Part shown: in pieces, positions 1 through 64,000 of the stretch
Layout of the letters: each line of letters begins with the position of its first letter
Numbering within the stretch: position 1 is the first letter of the stretch
Source: Humulus lupulus
Taxonomy: Eukaryota; Streptophyta; Magnoliopsida; Rosales; Cannabaceae
Assembly (NCBI RefSeq): GCF_963169125.1
Contig: NC_084796.1
Location: 83,473,888-83,537,887 of the forward strand
DNA: 64,000 nt
Direction of reading: 5' to 3'
The notes under the pieces: generated by a model
Database searches by the model: none
Told to the model about the DNA's origin: nothing
The model's input: the letters and a program-made list of their open reading frames with translations, nothing else
Program-made: the position numbers and the translations under genes

Positions 1-1730
1 GAATGAATATTTAGTAGTGGAGAATGACCACTTAACTATTTTAACCATTAACTTTATTTTAAATTATTTTTATTGCAATTTGTATTTTTATTTTTAAAAA
101 CCCCTTCTTTATGAATTTCTTTTCATTTGAATAATAAATTTAATAGAAGTCCTCGTGGGTTCGACCTTTATTTGCCACTATACTAAAGTAGTAGGAAAAT
201 TAGGAAACAAAATATAATTAAATTTCCAAGTTGGCGAGTCAGCTGGATGTGTCAATTGACCATCATTTACTCGGTCTTTGGCATACTAAATTAATTTTTT
301 TGCATGATCATAATTTCCGTAAAACCATACTAAACCAAGTATCGGTGATAATTAACATGTAACCTTTGTTGGGACATCTTTTCTAATCGTATCAATTTTT
401 TTTCTTTTGCCAAATAAACTCACCACATGTGGATATGCAATTGCAACCACAATCTCTTTCAATATTAGATGCAATCGTTTGGACAACCATGCATTTTTTT
501 GCATATTGCATCCCTAATGAACACAATGTCTTCTTTGCCTCATAAAATGACGATGACATTTTATTATCTTCAGGTAATAAATCTCCTAAAAAAGGATAGT
601 AACTCCATCATACCGTTATCCTCCACCCATATTTGGCTTTTAAGTTATATATCATAAGCAGAGTTGATAATTTAGTGAACCTTGTATAATTAAAGAAAAT
701 GAGTTTCATAGCATTTTCTAAGATGGTCTGAAATTTAACTGGATGTACATGGGCTCCATGTACTCATAAAAATACTTATTTATGCAATGAAATGTCATAA
801 TCATTGCATCATCAATCATTTATGCAATGTCATAACTTCATAGTACTCATAAAAATACTTATTATTCTTAGATGTTCCCTCATTAATGACTTTGTTTCTT
901 TCTCTGAGCAAAAACCACGCCTTATACCTCTTATCTATTCTATTCCTACATAATTGATCCTTTACTTTAACAATTTCCATCTTGAAAACATTAACACACT
1001 TAACTCAAGGACAATAAATACTATTAGGAGATTTGATATTTCTTGCACAAAACTACAAAAAGAAAAAATGCAACTCAATTCCTATATTTTACCTATAACC
1101 TATCTCTATCCAATCTCCATTCATTGTCAAACTTCACACAAACAAAGGAAGCAACAAAGATTAATAAGTAGGTTCATGAATTACCTAATTGAAAACTAAA
1201 TAAAAGAAAAAACATGTCCAAAATATTTTGGTAGCATTTCCTCTAAATTTATCACATTAATCAAATTTAAAAATTACATCTATGCAACACACAATATATT
1301 AGTGGACAACATTTCCCCTGTTTCTATAACATTCAAAAAATTAAAAAGAACCTATATTTATTACATATACACTACAAACTAATTAATCAATCCAACATTC
1401 ATAATGTTAACCTTATGTCACTGCAGATACCAATCCCAAAATCTATCTCCACTCATTTTTAAATCATAAATTCAACTAAGTTTAATATCATAATTAAGTA
1501 TCTTTAGCTTTAAAAACATATTATATATCAAAGTTAAATATACCTTTCCTCCATTATAAAATCATTCAAGTTTGATCACCATAAAAAAAAAACATACTCA
1601 AAGATACCAATAAACAAATAACAATTAAAACTAATAATATGATAAACGACTGATAGACAATAATTAAAAAAAATCACTAAATCTGAAATTAAATTGGAAA
1701 ACAATAAAGGAAACAAAATATAAGGAAAAA
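1..1730. other. AT-rich stretch, no gene recognised
   Basis: No reading frame here resembles a known protein, and the few short open frames have biased, low-complexity composition. A 20-bp segment (tactcataaaaatacttat) occurs twice, near 758 and 842. It is probably decayed transposon or intergenic sequence. I see no termini that define an element. Confidence 0.5.
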
Positions 1731-1734
1731 TCAA

Positions 1735-2075
1735 CTAAAACTATTCTAACTAAATAAATAATAAAGTACAACCTAAAGCAAGCACATAATCCAATATCTT
1801 CACCCATATAAATCATTAAACCCGAAATTAAATTAAAAAAATTAAAAATTAGTAAAGTTTACAAAATATAAAGAAAATTATACTAAAAATATTCTAACTA
1901 AATAAATATTAAAGTGGAACATAAAGAAAACATATAATTTAATATCTACACCCATATAAATCATTAAACCTAAAATAAAAATTTCAAAAAGCTAATAAAA
2001 AATAAAGAAATTATACTAAAAATATTCTAACAAAATAAAATATTAAGTTTCAACATAAAATACTTACATAATCAT
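1735..2075. repeat. AT-rich tandem repeat, about 135-148 bp, 2-3 copies
   Basis: The segment containing tattctaactaaataaat recurs near 1742, 1890 and 2023 (third copy with one change), each time followed by a block with 'cccatataaatcattaaac' or a decayed version of it. The copies differ by many substitutions and small indels, so the array is old. No coding potential is seen. Confidence 0.55.
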
Positions 2076-2671
2076 CAATATAAAAGCTACAAAAAGTAAG
2101 AAATTTGAAATATAAATATCTTATTTATAAAATAGTGCAAAAATTAATAAAAATGCACTTACTTGGTAAGTGTTCCAAATTTTCAACAACTAAAAATCTA
2201 TACAAAAATTAAAAAGAAAAGTTCAAAAACATATATTGGTCATGAATTTAACCTTAAAATTGAAAAAAAAAACTTAGCTAAAATTACCCAATGTCGCCGA
2301 CATTACTGTCGGGAGAGGGGGAAATCGCATATCTTCTATAGGGGTTTGGGGGCTAGGGAAAATGGGGCTTGGCGACGATCTGCTGGAATTATATTGGGTG
2401 AGAGCATTAGCATCAGTGCCTAATTGACGCTAACAAAAAGTGTACGCCAATCAGGCATTATCGCTAACACTTTGCCCCAATAGCGTCACTTGGTCACTGA
2501 CGTAAACTGTCCCACTTAAGAGCACCAGTGTTGTAACAGTTTCCATGCCAAAATCTATATGAATTCTTTTATCCATAGCCGCTAATTTTGTTTATGAGAT
2601 TTTGAAAAAGAACGTTAAAACATTCTTTTTTTTTATGAGACTATTAAAACATACATAAAAAATACACCAAG

Positions 2672-3010
2672 CATGCATGGACAATATTCTACTCATTGTT
2701 AATGATGTGGAAACTCTATCGAATGTGAAGAAATGGTTAGATGAGAAATTCCAAATGAAAGATATTGGAGAGGAAAGCTATGTTTTCGCAATCCAAATCC
2801 TAAGAAATAGGAATAACAAGTTTCTGGCGCATTCTCAGGCGTCTTATAATAATGAGGTTGTAGAGATATTTTGTGTGGAAAATTCCAAGAATGGTTAGTA
2901 ATCGACAAGACATGGAACTGTTCTTTCAAAGGATTAGTAACCCAAGACACCTTAGGAAGAAGAGTATCTAAGAAAGTAGTCTTATGCTTCAGCAGTTGGA
3001 AGTCTTACAG
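2672..3010 (+). pseudogene. Ty1/copia reverse transcriptase fragment
   Basis: The frame from 2677 reads DNILLIVNDVETL, then KKWLDEKFQMKDIGEESYV and AIQILRNRN. This is the part of copia RT that normally starts with the YVDD box and continues with the conserved F-MKDLGE block; the YV before DD is not kept. The frame breaks near 2898, but RT-like coding continues to about 3010 (a YLRK-like stretch, then YASAVGSL) in shifted frames with stops. No LTRs, integrase or RNase H are seen next to it, so this is a small decayed piece of a plus-strand element. Confidence 0.8.
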
Positions 3011-3056
3011 GTGATGCATCGCCTACAATAAGTCGCTAAAACCCTAAGTTTTAGGC

Positions 3057-3152
3057 GATGCAGCATCTCCAAGGAGGTGACGCAATGCCACTTATGCAGG
3101 TCCAACTTCTCAAAAGTGACTTTAAACACCTCCAAGGAGGCGACGCAATACC
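3057..3152. repeat. Short direct repeat with CCTCCAAGGAGG palindrome
   Basis: Two copies of a roughly 24-bp unit (about 3064-3088 and 3128-3152) read tctccaaggaggtgacgcaa and cctccaaggaggcgacgcaa. The second contains a perfect 12-bp palindrome. It follows directly on the decayed copia fragment. Function unknown. Confidence 0.5.
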
Positions 3153-3239
3153 TGAATGTATCACATTGGACCCAAAAAGAAAATTTTTAAATGCCTGCAA
3201 CAAAAAATCAAATTTCACATCTTCACTATGTGAAACCAT

Positions 3240-4227
3240 TTAATGTTTTACACCTAGCATGTGTAAGACCATTTGGAATTTTTATTTTAACTAATCCTAA
3301 CATTTCCCCAATTGTTTAAATACAAACTTCTTCCTTTATCTCAAAACTGTATTGGTGCCTAAAATAATGTGTGTTTCAACTTGAACTTTACCTTATTGAA
3401 AATACCACAAAGTCTTATCAAAATCATTGGTTGCTTAAAAGCATGATCCAAATATTCCTTATGATAAAACTAGTGATATCTCACACACCTCCACTTGATC
3501 ATTCTTTTTCTCACTTTTATTGCTTAAAACTTATATTGCCATGTGCTCGTCCTTTAATGAATTTTAAAGGGAAAAACTCCAACTCCCATGAGAGGCAGTA
3601 CCACAACTAAGTTCACATAGGTGAAGTTCTTATATCATCAATAAACCCTATGTTTAACCCTCACTCGGCAGAAGCCAACACTAACAATCAAGGATGAAAC
3701 TGACAATGGTTTTATTGTTGAAATTATCAACTTATCAATGACTTGTTCTTACCCATTGAACTCCCTCCCTTAATATTAATAAGGTTGGAGTTGGGTTCCA
3801 TAATTAGTGAATTTCTAATTCTAAGAGTTTTAGTCTCATCCCTCTTAAAAGTGGAACTTACTAACATTCTCAAAAGTTCTCACTAGTCGAAGAATGCATC
3901 GTTAGGGGAATATTCGTTGTTGTCTTTTCCAATTCAAATTCCTTCTCAGTGAAAGAAACACAAAATAAAGGCTTTGAAAGTCAACTAGTGCTAGTTGTTT
4001 TGCCAATTCCAGCTAGCTTTTCTAGTCTTTCATCTATTTCCTGCCCTCTGCCTCACTCATTTAGTGCTTCTAGGTGATAAACACAATATCGAACTCTGGG
4101 AAAAATAGACTTTCAATCTCTATACTTACAACACAATCAAAATAGACTTTCTCACCTTACTATACGATGCATGAGATTGATATGATTCCATCCTGAATCA
4201 AACTTCTCACATATTCATGTCTTAGAA
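3240..4227. other. No gene recognised; probable element debris
   Basis: The stretch contains only short frames without recognisable motifs. It could be the decayed 3' part or LTR of the neighbouring copia relic, but no matching second LTR is in the window. Confidence 0.35.
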
Positions 4228-6043
4228 TGTAATACCCGCCTTTGCATTTTGTAGGTATTTTGGTAATTTAGCCTGAGAGGCCAATTTGGTAATTTATATA
4301 TGTTGATGCATATGTGAATTGTTTTCTTTTAAATTTTATGATAATATATGGTTGATTTCATGATTATGATATTTATGTGTATTACAGCAACAAATCACGA
4401 TTCCTTCAAGTATTAGGGTTTAAGTGCCAAAGGTATTGGAAATAATGGGTTAGAATAGAAATATGAATCTTATGGTATAAATTGTAATTTCCATAAGTCA
4501 AAACTATTAGCTTAAAGATGAATTACTAAAAAGGGATTAAGTGGTTTCATAATGAAGCTTAGATGGAGGAAATTATGGTAATTGTGTATTATTGATTATT
4601 AAGAATTAATTAATTATAGAAAAATAAGATTAGATTTACACATATTTGTCTTTTAGAATTAGGTTATCAGATCAGGAGGCAAGTCACACATTCTTGATTT
4701 TGTTATTTTGAGGCTTAAGAACATGAAGGCGGACCTTAGTGTGAACTAGAAAGATTAGTTGTGGGAATTGAGAAAAGAAAGCATGAATGGTGGCTGAAGC
4801 AATAATTGGTAAGTTCTTTTAATCTTGTTATTTATGTTTCTTGGTAGATATAGGTTTTAATGATGAAAAATGGATATTGATTTGCACATTTGATTAATGG
4901 ATGTTCACAGATGTTTAAGATTGATTTTAATTGCATTGTAAGTGTTAGATAAATGTTAGTATGCTTGAATTGGAGGTTTGGTTCTAAATTTCTTGAGTTT
5001 GGTCGAAATTTGGGTCAAAAATCGCATCTGGGATTTCTGGAATTCGCGTCTAGCTCGACCGCGTCTAGACCTAGTGCGACGACGCTGCTTGCCTGAAAAA
5101 CACGTCCTCACTTTGGGCACAGTCGTGCCAACGCATTGGCGCGACTGCGCTTGTTGCCTAGAAAATGGAATTTTATTTGTTCCACCCTTTTTATTTTGCA
5201 TTGGCACCTTTCAGTTTTTGGTTTTATACCACAGGGTTTTAGGACTTTCTTAAGGATATATTGAGGATGAATTAGCCTTAAGAGGGACATGGGTGTATTT
5301 TTAATATTGTTTTGGTTCGACTTGAGTTTAAAGGTATTATATGATAGGCCCACTGAGGATACTTGTAACGTTCTCCAAATCTAGGACCATTACACTGTGT
5401 AGTTTAAATAGTGCTTAACTCTCTAAATGAGTCATTTGGGTTTAAATCATGTAATTAAAACTAACAACAGGTTTAGGTACTAAAAATTTTCGTCAACACT
5501 CAACCATTCATTAAAAGAGTTTGACTTCCATACATGGGACCCCAACATAGTGTAAAATGATTTTAACCCAAAAATGTATACAAAAGTTGACCTAGGCACC
5601 AAAATATGGTTTCAACACTAGTTCCAACTGATAGCCTCGGCCGTGGCGGACGAGCAGGCTGCATATGTACACTCCGCCCCTGAAGCTCTCCAACTCATGG
5701 CTGGTCCAACTTTTCCTTTCCTTTACCTACACCATTTAGCACTCGTGAGTCGAGGCCCAACAAAAATACAAAATCATGCTTATAACCAATACATTTATTA
5801 GATCACCAATTCATAATTGGCATGCCTAGAAGTAATAACCTTAAGCATGCATGCAATTAGCCCAAATAAGTAACTATAGAGTAACACTAGGGCCTATTGC
5901 CCATTTTTCATACAACCAGCTTTAGTGCAGGCCAAGTAGGTCTGATGCTTAACATTCCAAACAACCCTAGGGGCGTTTAAGTGTATATCTCACTTCTAGG
6001 TTGGCTTAACCCTATCAGTCATCATTCAGCATGTTTCTACTGC

Positions 6044-6565
6044 CCTCGACTCCTAAGTCGAGCCTCTAAACCCTCAACTTATAAGCCAAGCCTCGTAACC
6101 TTTGACTGTTATGTCGAGTCCTTAATCTTTGACTAATAAGTCAAATCTTTGACCTTCACATCATAAGTGGAGTTTGTACTCTTTGATTGATATGTTGAGT
6201 CCTTAACGTTCAACTAATAAGTCAAATATTTAACCTTCAACTAATAAGTGGAGTCTTTTAATCATTGACTGATAGGTCGAGTCTTTTAACTTTCGACTGA
6301 TAAGTTGAGACTTTTAACCTTTGACTGATAAGTCGATTATTTTAACCTTCGATGGATAAGTCGATTCTTTTAACCTTTGACTGATAAGTCCAGTATTTTA
6401 ACCTTCGACTGATAAGTCGATTCTTTTAACCTTCTACTGATAATTCGAGTGTTTTAAACCATGACTGATAAGTCGAGGCTTCTAAAACCGGTTATACCCT
6501 TGACTATTAAGACAAGCCCTTCAATAAATAACATAGATAAATCTTCAACTTATAAGCTGAGCTTC
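6044..6565. repeat. 28-bp minisatellite with TCGACT/AGTCGA hairpin units
   Basis: About 18 units follow the pattern ttcgactgataagtcgattc plus ttttaacc, 28 bp each, best preserved at about 6260-6480. Each good unit contains an inverted repeat (cGACTgataAGTCg). The array lies inside the nested Tekay-like LTR, and outer units are the most diverged. No reading frame is maintained. Confidence 0.85.
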
Positions 6566-7524
6566 CCAATGAGATATACAGACCAACAATCATTACATAA
6601 CGTAGGTAAACACAGCGCATTTAATATGTTTAAAAAAACATTCTCAACATAACATTAATCCTGTACTATAATGGGGCCAAGCCCTAAACACAGATCGGGT
6701 GTAGTTTTCTTAACTCAGGTCTAAGTGCAATGTATATTAAGAACGACCCTTGAGAACAATCCCAGTTCTGAGCCCTAGCGATAACCTAGTCACAACCATA
6801 ATATAGAATCTTGTTAAAACGAGCGAATAAAGGCTTCCAGACCAAGTCCTAGCCTCCAAGAAGTCAAATTCTAGTAAATTGGGTAGTAGGATTGATACCA
6901 AGCCCTTAGGTTTTAGTTCCTACACTCAAAACCTTGCTGGGGCTCAAAAGACCTTCAAGCGCCGCGGCCCCGGGCAATAGGTCCGCGACCCGCCTCAAGT
7001 CAAAGAGCCCAAGGGCTCTCCTCTTGACCACACGTGCTGTGGCACTCCCTGCAGGCATTGCGACTCAAAATAGCAAACCAGTCCCTCCTTCGTTTGTTCA
7101 TGAGAGTCGCGACGCCCCAAGAATAGGGTCGCGGCTTGACATGGAAACCCAGAATTTTCCCCATTTTCCTCAAGCCTCCCTCCAAAAAGTCATCCAAACA
7201 TTACCAAACCCACAATTCAATCCAAAAACATAGTCAAAACATCCCAGGCAACAAAACTTAACATTCAAATGGATCAAAGACTCCTCAAAACCATAAAATC
7301 CAAATCGAAGCTTAAGAAAATTAAGGGAATAAAAACTGAGAAACTTAAAGCTTAAATTGCCTCTGATTAAGTCGTTTTCTAGCTAAATCCCTAGGCTATC
7401 AAGCTTCTAATCTTCCCTAGAATCGTTACGACTCTAACCTCTCTTAAATCGAAGCTCTAAAACTCGAGTTTCCTTGGAAATTGCTAATGAGCGAAAATGA
7501 GAGAACGAGAGACTTGAACGTGTT

Positions 7525-7537
7525 CTCTATTTATGAG
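7525..7537 (-). promoter_or_regulatory. Putative LTR TATA box
   Basis: On the minus strand the sequence reads CTCATAAATAGAG. It lies inside the minus-oriented LTR, upstream of the rest of the LTR in the direction of transcription. Confidence 0.4.
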
Positions 7538-9055
7538 AGGTTACTTAGAGCTCCAGTAACCTTGAGCAAATCCCAGGGCTCGGGGTGTCCAAAAATATCC
7601 CCAAGGGTAAAATGGTCAAAATCCGTATAACTCCCTCCTATTCTCACTAACTTCGAGTATATCCTCAAATATTTATCCTTCTTACTCAATATCCCAGTAA
7701 TGTACTAAATACTCAAAGTACCCCTTGACTCACCCTGAGTCGAGTACTGGGTCCTATTGTGACTTTCCAGCTAACTTTCTCCCTAGGATCGCCTCGTGCC
7801 AAGTAACCCAAATATATCAACATAATAATGTGGTCTCACATATATATGCACATATACCCCAAATATACCCATAACAAGCTAAATTACAAAAGTTTCCCTT
7901 GTGATAAGAAACGGGCCCACGTGCATATTTAATACACCTACACATACATATCTAGTCATATTATAATATAACTCCCATAATCATATAATGATACACATAT
8001 ATATCACATAAACACATATTTCATAATTAAATCACATAATTTCCACAATTTGCCATCCTGACCCCTTAATCAAGGTCCTAAGCCTTATTAGGTAATTTGG
8101 GAGGATGCGTTAGTGTGTGTGGAGTATTGCTAGACATGTGCACACAAGGTGTATGCTCGATGTACTTAAATTTGGTAAGCTTTGTATGTTATCTTATAAA
8201 CCATGTTATAAGCTATACTGTGAATTATATTATGAATTTTGTTATGAATTATGTTATGAACCATGGTATGAATCATATTATTAATTATGTTAGAAGCTAT
8301 GTTATTGAGTAATGCATGTTGTGTGTGACTGAGATATGTGTGAATATGATGTATTTCTACGTGGCATGCTTACGTTGTGAAAAATGGATGCTTATGTTAA
8401 TTCGTGCTAGGTTGCACAATAGGCCGGAACGACACCAATAATACAAGTTATGGAATGAATATGTTACGCTATATTTATTGTATTCTATGATTACATTATG
8501 TTATAGTTAGGTTTTGTTATTATGGTTTATATATGTTATGATTATGTTACGATACGATAATGTTGGTTATGGAACTTTGTATGTTAAGGTATCGACTATG
8601 AGTTGTTTATATTTTAGGTTGTGAGGATATGAATTAGTTTATGTTTTACACTTTAAGTTTTTATTATATTGTTGGGCCTTGGGTATTGTGTCCTATGTAG
8701 CTCTACTTGCTCGGCATTAGCTCACAGGTACTTTTTTTTGTAAGTAAAAGCAAAAGTGAAGTTGACGAAGCAATGAGTTGGAGCAGCATCAGTCAGATGT
8801 GCTATCAACCTTGGGGTCAAAGGGGTTGCTACTTATGCATGGTTTTAAAATTCTTCAAGTCATGGTTTTATGTTTATTATTAATAACATGTGTCTTTACC
8901 AACAATATGTATGTAAAATATGGTTTATTTTTAATAGCCAGATCTCGAGTTGCTTGTTTTGCAGAGGATATTTAATTCATGTTTTTTAAAAAAAAAAATG
9001 AGTTTCGATAAATTTTTTGTAGTAAATTATTTAGTTTATGTCAAGTCATTACATT

Positions 9056-9066
9056 TGGTATCAGAG
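9056..9066 (+). other. Primer-binding site (tRNA-iMet type)
   Basis: TGGTATCAGAG starts two bases after the LTR end (TTACA, then tt). It is complementary to the 3' end of plant initiator tRNA-Met, the usual primer for Tekay/Del and many copia elements. Confidence 0.75.
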
Positions 9067-10700
9067 AAATGGTTTTAATGTTCCCGTAGACCCTCACAAA
9101 TTGCACATGAAGAAGAAGAAGACTCGACTCATTACACTATAAGTTTTAGCTCTAAAGTTTATGTCAGGTTATATTCTAAAACTTGGATGTTATAGTTAAG
9201 ACGAAAAAAATGATATAAGGACAAAAGTATGGTGTCAAAATGATGTGTTGTCAAGATATGGTTCTAGCTAGCAAACATATGTGAGAGGTGAGACATTACG
9301 AGATTCCATATGATAAACTAAGGATAAACGATATGAAAAGGCTTGTTATAGTAGCATGTTGTCTTTCGCTTGGGAGTTAGTAAGAGCTGACTTGTAAGTA
9401 TTTAATTGATAAAAATGTGTCACATGACGTTAAAAGGAAGTTAGGCATGTGTTTTTGTGTGGTGAGGCCACTAGGTCCTCCGTAGACCAAAATGGTTTGA
9501 GGATTGGTGTAATCCTTTATCACCCTACACTTATGGTGTGCTTTAGTGTTTGTGTTATATGTATTATATATAGTTTTGCATGTATGCTTATTGATGTTGT
9601 ATCGCTAGCTTTGTGTAGTTAGTAGGTTGATTCTTTTTTATGTCTTATTATTGGTTGTCAACAATTTATGAATTCATGTTGTGTTTTGTTAAACATGTAT
9701 TAGTTGTGAAGAGCTTTCCTAGGAGGAAGAGAAGGCGATCAGTAAGCTCTTATGACCTGAGGAAAATCTGGATGTTGTTTTGAGGCTGAGGAAGTTTTAG
9801 CTCTCAAGTTACTCCTCGGTTGTAGGTAAAGCATGATCGGAATGCCCGTGACATTATCCTCACCACAAGGACTATCGAATGTCACTCATAAATGTTTTAG
9901 ATTCATTGATATTCCATGTTCGAGAAGGAGTCAAGTTTTTGGGAGAAGAGGGATTGGGGTGGCTAGATTGCAACAATGAACTAGTGACACAAGGACTAGC
10001 CGATAGGAGAAGGAAATCCTAATCATGCATATGATAGACAAAGAGGTTTTATCGATAAAGGATGCTAGTTCACGCTTTGATGCTGCACAAAAAGCAAGTA
10101 GGAAGCCAATAGGTACTTGGTAGAACTATTTTTACATGGAGTTTAAGACATATTATTCGATGAGCTCGGAGCTTTAGTTGGAAGGTTTCTGAGAGTAAGT
10201 TGGATGAACGTATTGAGTTGGACTGCCATAGTCAATTGACTCAAGACAGGCAGTGAGCCAAGAATCATAAAGGACTTGGTGACAATAAGGAAAAAAGTGA
10301 TTGATTAAGTTCGGCTCTTCAGGAGAAGTAGAAACTAGGATGTTGAAGAAATGGAGTGGAAAGAAATTTCACTTTGAAAGGAATATGACACAAATTTATG
10401 AGAATAAATACTACCTGAAAGTTCATTGACGATCAACGAAAGAACAGATGTGATGGGAGGTAGTGGAAAGAATCCCAAAACGATGGTCATTCTTCGTATT
10501 AAAGGAGTTCGCATGGTGAAAAGAGAGACTACCAACAAATGAATAATGACATTAAGTATGAAATAGGATTGGATACCTCTATTTAAAAAGGATATAAGAA
10601 CAAGACAGAAGTTGAAACCTATAAAGAACGACAGAAATAGAGTTAGATTGTAAAGCTCCTTTTAGATGGACTATTTGGACAATTTTCGATGCTAAAACTT
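9067..10700 (+). pseudogene. Decayed internal region of a Ty3/gypsy element
   Basis: The position directly behind an LTR and PBS makes this the leader and gag part of the outer element. No frame longer than about 60 codons is left on the plus strand. A stretch near 10132 reads MEFKTYYS, which resembles the EEFK-LF--KYY block of plant gag, but stops surround it. I cannot trace protease or RT. Identification rests mainly on position. Confidence 0.4.
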
Positions 10701-10839
10701 CGTGCTTACAAAAGACCCCCACCTCGTATCTCTCAAAATACAAACTCGGGAAGGAAACAACCAAATCCGTCCTTGCCCCTTGCACCTCGCGAGGGTTGTA
10801 GCCGTATATCAAGAGTAGCGCCTCGGGAGAGAAAGAGGC

Positions 10840-11190
10840 GCCTCGCGAGAGGACGCGTCTCGCGCCCCAGGCAGGGCCTCGCGAGAGTAGGCATCTCTCC
10901 ATAGGCAGTGCCTCAGGAGAGTAGGCGTCTTGCGCCACATGCAGCGCCTCGCGAGAGTGGGCATCTCATGCCACAGATAGTGCCTCACAAGAGTAGGCGT
11001 CTCGCGCCTCAGGCAGCGCCTTGCGAGAGTAGGCGTCTCGCACCAAACGCAGTGCCTTGCACCTGGAAGCGTCTCACGAGAGTAGGCATCTCATGCCCCA
11101 GGCAGTGCCTTGCGAGAGTAGGCATCTCATGCCCCCGGCAGTGCCTCGCAAGAGTGGGCATCTTGCACCACAGGTAGCACCTCGCGCCTA
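10840..11190. repeat. GC-rich 36-bp tandem repeat (CTCGCGAG units)
   Basis: Nine or ten units begin gcctcgcgagagtaggcgtc and are exactly 36 bp in most cases (10840, 10876 and onward); one is shortened and one is extended by a partial duplication. Units carry the CTCGCGAG palindrome or a one-base variant. Because 36 is divisible by three, long open frames with 12-residue periodicity arise on both strands. They have no homology I recognise and are probably not genes. The block stands out strongly from the AT-rich surroundings. Confidence 0.9.
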
Positions 11191-12006
11191 AAACATCCCG
11201 TGAAGCTTCTCACACCTTGTCCCCCTTAACAAACTTGCAAGGACATCATTTCTTGAACCTCGCTGATGAGGCCCTACCCTACTTGTGTCACAAGCAAAGA
11301 ATACCTCCCATATGTATCCTTTCCACTTAATAAGTAATCAGATACTTAGAAAAATATAAAGAGGCTAGATCAACATGCACATCTTCAGAGGGTGGAAACA
11401 TCCACTAGGTGCAGAGTACACATAAGGGTATGGAATGTGCGTACCAATCGGGAGGCGTCTGAATACAAGGACAACATCCACGCCAGGAAAGTAGTGGGAG
11501 TACTAGGGGAGGAGACATGGCCTGCATGCTTCTAACCAAATGTCAGAGTCGACACCACCACCAGCACCACTACACCCGGTGCCATTCCTCTGAAACTTGT
11601 ACCAAATAAGTAGTGGAGACATCCCCATGGAATCTGATCCTGTACTAGAGCCAACACCACTACCCCTGAGACTACTCTCCTAACAATGTACTTGTGTACC
11701 ATTTGGTCCCCTGGACCACAATGTATCAGGGGCCATTAGAGCCCACTATAAAATGAATCCCACTTCCACATGGAAGGGGGTTGGAAAAAACACTATAGCA
11801 TCATACCACAAGAAATATAAGTTCTTTTCACCAGTTTTGTTCTGCAACTATTCTCTAAGAATCTGTTTAGATTTTTGAGGTTCTTCATTGATAAGCTATA
11901 TCCTTCGATTTTTCTAACTTAACTTCGTTGACGAGTTCTCATCGTAAAAAATAATGATGCCTATAGTCTATCGATATGATAGATGACATTTTTACATTTT
12001 CAAGAT
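11191..12006. other. No gene recognised
   Basis: The sequence has moderate GC in its first half, a short run of cac/cca triplets near 11553-11590 and stops in all frames. I could not assign it to an element. Confidence 0.4.
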
Positions 12007-12463
12007 TGTAGTGTCCTAGAATATTTACTTAGCTAGTAGCTAGATAGTAGTAGTTGGTAGTATTAGTTAGTAGTACCATGGATTTTGGTTCAAACTTGGA
12101 CTTAATTGGAAACTCATAGCACCAGTTGTGGATTTTATAAGTTTAACCTATAGTTTAAGAATATTAATTATAACATAAGGTTTGATTAATATTGCTGGTC
12201 ATAGATATATATTTATTATAACCTATGGTTTAGATAGAGCTGATAAGAGTGTGACACTTGTCATAATCGTGGTTATTAAGGAATTATGTATTTTTTATGA
12301 ATAGTTTTAATAAAAGAAAGATCTAGAAGCTCGAGAATCTTCCAACAGCTGTTAGGATCATATTATGACTCAGTCAAAGCTGATTATCCAATTCAAATTA
12401 TGCTGAAAAAGTGCAAATACGTGTTTGATATATTAACGTATGACGATATCTCATAGCATAGGG

Positions 12464-12578
12464 GTCGATATATCACCTACGAAAGATACAGAAAACACGT
12501 CGACTTTTCACGAACGATCGATCGAGGCTCGAGAATACAGGGAGAGGCGATATATCGCCTATGGGGGGCGATATATCG
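12464..12578 (+). promoter_or_regulatory. CGATATATCG palindrome cluster in U3 (family B)
   Basis: Copies of the palindrome lie at about 12465-12474 (tcgatatatca), 12545-12558 (GGCGATATATCGCC) and 12567-12578, with a decayed one near 12443. They sit about 190-300 bp upstream of the TATA-like sequence of this LTR. The same arrangement occurs in two other family B LTRs. Confidence 0.6.
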
Positions 12579-12760
12579 GCTCCATGTGAGTTTTTTGAAA
12601 AGTTTGGTTTTTCAATTTTAAAAATAGCCTTAACCACTTAAACCTGCCTTTGAACGATTTTGACCAAGTTCTGGGTGTTAGTTGAACGAAAATTCAAATC
12701 TTTTTAATTTTATATTCATTTATTTATTCAAATTAAAAGGGGTTAGTTTCACTCCTTGAA

Positions 12761-12774
12761 CTCTGTAAATAGGA
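12761..12774 (+). promoter_or_regulatory. Degenerate LTR TATA box (family B)
   Basis: ctctgtaaataggac here corresponds to ctctataaataggac in the reverse complement of the LTR at 40805-42711, so the TATA box has one substitution. It is followed by the conserved ctagtactcagcc. Confidence 0.55.
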
Positions 12775-13096
12775 CCTAGTACTCAGCCATTTTCTTCATT
12801 CTTCAAGCATTTGATCAGACCCTCCAAGGTGCCAGTGTTACTGTAGAGAGATACACTTAGGTTGGGATAAAAGCTTTATTATTCTAAGCTTTTCTAAACA
12901 CTTGGGAAGTGAGATATAGTGTGATTTCGGTATAGAGGTTTAGATCAATTCATAAGATCATTCAAGGTATTCTTATCCCTAAGTTCAGTTCTTTATGATT
13001 CTATAGTTTTCATTAGTTTTCTATTATTCAGATCCTAACTTTTGTTTATGATTTTTGATTAGGTATTTAAGTTCTTGAAACTTTAAGTTCTTCTTG

Positions 13097-13101
13097 GTAA
13101 G
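13097..13101. repeat. Target-site duplication, left copy (GTAAG)
   Basis: GTAAG directly precedes the left Tekay LTR and is repeated exactly after the right LTR at 21027-21031. Removing the element and one copy restores a continuous family B LTR. Confidence 0.95.
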
Positions 13102-14584
13102 TGTAACGCCCTGGTTAGCCAAGACCGTTACTCTGTGTGTTTATAATGTGCCAAACTTGCTAATCAAGTATTTAAAGTAAAAGCGTGTTACTCAAATAGT
13201 AGAGGAACTAAGGTTAAAAGAGTTTTGGTCTCAAAAGATGCATTTTCATTAATAAACATTGGTTATGTACAAGGGATCCCAAAAATGACAGTTTAAAAGT
13301 CATTTACAAAAGTTACAAAGTCTATATACATCAACAGCCATACTAAGGCAAAATGAGTGGTTAGGTAATCTCCGTCCTGACACACTCCTCGACCGTGGTG
13401 ATCGAACGGCTGGCTATGTACATTTCACCTCGGAGCTCTCCACCTCAGGCCTGGTCCAGCTTGCCCTTACCCTTACCTGCACCACGAAGCACCCGTGAGC
13501 CAAGGCCCAGCAAGAACATATATCAATAATAGAGCATGCACATTTAGCTGTCAAGTCAATCTCACTTATAACATCTCATAAACTCAAGCATATCAATAGT
13601 CAAGTATTTCATATACAGAGCATTTCAACTCATATAACACAATGCACAGATGATAACCAGGGCTAGCGCTCACAAGCTGCTCCCTCTGTTATCCTTTCGT
13701 TTCTGGCTCCTAGTGGCCAATTCGCGTCCCATGCGCTAAATTCATGAACGGTACTCTTAGACCGCTTACACGTGTCCCTTGGCATAATACCAACGATGAC
13801 ACAAAACAATTCTCGGGAGCACTTAGTCCCATCACAATCATACATTCGGGTGCAGTGTTCTTACCTTTCAATTCGCTGGTTTCCGATATCACGTAGCCAC
13901 AAGCACGGTCCGCTATCCCGAGCTTCTCCAAAGTCCTTAAGTGATAGGTTCAACCTCCAGCTCTTGACCTTCTTCCCCCTTGGTTTCCAAATTCTCTGAG
14001 TTTTCTTGGCCTAAACTTGGTTGATAACTTCAGACATCCCTTGATTCTCCTTCCAAGAGTCTAGATTTCTGCTTCTCCTTTCTATCTCCTCTTTGTTCTA
14101 ATTCTAGGTTTCCACCATTCAGCATAAACCCCTCTCCAAAATATTATACGTATATGTTATTCCCTCAGCTCAAACTCATCTATTTACTACCAAATTACCA
14201 TTTTAACCCTCCATTAATATCACTTACTAACTAGACCTCAAGGGCTTATTTGTCCTTTCCCTAACTTTGCAATTCTACCACTTTCCCAAAGAAACCTGTT
14301 ACTTTCTATAGTTACTAATGGTTACATAGGTTACCAAGTCACCAGTTACCTTTATCTAGTTTCCTAGGACCGCCTTGGCACGTGCACCACGTTTGTATCA
14401 CAGCACCCACACAGTACAATTCACATATCATAATTATCACATAATATAATTCACATAGTCATATAACATGCTTAAAATCATAATCATACATCTTAATCAT
14501 AATAATCACACATAATTCCCATCATGCCCTCCCGGCATACTAATCAAGGCCCTTAAGCCTTATTAGTGATTTTGGGTCGTTACA
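13102..14584 (-). repeat. 3' LTR of the Tekay element
   Basis: The plus strand reads TGTAACGCCC...GTCGTTACA, 1483 bp. It lies on the left because the element is on the minus strand. The conserved LTR box gtgagccaaggcccagcaag is at 13495-13514, about 390 bp from the transcriptional end of the LTR. The short open frames inside occur identically in the other LTR and match nothing I recognise. Confidence 0.95.
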
Positions 14585-14599
14585 ACTATCCCCTCCTAA
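14585..14599 (-). other. Polypurine tract of the Tekay element
   Basis: On the minus strand the bases before the 3' LTR read ttaggaggggatagt, a purine-rich plus-strand primer. It abuts the LTR directly. Confidence 0.85.
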
Positions 14600-14620
14600 T
14601 AAGAATTTCGTCCTCGAAAT

Positions 14621-17107
14621 TTACCTGAACAATTCCGGATACTGATCCCGCATAGCTGTCTCAAGCTCCCAGGTCGCCTCCTCGACCTTACTGTTTCTCC
14701 ACAGCACCTTAACTAAAGGAATTGTTTTGTTTCGCAACACCTTATCTTTTCGGTCCAAGATCTGAACTGGTCTCTCATCATAAGCCAAATCTGCCTGTAA
14801 CTCCAAATCTTCATGCCTCAAAACATGATTCACATCTGAGACATACTTCCGAAGCATAGAGACATGAAACACACCATGAACTCCAGACAACGATGGTGGC
14901 AAGGCTAACCTGTAAGCCACCTGACCAATCCTTTCCAGGATCTCGAATGGTCCAATGAATCTAGGGCTCAACTTGCCCTTCTTACCAAACCTCCTCACCC
15001 CTCGCAGAGGTGAAACTCGAAGGAAGACGTGATCACCAACCTGAAACTCCACATCCCTACGCTTAGGATCAGCGTAACTTTTCTGCCTGCTCTGAGATGT
15101 GAGCATCCTAGCTCGGATCTTCTCTATGGCCTCACTCATCCTCTGGACCATGTCCGGTCCCAAGTATCTCCTCTCACCCATCTCGTCCCAATGGATGGGC
15201 GATCTACACTTCCTTCCATACAACATTTCATAGGGAGCCACTCCAATTGTTGACTGGTAACTATTATTGTACGAGAACTCAATCAACGGAAGGTACTTAC
15301 TCCAAGAACCCTCAAAGTCAATCACACAAGCTCTGAGCATATCCTCTAGTATCTGGATCGTCCTCTCAGACTGTCTGTCAGTCTGAGGATGAAAAGCTGT
15401 ACTGAACTTCAACTGAGTTCCCAAAGCTTTCTGCAAACCTCCCCAAAACTTGGAAGTAAAAATAGGATCCCGGTCTGACACAATAGACTTAGGAACCCCA
15501 TGGAGACGTACAATCTCTTTCACGTACAACTCAGCGTACTGATCCACAGTATAAGTTGACCTCACTGGAAGGAAATTGGCTGACTTGGTATATCTATCCA
15601 CTATCACCCATATTGAGTCATGAAACCCTACTGTTCTGGGTAGACCTCCTACGAAATCCATAGTAATATCCTCCCATTTCCACTCAGGAATATCCAAAGG
15701 CTGAAGCAACCCTGCTGGTCGTTGATGCTCAGCTTTCACCTGTTGACAGGTTAGGCATCTAGCAACGTACTCTACCACATCCCTCTTCATCCCGGGCCAC
15801 CAATACAAAGTCCGTAGATCCTGATACATTTTTGTGGTACCCGGATGAAGCGAGTACGGTGTCGTATGAGACTCATCTAGTATCTCCCGTCTGATCCCCT
15901 CGTCAGCTGGAACACAAATTCGTCCCTGATACCGTAATAAACCAACCTCTGAAACAGAATAGTCCTTAGCTATTCCTGCCAAAACATCCTCTCTAACCCT
16001 CTGTAACTGAGCGTCTGTCAACTGCCCCTCTCTGATCCGCTCTAGCAGGGTCGACTGTAGAGTAATATTAGCCAATCGGCCCACAACCAATTCTATTCCC
16101 GCTCTAACCATCTCATCTGCTAACTCCCTTGAGATCTGAACAGAGCTGTACAACTGACCTGGACCTCTGCGGCTCAATGCATCAGCCACCACATTGGCTT
16201 TTCCTGGATGGTAAAGAATATCACAATCATAATCTTTCACCAGCTCCAGCCAACGTCTCTGTCTCATATTCAGGTCCCTCTGTGTAAAGAAATATTTCAA
16301 GCTCTTATGGTCAGTGTACACCTCGCACTTCTCCCCATATAGGTAATGCCGCCAAATCTTCAGTGCAAAGACCACTGCTGCCAGCTCTAGGTCATGAGTA
16401 GGATACCGCTGCTCATACTCCTTCAGCTGTCGTGATGCATAAGCTGTCACCTTCTCATTCTGCATCAGCACACAGTCTAAACCCAACCTTGACGCATCAC
16501 AGTAAACAACAAACTTCCCTTCTCCTAAAGGCAAACTCAACACTGGTGCAGTAATAAGTCGTCTCTTCAACTCCTGGAAACTACCCTCACACTTGTCTGA
16601 CCAAATAAAGTTTAAATTCTTTCTTGTCAATTCTGTCATCGGTGCTGCTATCTTTGAGAAACCCTCTACAAACCGCCTGTAGTAGCCTGCCAAACCAAGA
16701 AAACTCCGCACCTCTGAGGCGTTCCTTGGCCTCGGCCAATCCCTAACTGCCTCTATCTTAGATGGATCTACTTTAATCCCATCTGCACCTACAATGTGTC
16801 CAAGGAATGTCACTTCAGGTAACCAGAACTCGTACTTCTTAAACTTAGCATATAACTGATGCTCCCTCAACCTCTGAAGAACCAAACGAAGATGAAACTC
16901 GTGCTCTGTCTCTGAACTGGAGTACATTAGGATGTCATCGATGAAGACTATAACAAACTGATCTAGAAAATCCTTGAATACTCTGTTCATTAAGTCCATA
17001 AAAGCTGCTGGGGCATTGGTCAAACCAAAAGACATGACCAAGAACTCATAGTGCCCGTACCGCGTCCGAAAGGCCGTCTTAGGTATGTCCTCATCCTTGA
17101 TCCTCAG
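14621..17107 (-). pseudogene. pol: Tekay pol, part 2: RT, RNase H, integrase, chromodomain
   Basis: This is the same frame as the gag-side piece, continuing directly after the amber codon. The first ATG is at 17041; residue numbers count from it. RT has the FIDD catalytic box at 33-36. RNase H shows VVYCDAS (D182), HDLELAA (E219) and YTDHKSLK (D244). Integrase shows the His/Cys zinc module (H392 or H399, C429, C432) and D462, D523, E559 for the DDE triad; the block usually read TDGQSE is TDRQSE here. The last 55 residues ([21 protein letters not shown] onward) form the chromo-like tail that may steer insertion to chromatin marks. No further stop or frameshift is present. Confidence 0.93.
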
Positions 17108-19156
17108 CTAGTGATAACCAGATCGAAGATCAATCTTTGAGAACACCGTCTTACCCTGCAGCTGATCGAACAAGTCATCAATCCTTGGTAGGGGATACTT
17201 ATTCTTAATAGTTAACTTATTCAGTTCCCGATAGTCAATACACATTCTCAGGGTCCCATCCTTCTTCTTAACAAATAAAACTGGAGCACCCCATGGCGAA
17301 TAGCTAGGTCTGATGAACCCTATATCCAGAAGTTCCTGCAGTTGTATCACTAACTCTTTCAGTTCCGCTGGTGCCATCCTGTATGGTGCCCTCGACACTG
17401 GCTCTGTCCCCGGTGCCAACTCAATAACAAACTCAATCTCCCTATGCGGCGGCAACCCAGGCAAATCCTCAGGGAACACATCCAAGAACTCACAAACCAG
17501 TCTGGTCTCCTCCGGTCCAACTAATGAAACTTTGGTGGTATCCACCACACTAGCCAAGAAGCCTATACATCCACCCTGTAACAAATCTCTGGCTCTCAAC
17601 GCAGATATCCTGGGTACGCGGGGTCCTCGCACCGCTCCCACAAAAACAAAGGGATCCTCACCCTCTGGCTCAAAAGTCACCATTTTCTTTCTACAATTAA
17701 TAGTAGCTCCATATCGAACCAGCCAATCCATGCCTAAGATCATGTCAAAATCCTCCATACTTAACTCAATCAAGTCTACCGACAACTCTCTGCCATCAAC
17801 TAACACTGGCAATGCCCTAACCCATCTCCTAGACACCACCAGCTCTCCCGTAGGCAATATAGTCCCAAACCCTGAGGTACTAATCTCACTAGGTCTACAC
17901 AATCTATCAATCACCCTATCAGAAACAAATGAATGCGTAGCACCAGAATCAATCAAAACAGTAAAGGAAGTGCCAGCACTAGAATGCTGACCTGTCACTA
18001 CCGAGGGGCTAGCCTCGGCCTCTGCCTGCGTCAAAGTAAACACTCGAGCTGGAGTCAAGCTGTCCACTTTTCCTGCCTCGCCCTTCTTCACTGTTGGGCA
18101 ATCTTTTCTGAGGTGCCCCACCACCCCGCATACATAACAGGCCTTAGCCTGACACTCGCCCAAATGGCGTCTCTTGCACCTCGGGCATTCTGGGTAAGTC
18201 CTCCACGAATTTCCGCCTCCCCGTCGGCCACCCTGAACACCCCGACCTCCTCTATCATACCTAGGAGCAATTGGGGCTTCAGGAGTCTTTCTCTTCAAAT
18301 CACTAACACCTCCACCTCTACTAGAACCAGAATACGGAGGCACCGGTCTACGGCCCTCCCTTCTTGCTGCACTATCCCTCCAAATCCTATTCTCTGCTTC
18401 CTCAGCAGTCAGAGCCCTTTCCACAGCCTGGGCATAGGTAGTCACCCCAGGAACTGTAGTAATCCTTACATCCCGGGCTATCATGACATTTAGCCCTCTA
18501 ACAAATCTGTCTAACCTGGTCGCATCGGTAGGAACAAGATCCGGTGCAAACTTTGCAAGTCTATCAAATTTTAAGGCATACTCTGTAACAGTCAAACTGC
18601 CCTGAACAAGGCCCACAAACTCATTCACCTTCGTTGCCCTGATAGCAATGTTATAATACTTCTGATTAAACAAATCTTTAAACTCTTCCCAAGTCATTGT
18701 GGCAACATTTCTGGTCTGCGATACCACCTCCCACCAGATTAGGGCATCCTCTCTCAACATATAAGTGGCGCAGGCCACCCTATCATATCCTTCTACCTTC
18801 ATAAAATCAAGTATAGTGGTAATCAAGGTCATCCACTGCTCAGCTTTTAGTGGATCTGGTCCACCCTCAAAGATCGGGGGCTGCTGTTTCCTGAACCGCT
18901 CATACAACGGTTCCATTTTATTACCAACATCAACAGGCTGTACCACAGGTACCAGCACCGGTGGCCCAGCTGGGGCAACACTCCCAGATGGAGCCTGCTG
19001 CAGTATTCTGATCAACTCATCTTGGCTCTGAAGCCTAGCTTGCATTTCTGCCATTAACTGTTGCCAGTTCTCAGGGACTGGCGGAGAGGTTGGGCCCTGA
19101 TCATCCTCTCTAGCCCCAGACCTGCCGGATTGTCGTGTTGATTTCCTTGAACGCAT
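17108..19156 (-). pseudogene. gag-pol: Tekay gag-protease-RT, part 1 (ends at amber codon in RT)
   Basis: A 682-residue frame. The gag part has a basic N-terminus, the conserved block around [11 protein letters not shown] and [13 protein letters not shown] (about 107-168), an RGG-rich linker and a CCHC zinc knuckle at C340, C343, H348, C353. Aspartic protease follows with the active-site motif [11 protein letters not shown] (D403) and ILGMDWL. RT begins with [19 protein letters not shown] and ends at DLRSGYH, where TAG (17108-17110) replaces the codon that is CAG (Gln) in related elements. Downstream codons stay in frame. The change is C to T at a CAG site, as expected for deamination of a methylated CHG cytosine. 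Gag and protease could still be made. Confidence 0.93.
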
Positions 19157-19528
19157 ATCTATTCAAGTCAATCTGCAAACAACGACTCGGAAATTAGGCT
19201 AAGATGACAGGGTGATAATCTCTCCATAATCCACCACCGAAAGTCCAATCATTCACAAGCAAACACGTATAGCAATTCATTCAAATATTCATCCACATAC
19301 ACAGCAATGCTAATAAGCATGCCTCAATAACATCATGCAATAGTCAAGGGCCAGGCCCTATCAGAATCTCATGCTCCCTATTCATCAGACAGATATCCAC
19401 ATTCATATCTCACTCAAATCATTTAAACACATAATCATACATATACAGTTACCAAACCCTGAGTTGAGCTTGTCTCCCGCAGCGAATGTACATACCCAGC
19501 CAGTCTTCAGGACCCATAAACCTAGGAC

Positions 19529-19540
19529 GCTCTGATACCA
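19529..19540 (-). other. Primer-binding site of the Tekay element (tRNA-iMet)
   Basis: On the minus strand TGGTATCAGAGC starts three bases after the 5' LTR. It is a 12-base match to the complement of the initiator tRNA-Met 3' end. Confidence 0.92.
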
Positions 19541-19543
19541 AGT

Positions 19544-21026
19544 TGTAACGCCCTGGTTAGCCAAGACCGTTACTCTGTGTGTTTATAATGTGCCAAACTT
19601 GCTAATCAAGTATTTAAAGTAAAAGCGTGTTACTCAAATAGTAGAGGAACTAAGGTTAAAAGAGTTTTGGTCTCAAAAGATGCATTTTCATTACTAAACA
19701 TTGGTTATGTACAAGGGATCCCAAAAATGACAGTTTAAAAGTCATTTACAAAAGTTACAAAGTCTATATACATCAACAGCCATACTAAGGCAAAATGAGT
19801 GGTTAGGTAATCTCCGTCCTGACACACTCCTCGACCGTGGTGATCGAACGGCTGGCTATGTACATTTCACCTCGGAGCTCTCCACCTCAGGCCTGGTCCA
19901 GCTTGCCCTTACCCTTACCTGCACCACGAAGCACCCGTGAGCCAAGGCCCAGCAAGAACATATATCAATAATAGAGCATGCACATTTAGCTGTCAAGTCA
20001 ATCTCACTTATAACATCTCATAAACTCAAGCATATCAATAGTCAAGTATTTCATATACAGAGCATTTCAACTCATATAACACAATGCACAGATGATAACC
20101 AGGGCTAGCGCTCACAAGCTGCTCCCTCTGTTATCCTTTCGTTTCTGGCTCCTAGTGGCCAATTCGCGTCCCATGCGCTAAATTCATGAACGGTACTCTT
20201 AGACCGCTTACACGTGTCCCTTGGCATAATACCAACGATGACACAAAACAATTCTCGGGAGCACTTAGTCCCATCACAATCATACATTCGGGTGCAGTGT
20301 TCTTACCTTTCAATTCGCTGGTTTCCGATATCACGTAGCCACAAGCACGGTCCGCTATCCCGAGCTTCTCCAAAGTCCTTAAGTGATAGGTTCAACCTCC
20401 AGCTCTTGACCTTCTTCCCCCTTGGTTTCCAAATTCTCTGAGTTTTCTTGGCCTAAACTTGGTTGATAACTTCAGACATCCCTTGATTCTCCTTCCAAGA
20501 GTCTAGATTTCTGCTTCTCCTTTCTATCTCCTCTTTGTTCTAATTCTAGGTTTCCACCATTCAGCATAAACCCCTCTCCAAAATATTATACGTATATGTT
20601 ATTCCCTCAGCTCAAACTCATCTATTTACTACCAAATTACCATTTTAACCCTCCATTAATATCACTTACTAACTAGACCTCAAGGGCTTATTTGTCCTTT
20701 CCCTAACTTTGCAATTCTACCACTTTCCCAAAGAAACCTGTTACTTTCTATAGTTACTAATGGTTACACAGGTTACCAAGTCACCAGTTACCTTTATCTA
20801 GTTTCCTAGGACCGCCTTGGCACGTGCACCACGTTTGTATCACAGCACCCACACAGTACAATTCACATATCATAATTATCACATAATATAATTCACATAG
20901 TCATATAACATGCTTAAAATCATAATCATACATCTTAATCATAATAATCACACATAATTCCCATCATGCCCCCCCGGCATACTAATCAAGGCCCTTAAGC
21001 CTTATTAGTGATTTTGGGTCGTTACA
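19544..21026 (-). repeat. 5' LTR of the Tekay element
   Basis: Exactly the same length (1483 bp) as the left LTR, with a constant offset of 6442 bp and three substitutions noticed by eye. It drives transcription leftward into gag. GTAAG follows at 21027-21031. Confidence 0.95.
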
Positions 21027-21031
21027 GTAAG
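21027..21031. repeat. Target-site duplication, right copy (GTAAG)
   Basis: Exact copy of the five bases at 13097-13101. Confidence 0.95.
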
Positions 21032-21901
21032 TTTCTTCTTGAATGGTTTGGTATTCTTTTCATCACTTTTTCTTTAGATTCTCACCATTTTAGTGTTTGT
21101 TTATAGGAGTTTCTAATCCCGTTCTTGTTCCCAAATATCCCTGCTTTTGGTAAGGAAAATAGGCTAGATATATGTGTTTATATGTTTATGTTATGATATG
21201 TTTTATGCTATGATATGATATATGTTATGTAATATATTTTATAGTCCTTGGGCATATGACTTGTTTAGATAACAAGCCCCAAGAATATGTTTTATAGTCC
21301 CTGTGCATATGACTTGTCTAGCTAGCAAGCCCCAAGAATTTATGGGCATATGACTTGCTTAGCTAACAAGACACAAGAAGTATGATGGCCAATGTAGTCC
21401 TATATGATATATGTTTTTTTTATATAGACATATGTTTTCTAGTATATGTTTATGATATAGTTTTATGCTTATGATTTATGTATTAGTAGATTTTCCTTGC
21501 TGGGCATTAGGCTCACTCCTTCATTTTTAGTGTGATGCAGGAAAATGATTATGGAAGGCGGAAGGATTAATGGCAGCTTGGCTTGTGTGTTGAGGATGAA
21601 TGGAATGAATGAACTGCGTGTCGATCGAGGATGATGTCATTTAGTCTTTTGATTTATGTTTCTTTTGTAATTCCGCAAATTGTATTTAAACAATTGAATT
21701 AAAGTTTATGTTTTATGTTTTATAAACAATGGGTACCCATACCATATCACATTTTATTTTATCCTTTTATGTTATTGATACAATATTTATTTTGGGGTTT
21801 TAATAAAGTTATGATTATTTCATATGTATGTTTTCTCAAAAATAGTAGCTATGTCTAGTAGTTTAATGGTCCAAGGTCTTAGAAATAGTTGGATCATTAC
21901 A

Positions 21902-22228
21902 TGGACGTGAAGATATTTTAGAATCGTTACAAAAGAGGAAATACCAGTGTGGGAGAAATTTCATTTTGAGTAACAAGTAGGGATGTTACTACTCAAGGAA
22001 GCATGAAAGTAAGATCAATATGGAAGTGGTGTAAGAATTTATCCAAAGGATTCAAGGTAACAATATTTGTTAGCGATGAGGATGGAATGATTTATGGAAT
22101 AATGTTCGCTACTTTTGCAAGAAAGAAAATCGCAATGGATTGATCTCAGAATTGTAAACATAGGAATATTATTTAAGCTGTACGGACTACAGATTTGGAT
22201 AGGATCTATAATAGATTTAAGACTATCT
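21902..22228. other. Unassigned stretch between solo LTR and CACTA element
   Basis: No frame over 60 codons and no motif recognised. It is continuous with 28918-29165 if the CACTA element is removed. It may be decayed gypsy internal sequence, but I cannot show that. Confidence 0.35.
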
Positions 22229-22620
22229 CACTACAAGAAAAAACAGTATTCATAACACTTAAAAACTGCTAACCGGGACTATTGATAACACTTCTGAAAA
22301 TGATAACATAGCCCCTGTTATTAAAAGTCCAGTGTTTTCTATAACAGTATTTGAATGTTATGTTCTGTGTTATCTTAAACTATTCAATAACACATTTTTA
22401 GGTGCTATAATATTCAAATAATAACATATAGATTGAGTTTTTGGTTATAAATTTGAAGCTTAATCTTATACTTTTTTCATAATACTTTTCAACTGTTACA
22501 TTTGATTATTTTGATAACATTTTTAGTTTGTTATATTATATAAACCATAACGATTTTTTACGCTTATAATATGTTTTTAAATCATAACATATAGTAATAA
22601 AATTTTAAATTTTATTTTGA
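22229..22620. repeat. CACTA left terminus and subterminal repeat region
   Basis: The terminal CACTACAAGAAAAAACAG is followed by about a dozen ATAAC(A/G) motifs in both orientations (for example cataacactt, gataacactt, gataacatag, ctgttatt). Such arrays are where En/Spm-type transposases bind in the family. Confidence 0.75.
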
Positions 22621-23067
22621 TAAGTATACTCATATGGTTTTTTTTTAATTAAAAGATTTTCATTATTGTATTTTGATAAAAAAAAATTCAAAATTAATCA
22701 TAAAATGTAATTCTCAATAGATTGATAAACCATAAGTATTACATTAAACAATAACTAATTCAAACCATGAATGTGTCTACTTCATGAGATCTTAGTTCTA
22801 ACTTAAGTTTGAAAGCATAACATAATAAAGTTTTATAATCGTGAACAATTTTTACTTCAAAAATGAAAATAGAAACATTACAAGATACACAAAAGTAAAC
22901 GAAACTTGCTCCATCCTTCAATTCATCATCCTTTGTGCACTTGTCTTTGTTGTGAGTCCATTTGCTTAGCTACAAAAAAATTTAAATAATTAATGCTTCA
23001 ACTTAAAGTTATAGTAAACTAAAAGAGTACATAAAAAAAGTTAATTACCTAATTATAACTTTATCAG

Positions 23068-23397
23068 CTGGAAAAGCTTAGCCAAACCATTCAAGAACTC
23101 GAGGAGGTTGTTCTAGCTAGAGGAGTTGCAGTCAATGCTATTCACGATTACAAATGATAGATAGAAGAATTGAATGTGAGTCTAGATAAATTTACTTGTT
23201 GTCTTTTTGACAATTATGGTATGCTAACCTCATTTGAGTAAAAAATTCAGGAGGAAAAAAGGACTCTAGAGCGAGAACTTGCAAGCGCAAAAGTTTCAGC
23301 AAACCGCATAGCAACTGTGGTGGCTAATGAGTGGAAGGACGAAAATGATAAAGTTATACCATTTAAGCAGTGGCTGGAAGAAAGAAGGCTTATGTAG
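23068..23397 (+). pseudogene. MAP70-like: MAP70 (microtubule-associated protein 70) fragment, two exons
   Basis: Exon a (23068-23175, 36 codons) starts after the acceptor ttatcag and reads LEKLSQTIQELEEVVLARG. It ends at donor gtgagt. Exon b (23251-23397, 49 codons) follows ttcag, reads ELASAKVSANRIATVVANEW and PFKQWLEERRL, and ends at donor gtatag. This is the coiled-coil core of the plant-specific MAP70 family, which binds cortical microtubules. Three premature stops are present: two adjacent ones in exon a (TGA, TAG) and a TAG as the last codon of exon b. The flanking exons of the gene are absent. It lies head-to-tail against the COG7 piece, on the other strand, inside the CACTA element. 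Confidence 0.88.
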
Positions 23398-24507
23398 GTA
23401 TAGTTTGATTACCTCAGAAATTTCCTACAAATCCTACATTTGACACAATGTTACAACTCAGTTATGCCTTTCGACTGCTTTTCATCTACTTTTCTTTCTA
23501 GTTGTACGAGTCTCCTTACAAATGAAAGAAGAAACTTATTATTACGTATATGTTAGCATTTATTTTCACTTATTCTGTGAATGTTCAATTCTACAATATG
23601 TAGGCAGTAAAAAAACAACACAAACCAGTAACAAAATACACCAAAGCCAATAGAAAAATAAATATTCTAAGCCACTAAACCAGTAGCAAAATGCACCAAA
23701 GATGTTTTCAAAAAATACCTTCTTGCTTTCAAAAAGAAAAAAATTCCATATGCACTAACAAAATGCAAAAGTAATGCCATCACAAAAAAAAAAAAACCAA
23801 GCTCTTCTCTTCGTTGTGTAATAATGACTAAATGATATTCACATTCAGTCATAATACAAACAATATATAGCAACCACCAAAAAACTTTGTAAAATTTTGT
23901 AACACTAAATGTGCATAAGAATGGATCAAGGAAAAGAACAAACCTCCAAATTGTCAAGAGTGACATGCCCAACCTTGATCATCCCATTTTCCATCATCAT
24001 TCAATTGGTAGACCTTAACATTGAAATTTATGTTAAAAAACTAAGGTTAATTAGTTATATATATATAGCTAAAAATAAAACTTCACTTGAGAATGAGACA
24101 CGCATGGAGAGGAAGATAGAGAAAAAAAGAGAACCACATCTGGGCCCTTGTTCTTGCTTGTCGCCTGAGGGCTGAGGCAGAGAGAAAGAAAAAGGGAGGG
24201 TGTTGTGGTGTGCTTCAAGGGATCAAAAACTGCACTAAATTGCTTGGTGGGAGGCCTAAGCTCATAACGCAACAACTAAAAAAGCTTCAGTCTTGCAAGT
24301 TAAATGGCCAGATATTCACCATAACGTCGAGTAACATGAGAGTATAACACATTCAGATCAAAAACATCTATCATATAAATAAATATACTATACTAAGAGG
24401 AGCAAGATCAATAGAGACTAAATAGATTAGATATACAGAACAGAAAACAATAAAAATACTAATGAATAATTCAGATTCAAAAATTTCCATACTAATGAAT
24501 AATTCAG
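23398..24507. other. Spacer between captured gene pieces
   Basis: AT-rich, with a poly-A run near 23785. No exon of MAP70 or COG7 recognised. It may hold intron sequence from either gene or original CACTA sequence. Confidence 0.4.
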
Positions 24508-27500
24508 ATATACAAGTTCATTTACTGTGTCAGCAAATGCTGTGACTCTTTGAGATGCCAAAGGAAGTGCATGAAACCTGGGATCTTTAGACTGCATAAC
24601 AAAAGGTAAAACTTGTGAGCATCATCTCCTTACCCCACAAGAAGTTCCAGCAAGGAATGCGACAAAATCTTTTTTCAGTCATTAAAAACTAATATGCCTC
24701 TGAAATTGAAATATTGGTATCATGTACCTGACTTAAAAGGTTAAAGAGCTTCCAGGACTTCTTAGGAATGTCAACAAGCCGCACTGCTGCCACATCCAAG
24801 GCAGCCCTTCCACCCACAGATGCTTCTCCATTACTGTCATCACCAACATGTGATGGGCTTTGGTCCACACTTGAACCAAATACTGACAGAGACAAAGTCG
24901 TGCTTAATCTAGCAAGAGTAGCTCTCAAGGAAGCTTCAAAAATAGAGGACCTGCTAGTTAAACAGTCTGAAACTGTGAGGATGTGCAAAGCCCCTTGAAC
25001 AATGGACCATTCCTCATCATTTGAAATCAATTCAACTTTTCGTGTAGTGTTGCCATCTCTCTTGTCTCATCCCATCTCTTTCTTTGAACCAACACCATCA
25101 TGGTCTACTCCACAGACCACTCTTAATGATCTTAGTATCTCTTCTAAAGCAGAGATATATTGTAACATTATGTCATCAAGAGCAAGAATTAGTTCATCTA
25201 CCTTAGAACCACCAGTAAAGTTGATACACCTTTCTACAGCTGCCTCAAGAAGTTCAATGATATGGGGAATAGATTCCTCCATTCTGCGAACTGTTTCACT
25301 GAGTTCAATCCCCTGGGCACCCACACCACGAGTAACAGCTCCCCTGAGATCCACCCCAGCAATTTCAGAAGAAAGGATGGCCCGCTCCATCTGTCCATAC
25401 CTTATATACATATTCAATCATTAATCAAAAAATGAACATAGCATTTACAGAATCTAGTATATAACGAAGAAAAAATAACAGAAAAAAGTTTTCAAAAAAA
25501 AAATTAGATATTTTAGAAGAATGTGGAAGTGCAAAAAAGTTTATGATTGCTTACCTTTGTTTAAATGATTCAAAGGGAGAGTACACTGCCTTCAATGTAT
25601 CCATTAGAACTCGAAGATCAAAATCTGAAAAGGAATGCTGAATATTTCTAGCAAAAGTCTGTGTCACGTTGTGTAACTCAATCAATGCCTCTAAATGTTT
25701 CCTAATCTTAATTCCCTTTGGCATGTCACCAGACATAATATCTAATAAACCTGAATAAAAAGAAACACATTGATAGGATAATTTATAAATTGCCAAAAAT
25801 AAAATTGCATGACTTAAAGCTTGTCCAATTGAAAGATATCATATAATATTAAATGCCTGCAAAATTTAAAAGCACCATAAAAACAAGTCCGTACAAACCT
25901 TTTCCCAAAGCTCTTGTTTTAGGAACAACTTCTCCAATTGAAAGGTTGATACGTGAAATAAAGCTTGCTCCAATAGTTTCCATTGTTTGGATCAGTAGCT
26001 TTGGTACAAGAGTTTTATAATCCTCAGGAGAAGCAACCATACACCTGTAGATGACAGTTTAAGCTCAGTGCTTACATTCAGTGATAGCTTCTTTGAATCA
26101 ACAAGATGTTCCTCGGTGCTTAAAAAAATATATAGTCAGAAGAATTTACCACTTCCACTCTTGCTCAAGATAAAGAATCAACTCATCATAGAAGCTTGGC
26201 AACCAACTTGCGAATGAAATTGTCGAAGAGCTTGATTGAAACTCATGGCTTGACAGCCTTTCAGCTTCAGTCTTCTCATTTGCAAGCTTAATAGCACGGT
26301 GTTTTAAATCGAAATCTTCCCAGAGCTGTTTTATGGGCTTTAGGTGAACTTTTGTGTAATGTAGCTCCAGTGATTTGAATCTTCCAATTCGAATGAGAAT
26401 ACCCCGCAAATTTTGAGCAATGTCTATCTGTAGGATGATAATAGATGTAAGTTATTGAAGTTGCGTATGGTATGTACTAAAAGGAATTAATAGGAGATAA
26501 ATTGAACAGAAAGCAAGCCATAGGCAAAACAAGTGCTGTAAGAAATTTGGTGACCTTCCGGCTGGATAATGCATCTGTTAAACGTGGCTGCACCATTGCA
26601 TCTAGCCTATCCTCTAGGACCACGAGTTGCTTTCTCACATTAGCAAATTCAGCAACCTAAAATGAGCAAAACAAAAAATAAAATATCAAGTAAAAATCAT
26701 CAAAAATTATAAAATCAAATGTAGAGTATAATGTTAAAACAATTTATAGAAAAATATTACCTCCCCAACAGCAGACAAGCAATGACTCATGTTGGCTAAG
26801 GTTTCTGCAGCCCTTGGAAGATCACCACTGGCAAAAACATCTTCCACAGTTGAACTTAATTGAGTTAACCCAGCAGCATCCAGTTGATCCATCAATGAGT
26901 AAATCAAATGCAACATCAACATTTTCCAATACTACACTGATTATAACTTCTATGATCAAATACCCACCTGCAATGTCTCATAAGCAGCTTCCATTCTCTG
27001 CTTAACAGTATCAACTTTGGCCAGAGCAGCTATAGATTCAGCTGATGATCCTTCAGCCTGCATATTAAAACCAATTGTTTGAAGAGAAGAGTATTGTTAT
27101 ACATATGTATCAAGTGAGAAGCTAAAATCTCAAACCATATAAACAAAACTAAGCCCGCAACAACTGTCTACCCATGTAAATTATATAAACCAATTACATC
27201 AGTAAATGTACTGAAACGTGGGTATATCAATGTGAACCTGCTAATATAATTTATAGTAATGCTCTACAACATATTGCAAAGCAGAATATATATATTTAGG
27301 CAACTATTTCAGTTATGTGTGCGTATATCCATGCATATAACTCAACGTAATTCCATTGTTCACATTAGCAATAATCTATTCATAATATCTACATTTATTT
27401 TTAAGCAGAAAAAGCAAAAACGAGACGTTTTAACCAAAAGGGTGCCCTGCCTTCTTGTAATTTATTCCAAAAATCTATTAACTCATTGCCAAGAGATTGA

Positions 27501-28122
27501 GCTCAAAAGGTAGCACAAACTACACAATCGTAGTTCTCAAATATCAAAAAAAAATAACTAATATTGAAAAATTTGCATTAGAAAATCTTCCTCAAATTTC
27601 CCTCGTTCACTTAGGCAAATTGAAAAAACTCAGTTGAGCAATTGAGAAATATATTAAGCTTCAAATTTGGCATTAAGGGATAGCATAATTAAAAGATTAT
27701 ACTTTCTTAACTTATAAAATGCAGTAAATCTGACACCGCCATCCTAATATTGTCCAAATTTTCCATACTTCACGTCTTCTAGTGAATTGAACCCAAAAAT
27801 AAAGTTAAAAAACCAAATTCGAATTGCAGAAAAAAGAAGAAACATAGCAGAAACAGACATAACATGTAGGTACCTTCTTGAGCTTCTGAAGGATTCCGGC
27901 GATGGCAGAGCGTAGTGAGACCGCATCGTTGTGGAGTCGGATCACATCGCGGGTGGCCCGTGGCACGCGAAGTAGGGCAGCAGAGCTCTGCTCCTCTAGC
28001 GAGGCAGAGATCTCTTCAGATACGATTTGGAGCCTCATCTCCAGATCGACGAGATGGTTATCGACTGAGTCCTCCGAGTGCCGAGTCTGACACGCCGAGT
28101 TCACCCATTTCTTGGGATCGAA
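24508..28122 (-). pseudogene. COG7-like: COG7 (conserved oligomeric Golgi complex subunit 7) fragment, nine exons
   Basis: COG7 is a subunit of the COG tether for retrograde Golgi vesicles. Exons in order of transcription: 27874-28122, 26968-27057, 26761-26880, 26555-26656, 26150-26427, 25899-26044, 25555-25750, 24728-25400, 24508-24591. Together they give about 640 codons out of roughly 830 in plant COG7, with GT donors and matching phases. Recognisable blocks are KKWVNSACQ at the start, LTQLSSTVEDVFASGDLPRA, KPIKQLWEDFD, FARNIQH, AVYSPFESFKQR, RGVGAQGIELSETVRRMEES and DPRFHALPLASQRV at the end. About a dozen N-terminal residues with the start codon and about 180 C-terminal residues are missing. 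There is an in-frame TGA at 25067-25069, and the acceptor before exon 3 reads TG instead of AG (26881-26882). It cannot encode full COG7. Confidence 0.93.
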
Positions 28123-28344
28123 ACACAAAACGTAAAAATCACACAAAATGCAAAACGCAGACACACAAAACGCAAAAACAAAGCAAACCCAGATCACAAA
28201 AATCATCGAAAAACTTGAGAGAAAAGAAGAATTGACGAGAGAAAGAGTCGAGAGAAGGAACATACTAATGTGGAGGCAGAGAGAGATGGTAGTAGCTTCG
28301 CTCAAGAGCTTATTACAAAGAAGGCACGTCATGCATGCCTCCAT
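27874..28344 (-). CDS. Chimeric frame: hydrophobic leader fused to COG7 exon 1
   Basis: From the ATG at 28342-28344 an open frame runs without a stop through about 74 non-COG7 residues, rich in Leu, Phe, Cys and Val (MFLLSTLSLVNSS, then IFVIWVCFVFAFCVSAFC), straight into the COG7 frame at FDPKKWVN and on to the exon 1 donor. The junction lies at about 28122, the capture breakpoint. The leader looks like a transmembrane or signal-like segment, but it derives from T-rich sequence and may be open by chance. Expression is unknown. Confidence 0.3.
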
Positions 28345-28388
28345 CCCTCCTCGCTTTAACAATCTGACCCGCCATATCTGTGTGCGAC

Positions 28389-28416
28389 TCCCTCTCTCGC
28401 TCTCTCTCTCTCTCTA
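28389..28416. repeat. CT microsatellite
   Basis: A run of (ct)n, with one gc step, lies upstream of the COG7 fragment on its strand as (ga)n. A second ga-rich tract lies at about 28631-28677. Such tracts are common in plant 5' untranslated regions and promoters. Confidence 0.7.
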
Positions 28417-28885
28417 GGCTGAGAAATTGGTGTCTATTGAAATGGCATTCGACTCAAATAAATTGAATATATATATTTACATTGATTATATGATATTAAT
28501 TGAAATCTAAATGCTAAAAAAACAAAAACAAAATACCTCACAGAAAAACAGAGGTCCAGCGGGAGAGATATCAGAGGGAAAGAATGACGGGGAAGCTGAC
28601 ACAGTCATGGTGCGTTTCAGCGACTCGCATGAGAGAGAGAGGGCTGAGGAAACTAAGTGAGAGAGAGAGGAAGAGGAGGCGACACTGATTTAGGGAGCTG
28701 GTTTGGGTAGTTTAGGGTTTAGGGATTCAATGAGAGCAGATGAGGGATTAGACAAAAAGTTTCACATGGCGCCTTATTTCTTTTTCATTTGGCGCCTAAC
28801 ACATAGACGACTTGTTAAAAAATAATTAATTCTCCTTTTTTTTTCACTTACACATTAATAACGCTTCTTCATTTATGTTATATTT

Positions 28886-28917
28886 TAATGTAACATATAG
28901 TCAAAATTGTTGTAGTG
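28886..28917. repeat. CACTA right terminus
   Basis: The plus strand ends ...caaaattgttgtagtg at 28917, followed by TCT. In reverse complement it reads CACTACAACAATTTTGAC and then ctatatgttacatt, with a TGTTAC subterminal motif. Confidence 0.8.
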
Positions 28918-29165
28918 TCTTCTTGGATTGTAGAAAATTTTAGAATTCAATGACTATAAATATAAATGATGGCTTAGACCCTTGTTGCCGGACAAAAAGA
29001 TAAGTGAAGTCTAGACCTGCATTCTAAGAAACACGATATGGATTACCATATTATAGAGTATATATGAGTTTTATGCTACTGTAGTAGATAACAAGTTAGA
29101 AATTTTGGACAATTTCTTAAGCGGTGGGGTAAAGAAGGAAGTTACCCACTTGTTCGACAAGACAC
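28918..29165. other. Unassigned stretch right of the CACTA element
   Basis: Continues the sequence of 21902-22228 once the CACTA element is removed. No frame or motif recognised. Confidence 0.3.
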
Positions 29166-31410
29166 ATCAACTCACAAGTATTAGAAAAAGACCATTTTAA
29201 GGAAAAGCTTAGTGGGGCCTTAATTAAACATGCAACTTGGGCCCAATAGTGTTAAAATAAAATAATGTGTCTTTATGCAATATTAATAAATGAAATAAAG
29301 TTGTAAGTCCCACTGACGTAATTGAAATAAAAAATCATAACATAGGTTCTTTTATTCTTGGCGCTCAACTTGATCATTATTCATTCATAGGACACCCGAC
29401 GCCATACATAATCAGACGTCGGAACTCCTCACATCACTCTGCGTGCCAAGGAGAAACCCTATAGATTAGCAGAAAGGGGGAAAGGTAAGGGGTGATCTAA
29501 AAGCCCAGTAAGGAAATACAACAAATGAAACAATATCAAAGAAATCGCAAGAAGAACATATTCATATCATAACTTGGGGAAAAACACATCATCTTCATAC
29601 TCATAAATCATAATCATAATCGTAATCATAGTCATACATCACAATCAACACATAATTATACTCTTTGTGATCATGACACCCCTATTTTTCATGTCACATC
29701 TTCAGGTAACCAGCAAAAAGCATTAACTTGTAAGACCTCCTCTATGAGTTAAATAGGATCTCAAGTCATTGAATAACCTCGGCACGTCTGCCTTTGAGTT
29801 ACATCATATCCTTAGTAAGTCATTTTTTGTGTCGTGTTCATAATGCTAGCAACCTTTTTCATTTCATTCATCATACAATCACATGTGTCACAGTTTAAAG
29901 AAAAACATAGAATTTACACTTCATAACACTTGACTTATCATAACATCTCAAAACATAAATTTACAATTTTCATAACATATGCTTTCCATAGCACTTTATT
30001 TCTTACAACATAACAAATCATACCTTTAATAGCATAATACATAGAAAATTCTAACTAACTTCCATACCTCAAGTCCAAGCAAAAGTAAAGTGCAAATACG
30101 TCACAACGAGCCTATAATCACAATCAAACGTTCATCTTTAAAATCACATAAGAATACACATGCCCAAGATAAATACCCCACGTGTGCATGGGCCATGTTT
30201 CTACCCACACTCATTTAACACAGCATGCATTTTTTATGTTTGCCGCAAAACAACTCACATGGAATCATTGCTTCAACTAAAATTATATCATGCTCTTATA
30301 TACATCGTGGGAGTAAATAACAAAAGGAGAAAAAAATAACATAGAAAAAATTCCTATCGCTTGGCCGAAAAGTCAAGACCATATAACAGAAATATACTCT
30401 TCAACATATATCCCTTCAAAATCATGGATTCATTTACAAGGACAAGAGTATCAATAACACATGTCCATAATACAAGACAACTATTGCAAATCAACATGTT
30501 TTTTCCATGAAGACCACTCAAAACAAAAGAACACAACAACAACATCAAGGAAAATATAAAGGCACTATTATCTCAATTACCTCCTAGGGTTTTTCAAAGC
30601 CACACAAAGAAAGAAAACTAAACAAAAACCAAGAAACAAAAATACTTAGCAACAAGAAAATGAAAACAAAAATTGAGTAGAGGATTAAATCACTAAGAAG
30701 AACAAGAACACAAACGTAGTTGGAATCACCTTCTTCCCTTTCTCCTTCTGTCTCTATGCCTCATAAGCTCTCTCCTCTCTATCTCTCTCTCTCTATGGAA
30801 CGACAGCCATAACCAAATGAGACTTCAAGATGTCCTTGTTTCCCTTCTTAACCTAGCCGAGCCCCCTTGATCCACTTGCCCAAAATTAAGCTCAATCATT
30901 CCCTTAATTCCCTCTCCCCAATTCAAGTGATGGAGCACATTAAGGGAAACCAAATCCTTTCCTTCACTGACCATCTATCACTCACTCACTTTTTATACTT
31001 GGCCACAAATGGCCTTTTCACACTACATTGCCAAACTTTTCAACCTTCCAAAGATAGGTACAAATCCACTAATAACTTACCCCTTTATATTATTTTTATT
31101 TTTCCATTTTATAATAATAATAAATAAATAAAAAGAAAATACAATATGCAAAGAAAACTAATGGATGCTCACCATGCAACCATTCACATGCACACATACA
31201 TGTGATCAAATGCATCTCTACTAACCATGCACCTTGGTGCACACAACCAAAACTCACGAACTTACAAATTAAAATAATTAACAAATTTAAATTTACATGA
31301 TTTCTACCAAGCAATTCAAACAATTAAAAAAAAAATTCTAACAAATAACAATTAATAATAAAATAAAGCACACAGTTTAATAAAGTAAAATAAAAATTTG
31401 GTGCGCTACA
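29166..31410 (-). repeat. 3' LTR of element A
   Basis: It ends gtgcgctaca at 31410, i.e. the LTR begins TGTAGCGCAC on the minus strand, directly next to a polypurine-like tract. The match with the right copy starts at about 29166. The LTR box (gtgatctaaaagcccagtaa) is at 29491-29510. Confidence 0.7.
30991..30997 (-). promoter_or_regulatory. Putative TATA box in LTR A
   Basis: The minus strand reads agtaTAAAAAgtgagtgag inside the LTR. A CT/GA-rich tract follows downstream at about 30753-30797. Confidence 0.4.
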
Positions 31411-33957
31411 ATATACCCTCCTTAAAAGGAATTTTTTCCTGAAATTCTTTCTTACCAAATAACTCAGGGTGTCTTTTTCTCATGTCTTCCTCTACCTCCC
31501 ATGTTGCCATCCTCCCCTTAATATTCTTCCACTAGACCTTAACTAATGGAATCCTTTTGGATCTCAATTCCTCGATTACCTTTTCGATGATACGCTCTGG
31601 CTACTCATTGTCACTCAGGTCATGCTTCAGATGTAATGGCTCATAACTCTAAAAATGAGTGGGATTTGACACATACTTATGCAACATCTAGATATGAAAG
31701 ACGTTATGCGTTTCAGCTAGTGCTGGGGTCAATTTCCCTTTCTTCCCAAAATGCATAGCACCTTTCATTGTCGAGACTCTCAAGAACACAAACTCGCCAA
31801 CTGAAAACTCGATGTCCCTTCTCTTAAGGTCGCATAGATTTCTTTCCTACTTTGACTGGTAAGCATCCTTTGGCTAATATTCTCAATTGCCTTACTGGCT
31901 TCTCGAACCACCTCGGGGCCTAAAATCTGTTTCTCCCCAACCTCATCCCAGTGCAAGGGAGACCTACATTTTGCGTCCATATAGCATCTCATTGGGAGCC
32001 ATCCCAATAGTTGGCTGATAGCTATTGTTATAGGAGAACTCCATCAGGGGTAGACATCGACCCTAGGATCTGAATAGTCCTCTCAAATTTCCCATCGATA
32101 TGTGGATGAAAAGTGGTACTGAACTTCAACTTTTTACCCATAGCTTTCTGCAATCCCTTCCAAAAGTTCTATGAGAACACTGACCCTCGATCAGAAATAA
32201 TCGACTTTGGAACCCAATGAAGTCTCACTATCTCGCTAACATACAACTCCACATACTGATCCGCCAAGTAGGTTGTCTTAACTTGTAGAAAATGGGCAGA
32301 AGCAGAATTATGCTAATTTGTGGTCCTAGTTAATCCTACCACAAAATCCTTTGCCATGTCTTCCCATTTCCATTTCCATACCAAAAAATGCTATTTTGTG
32401 GTCCTAAGTATCCCTGTCGGCCTTCGGTGTTCTACTTTAACTTACTGACATGTCAAACACCTGGCAACAAACTCAACAACATCATTCTTCATTCCAGGCC
32501 ACCAATACAACAGTTTGTGGTCTTGGTACATCTTTGTTGGCCCTTGATGTAAGAAATAAAGTGTTTTACGCAGCTTTTTCATAATACTTTCCTTAATATC
32601 ATCATTGTTTGGCACATAGATCCTTTCCTTATATCATAGCAATCCATCATTGGACATAGGGCTCCTGTTACTAGCTCAATGTCGACGTTAATAATCTCTT
32701 CTTGTAGAGGTATCTTAATTGTGCTAAGAGTTGAGACACTTCCATGTCCTTGCCTACTCATTGCATAAGTCACCACGTTGGCCTTGCCTTGGTGGTATTG
32801 AATCTCGCAATTATTGTCCTTCACTAACTCCAACCATCGTGGTTGTCTCATATTCAGCTTTTTCTGAGTGAAGAAGTACTTCAGACTTTTGTGATCAGTG
32901 TAAATTTCACACTTATCTTGATAAAGGTGATGTCACCATATTTTCAGTGCGAACACAACTGCTGCTAACTCAAGATCATGGTTGGGATATCTCTACTCAT
33001 AGTCCTAGAGTTGCCTTGAGGCATTAGCCACCACCTTCCCATTCTACATCAACACGCAACCTAAACGGCTCTTAGATGTGTCACAATACACCATGAACTT
33101 CCCCCTCAGTGGGAACACAAAGGATAGGTATAGAGATCAACTTATCCTTCATAGTTTTAAATCCTTCTTCGCACTTCTTAATCCACATGACCTTTTGGTG
33201 TTTGCGGGTTAAGTTTGTCAAGGGTGTGGCAACCTTAGAAAAACCCTCAAAAAAATTCTGCTAATAGCCCGATAACCCTAAGAAGCTTCAAACCTCTAAG
33301 GCATACTAGGGTTGGGGCCAGTCTCTAATGGCCTCGATCTTTGCTGGATCCACTGCTATTCAATTCTTGGACATTATATGCCCTAAGAACGCCACTTGTT
33401 CTAACAAAAATTCACACTTAGAGAATCAGAATATAGTTGATGCTCTTGTAGTCTGTTGAGAGTCAACCTCAGGTGCTCCTCATGCTCTTCCTTAGTCTTT
33501 GAATAGATAAGGATGTCGTCTATAAACACCACTACAAGTAGTCCTCAAACACTTTGTTAATCATGTCCATGAACGCTTCTGGGGCATTAGTGAGTCCAAA
33601 AAACATCACTAGTAACTCATAATGTCAGTAGCGAGTTCTAAAAGTTATTTTAGGAATGTCTCATTCCTTCACTTTTAGCTGATGTTACTCAGATCGCAGA
33701 TCAATGTTTGAAAACACGACTGCCCCTTACAGTTGATCAAAGATGTCATCTGTCCTGGGCAAATGATATTTGTTCTTAATCGAGACCTTATTGAGTTCTC
33801 GGTAATCAATGCACATTCTAATACTTCCATCCTTCTTTTTCACAAACATAAGTGGTACCCCCCATGGTGAATTATTAGGTTGTATGAACCACTTGTCCAA
33901 CAATTCCTGTAGCTGGGTCTTGAGTTCCTTCAAGTCTATAGGTGCCATTGAGCAGGG
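31411..33957 (-). pseudogene. pol: Element A pol: RT, RNase H, integrase (broken)
   Basis: Reading leftward, RT shows [21 protein letters not shown] at about 33770-33850 and the usual order of downstream motifs. The RNase H end reads [19 protein letters not shown] (about 32800-32850). Integrase C-terminal sequence includes CRSPLHWDEVGEKQILGPEV (about 31900-31970) and a chromo-side tail up to a purine-rich tract (about 31411-31425) by the LTR. Many stops and frameshifts separate these pieces. The sequence at the right edge, P-C-S-M-A-P, is continued on the other side of element C. Confidence 0.85.
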
Positions 33958-35370
33958 TAATAACTCCATTTTAGTGTCATTTTAGAATATGTTATTGTGG
34001 TAATCTTGATTCTTTATGTTTTTTTTGTGCAAGATTACACTTTTGTTTGTCTTTGTTGTAGGTTGCTACTTTGAATCGTTAATTAAATGCTAAAAGAAGA
34101 GGAAATGGTGGGAAATGAAGCTTTTGGTTGTTGTTTGACTCAAATTGGTGCTAAGGATGAATAATAATAAGTTTTGATGAAGGAAGGATGTCAAAAGGTT
34201 AAAATTTGAAAAAAAAAATGGAATTATAGTTGCGACATGGGCTTAAGGGCCGCAAATCTAGTCAAGTCAAAAGCTACAAAGTTTCTAAAGGGAATTAGAG
34301 CCTTGACTTTCTCTTATAAGTCACGACGCTTGTGGAAGTCAGAGGCTAAATTAGGAGGGCATCAAAGACACTGACCACGACTTGATAGTGCATGAGTCGA
34401 GGCACCTGAAGACACATGCAGACTCGGAGGGGCTTTAAAATTGACACGGGCCACGACCTATGGAAGGCCAAGTCGCGGCCCGCCTATGAAAAACAATGTA
34501 TTCGTGATTTTTTTAGTATAAGTTCAGATTTTAGGGTTTAATTAGAGATTAGGTCAAATTTTAATTACGTTTTTGGAGACTGATTTTGATTCTCGAACTT
34601 GTTTTTCTACACTTTTATATTTTTTTGTTTTTTCTTCAAGTTTTTGAATCTTATGTTTCTAAATTATTATTGTATTGATTTAGTCTTGTATGATATGAAC
34701 TAAAAATCTTATTCTAGTATTTAATGTAGTCACTTGGATTTCTATTTAATTTAATTATAATATTCTATTGATTTTTCTTCTCTATTATAATCTATATAAT
34801 GTTTTCTTAGTGCTAGTAAATACATGATCAATATTTGCTTAATTTATGATTTTGATTCAAAATTCGAAAGATGAGAATTGAATATGCTATCGTTATATAG
34901 ACATAGGTTACATATTGGACGAAAGTATGTGTATGGCTTGTGTAGTAATTAGGTTTCTATGCTTTATGCCTGCTATATGTTTAAGTTTATCACAGAGATG
35001 TAGAAAACCTACATATAGGATGAGATCTTATATCTTGAAAAAGAATAGGAGTCGATTTATTTTAACATGCTATTAGAATAAGAAGGAAGAAATTTAGAAC
35101 TGATCAATAAGATTAGTAGAATGAAAAGTTGATGAAGTTAATACCCTAGGTCTTTTTATTATTGATTTTCATCCTTCAATTAGTAGTTTTGTTCACAGTT
35201 ATTTAAAAAATTTATAAATAGAATTTTTCATCGAAATTTTGTTTCTCGAATTGAAATTAAAGAACAATTATTGGTAATTGGGTAATAGTCTTTGTAGGAA
35301 CAATACTATATTTACTATCTATATTACTTGAATCGATTGCGTGCACTTGCGTATCATATTGTCACGATCA
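33958..35370 (+). repeat. 5' LTR of element C
   Basis: Starts TAATAACTCCATTTTAGTG, ends tgtcacgatca. It is collinear over its whole length with the right LTR, including the shared gaagttaataccctaggtct and acttgaatcgattgcgtgc. Confidence 0.88.
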
Positions 35371-35376
35371 TGTTTT

Positions 35377-35394
35377 TGGTGCTATTGTGGGGGA
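35377..35394 (+). other. Primer-binding site of element C (tRNA-Asp-like, decayed)
   Basis: TGGTGCTATTGTGGGGGA resembles the TGGCGCCGTTG-type site used by Athila/Tat elements, with a few changes. It lies six bases from the LTR end. Confidence 0.65.
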
Positions 35395-35579
35395 CTTAAT
35401 TTCCAATGTCAAAACCAATTATTGTTTGTTCTAATTTGGTTTTTATATTTTATACTCATTTGGATCAAGGTTGTATTTTGTTTTAGGAAATATTTGTATA
35501 TCCGTGGAAGTAGACAAAAGGAGCTCATACCGGTAGATCTTGAAATTTAAAAAACCGAAAGATAAAGAAAAGGTTAGAT

Positions 35580-36673
35580 TTTTCCATGGGTACAAATTAA
35601 GGGAATGCAGTAAATCATGCTGCTAACGATGTTGAAGGGGCAGTGGCTGCTAAGGTCGTTGCTGATCAAGGGGCTAGAAGTATAAGAGATTATGTACCCC
35701 CAACTATTACAGGAGTGCATACGTACATCAGACCTCCAACAATAGCTGCGAATAATTTTGAGATTAAGCCAGCGATTCAACAAATTGTCCAATATACTTT
35801 TCAGTTTGGAGGTTTGCCTACAGAGGACCCTAACATACACATAGCTAATTTCTTAGAACTTTGTTCGACCTTTAAGATGAATGGGGTGAGCGATGACACA
35901 ATAAGGTTGAAGCTATTTCCATTTTCACTATGGGACCGAGGAAAGAGTTGGTTGATTTCCCTACATGGGAGGATCTCGCTCAAAAGTTCCTTGCCATATT
36001 CTTTCCTCCATCCAAGGCTGCATGGTTGAGAGGGGATATTAATAATTTCTGTCAGATGGAGAGAGAGTCATTATATGATGCATGGGAAAGATATAAAGAA
36101 TTGTTAAGGAAATGTCCACATCATGGTATAGATAAGTGGATGCTAGTCCATAATTTTCACATTGGGTTAGGCGGTACTACTCGCACTATCGTAGATGCAA
36201 CAACAGGAGGGGCATTTATGAGCAAGAGTGCCAACGAATCTTATGATCTATTAGAAGAGATGGCCATGAACAATTACGAGTTTCCTACTGAGAGGGAAAA
36301 TACACAGAAGGTGGTTGGGATGCTTGAATTAGATGCCATGTTAATGTTGATAGCTCAAGTGGCATCCTTGATGAAACAACTACAACAGAATAACTTCACA
36401 GTTCAACCCACGCAATTACAAAGTGTGTGTGTAATTTGTGGAATATTGCATCCACATAATCAGTGTCATGTAATGGATTTAAATAATGTGCCTATGGAAC
36501 AAGTTCAAGCCATAGGAAATAGCCAAGGTTGTCCAATAACCCATATCCCATGTTCTACAACCAAGGGTGGAAGAATCACCCTAACTTGTCTTGGAAAAAT
36601 AATCAATGAGCACAACTCCCATACCCACAAAATCATCTGCAATATCCACCCCATCAATCAACATATGGGATAA
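35580..36673 (+). pseudogene. gag: Element C gag (frameshifted)
   Basis: The first frame reads [18 protein letters not shown] and [20 protein letters not shown], the Athila-type gag core. Near 35950 the frame shifts by two and continues as [40 protein letters not shown], up to a Cys-His motif CVICGILHPHNQC that stands in for a zinc knuckle. No clear start codon remains: an early ATG at 35586 meets a stop after four codons. Capsid-type function in the family; inactive here. Confidence 0.85.
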
Positions 36674-36735
36674 ATCCTCGATGGTATTATAATCCTTTCC
36701 AAGCAATGTAAAAACACCCACCACTTCATCCTTAA

Positions 36736-37956
36736 GTGATTCCATTACAAGCAAAGTTAGACACGTTAAACCAATTGAAGACTGAAACAAGGTCTTCGAT
36801 AAGGAGTTTGGAGACACAAATTGGTCAACTAGAAAATTTAATGTCTAATCGGGCTCTAGGGAATTTACCAAGATCCACTAAGGTAAACCCAAAAGAACAA
36901 TACAATACAATATCTTTGAGGAGAGGTAAGAAGTTGGAAGATCCAAGTAAGATGCCTATTCAGTTACCAAAAGTGGTTGATTAGAAAAAGGGTGAAATTG
37001 AAGAAGAGGTTAATGAAAACTTTGAGCGAAAAAGAGCTAGAAATAAGTGTAGAGAATCACATTAAAATCCCATATCCTTAGAGGCTTCAAAAGAAGACAC
37101 TAGACAAGCAAATTTTTAAGTTTTTAGATGTCTTTTGGAAGCTTCATATCAACATTCATTTTTCTGAAGTACTTGAACAAATGTCAAGTTATGTTAAATT
37201 TACGAAGGAGATTCTAGCAAAGAAAATGAAAGTAGATGATTATGAGACAGCGGCACTTACTGAGGAGTGTAGTGCGATACTTCAAAAGAAACTACCTTCC
37301 AAGTTTAAAGATTCTGGTCATTTCAATATTCCATGCTCTATAGGGGGTTCAGTTGAAACCAATGCTTTATGTGATTTATGGGGGGCTAGTGTGAATCTAA
37401 TGCCTTTATCAATCTTTCAAAAGTTGAATTTATGAGAAGCTCAACCTACTACCATATCTTTGAAGATGGCAGATAGATCAGTCAATCATCCTCATGGAGT
37501 GATTGAGGATGTATTGGTGAAGGTGGATAAATTCATCTTCCCTATGGACTTTATCATTCTTGATATGGAGGAACATGAAAATATTCCCATTATTCTTGGA
37601 ATGCCATTCATGGCTACTGGTAAAGCTTTAATAAATGTACAAATGGTGAGTTAAAACTGCGAGTGCAAAATGAGGAGGTAATATTTAACGTTTTTGCAGC
37701 AACGAAAATTCCAACTTGTTATAGAGTTGAAATGGTAAAACAAGGAGAGAACAAGTTGGAAGTCTCCAAGCAAATATCTGTGGTTAAAACTAGAATGCGA
37801 AAAGGGCGTCATCGTGTAAAATGGTTCTTCAGTGAAAGGATTCGAATGTTACATGAGCGGGGTAAAGTTCCACCAATTTTTAATCACCAGAAACGAGTGC
37901 CAACTCAAGATACTATAGCTCTCAAGGATGTGAGCGGGGGACTTGATCCAACTTGA
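36736..37956 (+). pseudogene. Element C gag C-terminus and aspartic protease
   Basis: Three pieces in two frames. ETQIGQLENLMSNRALGNLP with VNPKEQYNTISLRRGK is the linker before protease in Athila-type polyproteins. The protease core at about 37181-37435 reads FNIPCSIGG and ALCDLWGASVNLMPLSIF. The family has D-L-G-A-S, so a Trp codon (TGG, within 37367-37390) splits the active-site motif. IILGMPFMATGKALI (to 37654) is the flap-side block. The last frame ends RVPTQDTIALKDV-GG. After that nothing of pol follows. Confidence 0.82.
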
Positions 37957-39632
37957 ATATGAAAAAAAACAACCATTCGGCTAAATGATGTTAACGACGG
38001 CGCGTTTGGAGGCATTCCAATCTTTTATTTGAATTTTATTTTTATTTTTATTAGTTTATTTCATTTTTGGATTATGATCATTTTAATTTTAGTATTATGT
38101 TTATGTATTTTTATTTGATTTTAATTTCTATTAAATATGAGACTAATTTTATGCAGAGCTATTTTGGGCTCCGACAGAATAAACTATGGGATTGCCAAAA
38201 AATTTATTTTGCCCATATTCGATTCACCATCTTGATCCGTATCATTTTAAGTAGTCTGAGCTGTTAGGTATGTTTCTATTCCTCAGCTTTTATTTTAACA
38301 TTGAGGACAATGTTTAGGTTAAGTTTGGGGGAAGGAATTTATTGTTTGTGTTAACTTGTGTTTTTCTTTGTTAGTGTGTTTTCTCTAGGTTGTTTAGAGT
38401 GCTAGTTGAATCTAGTTGACAATGATTAGTCAATGATAATATGATTGAATGATGTTCTGTATAAATTGAATGGGAATGAAGCTATAAAAACATGTGTGCT
38501 TGGTTGAGTAGTTCTTACCAATTTTTACTTTGTCTACATAAATAATTGAGAGCTTAATCATGATTTTCAATAAATTTTGTGTAATTGAAATGTTTGTATG
38601 CTTGCTGAATGTTGAGAAGAAAAATTATGAAAATGTTGTTATTCTATAACTAGTTTGCTTGTTATTTGAGATGAAATCCTAGATGATGCATGCTTAGGAA
38701 GATGATTTAGGCAATTCTTTGGAACGATTGAGCCTTTCAAGCCAACCTTGATTTATTAAATCCCTAGTTACCCAATTTTGAGCCTAATTTGATTTTTTTT
38801 TATTTGACACTTATTTTGAGCTTATTTGAAACTTTGTTATTTTTTCTTTCCTTTTGATGCATCATGAGTGTATGAAAAGTAATTGGGAATGAATTGTAAT
38901 GGGGGTTTATTTGCGAAAGTTTGTGTCATTTATAGAAGAAAAATTAAATGAGAAAGAAAATAAAATTATATTGAATATGAACTAGCCTCCAATTTAAAAT
39001 ACAATGAAATCAGTTTGGGGGAGTGTAGTATCATTTGAAAAAAATGAAATGAAAAAAAACAGAAAAAAAAAACATGTGTATGAATTTTCTCTCAAAATAA
39101 GAAATATTGGGAAATTTGGTATTTGGTTTTTTTATATTTGAGTGGATAAAGGTTGAATTGTTTGGTTGAGTGCTTATGGTATATTTTGAGCCTAAATGAG
39201 TTTTTTATCTACCTTTACCTAAGACTTTCAATTATAAGCTATGAAAGTCCTATTGATTTTTGAGCATGTGTTTTCTACATTTATGGAGATTAGTAAGTAT
39301 AACAAGCTTATGGGATAATGATATTAATTGATTGTAATGAAAAAATTGGTGAGCATGAAATGATCCGACTACATTTTATTTATTAATCATGATTTTGACA
39401 GCTTTTATTTTCGTTTGTACTTTAGTGAATTGGAAGAATTTTTTGACTGAAATTCTGGATTATAAGTTAATTTTCCTGAAGATTATTTAAGTGGGTTAGT
39501 AATCATAGCTTGAGGTGTGAATTATTGTTGCCAGATTTATTCAAGTGTGTTTGTTGGTTAGGATTTTAGTCGAGTCTGTTTATTGTTGTGTTCTTCACAA
39601 GAGGGTGAGTAAAGAGTAAGTTTGGGGGAGTT
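37957..39632 (+). other. Non-coding 3' half of element C, with polypurine tract
   Basis: About 1.7 kb without RT, integrase or env-like frame. It has two 'aagtttggggga' tracts, one near 38320 (gaggacaatgtttaggttaa, then gtttggggga) and the functional-looking one at 39618-39632 directly before the right LTR. The first resembles the purine-rich stretch found inside Athila elements. Confidence 0.65.
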
Positions 39633-41956
39633 TGATAACTCCATTTTAGTGTTGTTTTAGAATGTGTTTTTGTGGTATAATCTTGAGGCTTTATGTTTGT
39701 TTTGTGCAAGGTTATGCTTTTGTTTGCCTTTATTGTAGGTTTGTACTATGAATCGAGAGTTAAATGCCAAAAGAAGAGGAAATGGTGGAAAAATGGAGCT
39801 TTTGGTGGTTGTTTTACTCAAATTGGTGCAAAGGATGAATAATAATAAGTTTTGATGAAGGAACATTGTCAAAAGGTTAAAATCTGAAGAAGAAAAATGG
39901 AATTAAAGTCGCGACATGGGCTTAAGGGCCACGACTCTAGGCAAGTCAAAAGCTACAAAGTTGCTGAAGGGAAATAGAGCCGCGACTTGCTCTTATAAGT
40001 CGTAGCGCTAGTGGAAGCGAGAGGCTAAATCAGGAGGGCATCAAAGACACGGGCCACGACTTGATAGTGTGTGAGTCGCAGCGCCTGAAGACATATGCAA
40101 ACTCGGAGGGGCTTTAAAATTGACACAGGCTGCGACCTAGGGAATGCCAAGTCACAGCCTACCTATGAAAAACAATGGATTCGTGATTTTTTTAGTATAA
40201 ATTCAGATTTTAGGGTTTAATTAGAGATTAGGTAAGGTTTTATTTACGTTTTTAGAGACTAATTTTTTTCTTAGACTAGTTCTTTTTCTGGACTTTTATA
40301 TATTTTTTCTTCAAGTTTTTGAATCTTAAGTTTCTGAAAATTTATTTTGTTGATTTAGTCATGTCTGAGATGAACTAAACATTTTATTCTAGTGTTTAAT
40401 GTAGTCACTTGAAATTCTATTTAATTTAATTATGATGTTTTATAGATTTTTCTTCTCTACTCTAATCTATAAAATGTTTGCTTAATGATAGTGAATACAT
40501 GAGCAATATTTTCTCGATTTATGCTTTTGATTTAAAATTTGAAACATGAGAATTTAATATTCTATGGTTATATAGACATTGGTTACATATTGGACGAAAG
40601 TGCCTGTATGGCTTTTGTAGTAATTAGTTTTCTATGCTTAATGCCTATTATATGCTTAAGTTTATCACAGAGATGTAGAAATCCTGCATATAGGATGAGA
40701 TCTTATATCTTGAAAAAGAAAAGGAATCAATTTATGTTAACCTGCTATTAGAATAAGAAGGAAGAAATTTAGAACTGATTAATAAAATTAGTAGAATGAA
40801 AAGTTGTAATGACCCACTAATCTAGACTAATTGGACCATTATCGAAACTATACATAAAACTTACATTTTTACGAAAATACCATAATTTATTGAGTAACTT
40901 GAAAAAAATAAGAGTTATTTACAAATAAACAGAATACTAAGAAGGATTTTGGGATCCCATTGTCTTTAAAACAAAACATGGTTTAAAATAAAGGACATTA
41001 CATCATAATGCGGAAAATACACATAAAAACCATAAAAACATAAAAGGAGACTATATCCTCGAATCGAATAACGCTCGGCCCCTTGACTCCATTCATCATC
41101 GATACACATCCTCCAAGCATCACGAATCTTACCGCCTCTAAGCTTATTTTCCTGCACATAAACAGAAAGGAGTGAGCCTAATGCCCAGTAAGGAAAATCT
41201 AACACAAAGTCATATACATAATTTCATAAGAAAACATAAAGACTTAACATAATACATATAACATACACTTATTATAATGGCCATTATTACTTGGGGTCCC
41301 ATAGACTAAACAAGCATATGCCCATGGGATTAGTGGGGTCCTACTAGCTAAGTAGGTCATATGCCCATAACCCATTTGGGGTCTTGTTAGTCATATGGGT
41401 CATATGCCCAAGCCTACAAACATACACATATATCATAACACTTTTAATAACATAAAACATATAGATAACATAATCACATAACATGTTGATTCTAGCCTAT
41501 TTCCTTACCAAAGTTACCGGGATTATGGACTGAGTTGGGACTTTTGGAACACTCCTAAAACCATAAGAAAGAGTGAGTCTAAGAAAGGAGATGAAATGAA
41601 AGAGATGGAAAGACTAAACCATAAAAAAAACATACTTACCGACTTATATGCTTAAGAGCTTGGATTCCCTAACCAAAATAAGAATAAGGTTAGGGGACTG
41701 AGTAGAAGGTTTTGAGAAAGGAAATAACATAAAATACAGAAAGGAACTATAGTTTTGGGTTTACCTCAAAGATTGCAAGATCAACCTAACCTCCACCGAA
41801 ATTCTATAGAACTCACTTCCCAAAGTGTTTGATAAGCTTATGATGTTTAAGCTTATAGTTTTTCCCCAAACCAAGTGTCTACACTCTCACACTCACTTAA
41901 CACTAGCAGCTTCTGAACTTAGAGCAAATGGTGAATAATGGCTGGGTACTAGGTCC

Positions 41957-41968
41957 TATTTATAGAGT
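41957..41968 (-). promoter_or_regulatory. LTR TATA box (family B)
   Basis: The minus strand reads ctcTATAAATAGgacctag, a near-consensus plant TATA box, about 180 bp downstream of the palindrome cluster. Confidence 0.7.
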
Positions 41969-42146
41969 TTGGGAATGAAAATATCTTGATTTTACTTGAA
42001 TAAAAATAATGGCTTTTTAGGTGAAAATCATTTGAATAATCGTTCAGCAGAGGCTGAAGACTCGTTCAGAAGATGCTGGACTGTTGAAGGAGTTTGAATG
42101 GCTGAAGGGAAAAGAATTCAAATGTATTTGAAAACATGTTGGTGGA

Positions 42147-42275
42147 GGCGATATATCGCCCCCTATAGGCGATATATCGCCTGGACCTTTGTTCCCGAGG
42201 CGACCGTGCATCGATTCGTGTTTTCCGTATCTACGTGCTGCGATATATCGCCCCCTATAGCTGCGATATATCGGC
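42147..42275 (-). promoter_or_regulatory. Four CGATATATCG palindromes in U3 (family B)
   Basis: GGCGATATATCGCC occurs at 42147-42160 and 42168-42181, joined by ccctata. A second pair built on CGATATATCG lies at about 42240-42252 and 42263-42275, again joined by a ccctata-containing spacer. The pairs are 58 bp apart. Confidence 0.7.
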
Positions 42276-42956
42276 ATACGCTGAATATTTAAACACGAAT
42301 TTACACATTTTTAGCTGAGTTTGAATGGAGTAAACAGCCTTGACTAAGCCCTCAACGTGCTCAAAGCTGCTGACTGACCTTATAACATTCAAACTTTTAC
42401 CCTTATTTAATTTAATCCTCAAAAATACTTAATCCTTAATTACCATTCAAAACATGTGCTTAAAATCCTATTGGTTGATGACTAAACCTTATAATATAAT
42501 AATATAATCCTTAATATCAGTCACATTAATCAAACCTTAGGTTATACTTAATATTCTTAAACTATAGGTTAAACTTAGAAAATCTATAAGTACTACTATC
42601 AGTGTCCAAATAACTCCCGGTCTGAACCAAAAATCCATAGTAACAAAGATAACACTAAACATACTATAATACTACTAAACAATTAGCTAAGTAAAGTTCT
42701 TGGACTCTACAAAAGTTGATGAAGTTAATACCCTAGGTCTTTTTATTTTTGCTTTTCATCCATTAATTAGTTATTATTTTCAAATTTATTTAAAATTTTA
42801 TAAATAGATTTATTCATCTAAATTTTGTTTGCCAAATTGAAATTAATGAATAATTACTGGTAATTGGGTAATAGTCTTTGTGGGAATGATACTTCATTTA
42901 CTATCTATATTACTTGAATCGATTGCGTGCGCTTGCGTATCATATTTTCACTATCA

Positions 42957-44770
42957 TGGGCACTTTGGATATTGGTGTTATTTTAGGTGCAAGTTCAATC
43001 ACTAATTTGATTTCTCTGTGCGACTGTAAACCTGGTAAGTGCTCGGGAAACACTTCCTGAAACTAAAAAATAACGTGGACATTTTCTGGTTTCAACTTCG
43101 TCTCCTTAGATTTATCCGCAACATTCACCCATGTTGCATCATGTTTTGAGCTTCCAATGCCGATGTAGTTGGTGTACGAAATCCTGTCACTTCTTCCTTA
43201 AAAGAAAAAAGTTATCCTTCCTCCGGTCTGAACTCTGCTGTCTTTCACTCACAATCTATTGTTGCTCAATATTTGGCTAACCAATCCATGCCTAGTATAG
43301 CATCATAATATGGTATGTCTAAGTGTATGTGGTATGTTGGGCACTCTTTGTCCTCAACTGTTATGGAAGCTGACTGTAACCACCTAGTTCACGACATAAT
43401 GTCTCCTGATGGTAACATGGTACTAAAACTACGCTCAAGCAGTTTTTAAGGAAATCTTATTTTTTCATTTACATTCATCGCAACATAAGAGCCAGTCGCT
43501 CCTGAATCAATGAGGACTCTACATATCATGCCAGAAATAGGGAGCTGACATATGACCACGGTGTTATTATTGGCTGCTTCCTTTAGGGTCAATGCAAAGA
43601 CTTTTGTTGGCACTAAATTGTTATTGTTTTCGTGCCTTACTCCTACTTTCCTATGTGGGATATCCTTCTTCAGATGGCCTGTCTGACCACACTTGTAACA
43701 CTTGTTGGTGCCGGCCTGATATTCCCCCGAAGGTCAACAAGAGCATTTAGGGTAGTTAGGGTGCTCTACTTTGTTGTCTTGGTGGTTTTTGAGATTCCAA
43801 TCATTGTTGTGACTGTTACGGTTGTTGTGGTTGTTATGGTTGTTTTGATTGTTGCCATTTGTGGATGGGGGTCTAGGCCTCTTGTCATTGCCACTACCCT
43901 TTCCTTCATGGGCCTTCTTGTTGCTATCGTGGAAGCCCTTAATTCTATTGGCCTCCATTCTTGTAGCACTGTCCTTCCATATGTGGTCCTCCAAGTACTC
44001 CGCTTCAAGTTCCTTTTCAAAAACCTCAGCATAACTATCCATCTCAGTACTTGTCATCTTGACATCTCTTACAATCATAGGTTTAATTCCCTTCATAAAC
44101 CTTTGGAGTTGCATGGCCTCGGTTGGTACTTATTCAGGTGCAAACCTAGCAACCCTGTCAAACTTCAGAGTGTAATCTATAACGAAAAGGTTCCCTTGAA
44201 CCAAAGTCACGAACTCATCCACCCTGGTTGCCAGTATAGCTGCGCTGCAATAATTTTTTTCAAATGCATGATCAAAATCTGCCCAAGTCATAGTGTTCAA
44301 GTCACGAGTCTACTTCACAACATACCACCATATCCTTGAATCTATCCTGAGTAGGAGAGCTTCACAAGAAACCCTTTGATGGTCGTTCAACGTCATGTGG
44401 TCAAAAATAGCTTCTACTGTCTTCAGCCAATCTTCAGCCACCATAGAGTCGGCTTTCTCTTCAAAACTAGGTGGGGCTTGCTTCCTAAAGAGCTCATAGA
44501 CTAGCTCGAACTGTAAGCTGTTGGCAATGTTTTAGGTTGTGGTAATGGAGGCTCAGGTTGTGCCAACGGTAGTTGTTTGGCTTTGGCCAACTCCTCATCC
44601 CTCTGCCTTAACTGTTCCCTCAATCTTGCTATTTTTGCAGCCAAATCAACAACTTGGACTGCTGGTTGAGCTGGTGGCATTTTTTGATCAGGGATTTCTG
44701 CAACATTCAGATTTATAGAGGCGCTTCTTTCTCGACCTCTTCCCCTTCAACGTCTTATTCCTCTTCCTCT
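42957..44770 (-). pseudogene. gag: Element A gag and protease (broken)
   Basis: Next to the element C edge the minus strand reads REIKLVIELAPKITPISKVP, the block just before RT, which resumes on the far side of C. Protease remnants and a zinc knuckle CYKCGQTGHLKK (about 43660-43705; the last Cys is lost) follow upstream. Gag C-terminal sequence lies at 43734-44114 (RFMKGIKPMIVRDV, KELEAEYLEDHIWKDSA) with an unusual Asn/His-rich tail, and further gag to about 44770. The minus-strand frame at about 44758 opens MSLRGRGI. The 235-residue plus-strand frame over this region is an antisense shadow. Confidence 0.8.
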
Positions 44771-45183
44771 TAATGACATTATGAAATTCTAAGTCGCCAA
44801 AAGGAAAACATATGAGGAGATAAAACACATCCTGTTTATGGTTACTTAAAGCTGATCATGAAAGTTGTAATACATACTCACATCCACACAACATTTAGAG
44901 TTTGCAAGAGAGAGAAATATAAAACTATAATATCCAAAGTTTTCTCAAAATTACCCCATAAATCAAACATCCAACAAAGTGTCCAAATAAATCCATAAAA
45001 AGAATCCATAGGATTTCAAGGGATTTTAAGGAAGTCCCATTTTATTTAGATATGATTTAATGATGGTAATTTGATATGGACTCTAATCCTTAATCATGGA
45101 CTCGTCCCCTGAATCATAATCGAAGATATTTTTTGAGATGTGGAAGTAGTCAGGGGTGCTAGCCCTCGCCCTCATCCTGACGC

Positions 45184-45642
45184 TCACTTTTGGTATGGCA
45201 CGTATTGCTTCATGACGCGCCCTTTCCCCTTCCATGTCATTACTTTCTCATAACGTTCCTGCATCTCTCTGTCATCATTCTTAACTAGGACTACCTCTAA
45301 ATGATTGAATTCATAATTGTCCATGAGGTTGTAAATAGTTTACTCGATAGTGTCGAAGTCAAAGTTGTCCTGGAGGACATCATGCCACGCTATGGTCAAC
45401 TGAAGGAGAGCCTCGGGGTATAATGATAGTGATTCCCTCAGCACCCAATATTTCTCAATGGGCAAAAGCTGCAATTCTCTCTTGTTAATCATTCCCTGAA
45501 CATGCTCGCATACTGCTACAATCATCTTAAGTACGACGATCCTCCAATCTTCATTCTTGTCAAGGTGCACTTTACGTATAGCGCAGATCTCTTTAAGTAA
45601 TTGTTTCTTAGTGGTCCTAATGATAGGAGGCCCCTTTCTACA
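45184..45642 (-). pseudogene. Unrecognised leader frame of element A (about 152 codons, one stop)
   Basis: Between PBS and gag one frame stays open for about 100 codons (RTTKKQLLKEICAIRKVHLD, DWRIVVLKMIVAVCEHVQG, LPIEKYWVLRESLSLYPEAL, then TIAWHDVLQDNFDFDTIE). It meets a TAA at 45340-45342 and then continues for 51 more codons (NLMDNYEFNHLEVVLVKND and onward). Composition is that of a normal globular, helix-rich, charged protein, unlike the low-complexity shadows elsewhere. I do not recognise the family. It could be a captured host exon or an element-specific accessory protein. No ATG stands at a convincing start. Confidence 0.45.
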
Positions 45643-45778
45643 CTACAATTACAAAACTACACATTTAAAACAAAAAGAAAAAAACAAATAACAATTGAAA
45701 CATGAATTTACGACACGGTGATGTGAGATTTTCCCGTCTTTAGCATGTATGTGGAGGGTCCTTGGAACATGAACAATT

Positions 45779-45791
45779 GTCTCAGATACCA
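45779..45791 (-). other. Decayed primer-binding site of element A
   Basis: The plus strand reads gtctcagatacca, close to the gctctgatacca of an iMet site in the minus direction. It is followed by the region where the 5' LTR should begin. Confidence 0.5.
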
Positions 45792-45792
45792 T

Positions 45793-46866
45793 TTTTAAAG
45801 CACACCCTAATTCTATTCCTTTATAAAAACGTCGCTCAACTCACAAGTATTAGAAAAATACCATTTTAAGGAAAAGCTCAGTCGGGCCTTAATTAAACAT
45901 GCAACTTGGGCCCAATAGTTTAAAAGTAAAATAATGTGTCTTTATGCATTATTCATAAATGAAATAAAGTTGTAAGTCCCACTGACGTAATTGAAATAAA
46001 AATTCATAACATAAGTTCTTTTATTATTGGCACTCAAATTGATCGTTATTCATTCACAGGACACCCCACGCCATACATACTCAGATGTCGCAACTCCCCA
46101 CATCACTGCACGTGCCAAGGAGAAACTCTATTGATTAGTTGAAAGGTTGAAAAGTCAAGGGGTGACCTAAATGGTCAGTAAGGAAGTACATCAAATACAA
46201 CAATATCAAAGAAAGCACAAGAAGAGCATAGTCCTATCGTAACTTAGGGAAAAACATATCATTTTCATACTCATAAATCATAATCGTAATCATATTCATA
46301 CATCACAATCACAATCACACATCATAATCATACTCTTTGTGATCATGGCACCCCTATTCTCCATGTCACATCTTGAGGTAACTAGCATAAAGCATAAACT
46401 AGTAAGACCTCCTCTATGAGGTAAATAAGATCTTAGGTACTTGAATAACATTGTCGCATCCACCCTTTGAGTTACATCATACACTTAGTAACTCATTTTT
46501 TGTGACGCGTTCAGCACACTAGCAACTTTTTCTTTCCATTCATCATACAATCACATGTGACACAGTTCATATCAAAATATAGATTTTACACTTTTTACAA
46601 CACTTGACTATTCATAACATATCAAAACATAGAATTTACACTTTTCATAACATATGCTTTCCATAACACCTTATCTCTTGCAACATAACAAGTCATACCT
46701 TTCATAGCAGAATACATAGAAAATTCTAACTAACTTCCTTGCCTCAGGTCCAAGCAAAAGTAAAGTGCGAATATGTCACAACGAGCCTATCATCATAATC
46801 AAACATTCGTCTTTAAAATGACATAAGAATACACGTACCCAAGATATATACCCCACGTGTGCATGC
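45793..46866 (-). repeat. 5' LTR of element A, partial
   Basis: The match to the left LTR runs from about 45833 (caactcacaagtattag) to about 46866 (taccccacgtgtgcatg) and then stops. The promoter-side half of the LTR is therefore missing or replaced. Confidence 0.65.
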
Positions 46867-48015
46867 ATACGTTGCACTACAAGTCTATTTATACAATAAC
46901 ATCACATAGCATCATAAAAGAATAATGTCAATTCTACCACTCATTCTTTCATGGTTACAAAATAAAAATCATATGTTTGAATAATAGGAGTATGTTTGAA
47001 TGTAAGAATACACTTGCATGTAACATGCATACGTGAGAGTGTTCTTAAAATTAACGCTTAAAGTGGATAAATTCTACATGCTCATTTCATTCTCTTTTGC
47101 TCAAAAATTTAGCAAGCATAAATAATTTGCCCCTTTAGTAAATACTACACTATTCCTTTAAAGTACAAATTTGTCATTCATAAATTTTATTAAAAATATT
47201 TAATTTATTTAAAAAAAATCCTCAGCATTTATTTGTATAAATAATAATTACATTTATTATTTAATGGCATTTTAGAAGAATGTGACCAAATTTTGTAGTT
47301 ACTTATAATTACAAATGAATTTCTTGATAACCTTTAGAAGAAAATAATTTTACTTATCATAAAGAAAATACATAATTATAAATGAGAAAATACAAATTTG
47401 AAGTGTGGAAAAATCACATTTATCATGTATAAAAGACTTAATTAATTTGAGCACATGCTTTGACTTATTTTATTTAAAAGACTTTTCCTCTTAATAACCG
47501 AAAATTCCCGCAAGCATATTATTTGATTAAAATCACATAATTGAATTAAAATCATATTTTCTTTCACGAAATAAAAATAAAACGACATGTGTTTATTTTC
47601 ACAAAAATCCCATTAACATGTGAAATTAAACATCTTTTGTTTATATAAAATCAAAACATCACTTTGACGCTTCTCTTGTGCATTTTAAAAACATTGATTT
47701 ACCATTACCATCACAAAAAAAAAAAAAAAAACAGTAGCATATAAAATCATAAAAGACACTTAAACAATGGTTATAGTTGTTTTAACAATTTTAACAATAT
47801 AGCCTAACATGCTTCTACACTTTGAGCACCTCAACATCACCATTAAACATGAAAAACTAACAATAACAATATTAAAAACCCTAAACATATATGTATGGCT
47901 TTCTCTTATCAATACAAGAAACAAAACAAATTTTTTTAAAATGATCATGCTTCCTAGAGCCTTACAATTTGCAATTCCCATGTTTCATGTCCATAAAAAA
48001 AATTAACTTTCCTTT
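46867..48015. other. AT-rich stretch, no gene recognised
   Basis: No frame with recognisable motifs and a poly-A run near 47715. It separates the broken LTR of element A from the copia relic. Confidence 0.4.
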
Positions 48016-49195
48016 TGCAAGATGGCCAAAATCGCCTTCTTAAGGGACAATAAAAATAAAATTTGAAATGGTATGGACATCTCCAAGGTCCTTCATCTTG
48101 AAGTTAGAAGATAAAATCCTCTTTGTTTCTATTGTTCCTCTCATGTCATTACTCAAAATCAACATATCATCTACATAAAGACACATTAGTACGACATAGT
48201 CATCACGAGACTTAGCATAGAAGTACTTGTTTGCATTGCTATGTTTATATCCATCTGAAACAATGAATTTATCAAACTTCGCATGCCACTGTTTTGGAGT
48301 TTGTTTCAAACTATATAATTATTTGACAAGTCCACATAGTTTATGTTCACTTCCTTGAAGAACCAAGCCCTCGGATTGTTCCATAGACCTCCTCCTCGAG
48401 ATCTCCATTTAGTAATGCCATTTTGACATCCATTTGGTGAACATCAATGTTATATATGGATGATAAGGCAAATAATAATCTAATAGAATTAGTTCTTACT
48501 ACTTGTGCATAAGTGTCAAAGTAATATATTTCCTCCTTTTGTTTGAATCTTTGGCTACTAATCTAGCCTTAAAGGTTTGTATGGTGGCATCATTATGGTA
48601 TTTTCTTATAAATACCCATTTTCACTCAATTGATATAGACCTATGTAGAAGGTCAACCAATTCCCAAGTGTGGTTAGAGATAATTGAATCCATTTCATCA
48701 TTTATTTCCTCATTCCAAAAAGCGAAGTCTCCTGAGGACATAACTTCTATGACAGTTCTGAGATCATCCTCTATTTGATGTACTATTGGATATTTCCATT
48801 TAAATTTCTTCATTAGTTCGTGATACTAGATATAATGTCTCTATTTTGGAGCATTTTTCACTTGATCCCATGTCTTTAAGCCTTTGGATTCTTTTAGGCA
48901 ATAAAGGTTGCTCACCAACAAATTTACGAGTCTCCTCTAGAGGCTATCTAATTTGAATAGGTTCTTCTAATATGTTGTCATCGTATGACATGTTCTAAAA
49001 GAACTCAACCTCCCTTGATTCAATTATCACATTAAACTCAAAATCTAAGAATCTATAAGTTTTGCTATTTGAGGCATAGCCTATAAATGAACTTCTTATA
49101 GCCCTTTGACCAAACTGTGCCCTTTTAGGGTTCGTGCTCTTGCAATAAGCAAGACACCACCATACTTTTAGATATATTCTTTTCTTTCTATAACT
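48016..49195 (-). pseudogene. pol: Ty1/copia pol relic: integrase end and RT
   Basis: In minus-strand order, the integrase C-terminal block YLKVWWCLAYCKSTNPKRAQ, FIGYASNSKTYRFLDFE, NVIIESREVEFF is at 48995-49190. RT starts with FWNEEINDEMDSIISNHTWE (about 48650-48730), continues HQMDVKMALLNGDLEEEVYG (about 48375-48435) and MKQTPKQWHAKFDKF, and has the catalytic CLYVDDMLIL (about 48160-48190), ending MKDLGDVHTIS. Several stops and frameshifts break it. The family B element inserted at 49196 cuts off the rest of integrase; I do not find it on the far side within the window. Confidence 0.88.
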
Positions 49196-51169
49196 TGTAA
49201 TGACCCAACTAATTCTAGTCTTTGGACCATTAAAACTACTATACATAGACACTATTCTTAAGAAAACATACATACGAAACATTCATAACTTTATTAAAAA
49301 CCATAGAGTAACAGTTAAAATACACAAACGCGGGGTATGGGATCCCATTGCTTTAAAAAATAAAACATAACTTTAACTTAAATAAATTTGATACAAAATC
49401 AAGTGTAGAAAATACATAGAAACATAATAAAAATACTGAAACAGCGTCGTCCTCAAATCGTTCACGCAGTCCACCGAATCCATTCTTCCTCAATACACAA
49501 TCCCAAGCTGCCATGAATCTTTCCACCGCCATAACTAATTTCCTGCACATATAAAAATAAAGGAATGAGCCTAATGCCCAGCAAGGAAAATCTACTAAAA
49601 TCATATAACATAAACATAAACTATAAACATATGACTATAAAACGTAAACCATATAGGACTACAATATTAATGGCCATTATGACATGTGATAAACCATCTA
49701 CGTCCCCTGTCTAATATGTGAGGTAGGTTAGATCACATGATAATATATGATAACCCATCTAGGTCCTCTATCTAATATCTTAGGTAGGGTATATCATAAC
49801 TCTAAACATGAAAATGATAAACACTAGGGCTTGCAAACTAAGCAACTATGTGCCCTAGATAAAAACATAACATATTGTATTTAGCATATACATATCATAA
49901 CATAATACACATAACATAACACATAAGCATATAGAAACTATCTTATTTTCCTTACCAATACCGGGATATGAGAACAAGAATGGGATTTTGGAACACTCCT
50001 AAAAAAAACAGTAAAAATGTGAGTATTTCTAAAAGAAAAGAGATGAAAAGGAATGAACTAAACCACCGAGAAGAAACTTACCGAGAAGAAATCTTAAGTT
50101 CAAAGAACTTAAATACCTAACCAAGATAATGAGAAACAGCGAGTTAGGATTTGAGTAGAGAAAACTATAAGAATCTAATGAAACATACAGAAATGAACTA
50201 GGAATAGGAATACCTTTGAATGCACTAGAACCGAACTACACCTTGATATCAAAAAACACACTATTAACCTTACTTCAAAAGTGTTTAATAACCTTAAGAT
50301 GATAAAGCTTATAACCGCAACCCAAGTCTTTAACATTCTAAAGTAAACCTAGCAGCTTGAAGACTCTGAACTCAGCTTGAAGAATGAAAGAAATGGCTGG
50401 GTACTAGGTCCTATTTATAGAGTTCAAGGATAGAAAGATCTTCTTTTAGCTTGAATAAAAATAATGAATTTTAATTGAAAAACTGATGAATATTTGTTCA
50501 GCAGAGGCTTAAGACTCGGTCAAAAGATTCAGAGGCTTGCTAAGAGGTTAAGGATTAAGATGAGCTCGGTTTAAAAAATGTTTGAAAATCTTGCCCTAGG
50601 ACCGATATATCGCCCATGGTAGGCGATATATCGCCTAGGCTTATATCCCCGAGGCTCGTCGAAGCGTTCGTGCAAAGTTACGTGTTGTCGTATTCCCCGT
50701 GTGGTGATATATCGCCCTTAGAACTGCAATATATCGGCATATGTTGAAATATTATACACGTAATTGGAATTTTTCAGCCTAATTTGAATTGAGTAAACAG
50801 CTTTGACTGAGTCATATAACGATTTTAAAGCTGGTGCCAGATTCTGGGGTTTTCAAATATTTCTCTTATAAAACTATTCCTCAAAAATACTTAATTTCTC
50901 AATAAACATGCACATGACAAGTGTCATGATCTTATTAGTTCTATCTAAACCGTATAGTATAATAAATATCATCTTCATAATCAGCTATATTAATCAAACC
51001 TTATCTTATAATTAATACTCTTAAACTATAGGTTAAACTTATAAAATCTGTAAATGTTGCTACGAGTGTTCAACTAAGTTCCGGCTTGAACCAAAATCCA
51101 CAGTATTAAAAATACTATAACTACTACTACTACTATCTAACTAGCTAAGTAAAGTTCTTGGACTCAACA
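49196..51169 (-). repeat. 3' LTR of the family B element
   Basis: Plus strand TGTAATGACCC...GGACTCAACA, 1974 bp. It has a TATA box at about 50410-50421 (minus strand ctcTATAAATAGgac), the palindrome cluster at 50603-50737 and the LTR box (atgagcctaatgcccagcaa) at about 49565. The purine tract tagtaggggagaat abuts it at 51170-51184. Confidence 0.92.
50603..50737 (-). promoter_or_regulatory. CGATATATCG palindrome cluster in U3 (family B, third copy)
   Basis: cgatatatcgcc at 50603-50614, GGCGATATATCGCC at 50622-50635, and decayed partners at 50704-50716 and 50727-50737. The spacing matches the LTR at 42147-42275, and the distance to the TATA box is again about 180-320 bp. Confidence 0.65.
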
Positions 51170-51205
51170 ATTCTCCCCTACTAAAAAGAATTTCGTCCTC
51201 AAAAT

Positions 51206-53568
51206 TTACTTACCAAACAATTCTGGATACCAGGATTGCATGTCCTCCTCCAAGTCCCACGTTGCCTCCCATTTAGAACTATTACTACATAGGATTTTGA
51301 CTATCGGAATACTCTTGGACCGTAACTGCTTCATCCCTCTATCTAGGATGCTAACCGGTCGTTCCTCGTAACTCAAGTCTTTCTGTAGTGCTATCATATC
51401 ATACTTGAGAACATGAGATGGGTCTGACACATACTTTCGTAGCATTGAGATGTGGAACACATTGTGGCTATCTGCTAAAGCTGGCAGTAGGGCTAATCTA
51501 TAAGCAATTGCTCCCACTTTGTCCAATATCTCAAAAGGACCTATAAAACGGGGACTAAGCTTGCCTTTCTTCCCAAATCGCTTCACACCTTCCATAGGAG
51601 ATATCTTCGGGAAGACTTGATCTCTGACTTTGAATTCCACATCACGCCACTTGGCACCCACATAACTTTTCTGATAGCTTTGAGCAGTGAGCATACGCTT
51701 TCTAATCAGCGCTACTGCTTCCTGAGATTTTGTAACAGCTTCGGGACCAAGGAGCTGCCTTTCTCCTACCTCGTCCCAATGTAACAGCGATTGGCACCTT
51801 CTTCCATAGAGTAACTCATAAGGTGTCATCCCGATCGTTGACTAGTAGCTATTGTTGTAGGAGAACTCTATCAATGACAATTACTTATTCCACGATCCTC
51901 CAAAATCATGTACACAAGTGCATAACATATCTTCTAAAATATGTATGGTATGCTCGGATTGACCATCTGTCTGACAATGAAATGTTGTACTAAGACTTAA
52001 CTTAGTACCCATGGCTTGCTGTAAGCTTCCCCAAAATATCGATGTAAACACCGATCCTCTATCGGATACTATTGTCTTAGGGATTCCATGAAACCGTATT
52101 ATCACTTGGGCATAGATGTCTGTGTATTGATCCGCTGTGTATGAAGTCTTAACAGGCAGGAAATGAGCGGACTTGGTTAGTCTATCTATTACTACCCAAG
52201 CTGAATCATGCTGCTTACTTGTTCGTGGCAAACCCGTCACGAAATCCATAGCTATATCGTCCCATTTCCATTATGGAATGCTAAGTGGTTGCAATAAGCC
52301 CGCAGGCTGCTGATGTTCCATTTTCACTTACTGGCATACTAAGCATTTACACAAATTCCGCTATATCCTTCTTCATTCCTAGCCACCAATATATTGCCTT
52401 AACGTCATGAGTCATCTTGGTCGACCCTAGGTGAACTGAGTATGGGGTACTATGCGCTTCTTCTAGAATCGTCATCTTAATCCTTTGATCATTTGGCACG
52501 CATACCCGATCCTTATATCTCAATAGCCCTTGACCTGATATTGAGAAATCTGTGGCCTTGCCTTCTCTAACTGCATCCATATGTGCCACTAATGTGTCAT
52601 CATGCCCTTGCCCAATCCGTATATCTTCTAACAGATTTGACTGGATGGACAAATTAGCCAGCTTAGAGATGACTACTTCTATTCTGGCATTGATCAGCTC
52701 CTGCTGTAACGGCTTTTCTATTCTAGCTAGTGCTGCTATACTTCCATAATTCTTCCTACTTAGCGCATCGACAACTACGTTTTCCTTTCCTGGGTGGTAT
52801 AGGATTTCGCAGTCGTATTTCTTTACTAGTTCTAACCACTTGCGCGGCCTCATGTTGAGCTCTTTCTGAGTGAAGAAGTACTTTAAACTTTTGTGGTCCG
52901 TATAAATCTCTCACTGTTCCCCATAAAGATAATGGTGCCAAATTTTAAACGCAATGACCACCGCTGCCAACTCCATATCGTGAGTTGGATAGGGTTGTTT
53001 GTACTCCTTCACTTGCCTTAAGGCGTAGGCTATCACCTTTTCATTCTGCATCAGCACGCAACCCAACCCTTGCTTTGACGCATCGTAGTAGACTACAAAC
53101 TTTTCCTTGGGTGTCGATACACAGAGTACTGGTGCTGAGCTTAGCTTATCTTTAAGAAACTGGAAGCTTTCTTCACACTTATCAGTTCAGTTGAACCTTT
53201 GCTGCTTTCGGGTCAGGTTCGTAAGCGGAGTGGCTATCTTAGAGAAGCTTTCTACAAACCTTCGATAATAACCTGCTAATCCCAGAAAGCTTCTTACTTC
53301 TGATGCATTCTTTGGTCTTGGCCAATCCTTCATAGCCTCTACCTTAGATGGGTCTACTGCAACTCCGTCCTTGGATATAATGTGCGCGAGGAATGCTACT
53401 TACGAAAGCCAAAACTCACATTTCTTGAACTTGGCGTAGAGTTGATGATCCTTCAGTCGTAACAAAGTCATTCATAAATGTTCCTTGTGCTCGACTTCGT
53501 CCTTTGAGTACACTAAGATGTCGTCGATGAACACTACGATGAATTTATCCAAGTAGTCCTTGAAGACC
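51206..53568 (-). pseudogene. pol: Family B pol, part 2: RT end, RNase H, integrase, chromodomain
   Basis: From right to left: RT palm with [13 protein letters not shown] next to the insert at 53569. RNase H, with [20 protein letters not shown], is at about 52850. The integrase zinc module region with [17 protein letters not shown] is to 52347. The integrase core MDFVTGLPRT, IVSDRGSVFTSIFWG and TDGQSEHTI is at 51881-52249. The integrase C-terminus and chromo-like tail run 51206-51829 ([49 protein letters not shown]). Frames are broken at least four times. Confidence 0.88.
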
Positions 53569-55031
53569 TGATATCGCCCAATAAACTCCTAAGCGGTCGC
53601 AGTAGTAATCGGGCTATGTCGTATCCACAGAGAGGTAAAGTACAAAATTAAAAGAAAGATTAGTAAATTAAAAATAATAAACTTTGGAAAAATGTGAATT
53701 TGAAAAAGAATATAAACATTAAATGAATAAAATCGAGGAATTAGAATCAGAAAGAAAGTATGGAAGGCATAAGTTTCATTCATGCAAACACATATATATT
53801 TTAATAAAATTGATTCATTATACTCAATTATAATTCTACACCATTAATTATAGTTGGAAAATATATATAATAAAGCTCACTTTAAAATATGTTCTTTAAT
53901 TAAATTATATTAACTTCTAATTTTAAAAACCTATCATATTATATACTTTAGAGCGACAAAATACCAATGGCAGAATGCAGTAAAAAGCATATAATATAAC
54001 AAATATTCTAAATTAAATTAAAAACCTAAATTACATAAGAAGAGCATGACTAGACTTATGTAAAAGATAATAATAAATTTAGAATAAAAATTAGAAGAAA
54101 ATAAATTTAATTATAACAAATATATAGAAATGAAGAACAAAATAAAGAATCAATATATTAAAAATAAAATATTAAACATGAACTCCACTCTAGCCTTTCC
54201 ACAAGAAAATTTAGCCTAAAATAGGCATTGTTTTCACTCACAAAAATGTAAAAGAAAAATAGGAAAACAAAGTGTTTTTCTCTCCAATACTCTCTAAACT
54301 CTCCTTACACAATCTGATATCATTTTTCACCATTTGGTACTCTATTTATAGTGTAAATAGGACTCAAAATCGTGTAAAACCGTGTATAAAATAGTGGGAA
54401 AGTGGCTTAAAAAGTTGATGAAAATGGGAGACACGGACTGGTCGTGGTCGGGTGCTAGGGAGCATGGGCTGACGAGTGGGACGCGTGGTGGGCTATGGTT
54501 TGCTGCTGGGCTGGAGGCGTCAGTCAAGGTTGGGTCGTGGGAGACAAAGCAGGCGCGTCAGGCTGGCGTGTCAGGTGGCAGTCCGTGCAGGTGCGGCGTC
54601 AGGTGGCGGCTCGGCGGCTTCGTCAGGCTGCTGGTGGGACACGTGTCGCAAGCTGGTGGGACACGTGTCACAAGCTGGTGGAACGGCTCGGCTGGCGTCA
54701 GGCTGGAGTGGACGAATGGCAAGCTGCCATGTGGCAGCATTAGGAACAACCCTTGCTTGGGCTTTGGCTGTTTTTGGGCTTAATTTTGGGCCATTCCATC
54801 TTCAAAAATGCCATTTTCTTCATGATTTCTTCAAATTTAATTCTTTATTTCCTCTTTCTTTTTCTTTGTGTCAAAAATATATTTTATTTCCTGAAAATTA
54901 AACACAAATTAAATTAAAATTAATATTTTCAAATATTAAATCTATGACAATAAATCCATGAAAATATTAATTAAAACTTAATTAATTTTACACTTTAAGA
55001 TTAATAAAATGATATTTTTGAGCACTAATCA
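53569..55031 (-). mobile_element. 1463-bp solo LTR inserted in family B RT, TSD AGACC
   Basis: Plus strand TGATATCGCCC...GCACTAATCA. AGACC lies on both sides (53564-53568 and 55032-55036). Removing it rejoins the RT codons for NRV and FKDYLDKF. The TATA box on the minus strand (acTATAAATAGagtacc at about 54344-54360) sets the orientation. No coding. A GC-rich patch at about 54430-54760 holds a 22-bp near-repeat (ctggtgggacacgtgtcgca / ctggtgggacacgtgtcaca). It is unrelated to the other LTRs here. Confidence 0.85.
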
Positions 55032-55036
55032 AGACC

Positions 55037-57307
55037 CTATTCATTATGTCCATAAACGCGGCTGGAGCATTGGTATGACCAAAAGACATAACTAGGAACT
55101 CGTAATGTCCATAACGAGTTGTAAAATCTATCTTAGGAATATCCTTTCCCCGCACCTTGAAATGATGGTACCCGGACCGTAGATCAATCTTTGAAAACAT
55201 GGTCGCGCCTCGGAATTGATCAAACAAATCGTCAATCTAGGGTAGCGGGTAGTTATTCTTAATCGTTACCTTATTCAGCTCGCAGTAATCTATGCACATC
55301 CGCATGCTTCCATCCTTTTTCTTCACAGATAGAACTGGTGCTCCCCATGGCGAATGGCTCAGTCTAATGAAACCCAAGTCTAGGAGTTCTTGTAGCTGCG
55401 CTTTAACTCCTTAAGTTCGGTAGGTGCCATTCGGTATGGTGCCTTGGAAATAGGCTCGGTGCCCGATACTAATTCGATTGTGAAGTAAATTTCTTGAGTT
55501 GGCAGCAATCCTAGTAAGTCGTCGGGAAATACTTCTGGGAATTCATTTACAATGCAGACGTCTCCAACCTTGAGTGGTGTTTCCTTTACCACATCTGTGA
55601 TGCTGTCTAAGAATGTTTGACATCCTTTTTCCATCATCCTTTGAGCTTTGAGAGATGATATTAGCAGCGTGCGTAGTCCTAAAACTTGTCCCATGAAGCA
55701 TAGTCTCTGGCCATCAGTGGTCTCGAACGTCACTTTCTTGCATTTGCAGTCGATGGTTGCGCCATGTCTTGCTAACCAATCCATGCCTAGTATCATGTCG
55801 AAGTCCTTGATCTCCAGTTCTTTCAGGTCTGTGTCTAGTTCTACGTCCTCAATCTTGATCGGTACACCTCGTACTATTCGTGAAGATAGAACTACTTTGC
55901 CCGAAGGCAACTCGGTTACAAACCTAGTTCTAAATCTTTCACAAGGTTTGTCTAGCTTTTCTATCATTCCTAATGAGATATACGAATTAGTGGCTCTGAA
56001 TCAAATAATACAAAATATATATTATTGAGGATAGAAACTTGACATGTGACAGCCTTATTGCTGACATCGACTTCTCCTTGGGTTAAGGAAAATACCCTGG
56101 TAGGAACCATCTTGTCTTCCTTTTTCCCCTCTGGCTTGACCTGGGGACAATCTTTCTTCCGGTGTCCTTCTTGACCACCGCTGTAACATCCCTTGGTGTT
56201 TGCCCGACATTCACCAGGATGTTTCTTCTGGCACTTAGCACATTGCGGGTATTCTACATAACCCGACCTATTACCTCCATTATTTGTCCGTGCCCTTTTA
56301 TCGCTATCGAACTGCTTATTGTCAGGATGCCTTCTTTTTTGACCATTATTGTTGCTGCTGGACTGATTACTGTTGTTATGGTGGTTGTCATTCTGACTAG
56401 TCTATGGTTGACTCTGTTGTCTAGGCTCACACTTACTGACTTCTTCTTTACTAACAGTAGCCTACAACCTTTCTACTTCTATTTCCGTTTCTAGAACATC
56501 GACATAGGTAGTATTTCCCGAGTTTGCTAGCTTAACCCCTAGCTCGATCTTTGGTTGAAGTCCTCTAACAAACTTAGTCACCCTCAGAAATTCAGTTGGA
56601 ACCATTTCCGATGCAAACTTGGCTAATCGGTCGAACTGCCGAGAATATTCGGCCACTGATAAACTCCCTTGCTTCAAGCCAGCGAACACCTCGACTCTTG
56701 AAGCGATGACTGCCGAATTGTACTACTTTTTGTGGAACAGCTCCACAAATTGGGTCCAAGTCATGGTGGCAACATCATGAGTCTGCTGAACTAAGTCCCA
56801 CCATATTCTAGCATCCTTCTTTAGCAGAGACGAAATGTAGGATATGTGGTCTGCATTGTCGAGATTCATGTGCGTCAGGATTAGCTCCATATTTCCGAGC
56901 CATTCTTCTGCCTCGAAGGGGTATGTAGTCCCTTCAAAGTTCAGAGCATGTTGCTTATCAAACCGCTCATAAACTGGCTCCATGTGCTGAGCTGGGTATG
57001 GCGCATAGTTAACCACTAGCCATCCCCCATATGGACTAACTTGTTCGGGTGCTGGGGCCATTTGTTGAGGCTATGGTGGAGGAGAAGGCTGAGTCTAAGG
57101 CTGAGTCTGTTGTTGCTGTTGCTGCAGTAATTCCTCAACTTGTTGCAGTAGTCTGGCAATTTTCGCAGTGTTGTCAACTGGCGGCGGCGGCGCATTGCGG
57201 TTGGCAGTAGCACGCACTCCCCTTCTGCGAACTGGAGGGGCTTCGTTGCTTACAGGAGTAGAGTTGGAGGCATTTCCATTGGTGCGAGCAGACCTTCGAA
57301 GCGACAT
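55037..57307 (-). pseudogene. gag-pol: Family B gag, protease and RT start
   Basis: The gag start reads MSLRRSARTNGNA at 57307. A Gln run and gag core follow (EAEEWLGNMELILTHMNL, ARIWWDLVQQTHDVATMTW at about 56760-56900). The zinc region at about 56160-56250 has CAKCQKKHPGEC and CYSGGQEGHRKKDC, whose second Cys is Gly. Protease follows with [20 protein letters not shown] (about 55780-55850). RT starts at [19 protein letters not shown] and continues [16 protein letters not shown] to [13 protein letters not shown] at 55037, where the solo LTR interrupts. Frames are broken several times, for example after the Gln run and around 56460. Confidence 0.87.
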
Positions 57308-57836
57308 CGCAGCAGAGTTCTAATAGTTGAGGGAAACATGTCAGAACTTTACTCTAATAGGCTCTAAGGCAAAAACTCAATCTAAACAAACATAACTCTG
57401 ACCTATTAATTATGACTTCTTATGAAAATTACATAAGTCTTCTTTATTATTAGAGTGGGTTTCTATACTTAGAAAAATAAGCCATCTTTATTATTTTCTA
57501 AGTTTTTTTCTAATCACCCTATATGACTTAATTCTTAGGCTCAAAACTCATCTTTGTTCCAAAGTTAAGCATATTTAGGGAGGGCTGGGATCGGTAAAAT
57601 CGTTCCCACTACTATGGCTCGCTAACTCTGAATATAGACAACCCGACTCATTGATTTGTATCCACCCTCACTGAACTTAGTCATTATTTATTAAATTTAT
57701 TTTATTATGATTGCAAACAAAAAATCAAACTCAAACATGTTAACAAAATAACAATGATATTAATTTGGAAAAAAAAGTTTTCACTATTTACAATCATAAA
57801 TGCAAATAAGTAAAATAAATAAGAAACTAATCTATT

Positions 57837-58136
57837 CTAAAAATCGGGATCTTCTATATCCGATCCTTCATCTAACATCTCTTCATAGTAATCATTGTCT
57901 TGTGCCTCAAAATGCCCTCGAGGAAGATTTGTAAAAATTCTATGTTTTTCCTCATTTGTAAATTGAAATTCCATTTTTGAAGTGAACCTAAGAATGAGAA
58001 AATAATATCTCATAGCAACCAGCAATTCATCTTCATTATCTAACGTCTCCCAAATATCTTCTAAGTTTGCAGTCACAGTAGTATAATAACTAAAAAGTCT
58101 AATTACTAAAACGTATTGCTCCGTTGATCTCATCAT
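57837..58136 (-). CDS. Unrecognised 99-codon leader frame of the family B element
   Basis: An intact ATG-started frame lies between the truncated 5' LTR and gag. It has a hydrophobic/aromatic N-terminal half (EQYVLVIRLFSYYTTVTANL, LLVAMRYYFLILRF) and a strongly acidic C-terminus (DNDYYEEMLDEGSDIEDPDF). The frame is also open for about 12 codons upstream of the ATG. All other frames of this element carry stops, so an unbroken frame of this length is notable. I do not recognise it. It may be an accessory protein, a captured exon or chance. PBS and LTR edge are missing here, so it could also belong to an unrelated insert. Confidence 0.4.
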   Translation of the reverse strand: MMRSTEQYVLVIRLFSYYTTVTANLEDIWETLDNEDELLVAMRYYFLILRFTSKMEFQFTNEEKHRIFTNLPRGHFEAQDNDYYEEMLDEGSDIEDPDF

Positions 58137-58168
58137 GATCTGCTTAGATTCTTGGAGGTGACCTACTA

Positions 58169-59507
58169 TTAAAACTACTATACATCGACAATATTCTTAA
58201 AAAAACATACATACGAAACATTCATAACTTTATTAAAAACCATAAAGTAAAAGTTAAAATACACAAATGCGGGGTATGGGATCCCATTGTTTTAAAAAAT
58301 AAAACATAACATTAACTTAAATAAATTTGTTACAAAATCATGTGTGGAAAATACATAGAAACATAATAAAAAGACTGAAACAACGTTATCCTCAAATCGT
58401 TCACGCAGTCCACCGAATCCATTCTAACTCAATAAACAATCCCAAGCTGCCATGAATCATTTCGCCACCATAACTAGTTTCCTGCACATATAAAAATAAT
58501 GGAATGAGCTTAATGCCCAGCAAGGAAAATCTATTAAAATCATAAAACATAAACATAAACTATAAACATATGACTATAAAACGTAAACCATATAGGACTA
58601 CAATATTAATGGCCATTATGACATGCAATAAACCATCTACGTCCCCTGTCTAATGTTTGAGGTAGGTTAGATCACATGATAGTATATGATAACCCATCTA
58701 GGTCCTCTGTCTAATATCTGAGGTATGGTATATCATAACTCTAAACATGAAAATGATAAACACTAGGGCTTCCAAACTAAGCAACTATGAGCCCTAGATA
58801 AAAACATAACATAATGTATTATAGCATATACATATCATAACATAATATACATAACATAACACATAAGCATATAGAAGCTATTCTATTTTCCTTACCAATA
58901 CTGGGATGTGAGAACAAGGACGAGATTTTGGAACACTCCTAAAACCAACAATAAAAATGTGAGTATTTCTAAAAGAAAAGAGATGAAAAGGAATGAACTA
59001 GACAACCGAGAAGAAACTTACCGAGAAGAAATCTTAAGTTCAAAGAACTTAAATACCTAACCAAAATAATGAGAAACAGCGAGTTAGGATTTGAGTAGAG
59101 AAAACTATAAGAATCTAATGAAACATACAGAAATGAACTAGGAATAGGAATACCTTTGAATGCACTAGAACCGAACTACACCTTGATATCGAAAAACACA
59201 CTATTAACCTTACTTCCCAAGTGTTTAATAAGCTTAAAATGGCAAAGCTTATAACCCCAACCCAAGTGTTTAACACTCTAAAGTAAACCTAGCAGCTTTA
59301 AGACTCTGAACTCAGTTTGAAGAATGAAAGAAATGGCTGGGTACTAGGTCCTGTTTAAAGAGTTCAAGGATGGAAAGATCTTCTTTTAGCTTGAATAAAA
59401 ATAATGAATTTTAATTGAAAAACATTTGAATATTCGTTCAGCAGAGGCTTAAGACTTAGACAAAAGATTCAGAGGCTTGCTAAGAGGTTAAGGATTAAGA
59501 TGAGCTC
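58169..59507 (-). repeat. 5' LTR of the family B element, truncated at both ends
   Basis: The match to 49229-50568 starts at attaaaactactatac and ends at gaggattaagatgagctc-like sequence. The terminal TGTAATGACCC block and the PBS side are replaced, and the U3 part with the palindromes is cut off by the LTR starting at 59508. Identity with the left LTR is roughly 93% in a 150-bp sample. The TATA box is decayed (gtttaaag). Confidence 0.85.
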
Positions 59508-59989
59508 TGTTGAACAAAAAAAAAAAGCAACAAATTATTATTATTTTTAATATATAAATATTTCCTTTATAAATCATTTAAAACTTGAAAAGAATATTTA
59601 GTTATTAAAATAATAATAATATATAAAAAAGGGGATGAGTCAGTCAAGATAAAAGAGCAAATAAAGGAGATATGTTCTCCACTTCCACCACTTTTACGTT
59701 GAGTGGGTTTTTATTAAAAAAAATAAAAAAAATAAGAGGCTCTTTAAAAAGGGAGAGAGCAGAACAGTTACACAATATTTTTGTTGCTTTTGGCAAAGAA
59801 AAATTGATACGCAAGAGTGAACGAGAAAAAATTGAGAAAAGAAAAACACTGCATATTCTAAAGTCTTCCTTCAAGCTAAGTCATCCTTCAAGCTTTACAA
59901 GGGTAAGTGAAGATTCATAAAATGGATCTATATTTTCTTCTTTTGACTCTTTTATTTTCAATCTTTTGTGATTAAGAGTCATCCTAATC

Positions 59990-60310
59990 TCCTTTTATTA
60001 CTAGACTTCAAAAAATAAATTGATGTGATATATAATCAAAGGGGAAAGGAAAAGACTAATATTTTATGTTGCCAATTTCATCATGAATTCTTATATTTCT
60101 CTTTGATTCATTAGACTTCAGAAAATAAGTCAACATGTGAAACATAATCAAAAAGAAATAAATGAATTTTTCATGGTGTTATGCTGCCCGATTTATTGTA
60201 AATCTTTATTGTTTCACTTTGGTTCACTAGACTTCAAAAAATAAGTCAATATGTGGTACATAACCAAAGGAAAGAATAAGAGATTTAAAGAAATTGTCAT
60301 GCTGCCAAAA
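59990..60310. repeat. Tandem repeat, about 109-116 bp, three copies
   Basis: tagacttcaaaaaataa or a near variant recurs at about 60003, 60112 and 60228, each followed by an ataaccaaa-type segment, a purine-rich stretch and tgctgcc or ttgcc. It lies inside the long LTR. Confidence 0.7.
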
Positions 60311-61824
60311 TTATCACTAATTGTGGGTTTTAATGAAAAATAATAAGAGCAAGATAGAAAATTGGTTGAATAATTAAATACCTCCTAAAAGGAAAACACC
60401 CTGAGCCAAAAATATGTAAAACTAACTCAGTCGATTGATCTATTCAACCAAATTCACTTTTTGATGAAAAGAAAATTGTCGGCGTGAACCTCTCTGCCAA
60501 AGTCAAATGTAAAATTAATGACTACTTATATATGCATATAAATATATATATATATATCAATATTTATGAAAAAGGGGAAGTCATGATTCATGTATATGTG
60601 TATAGCATGATAAAAACAAAATGTTGAATCATCATGATAAAAGAAAAAAACAAATAAGTCTGACTCATTCGTGTCCAATCGCATGCCTCTGTTTCAAGAA
60701 TGAACATGTATTATATATATATATCTGTATATAATGTTCAATCATGACATTAAGTTATATGTGATATCTGCCTATTCATGGCATTGCCAACGAGAGTAGC
60801 AAAAAGAGATGAGATAATAGGTGGCTTACATTCAAGCTTCATGCAAAATTTTGAAACAAAATCTCAAAGTATCAAGTCAAACCATTAAAGCAAAAGTCAA
60901 GAGATATATGTGCATATGAGTATCAAATTTGGAACCAAGTCCAACGTGGTGTGTATACAGTTTTAAAGAAATATATATATATTATAGTTTTGTGATCAGC
61001 CGAAATTATATAAGCCAAACTCAAAACATATAAATATATATATGTATATTAGATTAAGTGGAGAAAGAGACTATATATATATGATACCTCGAAAAGATGT
61101 GTATCGTGCATATACAATATATACATACAAGGGGTTTACCTTGAGGATAAAAAAATTGTGTGTATGCTCTGTCAAAGAATTGCAACTTATCAAATGACTC
61201 TTATTTTATCTCTATAAAGCTATTAAATAGACTCAGAGATATAACTAATAATCAAATAATATATTAAAAAAAAACAAAATATCTCAAATTCGAAACTAAA
61301 TTTAAATTCGAATTTTAAGATATTTATATTATTTGATAAATTCAAAACATAAATACATTCAGATTTTATCTCAAAATTTTAAATTCAAATTTAAAAAATA
61401 AAATTTGAATTTAAAAAAAATAATATTACCTGATACAAAATTTTAGATTATTTCCCACAAATTTTGAAATAATTAATTAAAATTTTGGTCAAATAATCTC
61501 TTTATATATAAAATAAATTATTGATAAAAAATATATATAAAGGGATTTCAGGACATAAATTTGTCACAAAGTGATAAAATTCCAAAGCCATACAAAATGA
61601 TATAAAATTCCAAATGAGCTCATCAAAATCAATTCAAACGATGAAATATCATTCCAAAATTTCAAAGAGGTCATTAACCTCACAAAATCTCAAAAATGGT
61701 AATTTTACTTCAAAATTAAAAATGCACTAAAATTCAAAGCCATAATAAATGGTATCCAAAAAAGAGGTCATTCACCTCTTAACTTTCAAAGCATCACAAA
61801 GATGCCCTTGAACTGTTATATTAT

Positions 61825-61876
61825 TTTATAATATAATGTAATATTATATTATATTATATTATATTATAATATAATG
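61825..61876. repeat. AT microsatellite-like stretch
   Basis: Low-complexity attat/ataat repeats (atattatattatattatatt). Other (ta)n runs lie near 60543-60560 and 60712-60724. Confidence 0.75.
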
Positions 61877-62448
61877 TTTTAGATTAAATAAATGTGACAA
61901 AGAGTGTCACATATTGTAACATATAATAGAGAGTTACAATATTTATATATATGAGATATATCCAAATAATGTAACATATTTGGTGTTACAAATTTGTAAC
62001 TTCAAAATATTACCCTTTATTGTGTAAATTTGATGTTACACAATATTGAGATGAATTTCATAAAGTCATATGTGAAATGGCGGTTAGAGATATGATTTAA
62101 ACTCCAATAATGTGTTTTGGGAGTTACAAAATCATTTGGGCGGGTTTGGAACCGTTTGGAAAAACAACACATTTTTAAGTGCTGAAAATGGTCAGTGGCC
62201 CAGCCACTGAATGTTGGTGCCTGGGCCAGTGGGACAGAGAGTAGTGGTCACGGCCACTAATGTCTCTGGCCGCCGCCACAGGCCAAAAGTAACCATTTTT
62301 TTTCTTCAGTTTTTTCAATCTTTGTTGAATGGCTCAAAAAACCCAAATATCTCTCAAATCTCATTTTTAATTCCATATTAATCCAATTAAACATTGGTAA
62401 CAGCCATAGTGGTTGGTGGAATTTTGAAATTCAAAGGGTGTCTCTAAA

Positions 62449-62460
62449 CTCTATAAATAG
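62449..62460 (+). promoter_or_regulatory. TATA box of the long LTR
   Basis: ctctaTAAATAGgagcc, followed about 40 bp on by cacaacaacatttctatcc, is a typical plant retrotransposon promoter layout. Confidence 0.6.
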
Positions 62461-63004
62461 GAGCCTATAGCTCACTTGAAAGACACAACAACATTTCTAT
62501 CCATTAGAGCACTAAGCTAGAAACACCTTGAGGCTTGATAATTCTAGAAAGCATTTCCAATATCTGAGAGAGATCCCTTAGTGCTTGAGTTAGGGGAAAT
62601 AAGCTTTTGGAAAAAGGTTTTAAACCTTGTTCAAGTTGGTGATCCCCAACCCTCTTCACTTAGGTTGTGCAAGTGAGAGTTTACTTGTGTTTCTGTTATT
62701 CATTTTATTCTATTGTTTTCCTTCTTATTCTCTTGTTCTATTTACTTGTATATTTTGTTTAAGAGTTGTAATCTTTTCTTTTGGTCCAAACACTTTATTT
62801 TACTTGTAATCTTTTGCTTAGAGTTGTATTCTCACTATTCTCTTCTTCTTCATCATCTTCTTCCTTTTATTTGTTTATTTGTAATTTTCAGTTATAAAGT
62901 TGTGACCTTATTTAATCAATCTATATTTATTTGTAATATTATTGCATAGAGTTGTAATATTCTTACCCATTTCCATTGAGGCAATCTAATTTTTCCTAAC
63001 ATGA

Positions 63005-63061
63005 ACTACGTTTGACTTGATTCCTATAAAAGGATACGTTTGACTTGATTCCTATAAAAGG
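63005..63061. repeat. 28-bp direct repeat, two copies
   Basis: tacgtttgacttgattccta plus taaaagga occurs twice back to back without a mismatch, just before the presumed PBS at 63117. Each unit carries TATAAAAGGA, itself a TATA-like string. Confidence 0.85.
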
Positions 63062-63188
63062 ACCCATTCTCCTTTTCATCTCCAACTATGATGACTATTC
63101 TAGAACTTTAAAATTTTGGTGCTGATTGTGTTTACCGTTTTCAGGAAAAATTGCACCACAACTGATAGTTTACTTCCACAAGTTACCA

Positions 63189-64000
63189 ATGACCTCTTCT
63201 AACCAAGGAGAGAAAAAGAATCGCTTCCTGGCGGCATTCTCTATTGATCGGGTACCCATTTCATATAGTGTACCCAAACTTGTAGAGGATGTGAACAAAG
63301 CTAGACCAGCTAGAAAGGCTGAAAAGGAAAAGTTGCGAAGGATGTCTCTAAGACTCAGCAAGCCTTGAGAGGCAAAGATGCGAAAGGCTTCAAAAAGAGG
63401 CAAACCTAGTCAATGAAGAGATCCATTTCAAAGGTTGGTAAGGCGGAAGAGAAGCCAACAACCAAAGGTTGTTCCATAACCACACAGAAGGAATGGGGTC
63501 AGGAGTGTTTCATGATCAGTTCCATCCTGATTTTCTTGCCCACTATCACTTCAGTGATGGTTATTGCTGCAAAGGAAACTGAAGCAAAGTCGATTTTTTG
63601 AATGCTAGGAGGCAGGAAGGCAACAAGAGGCAGGAAAGGAACAAGAGACAAGAAGGCAATAACAATATCACCCTTGCCAAATCCTCTTGAAACAAGGGAA
63701 TTGGTAAGGGATGAGCTGATCAAGCCTGCGATCGTAATACATGCCAAACACCAAGGCCAACAGAGGGTATCCGTTGAGGACAGTGAACACCCATTATAAC
63801 ATCTAAGACTAGATGAAGGGTGTACAGTGTCTCATACCCTCTCAAAGAAGGCTAGAAGTGACAATGTAAGGTCTCCCAAAGCAAACCCTAATCCGTTCCT
63901 AAAACAACATGGTGATTGGGTGTTCCTTCAGGGATATCGACCAACAAGAGTCACTTCAAATATCGAGCCTACACCCTATACAGGACCCATAACTCGATCG
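63189..64000 (+). pseudogene. Gag-like internal remnant, cut by the window end
   Basis: From the ATG at 63189 the frame reads MTSSNQGEKKNRFLAAFSID and ENVNK/RKAEKEKL-type charged sequence to a stop at 63366-63368. A second frame (63413-63799, one internal TGA) is Lys/Arg-rich. The last bases encode YTGPITRS, a string typical of plant retrotransposon gag. No zinc knuckle, protease or RT is visible before the edge. I take it as the start of the internal region of the long-LTR element; the evidence is weak. Confidence 0.35.

Follow-up and report, generated by a model that had tools for sequence, protein, structure and literature searches.

We begin by considering a stretch of 6689 bp of hop (Humulus lupulus) DNA, which lies in the 64-kb sequence analysed here (the window). 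The stretch is bounded by the ends of a CACTA transposon and holds pieces of genes that have nothing to do with transposition. Its outer features are:

22229..28917, no strand assigned: non-autonomous CACTA element, 6689 bp, with CACTACAA ends
22226..22228, no strand assigned: left target-site duplication, TCT
28918..28920, no strand assigned: right target-site duplication, TCT
22229..22241, plus strand: left terminal sequence, CACTACAAGAAAA
28910..28917, minus strand: right terminal sequence, read on that strand as CACTACAACAATTTT
22229..22628, no strand assigned: left subterminal region with 12 ATAACA/TGTTAT motifs, identified by comparison with shuffled sequence

The element starts at 22229 with CACTACAAGAAAA and ends at 28917 with TTGTAGTG. 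The initial annotation described matching CACTA termini, and this is correct for bases 1 to 8 and again for bases 10 and 11, but there is a mismatch at base 9 and the two ends diverge beyond base 11. The CACTACAA ends form a terminal inverted repeat of the CACTA kind, a short one with 8 bp and two of the next three. The 3-bp TCT duplication that had been reported is present on either side, and the 5-base flanks are unequal. The next question is "how much do such ends tell us?" The bare 5-mer CACTA gives 24 pairs in the window with equal 3-bp flanks at a spacing of 0.5 to 20 kb, so the 5-mer together with a target-site duplication is by itself weak evidence and it is the longer CACTACAA end that matters. 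The window contains five CACTACAA sites on the plus strand and two on the minus strand, and 22229/28917 is the sole pair among them with equal 3-bp flanks over the same range of spacing.

Subterminal ATAACA arrays had been proposed for both ends. The left one is clear: 22229-22628 holds 12 ATAACA/TGTTAT motifs, where 2000 dinucleotide shuffles give 1.07 on average and never more than 5 (about 11-fold). At the right end a single such motif, at 28876, falls within the final 200 bp, and the region 28700-28917 holds four copies of the shorter 5-mer TAACA/TGTTA, for which the window mean is 1.5 per 400 bp. Outside 23068-23397 and 24508-28122 there are 48 open frames of at least 28 amino acids, and none of the 26 that were compared (every one of at least 40 amino acids) matches a transposase family. 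We read the element as non-autonomous because of this result, which bears out the earlier description of a body without transposase. Within the element no sequence is conspicuous as the relic of a second CACTA end; the closest internal counterpart of the 13-bp left end has one mismatch and is found at 25049, inside COG7 exon 8.

The largest part of the cargo comes from the gene for COG7. Its exons, and a short repeat at its 3' breakpoint, are:

27874..28122, minus strand: COG7 exon 1, truncated at its 5' side, so that the start codon and residues 1-12 of the parent are absent
26968..27057, minus strand: COG7 exon 2
26761..26880, minus strand: COG7 exon 3, splice acceptor lost
26555..26656, minus strand: COG7 exon 4
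26150..26427, minus strand: COG7 exon 5
25899..26044, minus strand: COG7 exon 6
25555..25750, minus strand: COG7 exon 7
24728..25400, minus strand: COG7 exon 8, with one in-frame stop
24508..24591, minus strand: COG7 exon 9, incomplete, with the breakpoint lying within it
24456..24509, no strand assigned: 21-bp exact direct repeat (24456-24476 and 24489-24509), a filler-like junction that abuts the COG7 3' breakpoint

These nine exons run down the minus strand from 28122 to 24508 and comprise 646 codons (Pfam COG7, E 5e-193). They correspond to residues 13-659 of the 834-residue hop parent (P0001), with residue 357 missing. This amounts to about 77% of the protein-coding part, so both the nine exons with introns and the "about three quarters" of the gene given earlier are confirmed. 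The exon borders were checked against P0001. All eight donors (exons 1-8) are GT, and seven of the eight acceptors (exons 2-9) are AG, the exception being exon 3; the splice-site order that had been called intact is so for every donor but not for this lost acceptor. At the edges of the piece there is no AG before the first base and no GT after the last, which indicates that its limits are not splice sites. Because the introns are kept, the piece is a DNA-level copy, as had been proposed, and a processed (RNA-based) copy is excluded. No match for the 21-bp exact repeat at the 3' breakpoint arises in 100 shuffles, and the repeat looks like the filler DNA of break repair.

Among the best 120 of 450 protein matches, from which the identities are drawn, the piece shares 96% of its residues with hop COG7 (P0001), aligned from end to end, and 92% with two Cannabis proteins (P0002 and P0003). 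P0001 and P0002 disagree at 25 sites, and the residue of the copy is that of hop in 23 cases, that of Cannabis in one and different from both in the remaining one, which argues that the copy branched off after the hop-hemp split. The copy equals its hop parent at 619 of 646 aligned residues, and the 27 differences comprise 25 derived on the copy, one derived on the parent and one (the stop) that is ambiguous. Such an imbalance is what one expects when a gene under constraint gives rise to a copy that is free of it. Methylated DNA is expected to show G-to-A and C-to-T changes, and 13 of the 25 copy-side changes must be of these kinds if they are single-base changes.

When the 26 copy-side changes (stop included) are taken as neutral, they give about 0.018 per replacement site. 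Rates of 6-7e-9 per site and year would put the capture at about 2.5-3 million years, and a rate of 1.3e-8 at 1.4 million years; this age is rough, since the rates are assumed and the computation uses protein differences, not the parental DNA. For comparison, the hop genome paper used a rate of 6.1e-9 and dates the divergence of hop and hemp to 16-23 million years ago (PMC9930403). Set against that date, the capture looks recent and inside the hop lineage.

Two other genes are represented in the element:

23068..23175, plus strand: captured MAP70 exon A, with two in-frame stops
23251..23397, plus strand: captured MAP70 exon B, which ends in a stop codon and retains its donor site
28266..28375, minus strand: exon 1 of a DRIP2-type E3 ligase, from ATG to splice donor, frameshifted, assigned by its match to P0121
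28376..28860, minus strand: presumed 5' UTR/promoter region of the DRIP2-type gene, placed by its position, right limit approximate

The two MAP70 exons, with their intron, are where the earlier description put them. They have AG/GT borders and non-coding DNA around them, and the Pfam MAP70 profile matches with E 4e-41 over 83 of the 84 residues given; the borders were set by eye, with this profile as their check. The same description counted two captured host genes, and here a third donor has to be added. Directly upstream of the COG7 piece, and in the same orientation, lies a short segment that ends in a GT donor and whose best match is a hop 'E3 ubiquitin protein ligase DRIP2-like' (P0121, E 2e-10, 87% identity), relative to which it is frameshifted. 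The search was scored on the piece 28266-28375 alone and gave four matches among five candidates, the others being a Cannabis RING-type protein (3e-10), a Salix E3 ubiquitin protein ligase (2e-8) and a Populus DRIP2 (4e-8). Its query splices two frames over the frameshift, with borders checked against P0121. Pfam finds no RING match in the DRIP2 readings, and the comparison of this piece with the PDB gives sub-threshold hits only, with CRP1 at the top (E 0.097) and several Polycomb RING proteins from E 0.67. By its protein match to P0121, 28266-28375 is the putative start of a RING-domain E3 ligase and the third captured gene. We do not claim a fourth gene in 23398-24507 or 28376-28860, where the Pfam matches of the open frames are below the curated cut-offs (the best being Cytochrom_B_C, E 0.0076; TMEM175, E 0.027; and an antitoxin domain, E 0.028).

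With the MAP70 stops, the COG7 stop, the lost acceptor, the missing residue and the DRIP2 frameshift, the captured gene parts look broken and decaying, and the cargo would now be without protein function.

The element had been taken to be a single copy, and this is probably wrong. Among the best 120 of 146 short proteins matching exon 8 there are four hop COG7-like proteins (P0145, P0222, P0226 and P0235), from which it follows that several COG7 fragments exist in hop. One of them, P0145 (239 aa), follows COG7 up to the very residue at which the window copy breaks off and then has the same foreign tail, with 23 of 26 residues identical. P0145 and the parent COG7 lie on different hop contigs, of 290 Mb and 183 Mb. 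Over 213 co-covered residues P0145 has 4 differences from the parent and the window copy has 13, a count that may be biased for P0145 because gene models favour intact frames; none of the differences is in common, so the two are hardly alleles. Derived residues shared with the window copy are likewise few: one of seven in P0222 (A314E), none of six in P0226, none of three in P0235 and none of three in P0145. The chimera of COG7 and foreign tail is thus probably not unique in hop, P0145 being known here as a protein. In P0235, residues 1-40 form an N-terminus unlike COG7, perhaps another insertion.

The surroundings of the element are rich in retrotransposons. A young Gypsy retrotransposon occupies 13102-21026, with 1483-bp LTRs that are 99.8% identical and a target-site duplication GTAAG. 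On the minus strand it encodes gag, protease and the start of RT (17108-19156) and then RT to integrase (14621-17041), in one frame with a single in-frame stop between the two. The flanking segments 12005-13102 and 21027-21901 jointly match parts of 49196-51171 on the opposite strand at about 75%; they are apparently an older retroelement that was split by the young Gypsy, and they end about 330 bp to the left of the CACTA element. To the right, a probable old LTR pair (29167-30190 and 45836-46865, 87.6%) spans 29167-46865 and encloses an inner pair (33960-35131 and 39635-40806, 87%), so that nested retrotransposons adjoin the CACTA element. Farther on, 49226-59518 contains a probable LTR pair (49226-50578 and 58165-59518, 94%) with broken Gypsy frames between. 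There are local tandem-like repeats with diverged copies at 6048-6485 and 10817-11189, and the 64-kb window has no Rfam match and no tRNA. A 27-base junction sequence does not occur in genome_contigs, nor the 29-base left end in viral_contigs, absences that carry no weight because plants are not expected in either collection.

We turn our attention to how this arrangement came about. Host coding DNA (COG7, MAP70, DRIP2) lies between compatible CACTA ends, and we are confident that the element is a non-autonomous hop transposon of the Pack-CACTA type, with DNA-level pieces of three genes, that was moved as a unit by a transposase from elsewhere. Two inner MAP70 exons, most of COG7 and exon 1 of the DRIP2-type gene with its presumed upstream region would have been taken up at the DNA level. 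The element would then have been mobilised in trans to its present site by transposase supplied elsewhere, a step we infer because the ends are present without a transposase match. The capture itself may have proceeded by the fusion of neighbouring insertions, by filler DNA at break repair, or by both. In the published model for such captures, neighbouring insertions fuse and move with the intervening DNA (PMC8903248; PMC13317346), and the unequal ends of the hop element, divergent after base 11, are compatible with a hybrid of two elements. That there are three donors in mixed orientations suggests more than one capture step. There are points on the other side as well: the ends are equal over 8 bp only, the right end has no clear array, no inner relic of a second end is conspicuous, this is the one element seen with these ends, P0145 has none of the window copy's differences from the parent, and the target-site duplication is only 3 bp. 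In rice and maize CACTA elements the duplication is 5 nt according to the cited part of PMC8903248; it is 3 bp for CACTA in that of a Chenopodium paper (PMC8978399).

Alternatively, the COG7 fragment and its foreign tail may have come together first, as an ordinary truncated duplicate or as the cargo of some other mobile element, and have been taken up by the CACTA element later. The direct donor would then not be the full-length COG7 locus, which alters the history of the element and not its nature. The presence of several COG7 fragments among the short hop proteins speaks for such a sequence of events, as does P0145, which has the same junction and none of the differences of the window copy; the same pattern is expected, however, if the copies parted soon after capture, and the loci of P0145, P0222, P0226 and P0235 give no evidence of another carrier. 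We regard this order of events as unlikely, yet well worth keeping in mind. Much less can be said for a segmental duplication or a pseudogene cluster that happens to lie between chance CACTA motifs. The many pairs of the bare 5-mer lend it some substance, but the 8-mer ends give a single pair, the left subterminal array is reached in none of the 2000 shuffles, hop COG7 and the DRIP2-like gene sit on contigs of 183 and 211 Mb, and the MAP70 and COG7 pieces are oppositely oriented; we consider this explanation very improbable.

The last alternative concerns the function of a Pack-CACTA cargo. As the DRIP2 exon 1 and the COG7 exons are co-oriented, the main reading already allows for transcription of the COG7 copy from the upstream region that was captured with DRIP2. 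One may go further and propose that this region drives a functional chimeric DRIP2-COG7 gene. A frame of 538 codons can be traced from an ATG within the DRIP2 piece (28344) across the intron of that piece; it enters COG7 exon 1 in phase and, with exon 3 skipped, stays open as far as the exon 8 stop. The lengths of COG7 exons 2, 3 and 4 are all divisible by three. But to use this frame the T-rich intron would have to stay unspliced, and that intron, which encodes a hydrophobic stretch, may be open by chance; the COG7 copy has an in-frame stop and a lost acceptor, and its 25 residue changes are without sign of constraint. We judge the 538-codon frame, which passes the T-rich intron, to be probably a chance one, and a functional chimera is hardly to be expected. 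RNA from the captured cargo is plausible by analogy with soybean, in which numerous chimeric transcripts incorporate, by splicing, the exons captured by Tgm-Express1 (PMC1947982). A travelling gene, in which the DRIP2 upstream region transcribes the COG7 copy and the chimeric RNA or small RNAs act in trans on full-length COG7, spread by several copies of the element at scattered genomic sites, would be a long shot.

Gene capture by CACTA elements is known in plants, as had been stated (PMC8903248; PMC1947982; PMC8978399). The suggestion that the hop element is unusual was overstated, since the cited portions of the literature already describe Pack-CACTA elements with several captured loci in Arabidopsis and maize (PMC8903248) and the five-fragment Tgm-Express1 (PMC1947982). 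Compared with what the former describes, the hop element has a very long capture from a single gene (nine exons, 646 codons, introns kept) and a 3-bp target-site duplication in place of the 5 nt of rice and maize; the origin described there is by fused tandems, whereas no inner end remnant stands out in hop. Tgm-Express1 is similar in being a CACTA element of comparable size (5.7 kb vs 6.7 kb) that holds exons and introns of several unrelated genes. It differs, as far as the cited text describes it, in its five other genes, in its site in an F3H intron rather than a retrotransposon-rich region, and in its demonstrated chimeric transcripts, the hop element being known from DNA alone. The Chenopodium CACTA elements (PMC8978399) share CACTA ends, subterminal repeats (clear in hop at the left end), a 3-bp target-site duplication and captured pieces of host genes with the hop element; in contrast, those described in the cited text retain transposase-associated domains, and the sole captured piece with a length stated there is 80 bp.

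Our literature searches found no work linking CACTA with COG7 and none on transduplication in Humulus. Judged by titles and opening abstract lines, the Humulus lupulus literature on CACTA and transposable elements contains no gene capture, and Humulus is not mentioned in the best 8 of 21 items on plant gene capture (Pack-TYPE, Pack-MULE, Helitron). The hop element belongs to a known kind, that of Pack-CACTA and Tgm-Express, of which it is a large, well-preserved, long and young example with three donors.

The element is a clear hop case of a known route of exon shuffling in plant genomes, with an unusually long gene piece that is still 96% like its parent. Thanks to its kept introns, the 21-bp breakpoint repeat and the sister junction of P0145, both the order and the mechanism of capture can be tested directly in the hop assembly. 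The finding also suggests that some 'COG7-like' gene models of hop may be transposon-borne or duplicated fragments.
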